This document shows positions 1 through 41,848 of a DNA stretch of 41,848 nucleotides, piece by piece. A program made the translations under genes and the position numbers. The notes under the pieces were generated by a model. The model saw only the letters and a program-made list of their open reading frames with translations. It searched no databases and was not told where the DNA came from. The first letter of the stretch is position 1. Each line of letters opens with the position of its first letter. The stretch comes from an uncultured Acidimicrobiaceae bacterium (lineage in GTDB: Bacteria > Actinomycetota > Acidimicrobiia > Acidimicrobiales > RAAP-2): assembly GCA_903873395.1 (NCBI GenBank), contig CAIQOJ010000130.1:1-41848 (forward strand), read 5' to 3'.

Positions 1-768
1 AGTCCCGGATCGCTCGGCATCGCCATCAGCGAGGCCGTCGAGGTGGCCGCCCCGGACCCCGAGACCCGTTATGCCTTGGGTAGCGTGCTCAACCACGTGC
101 TGATGCACCAGACGATCATCGGTGAAGAGGCGTTATTGCAGTTGGCCAAGGCCGGAGAGACCGCCCCGGATGTACTGGTCGGCTGCACGGGAGGTGGGTC
201 GAACTTCGGAGGCTTGGCCTTCCCGTTCTTGCGGGAGAAGATGGCCGGCAACATGAACCCGGTGATCCGGGCCGTCGAGCCGGCTTCGTGCCCGTCGCTC
301 ACCCGTGGTGTCTACGCCTATGACTTCGGTGACACGGCGGGGATGACGCCGCTGATGAAGATGCACACGCTGGGCCACGAGTTCATCCCGGACCCCATCC
401 ACGCCGGCGGCCTCCGCTACCACGGCATGGCACCGCTCCTCTCCCACATCTACGAACTCGGTCTGATGGAGGCCATCTCCATCCCCCAGACCGAGTGCTT
501 CGGGGCTGCCATGCAGTTCGTCCGCACCGAAGGGATCTTGCCTGCACCGGAGCCGACCCACGCCATCGCCGCCGCCATCCGCGAGGCCCTGGCCTGCAAG
601 GAGTCCGGCGAAGAGAAGGTCATTCTCACGGCACTGTGCGGTCACGGCCACTTCGACCTGGCTGCCTACGACGCCTACCTCAGCGGCAACATGGTCGATG
701 AAGAGGTGAGTGACGCTCGGTTCGCCGCAGGCCTGCAAACCCTTCCGTCGGTGCCCGCCGCTGGCTGA
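1..768 (+). CDS. trpB: TrpB2-type tryptophan synthase beta chain, 3' part (5' end outside window)
   Basis: The frame is open from base 1 to the TGA at 766-768, giving the last 255 residues of a PLP-dependent TrpB-like enzyme. TrpB condenses indole with serine to make tryptophan in the cytoplasm. The glycine-rich phosphate-binding loop GCTGGGSNFGG is visible. The following segments (RAVEP, GLRYHGMAPLLSHIYELGL, a late ALCGHGHFD) resemble the TrpB2 branch rather than the classical TrpB1. TrpB2 proteins are longer and often encoded away from trpA; no trpA is seen here. The catalytic lysine lies upstream, outside the window. A tandem repeat starts at the stop codon and a strong hairpin follows. 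The family call is firm; which TrpB2 substrate it uses in vivo cannot be told. Confidence 0.9.
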   Translation, partial: SPGSLGIAISEAVEVAAPDPETRYALGSVLNHVLMHQTIIGEEALLQLAKAGETAPDVLVGCTGGGSNFGGLAFPFLREKMAGNMNPVIRAVEPASCPSLTRGVYAYDFGDTAGMTPLMKMHTLGHEFIPDPIHAGGLRYHGMAPLLSHIYELGLMEAISIPQTECFGAAMQFVRTEGILPAPEPTHAIAAAIREALACKESGEEKVILTALCGHGHFDLAAYDAYLSGNMVDEEVSDARFAAGLQTLPSVPAAG

Positions 769-808
769 GCCAAGGCATGCTGAGCCAAGGCATGCTGAGC
801 CAAGACAT
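764..808. repeat. 3 x 15-bp tandem repeat after trpB
   Basis: Unit gctgagccaaggcat occurs at 764-778 and 779-793, and with one change at 794-808. The first copy contains the trpB stop codon, so the array begins in the last codons of the gene and runs into the 3' untranslated region. Confidence 0.9.
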
Positions 809-821
809 GTGGCCCAGTCGT

Positions 822-862
822 CAACAACACCTCCCCGGGCTGTCCTCGGGGAGGTGTTGTTG
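822..862 (+). terminator. Strong hairpin terminator of trpB
   Basis: A perfect 16-bp inverted repeat (822-837 with 847-862) encloses a 9-nt loop. There is no U-tract, only a G-rich continuation, as is common in high-GC Actinobacteria. The position just after trpB and before the toxin-antitoxin pair fits transcription termination. Confidence 0.8.
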
Positions 863-893
863 TGGGGTCAGCGGGTTGTTCCTACCGAACATT

Positions 894-1169
894 GTGGATG
901 ACTGTGTCCCGGCAAGGGTCCAGATCCTGTTGACCCAAGAGGAACTCGCCCTGTTCGACGACGTCCAAAGGCCGACGGGTGCGTCGAGATCAGAGTCGAT
1001 TCGCCGAGCCATCAGCGGAACATTCGGCGAGGTGCCGGCAACGGATCAGGTACGCCAGGTCCAGCAGAGTGCGGGAACGTGGAAGGGTCGGAACCAGGAT
1101 GGCGGCCAGTACTCCGATTCCCTGAGTGGCAATCGCAACGACCGGCTTGATCGTCTCGGCTTCCGGTGA
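894..1169 (+). CDS. Ribbon-helix-helix antitoxin, VapB-like
   Basis: This 91-aa protein starts at an in-frame GTG (894); the open frame reaches back to 777 but that stretch passes through the terminator hairpin and repeat and is unlikely to be coding. The N-terminal part RVQILLTQEELALFDDV followed by RSESIRRAIS is the beta-strand/helix-turn-helix pattern of a CopG/RHH DNA-binding domain. Such proteins bind and neutralise the partner PIN toxin and repress their own promoter. Its stop overlaps the GTG start of the downstream PIN gene by 4 bp (GTGA), the usual coupling of a vapBC pair. The C-terminal part is low in recognisable motifs. The start is uncertain because no strong ribosome-binding site is visible. 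Confidence 0.7.
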   Translation: MDDCVPARVQILLTQEELALFDDVQRPTGASRSESIRRAISGTFGEVPATDQVRQVQQSAGTWKGRNQDGGQYSDSLSGNRNDRLDRLGFR

Positions 1170-1678
1170 AACTGGTCGACACCAGCGCCGCGGTTGGTCA
1201 CCTTCGGGGAGACAAGGCAGCCACGGAGGCCATGATCGAGGTGCTTTCGTCGGGGGAACGCCTCGTCGCCACTGAGATTGTGTGGTTCGAGCTCCTCTCC
1301 GGAGCCCTCTCCGGAGCCCTCTCCGGCGTCCTCCCCGGCGTCCTCCCCGGGGAGCACGACGCCCTCGAGGACGTCAGCAAGGCCATCGAGTGGCTACCGG
1401 TCACCGAGGAACTGACCCGTGAGGCAGCGGTTCCGACTCGCCAATTCCGTCGATCTCACCGGGGGATCGATGCCGCCAGTTACCTGATTACGGCGACGGC
1501 ACGGATCCTCGATGCCGACTTGCTCACCCGTAACGTCCGGCGCTTCCCGATGATTGAGGGTCTCCGCTCTCCCTGTGGAGATGCACGCACGAACAGAGTC
1601 GCACGCAGGAACGGGCGACCTCAGTCGTGGGCCGCAGCCTCGGCTTGGCTGACCCAGGTCTCATACATTTCGGCATAG
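1166..1678 (+). CDS. PIN-domain ribonuclease toxin, VapC-like
   Basis: VapC toxins are Mg2+-dependent RNases held inactive by their antitoxin. Acidic PIN positions are visible: Asp in KLVDTSA (residue 4), Glu in VWFELLSG, and Asp in GIDAASYLITATA and LDADLLTRNV. The GTG start at 1166 overlaps the upstream antitoxin stop. At 170 aa it is longer than the usual 125-140. Two things account for this. An in-frame 12-bp repeat array inserts (A/V)L(S/P)G units after residue 42. The frame also continues about 37 residues past the point (MIEGLRSP) where relatives normally end. This tail runs 58 bp into the convergent ABC transporter gene, so the last residues may be a stop-loss extension. Activity cannot be judged from sequence. 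Confidence 0.8.
   Translation: MKLVDTSAAVGHLRGDKAATEAMIEVLSSGERLVATEIVWFELLSGALSGALSGVLPGVLPGEHDALEDVSKAIEWLPVTEELTREAAVPTRQFRRSHRGIDAASYLITATARILDADLLTRNVRRFPMIEGLRSPCGDARTNRVARRNGRPQSWAAASAWLTQVSYISA
1292..1351. repeat. 5 x 12-bp in-frame tandem repeat inside vapC-like gene
   Basis: Five degenerate 12-bp units run from 1292 to 1351 (consensus near gccctctccggc), encoding LLSG-ALSG-ALSG-VLPG-VLPG. The length is a multiple of three, so changes in copy number would not break the frame. The units lie just after the conserved Glu of the PIN domain. Confidence 0.9.
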
Positions 1679-3552
1679 CGGCCTCCGGCTGCTACCAGTT
1701 CGGCATGACTGCCCAGCTCGATGATGCGACCGTCGTCGGTGACGGCGATCCGGTCGGCCCGCATGGCTGTTGAGAGTCGGTGGGCAATCAGGATGGCCGT
1801 GCGGTTCTCCAAGAGCACGTCGAGGGCGGCCTCGATCTTGGTCTCCGAGTGCAGGTCGAGATTGGAGGTCGCCTCGTCGAGCACCAGGACACGGGGATGG
1901 GCCAGGAAAGCTCGGGCCAAGGCGATGAGCTGACGCTCACCGGAGGAGAGTGTCTGACCACGTTCGTGGACCACGGTGTCGAGGCCGTGAGGCATGCGCT
2001 CGATGACCTCGGTGAGGCCCACTCGCTCGACGGCTTCGGCCACCTCGGCTTCCGATGCTTCCGGGCGGGCGAAGGAGATGTTCTCCCCGATGGTGCCTGC
2101 GAAGAGGAAGGGTTCTTGGGGGACGACGCCCAACTGGCTGCGCAGCGAGTGCATGGTGACGTCGCGTAGGTCGTGCCCGTCGATGGTGACTCGACCCGAG
2201 GTGGGGTCGTAGAAGCGGGTGACCAGCTTGGCCATGGTCGACTTGCCGGCGCCCGTGGGTCCAACGAAAGCCACCGTCTCCCCCGGGGCCATGGCCAGGT
2301 CGACGTTCTCCAGGACGGGCCGGCCGGGGAGGTAGGCGAACGAGACGTCCTCGAAGACGATGGCCCCTTCGATGGGAGGCAACGTGGAGGCGTCGGGCGA
2401 CTCACGAACCTCGGGCTCGGTGTCGCACAGGGCGCGGAGTTTGGTGATCGACGACTGGCCCTGCTGGTAGGTGTTGTATTGCTGGACCAGCAGCTGGATG
2501 GGCTGGAAGAAGCGGTTGAGGTAGAGGAAGAACGCCACCAGGGCGCCGATGGAGAGCGTGTGGTGGAGGACCATCGTGCCACCGACGGCCAACAGCACAG
2601 CTTGGCCGAGCACGCCCAGCAGCTGCGTGCCTGGCCCATAGACGGCGTTGATGTGGCCGGTGTAGTTGTTGGCGTCCCGATAGGCACCGACCACGTTCCG
2701 GTGACGGATCACGTTGTGGCGTTGACGATTGTGAGCCGTGACGATGCGAACGCCGTGGAGGCTCTCGGACAGATCGGTGAGCACATCGGCGATCCCGTCG
2801 CGCACCTTGTCGTAGCCCCGCTCCGAGGCTCGGGTGAACCAGATGGATGCCCCGACCAGCGCCGGGATGATGAGCACGACGGTGATGAAGGCCAGACGGA
2901 CGTCGGTGGTGAAGAGGATGATGGTGATGACCACCATGGTCAGCCCCTGCAGCACCAACTGGGCAAGCCCATCTTGAAGTAGCTGCTGGAGGTTCTCGAT
3001 GTCACTGGTCATCCGGCTCATGATCACGCCGGCCTTCTCGTCGGTGAAGAAGCCGAGCGAGAGGCGTTGGAGGTGGGCAAAGACCTTCACCCGGAGGTCG
3101 TTCATCACCCACGCCGCCAGGCGCCCACCCACCTGAGCCTGGAAGCGCTGAGCGATGGCGGCCACGGTGACCGAGATCAGATAGGCGACAGCCATGACCA
3201 CGACCACTCGGAAGCTGGTGTGGCCGGGCACCATGCCCTTATTGATGGCGATCTCCGTGAACTTGGGGCCGGCCTGGGAGGCCACGGCGATGATGACGAT
3301 GAGGAGACCTGAGAGCACCAGCATTCCCGGGTACTTGGTCAGAAGCCGGGTGAGCGTCAGGCGCCGCAGTTCGGACTCGTCGGCATTCTGGTCGAAGACC
3401 AGTGACGAAGCGGCATGGTCAGGTTCGGAGGCGACCAGGCCATCGACTCGGGTCTGCAGTTCGGTGGGGATGCCGGCGAAGGGCAGCCCTGGGGCAGAGG
3501 GCCGTCCGAACCCGCCCGGTGGGCCACCTCCAAATCCACCTCCCCACGTCAT
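1621..3552 (-). CDS. ABC exporter half-transporter, catalytic subunit (643 aa)
   Basis: This is a full half-size type IV ABC exporter: a Gly/Pro-rich N-terminus, about six membrane helices (roughly residues 75-350), then an ATPase domain. The Walker A motif GPTGAGKS is near residue 430. The signature is LSSGERQ near 532, rather than LSGGQ. Walker B is VLVLDEATSNLD near 552 and has the catalytic Glu. The ATG at 3552 overlaps the stop of the upstream transporter gene (ATGA), so the two are translated together and almost certainly form a heterodimer. MarR-controlled exporter pairs usually handle drugs or lipids; the substrate here is unknown. The 3' end overlaps the tail of the convergent toxin gene. 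Confidence 0.93.
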   Translation of the reverse strand: MTWGGGFGGGPPGGFGRPSAPGLPFAGIPTELQTRVDGLVASEPDHAASSLVFDQNADESELRRLTLTRLLTKYPGMLVLSGLLIVIIAVASQAGPKFTEIAINKGMVPGHTSFRVVVVMAVAYLISVTVAAIAQRFQAQVGGRLAAWVMNDLRVKVFAHLQRLSLGFFTDEKAGVIMSRMTSDIENLQQLLQDGLAQLVLQGLTMVVITIILFTTDVRLAFITVVLIIPALVGASIWFTRASERGYDKVRDGIADVLTDLSESLHGVRIVTAHNRQRHNVIRHRNVVGAYRDANNYTGHINAVYGPGTQLLGVLGQAVLLAVGGTMVLHHTLSIGALVAFFLYLNRFFQPIQLLVQQYNTYQQGQSSITKLRALCDTEPEVRESPDASTLPPIEGAIVFEDVSFAYLPGRPVLENVDLAMAPGETVAFVGPTGAGKSTMAKLVTRFYDPTSGRVTIDGHDLRDVTMHSLRSQLGVVPQEPFLFAGTIGENISFARPEASEAEVAEAVERVGLTEVIERMPHGLDTVVHERGQTLSSGERQLIALARAFLAHPRVLVLDEATSNLDLHSETKIEAALDVLLENRTAILIAHRLSTAMRADRIAVTDDGRIIELGSHAELVAAGGRYAEMYETWVSQAEAAAHD

Positions 3553-5474
3553 CGCACGGCTCCGGAGGCAGCCTCGGCAACGTGGAGGACGTCGGGGATG
3601 CCGGCATCGCTTTCACCGTCGTGTCCGGCCTCGAACTCGGCGGCCTGGGCCAGAACCTCGGCGTAGAGGGGCGTCGAGGCCAGCAACTCGGCGTGGGTGC
3701 CGTCGGCCACCACGCGTTGGCTGTCGAGCAAGACGACCCGGTCAGCGAGCGAGATGGTGGAAAGGCGGTGAGCGATGATCACGGTGGTGCGGCCCACCAT
3801 GTGCTCTCGCAAGCCGGCGTGGATGGCTTGCTCGACTTGGACGTCGATGGCGCTGGTGGCGTCGTCCAGGACCATGATCGGCGGATTGACCAGGAGGGTC
3901 CGGGCGATAGCGATGCGCTGGCGTTGGCCTCCCGAGAGTGTGTAACCCCGCTCGCCCACCACGGTGTCGTAGCCGTCGGCCAGATGGGAGATGAACTCAT
4001 GGGCCCCGGCGGCCCGAGCAGCCCGCTCGATGTCGGCATCGGTGGCACTGGGACGGCCATAGGCGATGTTGTCTCGCACCGACACGCTGAAGAGGAAGGG
4101 TTCGTCGAGCACCACGCCGACGTTGGCTCGCAGGCTGGCCTGGGAGAGGGTGCGCACATCGTGACCATCGATTTCCACGGATCCATGACGCACGTCGTAG
4201 AAGCGGGTGAGCAGGCGAGCCACTGTCGACTTACCCGACCCGGTGCGTCCGACGATGGCCACGGTCTCGCCCGGGGCAATGTGCAGGTCGACGTCGGCGA
4301 GGACCAACCGCTCGGCTTCGGGGTCGTAGGCGAAGTCGACATGCGAGAAGCGGATGTCCCCTTGGCAGTCGAGGAGATCGATGGCGTCGGGGGCATCGAT
4401 CACCGTGGGCTGCTCGTCCAAGATCTCATAGATCCGTTCGGCAGAGGCAGCGGCGCGCTGACCCATCATGATGAGCATGCCCAGCATCATGAACGGGGCT
4501 TGGAGCATCATGAGATAGGAGTTGAAGGCCAAGATGGCACCGATGCCGAGGGTGCCGTGAATGACCATCCATCCGCCGAACAGGAGCACCAGGGCGAGGC
4601 CAGCCTGCGGGAGGTTCTGGACCAGGGGAGCGAAGCGGGACCTCAGGTCCGCATCTTTGACGTAGCCCCACTCCAGGCGTTTGGCTGCATCGGCCAATGC
4701 GCGCAGCTGGGTCTCCTCGGCGGCGAACGACTTGACCACCCGTACTCCGTTGACGTTCTCGTCGACGATGGTGGCTACGTCAGCGAGACGAGCCTGAATG
4801 ATCCAGGAGATGGGGAACATGGCATTGCGCATGCGCAGGCCGGCCCAGTAGACGAGCGGCATGGTGGCCATGGCCACGAAAGCCAGGGGCACGTTGATGG
4901 ACAGCATGAAGCCGAAGGCCACGATGGCCATCGAGCACTGCACCAAGATGAGGGGCCCGAAGGTCAGGTACATCTGGACCGAGCGGATGTCCGAGTTGGC
5001 CCGCGAGATGAGCTGGCCTGACTGCACCCGGTCGTAGAAGCCGAAGGACATCTTGGTCAGGTGCTCGTAGATGATCGTGCGCAGGTCGTACTCGATGTCA
5101 TAGGCCGTCTCGTAGAGGAAGAGGCGGGCGATGTAGCCGCTGATGCCGGCAGCCACACCGAGACCGACGATCCACCAGACGTAGTGGGCCAGCGGGACGG
5201 TATGGGCCTCGATCGAGTTGCTGATGGCGTGGTTGAGCAGGTTGGGGATCATCACCTGGAAGACCAGGCCGACGAAGGAGAGGCCGAGGGAGATCCCGAA
5301 GATGACTCGGTGGGCGGCAAGTATGGGCAGCGCTCGCCGCAGCCATGTCTTCGAGGTGTCAGGGTCGATGCCCGGCGGGGGTGCCTCGGTGCGTGCCTCG
5401 ACGGCGATGGGCGAGAACTCGGTGCCGGCTTCGCTGGCCACGGCACGGCGGGGGCGCAGGAACGAGAGGCTCAT
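3549..5474 (-). CDS. ABC exporter half-transporter, degenerate-site subunit (641 aa)
   Basis: The ATG at 5474 overlaps the MarR stop by ATGA, so I prefer it to the much longer open frame upstream. Transmembrane segments occupy roughly residues 40-340, followed by an ATPase domain with Walker A GRTGSGKS (near 406), signature LSGGQRQ (near 511) and Walker B MVLDDATSAID (near 531). The residue after the Walker B aspartate is Asp instead of the catalytic Glu, as in the non-canonical site of heterodimeric exporters such as TM287/288 and BmrCD. The partner encoded downstream has the matching non-standard signature, so one composite ATP site is predicted to be degenerate and the other active. Probable cytoplasmic-membrane efflux pump. 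Confidence 0.93.
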   Translation of the reverse strand: MSLSFLRPRRAVASEAGTEFSPIAVEARTEAPPPGIDPDTSKTWLRRALPILAAHRVIFGISLGLSFVGLVFQVMIPNLLNHAISNSIEAHTVPLAHYVWWIVGLGVAAGISGYIARLFLYETAYDIEYDLRTIIYEHLTKMSFGFYDRVQSGQLISRANSDIRSVQMYLTFGPLILVQCSMAIVAFGFMLSINVPLAFVAMATMPLVYWAGLRMRNAMFPISWIIQARLADVATIVDENVNGVRVVKSFAAEETQLRALADAAKRLEWGYVKDADLRSRFAPLVQNLPQAGLALVLLFGGWMVIHGTLGIGAILAFNSYLMMLQAPFMMLGMLIMMGQRAAASAERIYEILDEQPTVIDAPDAIDLLDCQGDIRFSHVDFAYDPEAERLVLADVDLHIAPGETVAIVGRTGSGKSTVARLLTRFYDVRHGSVEIDGHDVRTLSQASLRANVGVVLDEPFLFSVSVRDNIAYGRPSATDADIERAARAAGAHEFISHLADGYDTVVGERGYTLSGGQRQRIAIARTLLVNPPIMVLDDATSAIDVQVEQAIHAGLREHMVGRTTVIIAHRLSTISLADRVVLLDSQRVVADGTHAELLASTPLYAEVLAQAAEFEAGHDGESDAGIPDVLHVAEAASGAVR

Positions 5475-5944
5475 CGGCCGACCTCCCGGGATCCACAGGC
5501 CAAGAAGGCCTGGCGCCAGACGGCCAGTCCGTCGAAGGCCTGGACGGCGGCATCGGCATCCTCGAGGGCGTCCGTCACCCCATGGAGTCGAGCGTCCACG
5601 GCGGAGTCTGCGGCATCCAAGATCCGGCGCCCCGCTTCGGTCAGCACCAGCGCCACCCGGCGCCGGTCTCCCTCGACACTGCAACGCTCCACGAGATGAC
5701 GTGCGGCTAGGCCGTCGACCACGGCGGTCACCGTGGCGGGTCGGACGGCCAACTGTTGGGCCAGGTCCGAGGAGATGGCTGAGCGCTCGTCGAGCAGACC
5801 GAGGATCCGGTATTGCGGGAGCGAGAGGTCCACGCCGGCCAAGCCGATCTCCACCTGCTTGGACAGCCACGCTGCCGTGCGTCCCAGAGTCCGTCGGCTG
5901 GCGACGTCGATACGGCTCGCTGCCTCGGTAACTTCGATACTCAC
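5471..5944 (-). CDS. MarR-family transcriptional regulator
   Basis: This is a 157-aa protein of typical MarR length. The winged-helix segment is clear: LPQYRILGLLDERSAISSDL, then AVRPATVTAVVDGLAARHLV and the wing RRRVALVLTEAGRRIL. MarR dimers bind palindromes and are released by small phenolic or toxic ligands. It is the first gene of the ABC exporter operon (ATGA overlap with the next gene), so it probably controls the pump and itself. The GTG start at 5944 follows an AT-rich patch (5945-5970) that contrasts with the surrounding GC and should hold the promoter and operator. The ligand is unknown. Confidence 0.9.
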   Translation of the reverse strand: MSIEVTEAASRIDVASRRTLGRTAAWLSKQVEIGLAGVDLSLPQYRILGLLDERSAISSDLAQQLAVRPATVTAVVDGLAARHLVERCSVEGDRRRVALVLTEAGRRILDAADSAVDARLHGVTDALEDADAAVQAFDGLAVWRQAFLACGSREVGR

Positions 5945-5972
5945 ATAGTTAGGTTATCGAATATCTTTCGCT
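5945..5972 (-). promoter_or_regulatory. AT-rich promoter/operator region of the marR-ABC operon
   Basis: Reading the minus strand, AAAGATATTCGATAACC lies directly before the GTG start. GATAAC (a possible -10 element) ends about 8 nt upstream of the start, which would give a leaderless or nearly leaderless mRNA. The patch is the only AT-rich stretch nearby and is a plausible MarR operator. No perfect palindrome is seen, so this is an inference from position and composition. Confidence 0.4.
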
Positions 5973-6077
5973 GACCGAACGGCGGTGTTGACGGCGCCGG
6001 ACCGAAGTCCCGCAACTGCGCCTGTGACTACCGAGTCGCTCCAACCTGTGCGCGATCAGCCATCCGAAATGATCGAC

Positions 6078-6119
6078 CGAGTTGAGCGCCGTCACGACCG
6101 AGTTGAGCGCAGTCACGAA
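6078..6119. repeat. 2 x 21-bp in-frame tandem duplication in antitoxin remnant
   Basis: Copies at 6078-6098 and 6099-6119 differ at two positions and encode RVERRHD and RVERSHE. The duplication adds seven residues without changing the frame. Confidence 0.9.
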
Positions 6120-6195
6120 CGAGTCAGCGTCAGCCGCAACGGGAAGACGGCTGCTGTGTTGATCAGTCCACACGACCTGGCGCTGGTGGAAGAGA

Positions 6196-6253
6196 CGATC
6201 CATGAGTTGAGCGATCCAGAGGCACGATCCATGCGTTGAGCGATCCAGAGGCA
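6196..6253. repeat. 2 x 29-bp out-of-frame tandem duplication
   Basis: Copies at 6196-6224 and 6225-6253 differ at one base only (a6205 versus c6234), so the event looks recent. Because 29 is not a multiple of three it truncates the antitoxin frame. Confidence 0.95.
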
Positions 6254-6376
6254 GTACCAGCTATCCGCCAAGCAGACCTGGCCTGTGCCCGAGGTGACGT
6301 GCTCCGCGCGTCAATGAGGTCCGTACACGGTGCGGTTCGTCATGCCAGTGGGGAGAGCAACTCCTCCCTGAAGGAA

Positions 6377-6403
6377 CCGTCTGACGACAGAAGCGTCAGA
6401 CGG
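6377..6403 (-). terminator. Hairpin terminator of the aldehyde dehydrogenase gene
   Basis: A perfect 10-bp stem (6377-6386 with 6394-6403) with a 7-nt loop lies 5 bp beyond the stop codon of the minus-strand dehydrogenase gene. No long U-tract follows. Confidence 0.75.
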
Positions 6404-6408
6404 CCTTG

Positions 6409-7854
6409 TCAGGAGACGATGCCGGCCGTCGACAGGTTGAGGCCGTCGCCTGTTTTGGAGCGGTGAATGGCCTGGACCTCGGTGAACTCGCTCAGTCCCC
6501 AGGAGCCGTTCTCGATCCCGATGCCGCTCCACTTGAATCCACCAAATGGCTGTTGGGGTGACAAGGCCAGGTGGGTGTTGATCCATGCCGTGCCGCACTC
6601 CAGGCGGCCGGCGACCTCGCCAGCACGGTCTTCGTCAGCGCCCCACACCGAACCTGACAGGCCGTAGTGGGTGCCGTTGGCCCGTTCGACGACGTCGTCG
6701 ATGTCTCGGTAGGAGATGACGGGCAAGGCAGGACCAAACTGCTCCTCGTCGACGATTGCTGTGCCGTCGCTGACGCCGGTGAGGATGGTGGGCTCGAAGA
6801 AGTAGCCGGGCCGCTCCATCGCTTTGCCGCCCGCCGTAGCGACGGCGCCCTTGGACAGTGCGTCAGCCACGAGTCCCTTGACCCGCTCGAACTGAGGGGC
6901 GTTGTTGATGGGGCCGAGCTTGGTGTCGGGGTCAGTGCCGTCGCCCATGCGAACCGACGATGCCTCAGAGGTGAGTCCCTCGACGACGGCGTCGTAGAGG
7001 GACTCAGGCACGTAGACCCGCTTGACGGCCGAGCAGACCTGGCCACTGTTGAGGAAGGCGGCGCCGAAGATGGCCCGGGACACGACCGCAGGGTCGGCGT
7101 CGTCGAGCACGATGGCAGGGTCGTTGCCTCCGAGTTCCAACGTGACCCGCTTGAGGTCGGGGGCTGCTGATGCGGCCACCAGTTTCCCGGTGGCGATCGA
7201 ACCGGTGAAACTGACCTTGCGAGGAACCGGGTGCCCGGTCATCCACGCACCGAGTTGGTCACCTCCGCTGACCACGTTCAACACTCCAGGGGGAAGGGTG
7301 TCACGCAGGAGCTCTGCGGTCTTGAGCGTGGTGAGGGGTGTAAAGGGTGACGGCTTGAGCACGAGGGTGTTGCCGGCCAGCAGGGCAGGTGCGATCTTCC
7401 AGAAGGCGAGCGTGAGGGGGAAGTTCCAGGGAGTGATGGCGGCAACCACGCCGATGGGCCGACGGACCACCTCGACTCGGGCCGCCTCGTCGTCTTGGAT
7501 GACCTGGGATGCGATCTCCAGGTTGGCGAAGTACTGGCACCAGATGGCTGACGCGTAGATCTCCATGGTGGCGTCGGCCAATGGCTTGCCCTGCTCAGCG
7601 GTCAGGATGGGAGCGAGGTCACCGGCCTGGGCGAAGAGCACATCGGCCACGGCCAGAAGCGCAGCCCGACGTGCGCTCTCATCGAGCTTCCACGAACGTT
7701 GGGCCTCAGCGGCGGAGTCGAAGGCAGCATCGAGCTGCGCCGGAGTGCACTCCGGGGCGTGGGCGAAGACCTCGCCGTTGGCGGGGTTGATGACGCCGAA
7801 CGAATCGGTGGCATCGGGTGCGGCACCGCCGATGGTCATGGTGAAGTCGGACAT
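6409..7854 (-). CDS. NAD(P)-dependent aldehyde dehydrogenase
   Basis: This 481-aa protein oxidises aldehydes to acids. Family landmarks are all present: the substrate/cofactor segment ITPWNFPL, the general base Glu in TLELGGNDPAIV (near residue 238), the nucleophilic Cys in NSGQVCSAVKRVYV (near 273), and the C-terminal EEQFGPALPV and NTHLALSPQQPFGGFKWSG. I chose the ATG at 7854 because GGAGGGGG lies about 7 nt upstream and it gives the normal family length. An open frame extends upstream to 8079, but it runs through a tandem repeat and overlaps the divergent desaturase gene. The gene stands alone and ends at a hairpin. The substrate is unknown; succinate-semialdehyde or other aliphatic aldehydes are possible. 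Confidence 0.93.
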   Translation of the reverse strand: MSDFTMTIGGAAPDATDSFGVINPANGEVFAHAPECTPAQLDAAFDSAAEAQRSWKLDESARRAALLAVADVLFAQAGDLAPILTAEQGKPLADATMEIYASAIWCQYFANLEIASQVIQDDEAARVEVVRRPIGVVAAITPWNFPLTLAFWKIAPALLAGNTLVLKPSPFTPLTTLKTAELLRDTLPPGVLNVVSGGDQLGAWMTGHPVPRKVSFTGSIATGKLVAASAAPDLKRVTLELGGNDPAIVLDDADPAVVSRAIFGAAFLNSGQVCSAVKRVYVPESLYDAVVEGLTSEASSVRMGDGTDPDTKLGPINNAPQFERVKGLVADALSKGAVATAGGKAMERPGYFFEPTILTGVSDGTAIVDEEQFGPALPVISYRDIDDVVERANGTHYGLSGSVWGADEDRAGEVAGRLECGTAWINTHLALSPQQPFGGFKWSGIGIENGSWGLSEFTEVQAIHRSKTGDGLNLSTAGIVS

Positions 7855-7935
7855 GGAGATCCCCCTCCGTGATGTGAGCGAGCCTGGATCGGCCGGCACA
7901 GGCCAGCGTAACCAGACCGGCCGGTCTTCGCCTGG

Positions 7936-7971
7936 CTCGGCGGTCACCCCGGCAGTCACCTCGGCGGTTAC
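7936..7971. repeat. 3 x 12-bp tandem repeat in the ALDH/desaturase divergent region
   Basis: Degenerate units ctcggcggtcac (7936-7947), cccggcagtcac (7948-7959) and ctcggcggttac (7960-7971) lie upstream of both divergent genes, where promoters are expected. Confidence 0.8.
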
Positions 7972-8036
7972 CTCGGGCAGGTGAGGTGTGTGGCTGACTC
8001 CGCGCTCGTAAAGCACTTCCCGATACCCTGTCGCCC

Positions 8037-8900
8037 ATGATCGAGTCCGTCCAACCGGAGCCGGGGAGGTCTCCGGCATCCCGGACAGACGCCCAGCCGC
8101 GGTTCGCCCCAGCCTCCCAGTACCGAGGTGTGCCCGATCTGGACTGGTGGCGGAATCCGACTCTGTGGGTTGGGGTGGGCATGGTGGCCGGTTGGACCAT
8201 CGGCTGGGTCGGCTACCTGACCGGTACGGTCCCAGGCTGGGCGGCGATCGCGGCCAACACGGTTGCCGATTACTTGGGATTCACCGTGATGCACGAGAGT
8301 GTCCATCGGGTCAACGTGGCCAATCGGCGCATCAACGATGCCATCGGTTGGCTTCCCGCCTTCATGCTGACGTTCACGTATCCGGTCTTCAGGATCTCCC
8401 ACATCAACCACCACGCCCACACCAACGATCCCGACCTCGACCCTGACCACTGGGTCTCCCGCCGCCCGAGGATCCTGCTGCCGTTCTGGCTGGTCACCAC
8501 CGCTATCAACTACAGGGTCCTCTGCTACCGCCACCAATGGGGCACGGTGGGCCAGCGTCGGGCCCAACAGGTGGTCGATGTCGTCCTGGTCGTAGGCACG
8601 CTGCTGGCGGCGTGGTCCGGGCACCTGATGGCTGCCCTGGTGCTCTACTGGATCCCCTGGCTGATCTCTGGGCTCTTCTTGCTCTACGCCTTCGACTTCC
8701 TTCCGCACTATCCCTTCACCAGTACCGATCGCTACCACGACACTCGGATCCAGCAAGGTCGGATCCGCCATGCGCTGCTGTTGGGCCAGAGCCATCACCT
8801 GATCCATCATCTGTGGGTCAGCGTGCCGTGGTTCTCCTACCGCAAGGTGTTTGTCGACCTCGAGCCTCAACTCCGGGCGCAAGGTGCCCGTATCGAGTAG
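8037..8900 (+). CDS. Membrane di-iron desaturase/hydroxylase (fatty acid desaturase superfamily)
   Basis: This 287-aa integral membrane protein carries the three His boxes of the superfamily: HESVH (residues about 84-88), HINHHAH (about 122-128) and HHLIHH near residue 260. Several hydrophobic segments lie around them (e.g. LWVGVGMVAGWTIGWVGYL and ALVLYWIPWLISGLFLLYAF). These His boxes bind two irons and activate O2 to desaturate or hydroxylate a lipid in the membrane. The spacing HESVH/HxxHHAH with a late HxxHH resembles the CrtR-type beta-carotene hydroxylase and acyl-lipid desaturase branch, so either a carotenoid or a fatty acid may be the substrate. No other carotenoid gene is near. It converges on the antiporter gene with only 20 bp between stops. 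Confidence 0.8.
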   Translation: MIESVQPEPGRSPASRTDAQPRFAPASQYRGVPDLDWWRNPTLWVGVGMVAGWTIGWVGYLTGTVPGWAAIAANTVADYLGFTVMHESVHRVNVANRRINDAIGWLPAFMLTFTYPVFRISHINHHAHTNDPDLDPDHWVSRRPRILLPFWLVTTAINYRVLCYRHQWGTVGQRRAQQVVDVVLVVGTLLAAWSGHLMAALVLYWIPWLISGLFLLYAFDFLPHYPFTSTDRYHDTRIQQGRIRHALLLGQSHHLIHHLWVSVPWFSYRKVFVDLEPQLRAQGARIE

Positions 8901-8920
8901 CGCAGCACCTGAACTAGTGG

Positions 8921-10222
8921 TCAGTCCTTGCCGTCGCTCGTCTTGCGGGAGTTGCCGCTCATGTTTGCGCTGGTGGGGATCCCAGGAGTGGCCTGATGCT
9001 CGGGCTTTTGGTTGGACAGCTTGGCGGTGAAGGCTCCGTAGCGGGCCGCCAGCGGGGAGGCCGACACCCCATGGGCGAGCACGCTGAAGGCAATGGTCAC
9101 GGTCACCACTGAGAGGACTCGGCTCCCGTTGGTGGGATCCAAGGTGTCGTAGGCGATCAGTCCGAAGACCACCGAGGCAAGTCCTCGTGGACCGAACCAG
9201 CCGACGAAACCGACGGTGAATCGGTCGAGGCCTGAACCGAGGAGGGAGATGGCCACCGGCACCATCCTCACCAGAGTCAGGGCGACAACTGCGAATACGT
9301 AGTCCCACCAGTGCGCTTCTTGGAATCCGGGGACGAGCATGGCGGCTCCGAAGATCAGCCACACCAGGAGCGACAGCAGCCCTCCAGACTCCTCGGCGAA
9401 CTCGACCACCGCTTCGAGGTCGATGCGCACGACCGCCCCGAAGGACATGCCGGCGATGAAGGCGGCCACGAATCCGTTGCCGTGGGCCTCGATGGAAGCG
9501 CTGTACGCAAAGAGGGCGAGACCGAGAGCCACCAGCGAACGGAACCCCGGGGCACTCCACCCACGGGCCACAACCTGCGTGAGAACCCACCCGCCTCCCG
9601 CACCGACGGCGATGCCGATGCCGGCACCGATGGCCAAGGCGGTGACCGCGTTGGACAGCGAATGCGCGTGCGCCATCTCGGTGCTGACCGCACCGGCCAA
9701 GAAGAGGTTGACGAACGGGGTGGCGATGCCGTCGTTGAGGCCACTCTCGACGTTGATGAGCCGTCGAATCCGGTTGGGGATCCTGGTGTCGCTCATGATC
9801 GCCGCTCCGAGTGCAGCGTCGGTGGGGGCAACGATGGCCCCGATGGAGGCAGCGACCCACAATGAGATGCCAGGGATGATGCCGAAGGCGGTTGCTGTCC
9901 CAAAGCCGATGGTGAGAGGAAGGCCGATGGCCAGCAGTCGGACCGGTAGGCCGATATCCGCCCGAAGCCGGTGGATGTTCACCCGCGACGCGTCAGTGAA
10001 GAGCACCAGCGCAAGGGTGACTTCGGCCAGGGATTTGATCGTTTCCGAGTGAGGACTGAAGTGGACCAGAGCGATGGGCCCGTGGGTTGCCGCCAAGCCC
10101 ATCACCACGAAGGCGATCGGTGCACTGATGTAGAAGCGTTGGAGTCGACCGGAAAGTACCGACCAGAGGACGATGCATGCGGCCGTGATGGCCAGCACGC
10201 CGGTATCGAGGCCGTGACTCAT
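8921..10222 (-). CDS. Na+(K+)/H+ antiporter, CPA1/NhaP type
   Basis: This 433-aa polytopic membrane protein shows the cation:proton antiporter pattern: repeated hydrophobic helices, ALVLFTDASRVN, GAIVAPTDAALGAAIM (the unwound TM4-like PTD) and NVESGLNDGIATPF with the ND pair of the ion site. It exchanges cytoplasmic Na+ or K+ for protons across the cell membrane. The ATG at 10222 (MSHGLDTGV) starts the protein close to the first helix; the open frame upstream to 10315 adds an unlikely hydrophilic leader. A short charged tail ends the protein. It is transcribed alone. Ion preference cannot be read from sequence. Confidence 0.9.
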   Translation of the reverse strand: MSHGLDTGVLAITAACIVLWSVLSGRLQRFYISAPIAFVVMGLAATHGPIALVHFSPHSETIKSLAEVTLALVLFTDASRVNIHRLRADIGLPVRLLAIGLPLTIGFGTATAFGIIPGISLWVAASIGAIVAPTDAALGAAIMSDTRIPNRIRRLINVESGLNDGIATPFVNLFLAGAVSTEMAHAHSLSNAVTALAIGAGIGIAVGAGGGWVLTQVVARGWSAPGFRSLVALGLALFAYSASIEAHGNGFVAAFIAGMSFGAVVRIDLEAVVEFAEESGGLLSLLVWLIFGAAMLVPGFQEAHWWDYVFAVVALTLVRMVPVAISLLGSGLDRFTVGFVGWFGPRGLASVVFGLIAYDTLDPTNGSRVLSVVTVTIAFSVLAHGVSASPLAARYGAFTAKLSNQKPEHQATPGIPTSANMSGNSRKTSDGKD

Positions 10223-10375
10223 CGGATTCTGACTGCGACGCTCAGTACGTGGAAGATCACTCCATGTTTCTAGCCCGACGGCGCCCACGCCGTGATCGTC
10301 GCAGGTGATGGCCAAGGAGCGCGCATGTGTGCGCCTGATCGGAAACCAAGGGATCTACTCAACTGCTGCGAGCGG

Positions 10376-10411
10376 GGCTGCGGGTGAGGCTGCGGGTGGG
10401 GCTGCCGGTGG
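10376..10411. repeat. 3 x 12-bp tandem repeat in an intergenic region
   Basis: Units ggctgcgggtga, ggctgcgggtgg and ggctgccggtgg (10376-10411) lie between the antiporter and SnoaL-like genes. The rest of 10223-10511 shows no gene. Confidence 0.85.
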
Positions 10412-10511
10412 ATGGCCATGGTGCTGGATGGGGCACAATGGCGGCTCCGATCGGGGTAGGAGCACGTGGAGAAACTGAGTTGCCCGTGCCTCGCATGACT
10501 AAGGGGGACCG

Positions 10512-10838
10512 ATGTCCGTAGACGAGACTAAAGCCGTGGTCGAGCACCACCTGGAAGCACTCCATGCCGGTGATATCGATCGAGTGATGGAGGACTACAC
10601 CGACGAGTCGATCTTCATCATCAACCTCGGTGGCGTCTTCAAGGGAGCTGAAGCCATCCGTCCATTCTTTGAGGCATCGGGCTCGATGCCCGGGTTCGTA
10701 GAGACGGCATCGTTCACCGAGGGCGACGCCCATTACGTCACCTGGACGGCCGACGGCATCTCGCTCGGCTCGGACACCCTGGTCGTGCGCGATGGCAAGA
10801 TCGTCCTGCAGACCGTGGTGGTCGTGCTCGCTTCCTGA
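10512..10838 (+). CDS. SnoaL-like / NTF2-fold protein
   Basis: This 108-aa protein has the pattern of the NTF2-like superfamily: an N-terminal helix VVEHHLEALHAGDIDRVMEDYTDESIFI, then GVFKGAEAIRPFFEAS, and antiparallel strands ending HYVTWTADGISLGSDTLVVRDGKI. Members are small alpha+beta barrels that act as isomerases, hydrolases or ligand-binding proteins. The start is backed by AAGGGGGA upstream of ATG 10512. It is followed by a bidirectional terminator and stands alone, so the context gives no substrate. Confidence 0.85.
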   Translation: MSVDETKAVVEHHLEALHAGDIDRVMEDYTDESIFIINLGGVFKGAEAIRPFFEASGSMPGFVETASFTEGDAHYVTWTADGISLGSDTLVVRDGKIVLQTVVVVLAS

Positions 10839-10844
10839 AGCCAT

Positions 10845-10879
10845 CACCTCTGATCCCGGTCGGCCCGGGATCAGAGGTG
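10845..10879. terminator. Bidirectional hairpin terminator
   Basis: A perfect 15-bp stem (10845-10859 with 10865-10879) with a 5-nt loop sits between the stops of the convergent SnoaL-like and MMPL genes (10838 and 10886), so it can serve both. Confidence 0.85.
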
Positions 10880-10885
10880 GCTTGT

Positions 10886-13117
10886 TCAGACCAGTACGGC
10901 TTCGGGAGTGGGTGCCGCTGGACCGCCACCTGAGTGGGGCCCGGCTTCTCCGCCGTCGTCACCCTCGGGATCGATGGTGACGTGGGGGAGCAACCGGTCG
11001 AGCCACGAGGGGAGCCACCAGTTGGCCTTCCCGAACAGGAACATCAACGCGGGCACGATGGCCATGCGAATGAACACGGCATCCATCACGATGCCGCCGG
11101 CCAAGCCCAGGCCGAACTCCTTGATGACGGTAATTCCGCCGAGGATGAAGGCACCGAACACCAGGATCATGATGAGGGCCGCCGCCGTGATGGTTTTGCC
11201 CGTGGCAGCAAGACCGTTGCGCACTGCCGTGCGGTTGTCTCCCGACTTCAACCACTCCTCGTGAATACGGCTGATCAGGAAGACCTCGTAGTCCATGGAC
11301 AGGCCGAAGAGGATGGCGAACATCATCACCGGCAAGAAGGCCTCGATCGGTCCGGTCCGATACACCTGCAACACGTTGTCGAACCACCCCCACTGGAATA
11401 CGGCGACCAAGATGCCGAAAGCGGCAGCGATCGACAGCAGGTTCATGCACGCCGCGGTCAACGGGATCAAGAGACTGCGAAACACCAAGGTCAACAACAG
11501 GAACGACAGGAGGACCACGAGGCCGACGAAGAGCGGGAGTTTGGAGGTGAGCACCTGGGCGAAGTCGGAGAAGATCGCCGTGATCCCGCCCACGTAGACC
11601 GTGGTGCCCGTTCCGTCCACCACGCCGGGGATGGTCGAAGATCTCAGATGGTCGATCAGGTCGTTGGTGGCTGCGGACTGGGGCGCGGAATCCGGGTACA
11701 CCATGATGAGCGACACCTGCTGGCCGTCCTTGGCGGGAAGATCGATCGGCGGCATCACGGTGGCGACATCAGGTTGGGTGCGGATGGCGGCCGCCAAACG
11801 GTCGAGCGTGGCCGTGTCGGCATGGCCGGCATGGACGGCCACGAGTTGGAGGGGGCCGTTGAACCCGGCGCCGAATCCTGCGGCCAACAGGTCGTAGGCC
11901 TGGCGGGTCGTCTGCGTCTTCGGGTCGTTGCCCTGATCGGCATGACCGAGTCGGAGCTGGAAGAAGGGAATCGAGACCAAGACGACCACGATCATGGCGG
12001 CCACGGCGGGCAGCACAGGACGACGTCGGATGAAGTCGGCCCACTTCGGCCAGAACCCTTTGCTTCCTGCTCCGACGATCCGGGGGCCGTTGGCGGCTAG
12101 GTCCTTCTTCTGCTTGCGGCTCAGCACCTTTGGACCGATGAATCCGAGCATCGCCGGCAGAAGGGTCAAGGCGGCCAGCATGGTGAAGGCCACGCCGATG
12201 GAAGCGGCCACGGCTAGGCCGTAGAGGAAGGACACGCCAAGGGCGAACATACCCAGGAGGGCGATGCAGACGATGATGCCGGCGAACAAGACGGCTCGAC
12301 CTGACGTGTCGACGGCGGTGATGATCGAGGACTCAACGTCATTGCCGGCAATCAGGCCCTGTCTGTGCCGGGTGACGATAAACAGGGCGTAGTCGACGCC
12401 CACGCCAAGGCCGATGAGCAAGACGAGCTCGATCGAGAAGTCCGGCATCTTCACAATGTTGGACAGCAGGCCGATCACGCCGATGGCGGTCCCGAGCGAT
12501 GCCATGGCCGACAAGATGGGCAGGGCCATGGCGAAGAAGGACCCGAACACCAAGAACAGCACGATGCCAGCCAGGATCACGCCGGGCAGGGTGCCGCCGA
12601 TGGACGGCCGGGCTGCCTGTTCGGCGATCTGGCCAGCTACTGCTATCTGAAGACCTGGTTCGGCTGCCGAGGTGGCCACGGTCACAAAGTCCTCGGACTG
12701 CGTGGTGGTCAGCCCCTGGTTCTCCACGGAGAAGGTCACCGTGGCGAACGCCGTGGTCCCATTCGCCGAGATCTGACGGGCACCGAAGGGCCCATAGGGA
12801 CTCTGGACCTTGGAGACCTTGGGGAAGGCGGCAACCTTGGCCAGCATGGCTTCGACTCGCTGACGGACAGCGGGATCGGTCACCTTGGCGCCGTTGGTGG
12901 TGTGCACGACGATCTGTTCTTCGTCGCCGGCCTGACCGGGGGCTGCGGACTTCAGGAGATCCAGGGCCTGGGTGGACTCGGTATGGGGCAGGGAGAACCC
13001 GTTGGAGTAGGCGGTCCCCAAGGTTTGGGACAGGATGCTGGCGGCCAGCAGAGCGCCGAGCCAGGCAAGAGCAACGATGCGTCGATGGCGCACGCACCAG
13101 CGGGCGAGGGCAGACAT
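10886..13117 (-). CDS. MMPL/RND-family membrane transporter
   Basis: This 743-aa protein has the two-fold RND architecture. Each half has one N-terminal helix (e.g. RRIVALAWLGALLAASILS), a large extracytoplasmic domain, and a bundle of helices. The TM4-like motifs GVGVDYALFIVTRHR and GLSMDYEVFLISRIHEEW carry the Asp-Tyr pairs that relay protons in the MmpL family. In Actinobacteria these proteins export lipids or drugs across the cytoplasmic membrane using proton-motive force. The start ATG 13117 has AGGAG upstream. The C-terminus is a Gly/Pro-rich cytoplasmic tail. It is a single gene facing the SnoaL-like gene across a terminator, so the cargo is unknown. Confidence 0.93.
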   Translation of the reverse strand: MSALARWCVRHRRIVALAWLGALLAASILSQTLGTAYSNGFSLPHTESTQALDLLKSAAPGQAGDEEQIVVHTTNGAKVTDPAVRQRVEAMLAKVAAFPKVSKVQSPYGPFGARQISANGTTAFATVTFSVENQGLTTTQSEDFVTVATSAAEPGLQIAVAGQIAEQAARPSIGGTLPGVILAGIVLFLVFGSFFAMALPILSAMASLGTAIGVIGLLSNIVKMPDFSIELVLLIGLGVGVDYALFIVTRHRQGLIAGNDVESSIITAVDTSGRAVLFAGIIVCIALLGMFALGVSFLYGLAVAASIGVAFTMLAALTLLPAMLGFIGPKVLSRKQKKDLAANGPRIVGAGSKGFWPKWADFIRRRPVLPAVAAMIVVVLVSIPFFQLRLGHADQGNDPKTQTTRQAYDLLAAGFGAGFNGPLQLVAVHAGHADTATLDRLAAAIRTQPDVATVMPPIDLPAKDGQQVSLIMVYPDSAPQSAATNDLIDHLRSSTIPGVVDGTGTTVYVGGITAIFSDFAQVLTSKLPLFVGLVVLLSFLLLTLVFRSLLIPLTAACMNLLSIAAAFGILVAVFQWGWFDNVLQVYRTGPIEAFLPVMMFAILFGLSMDYEVFLISRIHEEWLKSGDNRTAVRNGLAATGKTITAAALIMILVFGAFILGGITVIKEFGLGLAGGIVMDAVFIRMAIVPALMFLFGKANWWLPSWLDRLLPHVTIDPEGDDGGEAGPHSGGGPAAPTPEAVLV

Positions 13118-13351
13118 GGTGAGAGGAACTCCTGTGGGGGGTCAGGTTGTTGTTGCCGTCAACGCCGGGGGGAACGGCGGGGCACCCAAGGTGTTCGGTG
13201 CGGCCACGACGACGTAGTAGACCCCATTGTCCCTCATGCGAGACCGATCGGTGGCGCGCCACCTCGGCGGGCGGGTGGGGGCGTGCAGAGGCGCCGACCG
13301 TGACCGACGAACGTGTCAGGCTGCCCCGCCCGGTTCGGCCATGATTGGAGC

Positions 13352-14137
13352 ATGGTTGCTGCTTCCCGTCTCGTGCCCCTCGAGGGCGCCTTCAACTTCC
13401 GAGACCTCGGGGGCTACCTCGGGACCGATCACCGGGAGACCAGGTGGGGCCGCCTCTATCGCAGTGACACCCTGCACGAGTTGACGGCGAGCGATGTCGA
13501 ACGGTTGGTGGGCATGGGGCTCCGCACGGTGGTCGATCTGCGCACCGAGCGGGAGTTGGCTCGCACCGGGCGAGGTCCGCTCGAACCTCATGACGTCGAC
13601 TTCCGGCATCTGGCTGTCGTGAAGGAAGGGGTGGCGGGCGAGCAGACCGGTGAAGGAGCATCGGACCGAGAGGCGCTGGCCGCTCCAGCACCGGCTGGCG
13701 ATGACCTCGCCGAGCGCTACCTCTGGTACCTCGATGTTGGGCGTGATGCCTTGGCCGAGGCGCTGACCATGCTCGGTGACGATGCCAACTACCCCTTGGT
13801 ATTCCATTGCGCGGCGGGCAAGGACCGAACCGGTGTCCTAGCTGCTCTGGTGCTCGAGATCTGTGGAGTCGCCCCCGACGTCATCGTGGCTGACTATGTG
13901 ATCACGGCAGAGCGGATCGGTTTCATCATGGATCGCTACCGGGCTGATCCCCGATTCGCCGAACGGGTGGCCAAGGTGCCTGCTTCTCGCTTCAGTGTCG
14001 AGGCACCGACGATGATCCAGTTTCTCTCCGAGCTCGGCGCTCGCCACGGCGGGGCGCGAGCGTGGGCTCTGGAGGCCGGCGTGCCGCTTGTGGCACTCGA
14101 CGCCCTGCCTGAATTGCTGCTCGAGCCTCTGGGCTGA
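13352..14137 (+). CDS. Protein-tyrosine phosphatase, MptpB/lipid-phosphatase-like
   Basis: This 261-aa protein has the conserved N-terminal NFRDLGGY motif and the P-loop HCAAGKDRTG (nucleophilic Cys near residue 153) of the Y_phosphatase3 family. The Lys/Asp after the first Gly is characteristic of MptpB-like enzymes with phosphotyrosine, phosphoserine/threonine and phosphoinositide activity. I prefer ATG 13352 (VAASRLVPLEGAFNFRDL); a GTG at 13313 in the same frame would add 13 residues. No secretion signal is seen. The next gene follows in the same direction after 117 bp but may have its own promoter. Confidence 0.9.
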   Translation: MVAASRLVPLEGAFNFRDLGGYLGTDHRETRWGRLYRSDTLHELTASDVERLVGMGLRTVVDLRTERELARTGRGPLEPHDVDFRHLAVVKEGVAGEQTGEGASDREALAAPAPAGDDLAERYLWYLDVGRDALAEALTMLGDDANYPLVFHCAAGKDRTGVLAALVLEICGVAPDVIVADYVITAERIGFIMDRYRADPRFAERVAKVPASRFSVEAPTMIQFLSELGARHGGARAWALEAGVPLVALDALPELLLEPLG

Positions 14138-14242
14138 GTGGCTCCGGCCAACCGCGGGTTGCCGGCCTGCTGCAGGAACCAGGCGCCTACGGGTCGAGCA
14201 CGACCGTGTCGGTCCTGACTGCCAATCGTCACATCTGAGCCC

Positions 14243-14248
14243 TACAAT
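14243..14248 (+). promoter_or_regulatory. Possible -10 element, leaderless start for the next gene
   Basis: TACAAT lies 6 nt before the ATG at 14255, which would put transcription start at or next to the start codon; no Shine-Dalgarno is present. Leaderless mRNAs are common in Actinobacteria. No good -35 is seen at the usual distance. Confidence 0.4.
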
Positions 14249-14254
14249 TGGGTT

Positions 14255-14929
14255 ATGTCTGCCTCCCTGCTCGAGGTGCTCGCTGTCGGCACCCTCCTGG
14301 TTCTGCTCGCTGGAACGGCCGCAGTCGCCGTAGGGGGCTACCTGGCGTGGCGCGTCCTCCGTCGGCGCTACCGCTCGTTCCGCTCCCACGGAGCAGTGTT
14401 GGGAGCCACGGCGCTCTGGCAGACCGCTTCTTCCACTCGGTGGGGCCGAGGCGACGTTCCGGCGAATCCAGCCGAGTTGGCGGGGTCCACATCCGGTCAG
14501 GTCCGCAGGATCCTGTGGCGCGGGGTCGATGCGGCAGTGGCCGCGGTGCGGACTGCAGATGACGTCGGTGCGGTCGTGGCTGACCTGCCAAGCCTGAGCC
14601 ACCGACTCGAAGCGGCAGCCCTTGATCTCGACAAGGTCCTCCGCATCGATCCGGCCGGTCGCGTGCCTGCGACCGTGGCCGAGCAGGTCGCTGAAGTCCT
14701 TCGTGCAGCCGCCGATATTCGTGGTGCGGCCCAGATGTCAGCCGGAGATGTCGCCGGCGAGCGAGTACGAAACCTGACGGCGGAGGCCGCCCACGAACTT
14801 CACCTCCTCGATGTCGGTTTGGCCTCGATGCGGGCAACCGGACCAGCGGCAACACCGAACGCTGCGCCAACGACGCCCTACGAGTTGGCGAGCCTCCCCG
14901 TGCTGCCTGAGCCTCCCCGTGCTTCCTGA
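14255..14929 (+). CDS. Membrane-anchored protein of unknown function
   Basis: I do not recognise this 224-aa protein. One hydrophobic segment (about residues 5-32, LLEVLAVGTLLVLLAGTAAV and on) is followed by Arg-rich WRVLRRRYRS, suggesting a single N-terminal anchor with the rest in the cytoplasm. The soluble part is Ala-rich and helical, with possible coiled coil (about residues 90-195). The last 14 codons come from a 2 x 19-bp duplication (14890-14927). Without the second copy the frame would end PEPPRSV instead of PEPPRAS, so both versions stop within a few codons. No neighbour suggests a role. Confidence 0.75.
   Translation: MSASLLEVLAVGTLLVLLAGTAAVAVGGYLAWRVLRRRYRSFRSHGAVLGATALWQTASSTRWGRGDVPANPAELAGSTSGQVRRILWRGVDAAVAAVRTADDVGAVVADLPSLSHRLEAAALDLDKVLRIDPAGRVPATVAEQVAEVLRAAADIRGAAQMSAGDVAGERVRNLTAEAAHELHLLDVGLASMRATGPAATPNAAPTTPYELASLPVLPEPPRAS
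14890..14927. repeat. 2 x 19-bp tandem duplication at a gene's 3' end
   Basis: Copies 14890-14908 and 14909-14927 differ at one base. The length is not a multiple of three, so the duplication changes the last residues and the stop codon of the unknown membrane protein gene. Confidence 0.9.
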
Positions 14930-15109
14930 GCCGCCTCGCAGCGTGTGACTTGCCCGTCGAAGCCGACGGTGGCCCAGAAGCGAGGAACCTTCAGGGAATG
15001 ATCGGCAGGGACTACACGGCCACATGCACGTCCCCTTTGACGGGAGTTCTCCTGACGCCGGGTGTTCGGGTGGGAAGTGGCAGTCCGACCGAACGACTGC
15101 TGCAGATCG

Positions 15110-16447
15110 TCAGTCGAGTGCCGTGTGCACGGCATCGGCCAGCACGGCCAGCCCATCGGCCAAGAGCCCATCGGTGATGACGAGCGGAGGCAGGAGCCGA
15201 ACGATGTTGCCGTAGCTTCCGCAAGAGAGAGTCACCACACCAGCCCGATGACAGGCGGCAACGATGCGCTTGGCTGCATCGGCATCGGGCTCGGATGTTC
15301 CGGGCCGAACAAACTCCATGGCCATCATCGCACCGCGACCTCGGATGTCGCCGATTCCCTGCAGGTCTGCCTGGAGTCCACGCAGCGTTTCAGTAACGGT
15401 GGCGCCGATCCGGCGTGCCGCCGCGGCGAGGTCATCACGCTGCATGACCTCGATCGACGCCAGGGCCGACACGCAGGCGACGGGGTTGCCGCCGTAGGTC
15501 CCGCCCAAGCCACCGCTGTGGACGGACTCCATGATGTCGGCCCGGCCGGTGACGGCGGCCAACGGCATCCCGCCGGCCATCGCCTTGGCCGTCGTGATCA
15601 GATCGGGTACGACACCTTCGTCGTCGCAGGCGAACCAGTCGCCGGTTCGACAGAACCCCGTCTGGACCTCATCGGCCACGAAGAGGACGCCGTTGGCCCG
15701 GCACCACTCGGCCAGAGCCGGGAGGAAACCAGGTGCGGGAACGATGAAGCCCCCTTCCCCCTGGATGGGCTCGATGACCAGGCAGCCCGTGTTGGCCACA
15801 CCTACCTGGCGCTCGATGAGCTCGATGGCCCGCTCGGCTGCTTCTTCACCGGTCATGCCTTCGGGGTCTCGGTAGGGGTAGGACATGGGGACCCGGTAGA
15901 CCTCCGAGGCGAACGGCCCCATCCGGTCCTTGTACGGCATGTTTTTGGCGGTCAGGGCCATGGTGAGATTGGTGCGCCCGTGGTAGGCGTGGTCGAAGAC
16001 CACGACGCCGGCACGACCGGTGGCATGGCGGGCGATCTTGACGGCGTTCTCGACAGCCTCGGCTCCGGAGTTGAAAAGCGCACTGCGCTTGTCGTGGTCT
16101 CCGGGGGTGACGGCTGCCAGGGCCTCACAGACCGCCACATACTGCTCGTAGGGGCTGACCATGAAGCAGGTGTGGGAGAACTCGGCCACCTGGCGTTGGA
16201 CGGCAGCCACGATGTCGGGATGGGCGTGTCCGATGCTGGCGACGGCGATCCCTGCACCCAGGTCGATCAACTGGTTCCCGTCCACGTCGACAAGGATGGC
16301 TCCAGCACCACGTGCGACATAGAGCGGGTAGACCGAACTCACCCCAGATGCCACAGCGGCCCGACGCCGAGCATCGAGCTCGTTCGATAGCGGCCCTGGC
16401 AGTTCGGTGACGAGACGACGTTCTTGGTCGATGATCGCTGTATCCAC
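15110..16447 (-). CDS. gabT: 4-aminobutyrate aminotransferase-like class III PLP enzyme
   Basis: This 445-aa protein belongs to the class III aminotransferases. It has the GAEAVENAVKIAR segment for PLP phosphate, FDHAYHGRTN, the EPIQGEGGF strand, the PLP-contacting Asp in FVADEVQTGF and the Schiff-base Lys in TTAKAMAGGMPLAAV. Sequence pattern and length fit GabT, which moves the amino group of 4-aminobutyrate to 2-oxoglutarate giving succinate semialdehyde; related enzymes use other omega-amines. The GTG start at 16447 gives a normal N-terminus (PGPLSNELDARR). No gabD is adjacent; the aldehyde dehydrogenase at 6.4-7.9 kb could in principle supply that step but is 7 kb away. Activity on GABA is likely, not proven. 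Confidence 0.85.
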   Translation of the reverse strand: MDTAIIDQERRLVTELPGPLSNELDARRRAAVASGVSSVYPLYVARGAGAILVDVDGNQLIDLGAGIAVASIGHAHPDIVAAVQRQVAEFSHTCFMVSPYEQYVAVCEALAAVTPGDHDKRSALFNSGAEAVENAVKIARHATGRAGVVVFDHAYHGRTNLTMALTAKNMPYKDRMGPFASEVYRVPMSYPYRDPEGMTGEEAAERAIELIERQVGVANTGCLVIEPIQGEGGFIVPAPGFLPALAEWCRANGVLFVADEVQTGFCRTGDWFACDDEGVVPDLITTAKAMAGGMPLAAVTGRADIMESVHSGGLGGTYGGNPVACVSALASIEVMQRDDLAAAARRIGATVTETLRGLQADLQGIGDIRGRGAMMAMEFVRPGTSEPDADAAKRIVAACHRAGVVTLSCGSYGNIVRLLPPLVITDGLLADGLAVLADAVHTALD

Positions 16448-16547
16448 GACGGGAACAGTACTGGACGTCCAACTTGTCCGCCCAGAGAGTTGGGCAGTTC
16501 ATTCGGACAACTGATCGCTGCGGGGTCCATCCACTACGGTCCATGGC

Positions 16548-17177
16548 GTGCATCAGCCGATCTTCACCACCGGCCCGCTGGCGATGGACCGCAGAGTCCG
16601 AGACGAAGTCGGCGCCCTCGGTGCCCGGGCCTTCTTCGACGACCCGTTCTTCCGCCACCTCTCCGAAGAGCCCCTGTTGCGGGCGCGAGGTCTGGGCCTC
16701 TACATGCGCAGCCATGTGACCGCACTAGGAGATGCGGCAGTGGCGTCTGGCGCTCGGGACCGCTCGGGACTCTTGGTTGGCGCAGCCGTCTGGCAGCGGC
16801 CAGGGACCAATCCGCTCCCCTGGATGGCCCAGGTCCGGGAGATGGCCGGTTCGGGATGGGCGCTCATCCCGCGTCCCCTGTCACTCATCGTCGGCTTGCG
16901 CTATGTCCTGGCCGTCGAGCGAGCCCGCCCCCGGGAGGAGCACTGGTATCTCTCGCTGCTGGCCACCGACCCCACGCTGTGGCGTCGGGGTGTGGGGACT
17001 GCACTTTTGGAGCCCGGCCTCGAGAGGGTGGACGCCGACGGGCTGCCTTGCTACCTCGAGACTCAGAAAGAGTCGAACCTCGCCTACTACCGACGCTTCG
17101 GGTTCGAAGAGACCCAACGACTCACGCCCGACTCCAAGGGCCCACCTCTGTTCACCATGACCCGCCCGGCTCGCTAG
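16548..17177 (+). CDS. GNAT-family N-acetyltransferase
   Basis: This 209-aa protein has the GNAT core: EEHWYLSLLATDPTLWRRGVGTALLEPGL, containing the acetyl-CoA pyrophosphate loop (RRGVGTAL), followed by LETQKESNLAYYRRFGFEET, the strand-helix that closes the fold. The start is the GTG at 16548; an ATG five bases earlier is out of frame. These enzymes transfer an acetyl group from acetyl-CoA to an amine, often detoxifying or modifying a small molecule. The stop overlaps the stop of the convergent gene by 4 bp (CTAG). The substrate is unknown. Confidence 0.88.
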   Translation: MHQPIFTTGPLAMDRRVRDEVGALGARAFFDDPFFRHLSEEPLLRARGLGLYMRSHVTALGDAAVASGARDRSGLLVGAAVWQRPGTNPLPWMAQVREMAGSGWALIPRPLSLIVGLRYVLAVERARPREEHWYLSLLATDPTLWRRGVGTALLEPGLERVDADGLPCYLETQKESNLAYYRRFGFEETQRLTPDSKGPPLFTMTRPAR

Positions 17178-17698
17178 GCCGGGCGACCGTCGTCCTCAGA
17201 CGCGCCGCCATCGTCGGCGAGCACGGCCATGACTGAAGCTGTCGCCTCGGGCGTGGCTGGGCCGGCGGCTCGCCAGCGGATCGTGCCGGTGTCGTCCACG
17301 AGGAGAGCGGTGATGACGCTCGTGTCGTCGATGTCCAGGGCATGAGCCGCTCGAGCCACATTGGTGTAGACGGTTAGGGTGCGTCGCTTTATGGCGGCAT
17401 CACCAACTGCGTAGGCCATGCCGCCGTCGATGGCTCGGCGCATCGGAAGCCACCGCACCGCAAGCATGGGCACCTCGTAGCATTCGAAGCCCGGATGTTC
17501 GTCTGCGACCGTGGACTGCCATGCCGTCCAGGTGTCCACGTCTTCTTGGTGCTCGCGAAGAAACGCCACCATAACCAGGTTCCACCGACCGGTGAATGCC
17601 TCGGGGAGCGAGCGAGGTCGGCGCTCGAGGTCTCGGGCCGACATGCTGGCAAAGCGATCACCGCTGGAGAAGGGTGGTGCCAAACGATCGTCCGTCAT
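17174..17698 (-). CDS. Thioredoxin-fold (redoxin/ATP10-like) protein without redox cysteines
   Basis: This 174-aa protein has the strand pattern of AhpC/redoxin or ATP10-like proteins: PRSLPEAFTGRWNLVMVAFLREHQEDVDTW, then a central region ending DDTSVITALLVDDTGTIRWRAAGPAT. The position where redoxins carry CxxC or the peroxidatic Cys (after VAFLRE) has none; the only Cys is in GFECYEV. A redox role is therefore doubtful, and a scaffold or sensor role is possible. The ATG at 17698 overlaps the stop of the sensor kinase gene (ATGA), so it is the third gene of that operon. The fold call is moderate. Confidence 0.6.
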   Translation of the reverse strand: MTDDRLAPPFSSGDRFASMSARDLERRPRSLPEAFTGRWNLVMVAFLREHQEDVDTWTAWQSTVADEHPGFECYEVPMLAVRWLPMRRAIDGGMAYAVGDAAIKRRTLTVYTNVARAAHALDIDDTSVITALLVDDTGTIRWRAAGPATPEATASVMAVLADDGGASEDDGRPA

Positions 17699-19308
17699 AG
17701 TCGACCTCCATCGTCGCTCATCGATTCGGTGGTCGGGGTGACAGGCCCGGTGCTCACCTGGTCCATAGTCCGGGGACTGGCCTGGGTCTCAGGTGGATGC
17801 GCGGGCAGATGGATGATGAACGTGGTTCCCGCTCTCTCGACGCTTGAGACCTCGGCTCGTCCACCATGACCACTCACGATGGCCTGGACGATCGACAGAC
17901 CCAGCCCGGCGCCGCCGTGGAGGCGGGATCGGCTCGGGTCGGACCGGTAGAAGCGCTCGAACACGTGGTCGGCGACGTCAGAGGGCATGCCCGGTCCGTT
18001 GTCGGAGACCGTAATGATCGCCCCCTCGCCGCCACGAGCATCGACGTCGACGTCGACGGTCACCTCGGTGGCTGTTCCCTGGGGAGTGTGCGAGCGCACG
18101 TTGCCGAGAAGGTTGTCGAGGACCTGGCGAAGGGCGAGCGGGTCGGCCTCGACCTCGAGGGGGCGAGAGGCACGGAAGGTAACGGGCCAGTCCGGTCCGA
18201 CCGTGATGGCGGTCTGGACGGCTTCAGCGCAGAGGGCGACGACATCCACCGAAGTGGGCTGGAGGGCTCGGCCCTCGTCGAGGCGGGCCAGCAGGAGCAG
18301 ATCGGCCACCAGGTGCTCCATGCGTCCGGTTTCGACGGTGATGCCAGTCATGAGTCGCTCGAGGTCCGCTTGATGGTCCGCGGCGCCACGGCCAAAGAGC
18401 TCGGCATATGCAGCCACGGCGGCGATGGGGGTGCGCAGCTCGTGAGAAGCATCGGCCACAAAACGGCGCAGGCGAGCGTCCGAAGCCAAGAGACGCTGCT
18501 CCGAAGCGATACGGGCAGCGAAGGCGCTCTCGATCTCGGAGAGCATGACGTTGAGCGTCCCAGCCAGGCGGCCGACTTCGGTAGAGGGGTTTTCGCCGGG
18601 GACGCGTTCGGTGAGGTTGCCCGCGGCGATCGACTCGGCGGCAACTTCGATGTCGGCCAGGGGCCGGAGACCGAGCCGGACCAGCCACCACCCTCCAGCC
18701 AGCGCGGCGATAACGGCCCCACCGGTGACGATGAGTTCAATGAGGAGCAAGCGGTGCAGGTCGGTGTCTACTTCGCCCAGTGGCTGGGCCACGACGAGCT
18801 GGTCACCGCTGGCCAGAGGTGACAGGCGCACGCGGAACTCGGGACCGCCAGGGGGTGAGGACGTTGCATTGAAGTACTCAGCAACCTCGACGGCGTCGCC
18901 TCGACCGCCGTCGCCGGCATCGGCGGCAAGCTGTTGAGAGGAAATGGCGGGGGAGTAGGTCCCCTGGTCCACGGTGGCCGGGCAGTTGAATCCCGGCACG
19001 ATGGCCCCGGTGGCCGTCCGCACCTGGACGGCGGCACTTTGGAAGGCATTGGACGGTGGGCCGTCAGCTCCGCTGGGTTCGAGCGGTTGCCCGGGTTCGC
19101 CAGGGGTGGGCCCGGGTCGGCCTACACACGTCAACGTGCGCCCTCGGTCTACCCCGTTGCTGATGGGGCCACTGATGGAGGTCAACTGCTGGTCCACCCG
19201 TTGGACCAAGAAGGCTTCGAGCGCCCGATAGGTGACGACGTCGGCGACGGTGAGGGCCACGAGAGCGATGATGCCGACCGCTACGAGCAGACGAGTCCGC
19301 AGCGACAC
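17695..19308 (-). CDS. Membrane sensor histidine kinase
   Basis: This 537-aa kinase has an N-terminal helix (RTRLLVAVGIIALVALTVADV), an extracytoplasmic domain of about 150 residues, and a second helix (LIELIVTGGAVIAALAGGWWLV). These are followed by HAMP (LRPLADIEVAAESIAAGNLTERV) and the dimerisation box ASHELRTPIAA with the phospho-accepting His near residue 290. The ATPase motifs are LLGNVRSHT (N-box), DNGPGMP, HVFERFYR and GGAGLGLSIV. It phosphorylates the response regulator encoded 2 bp upstream. The N-box has a Gly-Asn-Val variant but key residues are kept. The signal is unknown. Confidence 0.93.
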   Translation of the reverse strand: MSLRTRLLVAVGIIALVALTVADVVTYRALEAFLVQRVDQQLTSISGPISNGVDRGRTLTCVGRPGPTPGEPGQPLEPSGADGPPSNAFQSAAVQVRTATGAIVPGFNCPATVDQGTYSPAISSQQLAADAGDGGRGDAVEVAEYFNATSSPPGGPEFRVRLSPLASGDQLVVAQPLGEVDTDLHRLLLIELIVTGGAVIAALAGGWWLVRLGLRPLADIEVAAESIAAGNLTERVPGENPSTEVGRLAGTLNVMLSEIESAFAARIASEQRLLASDARLRRFVADASHELRTPIAAVAAYAELFGRGAADHQADLERLMTGITVETGRMEHLVADLLLLARLDEGRALQPTSVDVVALCAEAVQTAITVGPDWPVTFRASRPLEVEADPLALRQVLDNLLGNVRSHTPQGTATEVTVDVDVDARGGEGAIITVSDNGPGMPSDVADHVFERFYRSDPSRSRLHGGAGLGLSIVQAIVSGHGGRAEVSSVERAGTTFIIHLPAHPPETQASPRTMDQVSTGPVTPTTESMSDDGGRL

Positions 19309-19310
19309 GC

Positions 19311-20012
19311 TTACCCAGCCGCCGGCTCACGAAGGGCGTAGCCGACGAGGCGCACCGTATGGATCATCGGGGGTCCTGCGGCTTCGAGTTTCTTTCGGAG
19401 ATAGCTGACGTAGGTCTCGACGACATTGCCGTCGCCCCCGAAGTCGTAGTGCCAGACGTGGTCCAAGATCTGCGCTTTCGACAAGACGTGACGCGGGTTG
19501 AGCATGAAGAATCGGAGGAGGTTGAACTCGGTGGCGGTCAACGAGATCGCCTGGCCGGACCGAGTGACCTCATGGGCGTTCTCGTCCATGACGATGTCGC
19601 CGAAGCGAAGGATCCCGTCGTTGTCGGGGTCGCCGCCCGACCGGCGCAGGATGGCATGCACCCGAGCCACCAGCTCGGCCAGAGCGAATGGCTTGGTGAC
19701 GTAGTCGTCGCCGCCCACAGTGAGGCCGGCCACTCGATCTTGCACGGCATCCTTGGCCGTCAAGAAGAGCACGGGCACACGAATGCCGTCAGCCCGAAGT
19801 CGTCGAGTGACCTCGAGTCCGTCGAGGTCGGGCAGCATGATGTCGAGGACGATGAGGTCGGGAGGCTGATCCTGGGCGGCGGCCAAGGCGAGGCGCCCGT
19901 TTCCGGCTTCATCGACCTCGAAGCCTTCGTAGCGCAGGGAGGTGGCCACGGCATCGACGATGGACGGCTCGTCGTCCACCACCAAGATCCGCTGGCTCTT
20001 CGTCGCTTCCAT
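19311..20012 (-). CDS. OmpR/PhoB-family response regulator
   Basis: This 233-aa regulator starts at ATG 20012, which has GAGGAGCGAG just upstream; the longer open frame to 20330 lacks such support. The receiver domain (RILVVDDEPS; LIVLDIMLPDLDG with phospho-Asp near residue 55; FLTAKD; YVTKPF with the conserved Lys) is followed by a winged helix (LTATEFNLLRFFMLNPRHVL, HVWHYDFGGDGNVVETYVSYLRKKL). It is the first gene of an operon with the kinase and the thioredoxin-fold protein. The architecture resembles the mycobacterial TcrXY/PrrAB/MprA class, but orthology is not claimed. Confidence 0.95.
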   Translation of the reverse strand: MEATKSQRILVVDDEPSIVDAVATSLRYEGFEVDEAGNGRLALAAAQDQPPDLIVLDIMLPDLDGLEVTRRLRADGIRVPVLFLTAKDAVQDRVAGLTVGGDDYVTKPFALAELVARVHAILRRSGGDPDNDGILRFGDIVMDENAHEVTRSGQAISLTATEFNLLRFFMLNPRHVLSKAQILDHVWHYDFGGDGNVVETYVSYLRKKLEAAGPPMIHTVRLVGYALREPAAG

Positions 20013-20157
20013 CTCGCTCCTCGCTGGGCTCTGTCGGCGAGGACGGCACGTCTTCGCCACTCCTTTGCCGACCCAGAGCATGACACCGACCGCTCGCAGT
20101 GGGATGAGATCAGGCTGTGGATGGGCTGTGAAGCCCAGGAACCTTGCTGATGGCGCG

Positions 20158-21765
20158 TCAGTGGCACACCGTCCCGGTGGGTGGAGTGATGCCGTCGAGC
20201 AGGTAGCGCGACACGTCTGCTTGCATGCACGCATTGTCGGGTCCGCTGATGAGCCACGTGTGACCCCAACCGTCCCAGGTGAGCAGCGTGGACCGCGAGA
20301 TGTCGGCGGCCAGGTGGGTCGCCCCCACATAGGGGGTGCTGGGATCGCCCGTGGTCCCGATCACCAAGACCGGCGGTACACCCGTGACGGTGACGCCAGT
20401 TACGGGCTGGAGAGCGGTGGGCCACGCCACGCACCCACCGAGGTCTGCATTGACGCCAGCAGCTCCCAGCAGTGGCCAGGAGGCGGCTAGGCGGCGGGCC
20501 AGCTGTCCGGCAGCCTGGGGGCTGAGATGAGCGGCTGCGTCGTTGCAGAGGGTGGCCCACTGGGCATCCACCAGTGAGGATCCGTCGCCATCGGCAAGGG
20601 AACTGACGGCCATCGTTCGCAGCGGACCACCGTCGCCTTGGGCGGCCGCACCGAGGGCGTCGAAGAACTGGCCTTGGGTGCCCGGCACCGACACGGCGAG
20701 GAGTGCGGCTGTGTCGAGATCACCCACGGTCACCGGTAGTGCGTCACCACTGCCGGGGGCAGGCAGGGGCTGGGCGGTGAGGGCGGTCATCAGGTGCGTG
20801 TAGCTGGCCACCGGGTCCGCCCCGAGCCCACATCGCGTAGCCGTCGGGCATCTGCGGAGAAGGTGCAGCAAGGCGGCCTCGGCCGCCGGCGCCTGCTCGG
20901 TGGCTTGGGCCGACAACGAGGCGTTGACGTCCATGGCGCCGTCAAGGACCATCGTCGAGACACGGGTGGGGAAGAGCTTGGCGTAGACGGCACCGAGTTC
21001 GGTCCCGTACGAGAGCCCGTAGTAGCTGATCGCCGTCCGGCCGAGACCCTGGCGGATGCGGTCGATGTCACGGGCCGTGTTGATGGTGTCGATCGCTGGG
21101 GTCTCTGTGGGGTGGCGGGCCAGACAGGAGCGGGACATCGAAGTGAAGACGGGAGTCCCGGGCAGCTGCTCGCCCGGCCGGGCCGACACCGGCACGGTGC
21201 TGGTGATCGCCGCAGGGTCGGTGCCGCAGTCGAGGGGAGCACTGCTTGCCGACCCTCGGGGGTCGAAGCTCACCAGGTCGAACGACGAGCGGATGTCCGA
21301 ACTCAGGATGTCGGCGAGCACGGGGAGAATCAGATTGCCGCTCTCTCCAGGCCCGCCGGGATTGATGACCAACGTCCCGCGTCCACCCGGCCCCGTGGCT
21401 GGCATGCGGGTCACCGCGATAGCCAGCCAAGGCCCGGTTGGATGGTGGTAGTCGAGTGGCACCTGCACGGTCCCGCATTGGAGTCGGTCATCAGTCGGGC
21501 AGACCGCCCAGGTGATGGGCGCAGGGGGAGCGAGCTTGGGCACGGGGGCAGACAGCGCTGTGCTCGGCCCTGCGGTCGTCTCCTCAGATCCACCAGGTGA
21601 TCCAACCGAGGATCGACCGGTGTCCGTCGTGGTCGCACTGCACGAGCCGGTGGCGACGAGTAGCACGCCGACGGCGACCAAGGTGGCTTTGCGGCCCAGA
21701 TTGCTGGCGGAGTGACGGCCTGGCGTAGTCCTCCTGGTGAGGCTCGACCTTGGGTCGGAGGACAT
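20158..21765 (-). CDS. Exported alpha/beta hydrolase, TAP-like (peptidase S33 type)
   Basis: This 535-aa protein begins with a basic N-terminus and a hydrophobic stretch (KATLVAVGVLLVATGSC), probably a lipoprotein signal with Cys as anchor, although the lipobox is not ideal. A Thr/Ser/Pro linker follows. The hydrolase domain has the oxyanion segment VINPGGPGESG, DLVSFDPRG, the nucleophile Ser in YYGLSYGTELG (near residue 250), Asp in IGTTGDPSTPY and His in WDGWGHTW. The C-terminal TAP-like region is typical of actinobacterial tripeptidyl aminopeptidases and mycobacterial SlpD/CaeA-type lipoproteins. It probably cleaves small peptides or esters outside the cell membrane. Monocistronic. Confidence 0.9.
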   Translation of the reverse strand: MSSDPRSSLTRRTTPGRHSASNLGRKATLVAVGVLLVATGSCSATTTDTGRSSVGSPGGSEETTAGPSTALSAPVPKLAPPAPITWAVCPTDDRLQCGTVQVPLDYHHPTGPWLAIAVTRMPATGPGGRGTLVINPGGPGESGNLILPVLADILSSDIRSSFDLVSFDPRGSASSAPLDCGTDPAAITSTVPVSARPGEQLPGTPVFTSMSRSCLARHPTETPAIDTINTARDIDRIRQGLGRTAISYYGLSYGTELGAVYAKLFPTRVSTMVLDGAMDVNASLSAQATEQAPAAEAALLHLLRRCPTATRCGLGADPVASYTHLMTALTAQPLPAPGSGDALPVTVGDLDTAALLAVSVPGTQGQFFDALGAAAQGDGGPLRTMAVSSLADGDGSSLVDAQWATLCNDAAAHLSPQAAGQLARRLAASWPLLGAAGVNADLGGCVAWPTALQPVTGVTVTGVPPVLVIGTTGDPSTPYVGATHLAADISRSTLLTWDGWGHTWLISGPDNACMQADVSRYLLDGITPPTGTVCH

Positions 21766-22027
21766 CGTTGGACGGTAGCAGTGGGTCGATCCTGGTGGTC
21801 GGCGGGCAACACGGAAGGCCCCGACGGGCGTGGAGGAGTCCGGCCCGCCACGTCGATTCGGAGGCCGCGCAGGGGTCGTCGCGAGCCCTCAATTGGATCT
21901 GGCAAGCGAAGAGTGCGCTGACCACCTAAGGTAGTGAGGACATCGGCCCTGTCACGCGGGTCCATGGAAGCAGGGATTCACAGTGGTTCCCCGCGTGTAG
22001 ATGCGTGATCACCGAGGAGAAGTAAGT

Positions 22028-22231
22028 ATGAGTAGTGGTGTGGTCAAGTGGTTCAATGCCGAAAAGGGCTTCGGGTTCATCACCCCCGACGGCGGAGGTG
22101 ACGACCTGTTCGTTCACCAGTCCGAAATCCAGATGGAGGGTTACCGGACCCTCGATGAGGGTCAGACGGTCGAGTTCGAGACCAAGCAGGGTCCCAAGGG
22201 CCTGCAGGCCAGTCAGGTCCGCAAGGCCTGA
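22028..22231 (+). CDS. cspA: Cold-shock protein (CSD fold)
   Basis: This 67-aa protein is a single cold-shock domain: [15 protein letters not shown] (RNP1 is KGFGFI) and DLFVHQSEI (RNP2). It binds single-stranded RNA and DNA and acts as an RNA chaperone. GAGGAGAAG lies 7 nt before ATG 22028, which settles the start over the in-frame ATG at 22001. It is followed directly by a strong terminator, so it is monocistronic. Confidence 0.97.
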
Positions 22232-22269
22232 TCTGACAGATGTGCCGTCCGGGTCCGGCCCGGACGTCG

Positions 22270-22304
22270 CAGAGGCCCGGTCGGCAATGCCCACCGGGCC
22301 TCTG
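22270..22304 (+). terminator. Rho-independent terminator of the cold-shock gene
   Basis: A perfect 12-bp stem (22270-22281 with 22293-22304) with an 11-nt loop, followed by TGATTTT, lies 38 bp after the cspA stop. Confidence 0.88.
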
Positions 22305-22378
22305 TGATTTTCCGATGACTCGTTCTGGTTTCCGGCACCACCGGCTTGGTGGCTAGCGCGGACCCACAACGGTGGTGC

Positions 22379-22876
22379 CTACCAGCTGGCGCAGCCGTGC
22401 TGGTCGGGTGGGTTGGACTGGATGCGCTGAGCCACCATGATCTGCTGATCGGGCGTGGCCAGGGCCCCCCTGGGGGCATACTGCAGGCCGCCGTAGATGA
22501 CCCAGTTGACCGTGGAGATCCCGAGGCCGCCGCTGAAGCGTGGCCCGTCGGCGTGCCAGTTGCCGCCTTCCTCGCACATGGCCACTCGATTCCACGCAGC
22601 CCGCTGGGCCGGGGTCACGGTGTCCACGATGACTGGTTCCGGCGGGACGACCGGGGCGACTTCCTTGACGCCGGCAGAGGTGCCGGTGACGAGTGCTGTG
22701 GTCAGGTCGATTGAGCTCCCTGCCACGGGTGGCGAGGAGTTGAACGAGGTGAGTTGCAGTGCCGCACCGGCCGTGCGGCTGGGTGTGGCGGGCTGTGCGT
22801 CGGCCACGGGGGCCATGGTGCTGATGGTGATGCAAGCGATCGGAGCGATCGCCACGAGTGCAATGCGGGTCCGCAT
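22379..22876 (-). CDS. Secreted Rpf-like transglycosylase-domain protein
   Basis: This 165-aa protein has a classical signal peptide (RTRIALVAIAPIACITISTMAPVADA, cleavage after ADA likely), a Pro/Val linker, and a C-terminal resuscitation-promoting-factor type domain (about residues 93-165). The domain carries AAWNRVAMCEEGGNW with the catalytic Glu, then GGLGI and a late PDQQIMVAQRIQ, ending with a Cys that can pair with the first. Rpf domains cut peptidoglycan glycan strands and wake dormant cells. GGGAGG precedes ATG 22876. The leader also has a small hairpin (22892-22910). No LysM or PASTA domain is attached, so it is a minimal form. Confidence 0.9.
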   Translation of the reverse strand: MRTRIALVAIAPIACITISTMAPVADAQPATPSRTAGAALQLTSFNSSPPVAGSSIDLTTALVTGTSAGVKEVAPVVPPEPVIVDTVTPAQRAAWNRVAMCEEGGNWHADGPRFSGGLGISTVNWVIYGGLQYAPRGALATPDQQIMVAQRIQSNPPDQHGCASW

Positions 22877-24140
22877 GGCACCTCCCTTCGTAGGGCGCTC
22901 GAAGCGCCTTCCTCTGATTGGTGTTGGCGGGCAACGGCGTGTGCATGCGTACCCCGGAAGGCGAGCGGGAAGGCTCTCTCCGTCCTGGCGTGGTGCCTCA
23001 GGGTGTGCGGCCGATGTAGTTGTGCCCTTGATTGCGACGTTGTGGCATCACCTGTGATCGTGTGTGTGGGAGCGAGGTTTTCGCTCTTGTGAATCGAACA
23101 ACTCTTGATCCCAGCAATCAGCGCTAGGAACCTCAGTGAAGCGCCCTCTCTGCCGTCAGAGTCCCCGTGATGAGGAGCTGCACGACCGGTCGGACACCGG
23201 ATGCTGAGACCGTGGTGCTCGGCTTGTGACACACAGTATAGCGAGGTTGCATCGGAGTAGGGCAATTGGTCCCTAGAGAGGCCCTGAGCAGGGACAACGC
23301 GTGCCTCAGTGAGGTCTCTGAGAACTCCTTTAGCAAGAAATGGACGGGCGTGGTCGTGATTGATTCAAAAGAAATATTGCTATTCGCCGTAATGTCACCT
23401 AGCGATACTCTTTATTGAAGGAAATGGTTGGTACAGATTGGTAAATCCTTGACGTGGGTCTGATCGGGAAAGGGTAGAAATAGCCACGTTATACGCCTGG
23501 CATTGACAAATAGTCTGCAAATTGACCTGATCGACGAACTTCGCCGTGACCACAGTCGTGGTCAGGCTCAGGGGTCCACCTGGTGTGGGGTGGTCCGATG
23601 CAGATCGATACCCAGGGAGATCTGGGCCATGCCAGATGGACGGGGGATAGGGCACCTGCGTGGGGAGTCGACCATGTGGGGCCCCGCTGGACCGACATCG
23701 ATGGTTTCCAGTCAGGTGTTGGCGTAACTGATGCAGTCGGGCAACTCACCCTGGGGCAGCAGGACGATGCGATGAGACGACGCGATGAGACGACGCGATG
23801 AGACGACGCGATGCCACTACAGGCGTGGCGGCCCTGTCCCACGAGCGGCCCTGTCCAGCTCGTTGGATACGCAGTTGCATCTGAGGCGGGCGGCACCTCG
23901 AGCTCACCTCAGCTGGTTCTGGTTGCCTCGAGTGGCGGAATGGTCGTGAGGCACAACGTGCGATGGGTGGCGGTGGCCCGGCTCGCCGATGCAGAACGAG
24001 ATGCGCTGCGGAAGACAAATTCTCAGCGCCCACGCTTCTTCGTGAGCGCTGCCAGCTTCGGTTGCACGTGTATCCCGTCACCGTGACAAGGGCCGGCATT
24101 GGACGCGTGGTGCCCGAAGCCTCCTCCGACAGCTGACAAC
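22877..24140. other. Gene-poor gap, partly AT-rich, between rpf-like gene and mycofactocin operon
   Basis: No ORF here looks like a real gene. About 23330-23540 is clearly richer in A+T than the rest of the window. A 13-bp repeat array lies at 23771-23809. A plus-strand frame at 23811-24086 (91 codons, containing PQLVLVASSGGMVVRHNVRW) is not recognised and may be a gene remnant. The gap may be a scar of a lost or decayed gene; this is inference. Confidence 0.6.
23771..23809. repeat. 3 x 13-bp perfect tandem repeat
   Basis: gatgagacgacgc is repeated exactly at 23771-23783, 23784-23796 and 23797-23809, with partial copies on both sides. It lies in non-coding DNA. Confidence 0.95.
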
Positions 24141-25595
24141 CTAGCTACGAGGGGATCGAGCGGGGAGAACCGGCCCAAGCGTGCGTTGGCCGAGCGATCC
24201 CCACCAGACTCCCGCCCCATAGGCGGCATCGTCGGCCAGGCAGGCTGCGGCCCAGCGCACCGGATCGAGATCGGGACGCCGACTGACCCACTCGACGAGA
24301 GCTGGCACCAGAGCCAAGGCGACGGCAGCCCGGCGCCCTCGGCGCCCTGAAGCAGCGATGCCGAGGAGAGCAGGGGCCGCCACCAGGGTGCTGGCTCGAC
24401 CCAACCCGACGACCGTCCAGCCCACGGATCGGCCCGACCAGGCGACCGCCGTGCGGGCGGGTATGCCGGATGGCTGAACCGCTCGAACCAGTCGGACGGC
24501 CGACATCGCTGTCGCCAGACCAGCGATCAGTGGCTGGCTGGCCAGGATCCCGACTGCGGCGATAGTGGGCAACGGGGCGAGCTCGACTGGTGCAAGGCGA
24601 CCGGGATGTCGCACGGCCAACGGGCCGGCCGAGGTCCCGTAGCGGAACCGCCGGGCCAGGGTTTGGCGCCAACTGCTCGGCTCGGCGTGCGCAACGATGA
24701 CTTCGGGCAGGTAGCGGATCTGCCAACCGGCATCGGACAGGCGCCAGAGAAGATCGACGTCCTCTCCCACCCGCAGGCTCGAATCGAACCCCTCAACCTC
24801 TTCCAGGGCTCGCCGACGGACCACCAAGGCCGCTGTGGGTAGATAACGGACCTGTCGACGAGGGCCGACGGGACCCTCATGGGGGCCGAGATCGAGAGGC
24901 GACCGTTCGGCCAAGAAGCGCTGGAGGACCGAAGCTTTTCCCGGGTGGCCGGAACCCGCCGGCCTGATGCGGGGGGCCACGGCGCCAACGGTTGGATCGT
25001 CGAAGCACCAGGTGAGTCCATCGAGCCATCCGTCGGGCACGACGGTGTCGCTGTCGACGAAGGCCACCAACTCGCTCGCCGAGTTGGCCAACCCTGTAGC
25101 TCTCGACGCCCCAGGTCCGCCGTTGCCCGTGCGACGCTCAAGAGTCGCTCCATGGACGCGGCAGACCTCGGCGACGGCGGCGCCATCGGGCGAGGCGTCG
25201 TCGACGACCAGGACGGGATGATCATGGCCGAGTGACGCCAGGCAGCGCTCCAGCGCCTCGGGCCGCCCGAACGCCGGCACGATGATGGTCAGCGAAGGCG
25301 GGATGCCGCGAGATGCACCTGACAGTTCCGCCACGGTAGGCGGACGCGGATGGGCCACGCCGGCATCGACGAGGCGACCCGCCAAGGTCCGTGTGGCCAG
25401 ATCTACACCGCCATCACCCTGGCCGTCCGTTGATCCGTGCCTTCCAGGGCTGGTCAGGGCGGCAACAGCCCGCACGCCGGCGGGCGTCAAGGTCATGATC
25501 CGGCCGGGGTGGCCACCGGCCACCACGGTGCCGTGCCGGAAGGTTCGCACAGAGGGATCGAGGGTCAGTCTCCATCCCTCGGGCAGCACGCTCAT
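24141..25595 (-). CDS. mftF: MftF, mycofactocin glycosyltransferase
   Basis: This 484-aa protein combines an N-terminal region of about 100 residues with a GT-A family 2 domain: SLTIIVPAFGRPEALERCL, VVDDASPDG, and the DxD metal motif in FVDSDTVVPDGW (near residue 180). Hydrophobic helices follow (about residues 320-440). In mycobacteria MftF adds beta-1,4-linked glucose units to premycofactocin and is needed for the mature cofactor. The segment RRFRYGTSAGPLAVRHP is typical of this family. It is the last gene of the operon, 79 bp after the SDR gene, with no close terminator seen. The identification rests on sequence pattern plus the unambiguous mft context. Confidence 0.92.
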   Translation of the reverse strand: MSVLPEGWRLTLDPSVRTFRHGTVVAGGHPGRIMTLTPAGVRAVAALTSPGRHGSTDGQGDGGVDLATRTLAGRLVDAGVAHPRPPTVAELSGASRGIPPSLTIIVPAFGRPEALERCLASLGHDHPVLVVDDASPDGAAVAEVCRVHGATLERRTGNGGPGASRATGLANSASELVAFVDSDTVVPDGWLDGLTWCFDDPTVGAVAPRIRPAGSGHPGKASVLQRFLAERSPLDLGPHEGPVGPRRQVRYLPTAALVVRRRALEEVEGFDSSLRVGEDVDLLWRLSDAGWQIRYLPEVIVAHAEPSSWRQTLARRFRYGTSAGPLAVRHPGRLAPVELAPLPTIAAVGILASQPLIAGLATAMSAVRLVRAVQPSGIPARTAVAWSGRSVGWTVVGLGRASTLVAAPALLGIAASGRRGRRAAVALALVPALVEWVSRRPDLDPVRWAAACLADDAAYGAGVWWGSLGQRTLGPVLPARSPRS

Positions 25596-25674
25596 GAGGA
25601 GCGACGGGCGTCGGGCAGGGTGGTCATGGGACGAGGTCGGCTGATCGGACGTCCCGGTCAGGAACTCCGCCTGG

Positions 25675-26493
25675 TCACAGGGCCAAGCCGCCGTCCACGG
25701 GTATCACCACACCGGTGAGGGCTGACGAAGTCGTGCCGGCCAGCCACACCAGTGCCGAGGCAACTTCGTCGGGGGACAAGACCCGACCCATGGGCTGCTG
25801 GGCGGCGAACTCTCCAGGACCTGCGAGGCCGTAGATACGCGCACTTTCGGCCAGCATGTCCGTGTCCGTCGAACCGGGGCTGACGGCATTGGCTGTCACT
25901 CCGGTGTCGCCGAGATCAACGGCCAGGCCCCGGACAAGACCGGCCACACCGGCCTTGGCCGCCCCATAGGCAGTGAGCCCGCCGAGTCCTCGGGTGGCCG
26001 CGGCAGAGGCCACCGCCAGATACCGACCCGAGCGCGGTGCGGGCCGCCGCAGGAGTGCGGGCACGCCGACCCGAGCCGCAATGATGGGCCCGAGGAGGTC
26101 GACGTCCAGGACGGCTTCGAGCTGGGCCTCGGGAAGCTCCCACAGAGGCACACCGCCGGCGATGACCCCGGCAACGGCGATCATGGCGTCAAGGCCTCCG
26201 AAGCGCTCTTCGGCCTCAGCGACGGCAGCGCCCAGCGCGGTGGCGTCGGTGGTGTCGGCGAGGTGGGCCACGACTCGAGGCCCGAAGTCGGCGTCTGGAG
26301 CAGTGGAATGGGCCGCCTCGGCCTGGGCCACCACATCGAACAACTCGGCCGGGGTCCCGAGTGGATAGGGGAGACGGGGGTCGTCCTCACCTCGGTCGAC
26401 AGCCACCACTGACCACCCTTGCGAGGCGAGTGCGACCACGGTGGCTGCCCCGATGCCTCGAGCGGCTCCGGTGACGACGGCGACACGGCTCAT
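25675..26493 (-). CDS. Mycofactocin-associated short-chain dehydrogenase/reductase
   Basis: This 272-aa SDR has the NAD motif TGAARGIG (residues 8-15), the active-site Ser region YLAVASAAATRGL, and YxxxK in YGAAKAG. After the second strand (VVAVDRGED) it has a long insertion, about 40 residues (DPRLPYPLGTPAELFDVVAQ and on) before HLADTTD. Insertions here are the mark of mycofactocin-dependent SDRs, where they cover the bound NAD and keep it from exchanging, so that mycofactocin must accept the electrons. The ATG overlaps the mftE stop (ATGA). Substrate unknown, probably a secondary alcohol. This one differs in insertion from the operon's other SDR. Confidence 0.88.
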   Translation of the reverse strand: MSRVAVVTGAARGIGAATVVALASQGWSVVAVDRGEDDPRLPYPLGTPAELFDVVAQAEAAHSTAPDADFGPRVVAHLADTTDATALGAAVAEAEERFGGLDAMIAVAGVIAGGVPLWELPEAQLEAVLDVDLLGPIIAARVGVPALLRRPAPRSGRYLAVASAAATRGLGGLTAYGAAKAGVAGLVRGLAVDLGDTGVTANAVSPGSTDTDMLAESARIYGLAGPGEFAAQQPMGRVLSPDEVASALVWLAGTTSSALTGVVIPVDGGLAL

Positions 26494-27257
26494 CGGCCTC
26501 CTCCTGTGTGTGAAGACGACGAAAACGAGGCTGGGGCCGATGAAGGGCCCGGCCCTGAAGGGCGGACATCCTCATCTGCTCGGCTGAGTGTTGCCACCGT
26601 CGACGCCAGATCGGCGGCGGCCTCGTCGAGAAGTGCCATGCCCGACTCGGCCGAGGCCCCGGTGGGGTCGCCTAGGACGCCGGAGGCCGAGATGGCCCGG
26701 ACGCCGTGTTCGGTCAACTCGGGAAGGAGTTCTGCGCCCGTCCTCAGATCCCCGGGGACCGCCTTGTCGAGAGCCACTCGAGCGGGGTCGAGAGCGAGCA
26801 GTAGCGATGTCTCGGTGGCTCCGGCATGAAGATCACCGCCCCAGCGAGGCCACCAACCGCGCACGGATCGTCCTTCGGCGGTCAAGCGACCTAGCGCCCT
26901 GCCCAGCGGGCCGGCATTGCCGCCGTGCGTGCACGCCAGCACGACGTGGGAGAAGGCGATGGTGGCTGAGCGACAGATCTCGACCAGGAGCAGTTCCGTG
27001 GCCTCCTGTCCGATGGAGAGGGTGCCCGGGAAGTCCTGGTGCTCACCCGATGACCCGTAGGGGACAGCCGGGGCGACGACGATCCGGGGCTCGAGCAGTG
27101 CTGCCCGCACGACCACGGCCTCAGCAATCTCGGTGTCGGTAGTCAAGGGCAGATGTAAGCCGTGCTGCTCGGTAGCCCCGAGCGGGATGACCAAGACGTC
27201 ACCAGAGGCCGCCCGGTCGCTCGCTTCGGGCCAGGCCATGTCGGCCAAGTGGGTCAC
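26490..27257 (-). CDS. mftE: MftE, creatininase-family peptidase
   Basis: This 255-aa creatininase-fold amidohydrolase has the expected metal ligands: Glu/His in LGATEQHG, Asp in TTDTEIA, His in SSGEHQDFPGTLS, the HGGN motif and Glu in HAGATETSL. MftE cuts the modified MftA precursor to release the C-terminal Val-Tyr derived AHDP, the cofactor core. It overlaps genes on both sides by 4 bp, so it is translationally coupled within the operon. The last 25 residues are a Ser/Pro-rich, low-complexity tail not needed for the fold. Confidence 0.93.
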   Translation of the reverse strand: MTHLADMAWPEASDRAASGDVLVIPLGATEQHGLHLPLTTDTEIAEAVVVRAALLEPRIVVAPAVPYGSSGEHQDFPGTLSIGQEATELLLVEICRSATIAFSHVVLACTHGGNAGPLGRALGRLTAEGRSVRGWWPRWGGDLHAGATETSLLLALDPARVALDKAVPGDLRTGAELLPELTEHGVRAISASGVLGDPTGASAESGMALLDEAAADLASTVATLSRADEDVRPSGPGPSSAPASFSSSSHTGGGR

Positions 27258-28180
27258 TGGGCTCCCCCGACGGCATCCGTGTCATCGAGATACCCGTGTC
27301 GAGCCAGGAATGCCAGCACGATGTCAGCGGCCTCGGCACTGCTGCCGGGTTCGACCACGGTGGGCGGGTCGTGGGCCACCTGGACGCCAGTCAGGTCGCG
27401 GAGACGCAGGCGGGCATCGGAGGCGCTCGGCGCCGGCTGGACTCGGGTGGGGGGCCGAAAGGGTGCTGGGGCGCCGATGTGGAGGAGGCCAGAGGCCGAA
27501 GTGGCATCGAGCGATCGGTCGACGGGCAAGGGGGTGTCGGCGGCAGCTAGGGCGCCGGCGAGTGAGGCCCGTCGGAGGCGCACGCCGGCTCCTTCCACCG
27601 AGCACACCGCCGGAAGTGGGACCGAGAGGCGTTCGCGCCAACCACCGTCGAGTCGGCGCTCAGCGATCAAGCGTCGGCCCTCGGCCTCGGGAGAGGCATC
27701 GTGGGCCAGCGCCACGAGTCCGAGCGCCTGGGCCGCGCCTAGCTCGTGGGCCAGATAGGCCGGAAGGGCACCGGTCCCTCGATCGATCGAGCGGTCGCCA
27801 CAGAGCACGACAGATGGATGCCCGAACGGTGCCATGGCGTCCACCAGAGCCCTGGCCAGTTGGCGCTCGTCACCGGCCAGCTCACCCACATAGCGGTGGC
27901 CGTCTCCTTCATCGCCCAGGGGAAGACGGACCAGTTCGACACCAAGTCCGGCCACCTCGCGCAAGACCGGCTCGATCGAGGCGGGTCCCGCGGCCAACAC
28001 CACGACCCGACCGTTCCAGGCCTCAGCCAGGCGCAGTGCGTGTTCCAGGGCGGCGGCATCGGCCGGTGTCAGGGCGACACCGAGGCGGTCCCTGGTGATC
28101 GTTCCGGCCAGTGGGTCGACATGAGGACGAAGGTCGGTGATGCGCAGGCAGGCGACCAAAAGCGGGACGTCGGTGCTCAT
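27254..28180 (-). CDS. etfB: Electron transfer flavoprotein beta subunit (FixA/EtfB type)
   Basis: This 308-aa protein follows the ETF-beta pattern: LLVACLRITDLRPHVDP at the N-terminus, ALEHALRLAEAWNGRVVVLAAGP, then CGDRSIDRGTGALPAYLAHELG and SVEGAGVRLRRASL. EtfB binds AMP and pairs with EtfA, which holds FAD, to move electrons between dehydrogenases and a membrane quinone reductase. I prefer ATG 28180, 4 nt after the fixX stop; an ATG at 28216 would overlap fixX by 32 bp. The protein is divergent and longer than usual (about 260). Its place inside a mycofactocin operon with etfA, fixC and fixX suggests a dedicated set. Confidence 0.85.
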   Translation of the reverse strand: MSTDVPLLVACLRITDLRPHVDPLAGTITRDRLGVALTPADAAALEHALRLAEAWNGRVVVLAAGPASIEPVLREVAGLGVELVRLPLGDEGDGHRYVGELAGDERQLARALVDAMAPFGHPSVVLCGDRSIDRGTGALPAYLAHELGAAQALGLVALAHDASPEAEGRRLIAERRLDGGWRERLSVPLPAVCSVEGAGVRLRRASLAGALAAADTPLPVDRSLDATSASGLLHIGAPAPFRPPTRVQPAPSASDARLRLRDLTGVQVAHDPPTVVEPGSSAEAADIVLAFLARHGYLDDTDAVGGAQ

Positions 28181-28184
28181 CGGC

Positions 28185-28493
28185 TCATCCGTTGTGGAAG
28201 ACGACACCGAAGCCACCGTCGGGATAGGTCCAGGTCAGGGCTCCTTCGCTGTTGCACACCATGTAACAGGTGCCACATTCGAAGCACTGCTCGTAGTTGA
28301 ACAGGATGCCGCCGTCAGCGGTTGGGGCGAAGAGGTTGGCCGGGCAGGCCGACACGCACGCCTTGGTGGTGCATGAGCGGCAGACATCGGCATCGACGGT
28401 GATGTGGGCCCGCTGGCCCACCCGGAAGTCGACGGTGGCCATGCGCTCGTCGAAGGAGATGCCCTGCCAGCGTCGTGGCTCCGTGGCGCTCAT
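28185..28493 (-). CDS. fixX: FixX-type ferredoxin-like protein
   Basis: This 102-aa protein matches FixX closely in layout: HITVDADVCRSCTTKACVSACPANLF, FNYEQCFECGTCYMVC, then the C-terminal LTWTYPDGGFGVVFHNG. Eight Cys are present, in a C-x2-C-x4-C-x3-CP group and a C-x2-C-x2-C-x3-C group. FixX supplies the iron-sulfur centre that, together with FixC, makes an ETF:quinone oxidoreductase. The ATG overlaps the fixC stop by 4 bp, as expected for partner subunits. Confidence 0.93.
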   Translation of the reverse strand: MSATEPRRWQGISFDERMATVDFRVGQRAHITVDADVCRSCTTKACVSACPANLFAPTADGGILFNYEQCFECGTCYMVCNSEGALTWTYPDGGFGVVFHNG

Positions 28494-29800
28494 CCGAAGA
28501 TCCTCAGGCCACGCAGCGTGTCGGCGGCCAGCTGGTGCAGCTTCACGCCGTGCTTGGCCGCGGCCCGTCGGGTCATCGACAGGCCGCCAGCCTTGGGTGT
28601 CGGATTCGTCACGGTGAACATCCCTTCGGCGAGGTCGCAGATGAGCCCCGGATAGCGCTGTTGGACCCGGTCCGACAGCACGAGAGACGGGGCCTTGCGC
28701 AATCGCTTGTGATCGGTGAGCACGAAGTTCGACTCCAGGTCGGCCCGATAGGAGGCGAGGCCCCGGGCCGAGGTGTCGCCGGCGACCAATGCCCGGTCAG
28801 CCGCCTGGCCGGCGGCCCACCCTGACCCGATGGCGAAGTTCACCCCTTCGAGCCACAAGCCTGCAGCCAGCGTCATGGCCGCAGCATCACCAGCAATGAG
28901 CAGCCCATCGGCAGCCAGCGGCGGCATGGTGTCATAGCCGCCCTCGGGGATGAGATGGGCCGAGTACTCGCGAAGCGTCGAGCCTCGCAGGAGAGGGGCG
29001 ATGGTCGGATGAGCGGTGAGATCAGAGATGAGCGCTTCGGGCCGTACTCCTGATGCCGCCAGTTGAGGAAGTGAGACGACGACACCGACGCTGATCGAGT
29101 CGGTGTTGGTGTAGAGGAACCCACCCCCAGGGATGGCCCGGGTGCAGCCCAGGATCTCCATGTCGACCCCTTCGTCGCTGGCCAGACCGAAGCGCTCCTC
29201 GATGACCGAGGGAGGTAGATGGTGCACCTCTTTGACACCGAGGGTGTGATGCGAGGCCTCGGCTCGGGGGAGCAGGCCCGCCTCTTTGGCCAGAAAGGAG
29301 TTGACGCCATCGCAGGCGATGACCACAGGTGCGTGCAGCTCGGCACCGTCACGATCGGTGCGAACCCCGGTCACGCGGCCCGAGGCATCACGCACGAGGC
29401 CGGTGGCCGTCGTAGACGTGAGTAGGCGGGCACCGGCTCCGGTGGCCTTCTCGGCCAGCCAGGCGTCGAAGTGGCACCGCAAGGTCGTCATCCCGTTGTA
29501 GGGGGCTTCACCCCATGCCTGGGTGCGGAAGTCGACCGACACGGACTGTGTGGGGGTCATCATCACTGTGGAGCGACGGACCACCCAGCGCTCGACCGGC
29601 ACTTCTTCCCACCAGCCCGGCACCATGTCGTCGAGCACTCGGCCATAGACCACGCCGCCGTAGACGTTTTTGGCTCCAGGGAACTGGCCGCGCTCGACCA
29701 TGATGACCGAGCGGCCTGCCCGGGCCAGGGCCAAGGCAGCAGATGCTCCGGCGGGACCGGCTCCGACCACGATGGCGTCGCAGGTGATGTGGTCAGTCAC
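28490..29800 (-). CDS. fixC: FixC-type flavoprotein, ETF:quinone oxidoreductase large subunit
   Basis: This 436-aa FAD protein starts at GTG 29800, where AGGAGG lies 6 nt upstream; the open frame upstream to 29821 has no such site. The Rossmann motif is DAIVVGAGPAGASAALALAR, followed by VERGQFPGAKNVYGGVVY, a mid-protein VIACDGVNSFLAKEAGL, and the second FAD motif DGLLIAGDAAAMTLAAGLWLEGVNFAIGSG. This is the FixC/ETF-QO family, which takes electrons from ETF and, with FixX, reduces membrane quinone. It overlaps etfA by 8 bp and fixX by 4 bp. Confidence 0.92.
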   Translation of the reverse strand: MTDHITCDAIVVGAGPAGASAALALARAGRSVIMVERGQFPGAKNVYGGVVYGRVLDDMVPGWWEEVPVERWVVRRSTVMMTPTQSVSVDFRTQAWGEAPYNGMTTLRCHFDAWLAEKATGAGARLLTSTTATGLVRDASGRVTGVRTDRDGAELHAPVVIACDGVNSFLAKEAGLLPRAEASHHTLGVKEVHHLPPSVIEERFGLASDEGVDMEILGCTRAIPGGGFLYTNTDSISVGVVVSLPQLAASGVRPEALISDLTAHPTIAPLLRGSTLREYSAHLIPEGGYDTMPPLAADGLLIAGDAAAMTLAAGLWLEGVNFAIGSGWAAGQAADRALVAGDTSARGLASYRADLESNFVLTDHKRLRKAPSLVLSDRVQQRYPGLICDLAEGMFTVTNPTPKAGGLSMTRRAAAKHGVKLHQLAADTLRGLRIFG

Positions 29801-30926
29801 TAGATCCTCCTGCAGGCCCACCTGCGCTGGAGCGCTCCAGGGTCGTGTGGCTCAACTCGTTGGGCACGTCCACTCCGAGCCGATGCGCCAGTTCGACGAG
29901 GAGTGCCCCGGCATCGGCAACAACGCCCAGGTCGGCCAGTGCGGTCATGGGGCACGACGGATCGAGGTTGACGCTGATGACGTGGCGAGGGGCACCGAGT
30001 CCGCCGGTGTGCTGGGTGGCGCCAGAGATCCCGAGGGCGATGTACAGATCAGGGTTCACGGTGATCCCGGTGGTGCCGATCTGGCGTTCGTAGGTTGTCC
30101 AGCCAGCATCGGTGGCCACCCGAGTGGCCCCGGCGGAACCACCCAGGGCGGCCGCGACGCCGGTCAGCAAGGTGAAGGCCGACGTGGCATGTGCGTCATC
30201 GAGGCCGGTGACGAGCCCCGCTCCGCCCGCCATGACCCGTGTTGCGTCAGTCAGATCCATGGTCTTGAGGTCTGGTGCGAGCAACGCAAGGAGGTCAGGG
30301 TCGCCAGCCGTGGGACCGCCGAGGCCCCGATCGGCCGTTGGGGACTCCATGACCATGTCGAACCTGGTGAGCGTGGCTGACGCCGGCGTTGTGCCGTGTG
30401 GCCCTGCCTGGTTGCTTCGAGCCAGGGTGACGACGGCTGGGCCGGTGACCTCGATGGGAACCATGACCTTGTCATCGATGCGGGCGACCACGGCTCGCAC
30501 CCCGAGCGATGCATCTCCGGGGCCCAACTGTGCTGACGGGCCCAACTGTGCTGACGGGTCCAACTGTGATGACAGGCTCGGCGATTCGATCACGTCGGCG
30601 GAGAAGATTCGTCCGAGGAGCGGGCGGTCGAGGATGGCGGCCAAGCGAGGAGCCAGGTCACGCCCGTCTGCGGAGGCCGCCAGGATGATCAGATGCACGT
30701 CCTCCACCAGGGGAGCCAAGGCGGCAGCCAAGGCGGCGGGACGGAATCCCGGGCCGGTGTCACACCAGCGCACCTCTCGCGCTGAGGTCAAGGCTCCAGC
30801 TGCTTCCTCGGCGCCGTGTCCAACCACCACAGCCCGGCCGCCAGCATCCGTCACCGCTTCGGCGGCCCACAGGGGGATCCGTCCCTCGCGAGTGACGACG
30901 ATGGCCACGGATGCCGATGACGTCAC
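29793..30926 (-). CDS. etfA: Electron transfer flavoprotein alpha subunit (FixB/EtfA type)
   Basis: This 377-aa protein starts at GTG 30926, overlapping the upstream flavoprotein gene (GTGA). The C-terminal FAD domain is clear: VMAGGAGLVTG, ATRVATDAGWTTYERQIGTTG, NPDLYIALGISGATQH and VISVNLDPSCPM. The N-terminal domain is more divergent. Between them lies a low-complexity insert QLDPSAQLGPSAQLGPGD made by an 18-bp tandem repeat. EtfA carries the FAD that shuttles electrons to the ETF:quinone oxidoreductase. Partner etfB lies two genes downstream; the order etfA-fixC-fixX-etfB is unusual compared with fixABCX. Confidence 0.92.
   Translation of the reverse strand: MTSSASVAIVVTREGRIPLWAAEAVTDAGGRAVVVGHGAEEAAGALTSAREVRWCDTGPGFRPAALAAALAPLVEDVHLIILAASADGRDLAPRLAAILDRPLLGRIFSADVIESPSLSSQLDPSAQLGPSAQLGPGDASLGVRAVVARIDDKVMVPIEVTGPAVVTLARSNQAGPHGTTPASATLTRFDMVMESPTADRGLGGPTAGDPDLLALLAPDLKTMDLTDATRVMAGGAGLVTGLDDAHATSAFTLLTGVAAALGGSAGATRVATDAGWTTYERQIGTTGITVNPDLYIALGISGATQHTGGLGAPRHVISVNLDPSCPMTALADLGVVADAGALLVELAHRLGVDVPNELSHTTLERSSAGGPAGGSSD
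30523..30576. repeat. 3 x 18-bp in-frame tandem repeat within etfA
   Basis: Units at 30523-30540, 30541-30558 and 30559-30576 (the first two identical, cccaactgtgctgacggg) encode a repeated six-residue QLGPSA-like linker between the N-terminal and FAD domains of EtfA. The frame is kept. Confidence 0.92.
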
Positions 30927-32887
30927 AGGTTCACCGCCACGCGCTGACCCTCGATGACGGCAGCATGGGCTCGTCTGGGGCTCACGCAATCGCCTACCCG
31001 GTGGACCTCGAACGGCTCGTTGCGCAGTTCATGGAACAGGCTGTCTTCGGCCTGCTGGTGGACGGCGCACACCACCCAATCGCAGATCCGCTCCTCGTCA
31101 GTGCCGGTGGGGTGGTGTTGGAGGCTGAGCGTGATCGGCCCTTCGTCACCCGGGCGGGACACGCCCATGGGCACGAGATCCGTGCTTTGGACGATGCCGC
31201 GATCGTGGGCCTTGACGTTCCAGGTCTCCATGTCCAAGGTGACCCCAAGGTCCTGGCCGACGACCATGCCATTGGTCACGATCTCCACGACGCAACCTCG
31301 GTCGGCGAGGAGTTCGGCCACCGAGGTGGCTTGATGGAAGCCGAGTTCGTCTACAACCACGACCCGCCCTTCGGGGTGGGCCCGGCCTTCCAAGACGTCG
31401 CGCACGTCGACCACCCGGCCGTCATCACCCGCCCACCAAGGACGCAGTGGTCGAGCACCGGTGGCCACCACGACGGCATCGGGTGCTTCGCCGCGGATGG
31501 TGGCCGCAGTCGCATCGACACCGGTTCGGATCTCCACGCCTTCGCGTTTGGCGGCGGCGATGAGGTTACGGGCGATATCGAAGAACTCGGCCCGACTGGG
31601 CACAATAGCTGCCACATGTGCTTGACCGCCGAGACGGACATGGCGCTCGAGTAGGACCACCTGGTGACCTCGCTCGGCCGCAGTGACCGCAGCCTGGAGC
31701 CCGCCGGGACCGCCGCCGACCACGACGACCTTCTTGTGGCGCCGGGGAGCGGGCAAGGGGACGGACTCCTTGCCGGTCCGAGGGTTCTCGATGCAGCCGA
31801 GCCATCGGTTGAGCCCCATGCGCCCGACGCACTCTTGGTTGCACGACAGGCAGGTACGGATGTCGCTGGCATGTCCCGACCGGGCCTTGGCGGCAAAATC
31901 CGGGTCGGCGATCTGGCCCCGAACGACACCAACCATGTCGCACAGGCCATCGGCCAGGGCTCGGTCGGCCTGGAGCGGATCCTTGAACCGGCCCACGCCG
32001 ACCACCGGCAGATCGACGGCAGCGCGGATGGCACTGGGAATGAACATGGCGTAGCCCGGCGGGATCTGCATGGAGGCTTCGATCATGTAGAGGGTGGCCG
32101 TGGCCACACCGATCGACGTGTTGATGTAGTCGACCTGACCGGTGGCCTCGACCATCCGGGCGATGGCCACGGCGTCATCGATGGTGGTGCCGCCCTCGAT
32201 CAGCTCGTCGCCACAGATGCGCACGCCCAAGGCTTTGTCGGCCCCGATGGTCGAGCGCACGGCGTCCACCAGCTCGAGAAGTAGACGTGCGCGATTGGCC
32301 AGTGATCCGCCGTAGGCGTCGGTCCGGTGATTGGTGGCTGGCGACAGGAAGCCGCGCACGATCGAGGAGTGCGAGCACTGGAGCTCGATGCCGTCAAAGC
32401 CTCCTGCCATGCAGTGGGCGCTCACCAGTGCGTAGCCGTCGATGATCTCCCGGATCTCATGCTCCTCGACGGCCTTGGGCACCTCACGAAAGAGCGGGTC
32501 AGGAACGGGTGATGGTGCCCACACCGGAAGGCGGGAGTACATCGAGGAGGCCTGGCCTCCGTTGTGATTGATCTGGGCGAAGATCGGCACTCCGTGGGCG
32601 TGCACGCGTTCGGTGATCCGCCGGTAGCCCTCGACGACTTCTGGATGGAAACCGTGGATCAGCTTCTCGTAGGGCCAGTCGGTCGGATGCGTCGAGTGCT
32701 CTTCGGTGATGATGAGCCCGGCCCCACCGATGGCCCGAGCCTCGTAGTAGGCAGCATGCTGCTCAGTGGGCACGCCATGGGTGGCGTAGTTGGTCAGGTG
32801 TGCAGAAAAGAGGACTCGATTGGTCACCGTCACCGGCCCGAGCCGGAGCGGTGTGAAGAGGTGGCGGTACGCGCCTGCGCTACTCAT
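30923..32887 (-). CDS. Mycofactocin-system OYE/FadH-family flavoprotein (second copy in operon)
   Basis: This 654-aa protein has the layout of 2,4-dienoyl-CoA reductase FadH: an N-terminal FMN TIM barrel (about 1-340; FTPLRLGPVTVTNRVLFSAH, FAQINHNGGQ, GFLSPATNHRTDAYGGSLAN), a 4Fe-4S motif CLSCNQEC...C (C-x2-C-x3-C-x11-C), and a FAD/NAD domain (VVVVGGGPGGLQAA). The catalytic Tyr and His of FadH appear not to be conserved (CSHSSIVRGF and TSIGVATA at those places). NCBI families TIGR03996/TIGR03997 describe such proteins as tied to mycofactocin; I assign by memory of those families plus context. The role is unknown: electron transfer between mycofactocin and ETF is an inference. GTGA overlap with etfA supports partnership. 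Confidence 0.88.
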   Translation of the reverse strand: MSSAGAYRHLFTPLRLGPVTVTNRVLFSAHLTNYATHGVPTEQHAAYYEARAIGGAGLIITEEHSTHPTDWPYEKLIHGFHPEVVEGYRRITERVHAHGVPIFAQINHNGGQASSMYSRLPVWAPSPVPDPLFREVPKAVEEHEIREIIDGYALVSAHCMAGGFDGIELQCSHSSIVRGFLSPATNHRTDAYGGSLANRARLLLELVDAVRSTIGADKALGVRICGDELIEGGTTIDDAVAIARMVEATGQVDYINTSIGVATATLYMIEASMQIPPGYAMFIPSAIRAAVDLPVVGVGRFKDPLQADRALADGLCDMVGVVRGQIADPDFAAKARSGHASDIRTCLSCNQECVGRMGLNRWLGCIENPRTGKESVPLPAPRRHKKVVVVGGGPGGLQAAVTAAERGHQVVLLERHVRLGGQAHVAAIVPSRAEFFDIARNLIAAAKREGVEIRTGVDATAATIRGEAPDAVVVATGARPLRPWWAGDDGRVVDVRDVLEGRAHPEGRVVVVDELGFHQATSVAELLADRGCVVEIVTNGMVVGQDLGVTLDMETWNVKAHDRGIVQSTDLVPMGVSRPGDEGPITLSLQHHPTGTDEERICDWVVCAVHQQAEDSLFHELRNEPFEVHRVGDCVSPRRAHAAVIEGQRVAVNL

Positions 32888-32900
32888 GGTCTACCGGCCG

Positions 32901-33728
32901 TCATCGGTTCGTTGCTCCCGCGTCAACGGTCATGGTGAGACCGGTCACGAATCGAGACTCGTCCGAGGCCAAGAACAGCACGGCGTCGGACACATCATCG
33001 ACGCCGATCAGCGTGGCGGGCAGCGCGTTGTCGAACAGGGGTCCAGTTGCCGGCTGGTCCTCGATGTAGCCGGTGAGCGGCACCATGCCTCCCAGCATGG
33101 TGGTGCCCACTCCGGTCGGGTGCAGCGAGTTCACCCGGATCTTGCGGGGAGCCAACTCGTTGGCCAGGCTCCGCATGATGCCCACTACCCCGTGCTTGGA
33201 GGCGACATAGGGGGTGAGGAAGGGCAGACCTTTGAGACCTGACGTGGAGCTGATGAGGATCAACGATCCGCCACCTGGTGCCACAACGTGGGGGAGTGCG
33301 GCCTGACAGGTGTTCCATACACCGGTCAGGTTGATGCCGATCACCGTCTCCCAGAGTTCAGGGGTGATCTCGTCCCAACGCTGCGTGGAGACCACCCCGG
33401 CATTGGCTACCACCACATCGAGCCGACCGAATGCACCTACCCCTGCGGCTACCGCTTCGACCATGCCGGCTGCGTCGCGCACATCGACTTCAGTGGTGTG
33501 GACGCCAGCCCCGGTGGCAGCCACCTGGCGCGCCGTCTCTTCGAGATCGGCAGTGGTGGCGGTGTCGTAACCCAGGTGCGGGACGGGACCGCAGACGTCG
33601 ACCAAGATCAGGTCGGCACCCTCCTCGGCCAGGCGCACCGCATGGTTGCGTCCCTGTCCTCGGGCTGCCCCTGTCACCAGTGCCACCTTGCCCGACAATC
33701 GTCCAGGGCGCGACTCGGTCGAACTCAT
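32901..33728 (-). CDS. Mycofactocin-coupled SDR family oxidoreductase
   Basis: This 275-aa SDR matches the mycofactocin-coupled subfamily (TIGR03971 type): LSGKVALVTGAARGQGRNHAVRLAEEGADLILVD, then a roughly 25-residue insertion (CGPVPHLGYDTATTADLEET). NAG is at VVANAGV, the Ser is in LILISSTSGLKG, and YxxxK is in YVASKHG. In structures of this subfamily the insertion shields NAD so it is not exchanged, and an external acceptor, mycofactocin, is required. The likely reaction is oxidation of a secondary alcohol, such as a carveol-type compound, to a ketone. Its ATG overlaps the upstream flavoprotein stop (ATGA). Confidence 0.93.
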   Translation of the reverse strand: MSSTESRPGRLSGKVALVTGAARGQGRNHAVRLAEEGADLILVDVCGPVPHLGYDTATTADLEETARQVAATGAGVHTTEVDVRDAAGMVEAVAAGVGAFGRLDVVVANAGVVSTQRWDEITPELWETVIGINLTGVWNTCQAALPHVVAPGGGSLILISSTSGLKGLPFLTPYVASKHGVVGIMRSLANELAPRKIRVNSLHPTGVGTTMLGGMVPLTGYIEDQPATGPLFDNALPATLIGVDDVSDAVLFLASDESRFVTGLTMTVDAGATNR

Positions 33729-35749
33729 GCCATGACCCCGGCCAGCGATGGGGTGGCCGACGAGTCATCGTTCACCGTGATGGATACGCCGCAAAGTTCG
33801 AGTGCTCGGCGTCGACCTTCGAGCACAGCTTCCAGGGCTGTGCGAGGGGCAACGCAGTCACCGGCTCGTGGTGTTCCTGGTCGAGCGTCGTAGAGCGCCT
33901 CGTCGGGCAGGCGCTGTCCGCAGTCGATGACAACAGAGGCAGGTACGACGCGTGGTTGGCCGGTCCAGACGTCCTCGAGTTGGACGGCGCCCTCATGGGC
34001 CCCACGCAGGAGCGCACGACGCTCTCGTGCGACCCCGGCCCGCTGGAGACGCACGTTGGCATCAGCGAGGTCGCCGGTGAGCGAGAGGAGCGTGCCGCAG
34101 ATCTGGTCTTGGGTGACGATTGCCACCGTGCGACCCGCTGCAGCCAACCACTCGGCCACACCGATGGCGATGGGTCCGCCGATGGGGTCATGGACGACCA
34201 CCGTGCCCTCAGGGAGGTCCTCGGGCGCGCCCGCCAGAGCGCTTCGGGCATCGAGCACGGTGACGGAGGCATCGGAGGAGAACGCAGGTGGTGCGGAACG
34301 GCTGCCGGTGGCGAGCACTACAGCGACCCCTGCCTCCCTGGCCGAATCGAGTTCTTCGGCCACAACTTCACGACCGGTGGCAATAGTCACACCCAGTGAC
34401 CGACATGACGCTTCCAGCCAGTCGACCAACGCCGCCAGACGGGTGCGACCTGGGCCGATGGCGGCATCGCGCAGCGCACCTCCGGTCCGATCGGTCTGCT
34501 CAGCCACCTCGACCTGCCATCCACGCGTGGCCAGCACCCGGGCGCACTCGAGTCCGGCTGCTCCCGCTCCCACCACCAGGGCACGTGGTGGCGTAGGCGT
34601 CATCGCCACCGTCGGCTCCTCAACCGGTCGGTCGACGACGGGATCGGTGGTTTCGTGGCCGGCCCGAGGATCGGAGACGCAACTGATGATCGGGTTGCGG
34701 TTGTCACGCACTCGACAGGCCTGGTTGCACAAGATGCACGGCCGCACCGGCTCGTTGGCGGCAACCTTGGCCACGAAGTTCGGCTCGGCGATCTGGGCTC
34801 GAGTGAGCTCCACCAGGTCGGCCGAGCAATCGGCCAGTGCCTCTTCGGCCATAGCCGCATCCACGACGCTGCCTTGGAGTACCACGGGTACTCGGCCTGC
34901 GGCGACCTGTCGCATGGTCTGACAGAGGTCGAGGTTGAACCCGGCCGGAGTATGGGCATCTGGGCGGTAGGCGGTGGCCGAATAGGGACCGCCCCGGACC
35001 ACGGTCATCAGGTCGAGGCGATCGGCCAGGGTGTCGACGAACACCGCCGCATGCTCAGGGGTGGTTCCTGCCCACGGGGCGAGTTCGTCGCACGACAGGC
35101 GAAGGGCCAGCACCTTGTCGGGACCGATGGCCGACCGGACGGCATAGAGGACCTGGGTGGTGAGGAGAAGCTTGTCGTGGCCGTAGGCGTCGTCCCGTTG
35201 GTTGGTGATACCCGAGTGGAATTGGCGAAGCAGCGATAACGCCCCAGCATCCACCTCGACCCCGTCCATCCCAGCGGCTACGGCCAGTCGGGCCGCCTCG
35301 CCAAAGCCAGCCACCACGGTGTTGATCTCGTCGGCGCCCATGGCCATGGGAAGTTCCCGGCTGGCTGCGTCGGCAACCGGCGAGGGAGCCCACAAGGCGG
35401 ACTGCGAGTAGGCGCTCGACCCCTGACCGCCCGCATGCCCTAGGCCGGCAAGAACGACAGCCCCAACGGCATGGCAGGTCGAGGCCACGGCCTGCCAGCC
35501 CTGTGAGCACTCGGTGGCCAGGGGCGCGCGTTCGTAGGGCCAATCGGACGGGTGGACCGAAGCGGTCTCGGTGATGATCACACCGGCTCCACCCGCTGCC
35601 CGAGCTTGGTAGTACGCGACGTGGCGCCGCCCGATGGCTCGGTCGTCTGCCAGGTTCGTCTCGTGGGGACCGAACACGGCTCGAGACGGTGCCTCGACCC
35701 CGGCCAAGGTGATCGGGTCCGCTAGGCGGACACCGCCGTCAACGGTCAT
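33725..35749 (-). CDS. Mycofactocin-system OYE/FadH-family flavoprotein (first copy, after mftC)
   Basis: This 674-aa paralogue of the 30.9-32.9 kb protein starts at ATG 35749, overlapping the mftC stop (ATGA). It has a TIM barrel (LADPITLAGVEAPSRAVFGPHE, VVLAGLGHAGGQ, FHSGITNQRDDAYG), a 4Fe-4S motif CILCNQAC...C (spacing 2-3-11), and a FAD domain (ALVVGAGAAGLECARVL). The barrel is divergent: the FadH proton-donor Tyr position reads GALSLLRQF, and the His loop is shortened to TVVRGGPYSATAY. The second GxGxxG region is HDPIGGPIAIG. It takes the place that mftD has in mycobacterial loci, directly after mftC. Function unknown; a part in cofactor maturation or reoxidation is inference. Confidence 0.87.
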   Translation of the reverse strand: MTVDGGVRLADPITLAGVEAPSRAVFGPHETNLADDRAIGRRHVAYYQARAAGGAGVIITETASVHPSDWPYERAPLATECSQGWQAVASTCHAVGAVVLAGLGHAGGQGSSAYSQSALWAPSPVADAASRELPMAMGADEINTVVAGFGEAARLAVAAGMDGVEVDAGALSLLRQFHSGITNQRDDAYGHDKLLLTTQVLYAVRSAIGPDKVLALRLSCDELAPWAGTTPEHAAVFVDTLADRLDLMTVVRGGPYSATAYRPDAHTPAGFNLDLCQTMRQVAAGRVPVVLQGSVVDAAMAEEALADCSADLVELTRAQIAEPNFVAKVAANEPVRPCILCNQACRVRDNRNPIISCVSDPRAGHETTDPVVDRPVEEPTVAMTPTPPRALVVGAGAAGLECARVLATRGWQVEVAEQTDRTGGALRDAAIGPGRTRLAALVDWLEASCRSLGVTIATGREVVAEELDSAREAGVAVVLATGSRSAPPAFSSDASVTVLDARSALAGAPEDLPEGTVVVHDPIGGPIAIGVAEWLAAAGRTVAIVTQDQICGTLLSLTGDLADANVRLQRAGVARERRALLRGAHEGAVQLEDVWTGQPRVVPASVVIDCGQRLPDEALYDARPGTPRAGDCVAPRTALEAVLEGRRRALELCGVSITVNDDSSATPSLAGVMA

Positions 35750-36984
35750 CGAGTGGGATCCACGTCCACGGCAAATCCGGCCAACGGATTTTCGTCGCAG
35801 GTGCGGTCGGGTCGACGTGAGGGCGACAGCGCCACGGCCACCTTGCGGGGGGATGCTGAGTGATCCGGGAAGGGCCGAGGGGTCTCCACGTCGCCTCGTC
35901 CCAACAGGGCAGCCTCGCCATGACCGAGGACGCATTCGGGGTCCGGACCGTCGAGGGGAAGTCCGGTGAAGAACTTGGCGGCCATGCAGCCACCCCTACA
36001 GGCGTCGTAGTGGCCACAACTGCCGCACGCCCCCGGGCTCTGTGGCGCCCGCAACTCGGTGAAGAGTTCCGAAGACCGCCACACGTCGGTGAACCCGCCA
36101 AGCGATCGGACATTGCCGGCCAGGAACTCATCGTGGATGGCGAACGGGCAGGCATAGACGTCACCGACCGGATCGACGAGACAGACCACCCGGCCTGCGC
36201 CACAAAGATTGAGACCAGGAAGGGCTTCGCCGTAGCCGGCCAGATGGAAGAAGGAGTCACCAGTGAGCACCGAGTCGCCGTGGGCCACGAGCCAGTCGTA
36301 GAGGAGGCGTTGCTGATCAGCGGTGGGATGCAGTTCGTCCCAGGTGTCTGCCCCTCGGCCAGCCGGCCGCAGCCGGGTGAGTCGGAGCTGGGCCTGGTAG
36401 CGGTCGGCGATCGCCTTGAAGGCATCGAGTTGGGTGACGTTGTGACGGGTCACCACCACCGAAAGTTTGAATCCCGTGAACCCGGCGGAAGCCAGGCGGT
36501 CCATGGCTGTCATGGCTGTGGCAAAGGTGCCGTCACCTCGCACGGCATCGTTGACCTCAGGGGTGGCTCCGTCCAACGAGATCTGGACGTCGACATAGTC
36601 ACTCGATGCAAGTCGGGTGGCGACCTCGGGAGTGATGCGTGAACCGTTCGTGGAGAACTTGACCCCAACGTGGTGCTCGGTGGCGTAGTCGACGAGTTCC
36701 CAGAAATCGGACCTGATGGTCGGCTCGCCCCCACCGATGTTCACGTAGAAGATCTGCATGCGCTCGAACTCATCGATGAGGGCCTTGCACTCCTCAGTGG
36801 TGAGCTCGCGGGGGTCTCGACGCCCAGAGCTGGACAGGCAGTGCACGCATGCCAGGTTGCAGGCGTAGGTCAGCTCCCAGGTGAGGCAGATGGGGGCATC
36901 AAGACCGCGCTCGAAGCGGTCGACCAGGCGGAGGCCTGCGGGAACTGGCTGGTGATCGGTAGTTGTCATCGTGTCAATGGTCAT
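35746..36984 (-). CDS. mftC: MftC, mycofactocin radical SAM maturase
   Basis: This 412-aa radical SAM enzyme has the cluster motif C42-x3-C46-x2-C49 (YACNLACVHC), the GGE motif in VNIGGGEPTIR, and a SPASM C-terminus with further Cys (NLCGAG, VVCLVDPVGDVYACPF, GACGSCGHYDACRGGC, PDPEC) for two auxiliary clusters. MftC decarboxylates the C-terminal Tyr of MftA and then joins it to the Val, using MftB to present the peptide. ATG 36984 overlaps the mftB stop (ATGA); the open frame upstream to 37080 lies inside mftB. The tail of about 35 residues after the last Cys is low complexity. Identification is firm. Confidence 0.97.
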   Translation of the reverse strand: MTIDTMTTTDHQPVPAGLRLVDRFERGLDAPICLTWELTYACNLACVHCLSSSGRRDPRELTTEECKALIDEFERMQIFYVNIGGGEPTIRSDFWELVDYATEHHVGVKFSTNGSRITPEVATRLASSDYVDVQISLDGATPEVNDAVRGDGTFATAMTAMDRLASAGFTGFKLSVVVTRHNVTQLDAFKAIADRYQAQLRLTRLRPAGRGADTWDELHPTADQQRLLYDWLVAHGDSVLTGDSFFHLAGYGEALPGLNLCGAGRVVCLVDPVGDVYACPFAIHDEFLAGNVRSLGGFTDVWRSSELFTELRAPQSPGACGSCGHYDACRGGCMAAKFFTGLPLDGPDPECVLGHGEAALLGRGDVETPRPFPDHSASPRKVAVALSPSRRPDRTCDENPLAGFAVDVDPTR

Positions 36985-37328
36985 GCCACTCGCTCGCAGA
37001 TCATGTTGGAGTCGGCCAGCGCGGAGAGCGCTTGGGCGTAGTTGGCCAACTCGGCTTCGGGCACACCAGCAGCCAGGCACGCATCAAGGCCTGTGGGCTG
37101 GTCGGCCAGGGACTCGACCACGGCGAGCAGCGTCCGGCTCTTCAAGAACGAGAGCCGGCGTGTTCCGAAGTGGTAGGCCAGCGCACCGAACGACTCCGGG
37201 CGCAACGACACCTGAGGGTGAAGCATCCATGCCCGCGCTGGGTCGTACCCATGAGGGGCGGTTGGATCATCAACCATCGAGGCTTCGCCCGAATCGGTCA
37301 CCACATCTGAAGTAGTCACTGCGCGCAC
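36981..37328 (-). CDS. mftB: MftB, RRE-fold peptide chaperone for MftA
   Basis: This protein of up to 115 aa has the MftB core YDPARAWMLHPQVSLRPE, FGALAYHFGTRRLSFLKS, followed by a helical part resembling PqqD-type RiPP recognition elements. It binds the MftA leader and delivers it to MftC. The start is uncertain: GTG 37328, GTG 37319 and ATG 37277 are all in frame and none has a strong ribosome-binding site; the conserved core begins after all of them. It lies 27 bp after mftA. Confidence 0.95.
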   Translation of the reverse strand: MRAVTTSDVVTDSGEASMVDDPTAPHGYDPARAWMLHPQVSLRPESFGALAYHFGTRRLSFLKSRTLLAVVESLADQPTGLDACLAAGVPEAELANYAQALSALADSNMICERVA

Positions 37329-37355
37329 GGGTGCTCGGTCTAGATGGCCTGCGGC

Positions 37356-37511
37356 TTAGTAGACGCCGCACATTCCGTCGATGGAGACATCTTCGACAAG
37401 GAGATCAGAGGTGACCAGGACTTCGGTGGCCTCAATGCCTTCTGAGGCGGCGACATCGGTGGTGACCATCTGGTCGGCGCCTGCGGTGACGGGTGCGGTG
37501 GTGGGTGTCAT
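37356..37511 (-). CDS. mftA: MftA, mycofactocin precursor peptide (51 aa)
   Basis: This short ORF ends in SIDGMCGVY, matching the invariant IDGMCGVY end of MftA; the final Val-Tyr becomes the redox core of mycofactocin. The leader is acidic and Thr/Ala-rich (TPTTAPVTAGADQMVTTDVA) and has no other Cys. ATG 37511 has GGAGGAA 4-5 nt upstream, a strong site suited to a substrate needed in excess. It is the first gene of the operon, divergent from mftR. Length is somewhat above the 30-50 aa typical of the family. Confidence 0.98.
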   Translation of the reverse strand: MTPTTAPVTAGADQMVTTDVAASEGIEATEVLVTSDLLVEDVSIDGMCGVY

Positions 37512-37645
37512 CGGTTCCTCCATCGGGTTCGTGAGCGGGTCACGGCCAACTCGGGGTTGGCCGTCCTGCGATCATCCTGCCTGCATCCACAAGGTTCTTG
37601 GGACCAGGTACTGCAATTTACTGCACTCGATGCCAGAATGAAAGC
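37512..37645. promoter_or_regulatory. mftA-mftR divergent promoter region with direct repeats
   Basis: This short region must hold promoters for both directions and an MftR operator. TACTGCA occurs twice exactly 10 bp apart (37609-37615 and 37619-37625), one helical turn, around an AT-rich core (AATTTA). TetR regulators usually bind inverted repeats, so these direct repeats are only candidates. Confidence 0.45.
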
Positions 37646-38371
37646 GTGCACGACATGGGCCACGTCGAAGCAGACGCAGACGAGACCAAAACTGGGGACC
37701 AGACCAAAACTGATGGTCCGACCCGTCGAACTCCTTCGGCCGACACCCCAGATCAAGATGTCGCCGATACAGAGTCGTCAGGACCAAGAGGTCGGCCCGC
37801 TTCTACGTCACGTCACGAACTTTCTCGGCTCGCTCTCGATCTCTTCGCCCGCCAGGGTTATGACGAGACCACGGTCGATGACATTGCCTCTGCGGCAGGC
37901 ATCGGCCGTCGCACCTTCTTCCGGTACTTCGACGCCAAGCCTGATGCTGTGTGGGGGGAGTTCGACGACGAGTTGGTGCGCCTCGCCGACCGGCTGGCTG
38001 AAGCGCCCGAAGACGAACCCATGCTCGACGTGCTGCGGCGTGCCGTCATGGCCACCAACCGGTTCGGTGCCGGCGAACTTGACGAACTGCGTCAGCGAAT
38101 GTCGCTCATCGGCTCGGTCCCCGACCTCGTTGCCCATTCGGCGGTCCGTTACGAGGCATGGTGCGACGTGGTCGCCACCTTCGCCGCCGGCCGGTTGGGC
38201 TGCGCCCCGGGCGACCTGGAGGCGCAAACCGTCGCACGGGCCGCCCTTGGGGCGGCCATGGCGGCATTCTCGTCGTGGGCCAGCACCGGTGGTGGTGATC
38301 TGGTCGACCAGGTCGATCGGGCCTTTCGTCTGCTGGCCACCGGCCTGGTCGAGTCACCCTCTCCTCGATGA
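37646..38371 (+). CDS. mftR: MftR, TetR-family regulator of the mycofactocin locus
   Basis: This protein of about 241 aa has a Thr/Asp-rich, probably disordered leader of some 50 residues, then a TetR DNA-binding domain: RHELSRLALDLFARQGYDETTVDDIASAAGIGRRTFFRYFDAK. The C-terminal ligand domain is helical. In mycobacteria MftR represses the mft genes and is released by long-chain acyl-CoA. The start may be GTG 37646 or ATG 37655; the longer frame to 37598 would run through the promoter region. In the leader a GACCAAAACTG motif occurs twice (about 37682-37710), encoding repeated QTKT-like residues. It is divergent from mftA, the usual arrangement. Confidence 0.92.
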   Translation: MHDMGHVEADADETKTGDQTKTDGPTRRTPSADTPDQDVADTESSGPRGRPASTSRHELSRLALDLFARQGYDETTVDDIASAAGIGRRTFFRYFDAKPDAVWGEFDDELVRLADRLAEAPEDEPMLDVLRRAVMATNRFGAGELDELRQRMSLIGSVPDLVAHSAVRYEAWCDVVATFAAGRLGCAPGDLEAQTVARAALGAAMAAFSSWASTGGGDLVDQVDRAFRLLATGLVESPSPR

Positions 38372-38401
38372 GACACGCTCCTCAATGAGACACGCCCCTC
38401 A
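38368..38401. repeat. 2 x 17-bp tandem repeat at the mftR stop codon
   Basis: atgagacacgctcctca (38368-38384) and atgagacacgcccctca (38385-38401) follow directly; the first contains the mftR stop codon. A third partial copy (attatgagcag) may follow. The region up to 38600 leads to the alcohol dehydrogenase gene and otherwise shows no gene. Confidence 0.9.
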
Positions 38402-38600
38402 ATTATGAGCAGCGTGTCGCCCTCAGAACGCTGATGCGGGCTGGTCTCGACGAATGACCCGGAGGTCGGGCCCTGAGGGCAGGCGCTCGGCTCACACGGT
38501 CACGCTGGCTCGATCAACGAGGACGGTTCGACGGAACGCTCACCAGGCGCGATGCTTGGAGTGCACGGCGCCGGGGGGTGCCGTCCGACGGGAGGATCAC

Positions 38601-39752
38601 ATGAACGTTCGCGCCGCTGTTTGCACGGGACTGCACGAGCCCTGGAAGGTCGAAGATGTCGAGATCGGCGATCCGCATGCCAATGAGGTGAAGGTCCAGA
38701 TGGTCTACGCCGGCATGTGCCACTCCGATGAGCACCTGCGCACCGGTGACATCAGTGCCCCGACCGAGGTCTTGGAGTTCTTCGGTGTCGACTCGCTGTT
38801 CCCCTGTGTGGGTGGACATGAGGGTGCCGGCATTGTCGTGGAGGTGGGCGAGGGCGTGAAGTCTGTCTCGGTGGGCGACCACGTGGCTGCCGCCTTCATG
38901 CCGGCCTGTGGCATCTGCTTCTGGTGCGCATCAGGCCGTCAGCACCTCTGCGATCTCGGGATGTCCACCCTGGCCGGCCCGATGATGAGCGACGGCACCT
39001 GGCGGCACCATCTCAACGGCAAGAACGTCAACCGCATGACCCAGCTGGGCACGTTTGCTGAGTACATGGTGGTAAACGAGGCCTCAGTGGTGAAGATCGA
39101 CCCGAATGCCTCGCTCAAGGCTGCCGCCCTGATCTCCTGTGGCATCTCCACTGGATTCGGTTCAGCGGTCGACCGGGCGAAGGTCACACCGGGCGAGACT
39201 GTGGTGGTCGTCGGCTGCGGTGGTGTCGGCGCCGGCGCCATCCAGGGAGCACGCCTGGCCGGAGCGCGCCAAATCCTGGCCGTCGACCCGCTTCCCTTCA
39301 AGACCGACAAGGCCAAGACCATCGGGGCAACGCACACGGCAGCGTCCATGCTGGAAGCCAACCTGATGCTTCCCGACATGACCCAGGGCCGCATGGCTGA
39401 CGTTGTGATTCTCACCCCAGGTGTTCTCACCGGTGACCTCATCGCCCCGGCTATGGCCCTGGCTTCCAAGGACGGACGGGTGGTCACCACGGCCATCGCT
39501 CCGTTCAACCAGGACAAGGTCGACCTCAACCTGTTCAACTTCGCCATGTTCAACCAGGCGCTGTTGGGCACGGTCTTCGGGTCGTGCAGCCCACGGGTGC
39601 AGATCCCCAACCTTCTTCGTCTTTACGAAGCTGGCATGTTGGAGATCGACGACCTGATCACGCAGGAGTACACCCTCGACCAGGTGCAGAACGGCTACGA
39701 CGACTTGGCTTCGGGACTCAACATCCGCGGCGTGGTGAACTTCAGCGCCTGA
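38601..39752 (+). CDS. NDMA-dependent zinc alcohol dehydrogenase (mycofactocin-associated)
   Basis: This 383-aa medium-chain dehydrogenase starts at ATG 38601 with GGGAGGA 5 nt upstream. Catalytic-zinc ligands are C40 (MCHSDEH) and H73/E74 (GHEGAG). The structural-zinc group is C103-x2-C106-x2-C109-x7-C117 and the NAD loop is GCGGVGAGAIQG. The sequence fits the NDMA-dependent alcohol dehydrogenase group (Rxyl_3153/TIGR03989 type), which co-occurs with mycofactocin. These enzymes hold NAD tightly, need an artificial acceptor such as NDMA in vitro and depend on mycofactocin in vivo. It oxidises primary alcohols to aldehydes. The insertion HSDEHLRTGDISAPTEVLEFFGVDSL before the zinc His may help retain NAD. 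It has its own terminator and probably its own promoter. Confidence 0.94.
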   Translation: MNVRAAVCTGLHEPWKVEDVEIGDPHANEVKVQMVYAGMCHSDEHLRTGDISAPTEVLEFFGVDSLFPCVGGHEGAGIVVEVGEGVKSVSVGDHVAAAFMPACGICFWCASGRQHLCDLGMSTLAGPMMSDGTWRHHLNGKNVNRMTQLGTFAEYMVVNEASVVKIDPNASLKAAALISCGISTGFGSAVDRAKVTPGETVVVVGCGGVGAGAIQGARLAGARQILAVDPLPFKTDKAKTIGATHTAASMLEANLMLPDMTQGRMADVVILTPGVLTGDLIAPAMALASKDGRVVTTAIAPFNQDKVDLNLFNFAMFNQALLGTVFGSCSPRVQIPNLLRLYEAGMLEIDDLITQEYTLDQVQNGYDDLASGLNIRGVVNFSA

Positions 39753-39787
39753 GCCGAGCGGCCGGTTGGCCAGATGGACGGAATGCA

Positions 39788-39815
39788 CGAAGCCCCGGGT
39801 TTCCCCGGGGCTTCG
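39788..39815 (+). terminator. Hairpin terminator of the alcohol dehydrogenase gene
   Basis: A perfect 12-bp stem (39788-39799 with 39804-39815) with a 4-nt loop lies 35 bp after the stop codon. It also faces the convergent SHOCT gene. Confidence 0.88.
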
Positions 39816-39860
39816 TCGCGTTACGTCGTACCTAGGGGCGCATCACGCGCCCTGAGGGAT

Positions 39861-40142
39861 TCAGCCGGCCAGCAGCTTGGCCTTGGCCGTGGCGAACTCC
39901 TCATCGGTCAGCAGCCCAGACATCTTCATGTCGGCCAGCTTCTGAAGCTCGGTGGTGATGTCGACAGCAGGTGCTGCCGCTGGTGCCGGAGCAGGCGGTG
40001 GGGCCTGCTGGGCCTGTGCCTCCTCGGCCTTGGCCATCTGGCGCTGCTGCACCCGGCCGGACACAGCGGTTGCCGTTCCTGCCACGACGGCCGTGCGGGC
40101 TGCCATGCCCACGAGCCCTGGTCGTCCCATGCGTCCCATCAT
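39861..40142 (-). CDS. SHOCT-domain small membrane-associated protein
   Basis: This 93-aa protein has a hydrophobic N-terminal stretch (LVGMAARTAVVAGTATAVSG), an Ala/Pro/Gln linker, and a C-terminal SHOCT motif (ELQKLADMKMSGLLTDEEFATAKAKLL). SHOCT domains are short oligomerisation or tethering modules. It is the second gene after the DUF6325-like gene, 57 bp away on the same strand, and such pairs are frequent in Actinobacteria. Its role is unknown. Confidence 0.88.
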   Translation of the reverse strand: MMGRMGRPGLVGMAARTAVVAGTATAVSGRVQQRQMAKAEEAQAQQAPPPAPAPAAAPAVDITTELQKLADMKMSGLLTDEEFATAKAKLLAG

Positions 40143-40199
40143 CGTCAGTACCTCCTGGTTGTCTGTCGTTCGTGCGGTGTGATTGTCAGGTCGAGATCG

Positions 40200-40631
40200 T
40201 CAGTCCATCGAGGCCAGCTCGTTGAGGAGCTGGTCGACAGCGAGACCGGGCAGGCGGAGTTCGTCGGTGAGAACCCCTCCCGAGTTGATGATGGCGTCGC
40301 GCAAGGGCTTGGCCCAGGTGTGCTCGAAAACCAAGATGGCCTGGGAGTTTCCTGGCTCGAGATCTGCAGCCAACTCGGCAACATCCTCATCGCTGATGAG
40401 CGACTCGATTTGATTGAGCACCCCAGTCAGGCGGGCGGCATCGTGGCCGGCATCGAGCTGTTCGAACTCCATGAAGAGGAGCTCACCGGCATCGTCACGG
40501 GCGACGAAGATGCCGTCGACGATCGTGATGGTGCCAGCCGCAGTCAGGCGCTCGAGTTCGGGGATGATCTCCCCGGAGAACTGATTGCCGGGAAAGGCGA
40601 TCACGAGGACTTCGATCGGGCCCAGGGCCAT
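40200..40631 (-). CDS. DUF6325-like protein
   Basis: This 143-aa protein starts MALGPIEVLVIAFPGNQFSGEI at ATG 40631, with GGAGGT upstream. The N-terminal strand-helix and the later AILVFEHTWAKPLRDAIINSGGVL are typical of the DUF6325/DUF1269-related family of small alpha/beta proteins, usually found next to SHOCT genes. It may form a two-component complex with the SHOCT protein, perhaps stress-related; no enzyme residues are apparent. The longer upstream frame to 40814 has no support. Confidence 0.82.
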   Translation of the reverse strand: MALGPIEVLVIAFPGNQFSGEIIPELERLTAAGTITIVDGIFVARDDAGELLFMEFEQLDAGHDAARLTGVLNQIESLISDEDVAELAADLEPGNSQAILVFEHTWAKPLRDAIINSGGVLTDELRLPGLAVDQLLNELASMD

Positions 40632-41037
40632 GTGCCACCTCCGTAGCAGTTGTGTCGTGAGGACATGTGGTGACGACGTGCCCTGTGAGCAATCGCCACC
40701 GTTGATTGCCTGGACCTTACCAGTGGAACTGTCTTGGAAATCGGACGCGCAGCGGCCAGGTTCGATGGCCTGACGCCAACACTGGTGGCGCAGTAGGAAG
40801 TGACGATGCCGCACGATTGAGGGAACCGCAGATGGCCATCGTGCGACCTGTCGGGCGGCCGGCCCGGCGACAGGTCACGCCGGTCGTGCCTGGTCGTCGC
40901 CCTGGCTTGCCCATTGGTGCGCTCGGCTGGCCTCCTGGCTCGCCGTCGCTGACGCAGGCGAAGCAGTTCATCGCTGGCAACGTGCCTCGCGCTACAGGCC
41001 CATCACCGAGTGCTCCTGATGGGGCGAGCCGGTGTGA
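40632..41037. other. Intergenic region without a supported gene
   Basis: This 406-bp stretch shows only overlapping frames on both strands with no family pattern. It should contain the promoter of the DUF6325-SHOCT pair near 40640-40740. Confidence 0.6.
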
Positions 41038-41295
41038 TCAGTCGTGATCGGGACAGGCGCGCCGGGGCATGACGATCACCGCAGCCGGAAGTGCCCGCCG
41101 TCCCTTGGCCAAGGTGCCAGCTTCACGTCGAAGGTCTTGGCGTCGCACCCGCATAGGGCGACGTCGCCCGATGGATTCCGGGTGGCGCACCAAGCGGCCC
41201 ACGCTGCCGATCCGGCCCGATGTGCGAGCCAAACGACAGGTCGATGAGGCATGGATGCTGGCGGCCACCTCGTCGAGGGGAAGGCGGTCGATCAT
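41038..41295 (-). CDS. Small Arg-rich hypothetical ORF coupled to the IPT gene
   Basis: This 85-aa frame starts at ATG 41295, which overlaps the stop of the upstream IPT/TIG gene (ATGA), the coupling seen throughout the window. The product is strongly basic (HPESIGRRRPMRVRRQDLRR) with no signal peptide and no recognised domain. The alternative frames over the same bases are no better. Coupling is the only support, so it may be chance. Confidence 0.35.
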   Translation of the reverse strand: MIDRLPLDEVAASIHASSTCRLARTSGRIGSVGRLVRHPESIGRRRPMRVRRQDLRREAGTLAKGRRALPAAVIVMPRRACPDHD

Positions 41296-41848
41296 GAGTA
41301 CGTGAACTTCGTCGCTGAGGCCGCCGTCCCACCTGGGGCGGTCACCGTGATGGTCACCGCTCCGGCCGCCGACACCGCTGGGGCGGTCACCGTGATCTGG
41401 GTGCCTGCAGCGTTGACGGTGTAGGTGGTGGCCGCGGTGGTGCCGAACTTCACCGAGGTCGCACCGGTGAGGTTGACCCCCGTGATCTTCACGCTGGTGC
41501 CGCCGAGATGGGTGCCGGTGGCCGGGGTGAAGGACGTGATGGACGTGGCCAGGTAGGTGAACTTGTCACCGGCGACAGCGGCAGTGGTGCCCGACGGAGT
41601 CACGATGGTGATGTCGACCGTGCCGGCCACTCCCGCTGGTGCGGTGGCTGTGATCAACGACCCGGTGGTGGCCACGGTAAAGCTGGTGGCGGCCGTCGTG
41701 CCGAACTTCACTGCCGTCGCTCCGGTCAGCATCGTGCCGCTGATCTTGACGCTGGTGCCACCGGCCACAGTGCCACTCGTCGGCGTGATGGCGGTCACCG
41801 AAGGCGTGACGTAGGTGTACTGGTCGGCGGCCACGGTGGCACTGGTGC
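41292..41848 (-). CDS. IPT/TIG-repeat extracellular protein, 3' part (5' end outside window)
   Basis: The frame is open to the window edge and gives at least 185 residues, made of two full IPT/TIG immunoglobulin-like repeats of about 83 aa. Each begins SVTAITPTSGTVAGGTSVKI or SITSFTPATGTHLGGTSVKI, then LTGATxVKFGTTAAT, then ITxTAPAxxAGTVxITVxxP. The end of a further repeat (QYTYV) precedes them. The protein is Thr/Ser/Ala-rich with no Cys and ends at the last repeat (KFTYS). Such repeats form stalks in large surface or secreted proteins. The near-identity of repeats at DNA level suggests recent duplication. Confidence 0.9.
   Translation of the reverse strand, partial: TSATVAADQYTYVTPSVTAITPTSGTVAGGTSVKISGTMLTGATAVKFGTTAATSFTVATTGSLITATAPAGVAGTVDITIVTPSGTTAAVAGDKFTYLATSITSFTPATGTHLGGTSVKITGVNLTGATSVKFGTTAATTYTVNAAGTQITVTAPAVSAAGAVTITVTAPGGTAASATKFTYS

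What the first reader, a model, noticed from the sequence alone, without database searches (positions are those of the whole stretch)
28185..30926. Dedicated ETF and ETF:quinone oxidoreductase inside the mycofactocin operon
etfA, fixC, fixX and etfB are coupled by overlaps or 4-nt gaps within the mft operon, and mftG, the GMC enzyme that links mycofactocinol to respiration in mycobacteria, is absent. This suggests an alternative exit: reduced mycofactocin or the OYE-like flavoproteins hand electrons to EtfAB, then FixCX reduces quinone. The gene order (A-C-X-B) differs from nitrogen-fixation or carnitine fixABCX, and no nif or caiB-like gene is nearby. NCBI may already name some of these as mycofactocin-associated; a biochemical role is not known to me.
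Basis: partly seen in the sequence, partly recalled or inferred. Interest (0 to 1): 0.8.

Follow-up and report, generated by a model that had tools for sequence, protein, structure and literature searches.

The report
ETF module replacing mycofactocin gene mftD
Many mycofactocin-making bacteria, and some archaea, lack the oxygen-using enzyme that finishes the cofactor's core and carry in its place a set of flavin and iron-sulfur proteins that probably does the same step and passes the electrons to the respiratory chain.

Summary
In detail: etfA, fixC, fixX and etfB are translationally coupled inside an mft operon, and mftG is absent from the genome. The stated interval leaves out etfB (27254-28180). 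NCBIfam already names EtfA and EtfB "mycofactocin-associated".

mftG is missing from nearly the whole class with or without the ETF genes (over cut-off in 1 of 395 genomes). The module tracks mftD, the premycofactocin synthase. In 80 genomes of the class, 40 have the module marker OYE2 and no mftD, 39 have mftD and no OYE2, 1 has both (with two mftC), none has neither. In 50 of 53 distinct loci the module lies between mftC and mftE. Twelve mft plasmids, two archaeal, split 8 (module) to 4 (mftD). Outside the class the rule leaks: 8 of 43 OYE2 genomes also have mftD.

Best explanation: an OYE-type flavoprotein oxidatively deaminates AHDP, and electrons run through EtfAB and FixCX to quinone, like Pno, EtfAB and Euo in nicotine-degrading Agrobacterium. 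Replacement of mftD is well supported by genomics; the chemistry is inferred. I found no paper in the held library describing it.

The parts
37356..37523 (-). mftA, mycofactocin precursor peptide
   Evidence: frame ending ...SIDGMCGVY; start at the ATG is inferred
36981..37328 (-). mftB, chaperone
   Evidence: position directly before mftC, and BLAST to relatives at the same position; no family model run
35746..37080 (-). mftC, radical SAM maturase (longest frame)
   Evidence: TIGR03962 654.5 bits, cut-off 265
33725..35935 (-). OYE1, mycofactocin system FadH/OYE family oxidoreductase 1
   Evidence: TIGR03996 877.9 bits, cut-off 627.9
32901..33728 (-). SDR1, mycofactocin-coupled SDR oxidoreductase
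   Evidence: TIGR03971 343.6 bits, cut-off 300
30923..32887 (-). OYE2, three-domain FMN/4Fe-4S/nucleotide flavoprotein; proposed AHDP dehydrogenase
   Evidence: TIGR03997 996.5 bits, cut-off 793.15; model matches NCR, FadH, 6-HPON amine oxidase, histamine and trimethylamine dehydrogenases over the full length
29793..30926 (-). mft EtfA
   Evidence: NF038209 356.1 bits, cut-off 240; GTG start overlaps the OYE2 stop by 4 nt
28490..29800 (-). FixC, ETF:quinone oxidoreductase flavoprotein
   Evidence: phmmer to 7koe_C FixC, E 5.3e-69
28185..28493 (-). FixX, 8-Cys ferredoxin-like subunit
   Evidence: NF011993 FixX 55.8 bits, below its cut-off of 166; 8 Cys conserved at 90% or more in 39 sequences
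27254..28180 (-). mft EtfB
   Evidence: TIGR04503 317.5 bits, cut-off 200; clade support 100/100
26490..27257 (-). mftE, peptidase that releases AHDP
   Evidence: TIGR03964 256.5 bits, cut-off 172
25675..26493 (-). SDR2, mycofactocin-coupled SDR oxidoreductase
   Evidence: TIGR04504 326.2 bits, cut-off 250
24141..25595 (-). mftF, glycosyltransferase
   Evidence: TIGR03965 358.2 bits, cut-off 280
38454..39752 (+). NDMA-dependent alcohol dehydrogenase, probable mycofactocin-using enzyme
   Evidence: TIGR03989 490.3 bits, cut-off 440

Best explanation
The etfA-fixC-fixX-etfB genes, with OYE2 (and usually OYE1), form a replacement for MftD, the enzyme that turns AHDP into premycofactocin. OYE2 oxidises the C-N bond of AHDP at its FMN. 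The two electrons pass through its [4Fe-4S] cluster to EtfAB and then through FixCX to the quinone pool, and hydrolysis releases ammonia and the redox-active ketone. MftD does the same step in an aerobic reaction. Shown here: the gene set, its place between mftC and mftE, and its near-perfect alternation with mftD in one class and on plasmids. Inferred: that it acts on AHDP, that OYE2 is the catalyst, the direction of electron flow, and quinone as the final acceptor.
For: (1) Alternation in 80 class genomes: OYE2+/mftD- 40, OYE2+/mftD+ 1, OYE2-/mftD+ 39, neither 0 (recounted in 102); Fisher p 7.6e-22, relatedness ignored. Score gap: at least 674 bits in the 41 (38 over the curated cut-off; below it are G403 at 764 and the partial matches of G442 at 787 and G607 at 675), at most 545 bits in the 39. 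(2) Repeated switching: the label changes 15 times on the mftC tree of 77 genomes, at least 5 times on well-supported branches. Genera g1 (G643 against G000, G500, G659) and g222 (G471 against G641) hold both types. (3) Position: in 50 of 53 distinct loci with mftC, mftE and the whole module, the module lies between mftC and mftE on one strand; mftD lies there in Streptomyces NBC_00080 and Tsukamurella. (4) Plasmids: of 12 mftC plasmids, 4 have mftD and no module, 8 the module and no mftD, including Haloterrigena and Halolamina. (5) mftA (VY end), B, C, E and F are all present in the window, and PMC7491314 reports that deletion of mftD in M. smegmatis abolishes mycofactocin and accumulates AHDP (passages), so a substitute is needed. 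(6) Precedent: Pno, a relative of histamine and trimethylamine dehydrogenases, gives electrons to EtfAB, then Euo and CoQ, all from one gene cluster (PMC7688666, passages); TMADH and histamine dehydrogenase use ETF (PMC6502838, passages). (7) OYE2 keeps four cluster cysteines and has D-[ED]-x-GFH in place of a glycine dinucleotide motif in its last domain, in 16 of 16 aligned sequences.
Against: Outside the class, 8 of 43 OYE2 genomes also have mftD over its cut-off, and a ninth (G693) has it split across contigs; only 2 of the 8 (G669, G676) show a second mftC, so 6 have both with one mftC. The slot argument is softer than it looks: in the 13 mftC regions with mftC, mftE and mftD, mftD lies between the two on one strand in only 6, and after EtfB the next annotated gene is mftE in 49 of 76 loci and SDR2 in 25. 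OYE2 lacks the Tyr-x-Ala-His stretch of the amine dehydrogenases aligned here (Gln-Cys-Ser-His instead), and its best full-length matches are the reductases NCR and FadH, just ahead of the amine enzymes. EtfA has lost the GGRG arginine of ordinary ETFs, so ETF function itself is assumed. I have no biochemical data. OYE1 has no assigned role, and the archaeal clusters show a single OYE gene.
Confidence: 0.62

Rival explanations
1. One reading: the module is an electron exit. Reduced mycofactocin is oxidised by the OYE or ETF proteins and electrons reach quinone, replacing MftG.
For: FixC is ETF:quinone oxidoreductase-like. mftG is absent here. PMC11778925 reports that about 25% of mftC genomes lack mftG and calls a substitute an open question (section 5). 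The premycofactocin couple at -255 mV could reduce menaquinone at -74 mV (same paper).
Against: mftG is absent class-wide irrespective of the module (over cut-off in 1 of 395). The 39 mftD genomes have neither mftG over its cut-off nor OYE2. G649, G675 and G697 have both mftG and the module. The exit model does not explain the alternation with mftD.
Confidence: 0.2
2. Clusters without mftD make a chemically different mycofactocin. The OYE/ETF module performs another oxidation or desaturation of AHDP and no premycofactocin is formed.
For: OYE2 is as close to enoyl and aryl-CoA reductases as to amine dehydrogenases. The product of a module cluster is not described in any passage I read.
Against: Relatives of the same SDR and NDMA-alcohol dehydrogenase genes accompany both kinds of cluster, which suggests the same active cofactor.
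Confidence: 0.12
3. The four genes are a bifurcating EtfABCX (FixABCX) that makes low-potential electrons for the radical SAM enzyme MftC.
For: FixC is nearest to the Thermotoga complex 7koe, and five of EtfB's six solved hits come from complexes that I recall as bifurcating. FixX keeps 8 Cys.
Against: The DGDT-type motif of those EtfB chains is replaced by drGsG and is partly deleted in G500. mftD genomes have MftC but no module. It gives no role to OYE2.
Confidence: 0.04
4. An ordinary beta-oxidation ETF set sits in the operon by chance.
For: Generic ETF and FixC family matches.
Against: Separate EtfB clade 100/100; order conserved in 90 of 90 loci; the genome has its own generic ETF on contig C46.
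Confidence: 0.02

Closest known systems
MftD, pre-mycofactocin synthase (TIGR03966)
   Same: Same pathway, often the same place between mftC and mftE, alternates with the module; proposed same reaction
   Different: Unrelated protein (lactate-dehydrogenase-like FMN enzyme), one gene, aerobic reaction
Pno, EtfAB and Euo of nicotine-degrading Agrobacterium tumefaciens S33 (PMC7688666)
   Same: FMN and [4Fe-4S] flavoprotein of the TMADH kind with a dedicated ETF and ETF:quinone oxidoreductase in one gene cluster
   Different: Pno is a close relative of histamine dehydrogenase; the HisD relative 6l6j has another active-site stretch than OYE2; Euo is named EtfQO, not a FixC plus FixX pair
FixABCX / Thermotoga EtfABCX (7koe)
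   Same: Four homologous subunits; FixC and a FixX
   Different: Order A-C-X-B; EtfB without the DGDT motif; EtfA without the GGRG arginine; no nif or cai gene among the proteins scanned
NCBIfam mft_etfA (NF038209), mft_etfB (TIGR04503), mycofact_OYE_1 and OYE_2 (TIGR03996, TIGR03997)
   Same: The window's proteins are members over the curated cut-offs
   Different: The model names state the association with mycofactocin; the tool shows no function and no link to mftD
MftG (TIGR03970)
   Same: Would also link mycofactocin to respiration
   Different: GMC family; absent here; its presence does not track the module

Membership tests
mft_etfA / mft_etfB (NF038209, TIGR04503) | Score over curated cut-off | tested here: met
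   356.1 against 240 and 317.5 against 200 bits
mycofact_OYE_2 (TIGR03997) | Score over curated cut-off | tested here: met
   996.5 against 793.15 bits
MftD (TIGR03966) | A protein over cut-off in the genome | tested here: not met
   best 123.2 against 470.85 bits
MftG (TIGR03970) | A protein over cut-off in the genome | tested here: not met
   no match at E 1e-3
TMADH / histamine dehydrogenase / Pno amine dehydrogenases | Three-domain fold with [4Fe-4S] cysteines | tested here: met
   Foldseek TMq 0.86 to 6l6j, 3k30 and 2tmd; C346, C349, C353, C365 invariant in 16 sequences
TMADH / histamine dehydrogenase / Pno amine dehydrogenases | Tyr-x-Ala-His stretch in the barrel, as in 6l6j and 6de6 | tested here: not met
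   YCAH and YGAH against QCSH in OYE2; that the stretch is catalytic is recalled
TMADH / histamine dehydrogenase / Pno amine dehydrogenases | Electron transfer to ETF | not testable with these tools
   only co-occurrence and operon structure
FixABCX bifurcating complex | EtfB motif DGDT-x-QVG of 7koe_A and 4kpu_B | tested here: not met
   drGsGsvP consensus in 31 sequences; that this motif marks bifurcation is recalled
ETF:quinone oxidoreductase | Homology to FixC / ETF-QO | tested here: met
   7koe_C E 5.3e-69, 2gmh_A E 1e-15
ETF:quinone oxidoreductase | Quinone reduction | not testable with these tools
   no assay

The most novel reading that the evidence does not exclude
A second, respiratory-chain-coupled premycofactocin synthase exists across bacteria and archaea: an OYE-type AHDP dehydrogenase, EtfAB and FixCX deliver the electrons of cofactor maturation to quinone, need no oxygen as direct acceptor, and have been swapped with the oxygen-using MftD several times in evolution.
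Probability: 0.6. Interest if true: 0.85.

Novelty: new variant of a known kind. Interest (0 to 1): 0.75.

Why it matters
It would fill a missing step in mycofactocin clusters without mftD, give a function to four NCBIfam families whose names state none, and show that a redox cofactor's own maturation can be wired to the quinone pool. It also separates two questions that the finding merged: how mycofactocin is made and how it is re-oxidised. The second stays open for the mftD genomes without mftG. Cultured Streptomyces, Saccharopolyspora and Amycolatopsis carry the module, so it can be tested now.

Tried and rejected
MftG replacement was tested first and rejected as the main reading. Bifurcation was considered from the FixABCX likeness and set aside on the EtfB motif. 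OYE2 as a plain member of the TMADH group was rejected on one active-site stretch. The first EtfB tree did not give one mft clade; two fragments (gen_L029, gen_L023; 25% of columns filled) were dropped and the careful tree gave 100/100. The independent-pairs output is not used as evidence: the two labels were complementary by construction, and its sign test gave p 0.0625. Anaerobiosis as the reason for the swap was dropped: hosts found include Streptomyces, Saccharopolyspora and haloarchaea, which I recall as aerobes.

Literature: one search (mycofactocin + electron transfer flavoprotein) gave 0 papers. Searches listed 40 of 72, 20 of 437, 20 of 206, 15 of 15, 10 of 54 and 13 of 13 papers; in those listings, and in the passages opened, none links mycofactocin to ETF. 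PMC7913881 (passage) uses the label mycofactocin system FadH/OYE family for XenA homologues of Pseudomonas, without a mycofactocin role. Most subscription journals are missing from the library. Strict anaerobes such as Geobacter and Pelotomaculum (mft carriers in PMC3023750) could not be reached with the remaining caps.

Left out were 16 etfB-negative genomes: G230, G368, G399, G410, G477, G504, G519, G576, G593, G615, G621, G562, G583, G422, G466, G481; 11 show mftD at the locus, G504, G593 and G422 show neither mftD nor module genes in the fetched stretch, G466 and G481 were not fetched. The mftC tree leaves out G492 (short), G554 (two mftC) and G654 (no mftC found). The outside-class test used 43 of the 80 loci, chosen by organism name; two of them (L242, L247) are near-duplicates. 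Six near-duplicate loci were removed by shared 60-mers. The class-wide searches scored only the best few candidates per genome (5 for mftC and mft_etfB, 3 for mftG).
Full report
Observation. The window is the whole contig C130 of a 2.82-Mb genome in 142 contigs, 94% complete. On the minus strand lies a mycofactocin operon: mftA, mftB, mftC, OYE1, SDR1, OYE2, etfA, fixC, fixX, etfB, mftE, SDR2, mftF. The four ETF/Fix genes are coupled by overlaps of 4, 8 and 4 nt and one 4-nt gap (start codons chosen by me). EtfA and EtfB exceed the curated cut-offs of NF038209 and TIGR04503, so NCBI already calls them mycofactocin-associated. mftG has no match in the genome.

The link to mycofactocin is real. 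In 395 genomes of the class, mftC is found in 95 and mft_etfB at E 1e-38 or better in 34, of which 30 are over the curated cut-off. 33 of the 34 have mftC (recounted); the exception, G654, belongs to a genus whose two other etfB-positive members (G091, G188) have mftC. In a phylum sample, 7 of 296 genomes have mft_etfB over the cut-off. EtfB of the mft loci forms one clade against 22 ordinary EtfB sequences, support 100/100 (an earlier tree with two fragments did not). In 90 loci with all four genes, near-duplicates removed, the order is A-C-X-B in 90, on one strand in 87, and none has mftD in the fetched stretch.

The MftG reading fails its own test. MftG is over its cut-off in 1 of 395 genomes (130 of 395 have a match to the model at E 1e-30 or better, nearly all below the cut-off), and that genome (G649) carries the ETF module. 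The 62 mftC genomes without an etfB hit have no mftG over the cut-off either. Among 43 OYE2 genomes outside the class, 2 have mftG. Absence of mftG therefore says nothing specific about the ETF genes. In print, PMC11778925 (passages and section 5 read) leaves open what serves the roughly 25% of mftC genomes without mftG; my data do not answer that for the mftD genomes.

The module alternates with mftD. mftD (TIGR03966) and OYE2 (TIGR03997) were searched in 80 genomes: 34 with etfB and 46 mftC genomes without an etfB hit. OYE2 at 674 bits or more is in 41 genomes and mftD over its cut-off in 40. They meet only in G554, which has two mftC copies, one of them in an operon with mftD. No genome lacks both. 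The 7 genomes with neither an etfB hit nor mftD all have OYE2. Annotation of their mftC regions shows OYE1, OYE2, EtfA, FixC and FixX in G403, G585, G601 and G627, an OYE2 end and OYE1 in G442, OYE1 pieces in G623, and a contig too short in G483. On an mftC tree of 77 genomes the label changes 15 times, at least 5 on well-supported branches (quick method, some long branches). Two genera hold both types. Fisher's exact p is 7.6e-22, ignoring kinship.

Position and plasmids. In 50 of 53 distinct loci with mftC, mftE and the module, the module lies between mftC and mftE on one strand. EtfB is followed directly by mftE in 49 of 76 loci and by SDR2 in 25. In clusters such as Streptomyces NBC_00080 and Tsukamurella, mftD lies between mftC and mftE; in the class's own mftD regions this holds, on one strand, in 6 of 13, so the slot argument is supporting evidence only. 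Twelve PLSDB plasmids hold mftC at E 1e-60. Four hold mftD and no module: Streptomyces NBC_00080, Mycolicibacterium chubuense, Tsukamurella tyrosinosolvens and Thermomicrobium roseum. Eight hold the module and no mftD: Streptomyces NBC_00564, NBC_00557, SAT1, yangpuensis, NBC_00334 and lavendulae (unannotated, checked by BLAST; it and yangpuensis give the same identities and may be one lineage), and the archaea Haloterrigena turkmenica and Halolamina CBA1230. Chromosomes of these strains were not searched. The archaeal sets have one OYE gene (37% to OYE2, 30-31% to OYE1), EtfA, FixC, an 8-Cys FixX and EtfB in the same order; the archaeal EtfB is assigned by its annotation and place, since it gave no BLAST hit to the window's EtfB.

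Exceptions. Of 43 OYE2 genomes outside the class, 8 also have mftD over the cut-off (seven Saccharopolyspora and Pseudonocardia bannensis), and Amycolatopsis rhizosphaerae (G693) has it in two pieces. Two of the eight (G669, G676) have a second mftC with mftD directly after it. Six have mftD with a single mftC. So the rule is strong in the class, and leaky elsewhere. That these genomes lie outside the class is my reading of their names; the class itself is unnamed to me, and the window's nearest named relatives are Acidimicrobiaceae metagenome assemblies.

Mechanism. MftD deaminates AHDP to premycofactocin; its loss in M. smegmatis abolishes the cofactor and piles up AHDP (PMC7491314, passages), and the step is described as aerobic (PMC8406134, passages). 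Clusters with mftA (VY end), B, C, E and F but no mftD need another enzyme for that step. OYE2 belongs to the three-domain OYE class; in the 50 Foldseek rows shown its model (mean pLDDT 80.5) matches full length NCR, FadH, the 6-hydroxypseudooxynicotine amine oxidase HisD, histamine dehydrogenase and TMADH. Three of these five oxidise C-N bonds; TMADH and histamine dehydrogenase give electrons to ETF (PMC6502838, passages). In Agrobacterium S33 the HisD relative Pno gives electrons to a cluster-encoded EtfAB, then Euo and CoQ (PMC7688666, passages; the gene cluster also in PMC5500553, passages). OYE2 keeps the cluster cysteines and has D-[ED]-x-GFH where a nucleotide-binding glycine motif would be, which I read as no use of NAD(P)H. 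Its active-site stretch (QCSH) is its own, so it would work like these enzymes without being a member of their subgroup. mft EtfA has lost the GGRG arginine and EtfB the DGDT motif, which makes this ETF unusual and bifurcation less likely.

Novelty. The families are named by NCBI and the mycofactocin link is known. I found no statement of function or of alternation with mftD; Haft 2011 (PMC3023750, passages) says only that TIGR03966 is in most but not all mycofactocin species. This rests on searches in an open-access library, most of them seen as capped listings.

Noticed in passing
L313 15480-24473, L316 14485-23992: In both haloarchaeal plasmids the ETF/Fix/OYE set is followed by a VWA-domain protein and an AAA ATPase gene; the record does not label these archaeal ETF genes as mycofactocin-associated.
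   Followed up: no
Genomes G670, G671, G672, G688, G704 (Saccharopolyspora) and G697: A full mftD coexists with the OYE/ETF module and a single mftC; in G688 and G704 no other mft gene was found within about 1.5 kb of mftD.
   Followed up: partly
window 29793-30926 and 27254-28180: mft EtfA has GGAGL instead of GGRG and EtfB has drGsGsvP instead of the motifs of the ordinary ETFs aligned; the archaeal EtfA has GG[YF]GL.
   Followed up: partly
window 33725-35935: OYE1 keeps the four cluster cysteines but its barrel stretch is DAGA (consensus NAGQ) where OYE2 has QCSH; it may be a partner subunit without the same catalytic site. The archaeal clusters show one OYE gene only.
   Followed up: no
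G000:C69:1489-3030: The window's own genome has a third OYE2-like gene (429 bits) away from the mft operon.
   Followed up: no
L115, L119, L272: In three loci FixC is on the strand opposite to EtfA, FixX and EtfB, although the gene order is kept.
   Followed up: no
L317-L320: These four Streptomyces plasmid copies of the module operon lie beside polyketide or other specialised-metabolite genes.
   Followed up: no
G696 and G698: Two Saccharopolyspora genomes have two mftC copies and no mftD over the cut-off.
   Followed up: no
window 20158-21765: A TAP-like alpha/beta hydrolase downstream of mftF is also near mftF in G659 (58% identity).
   Followed up: no
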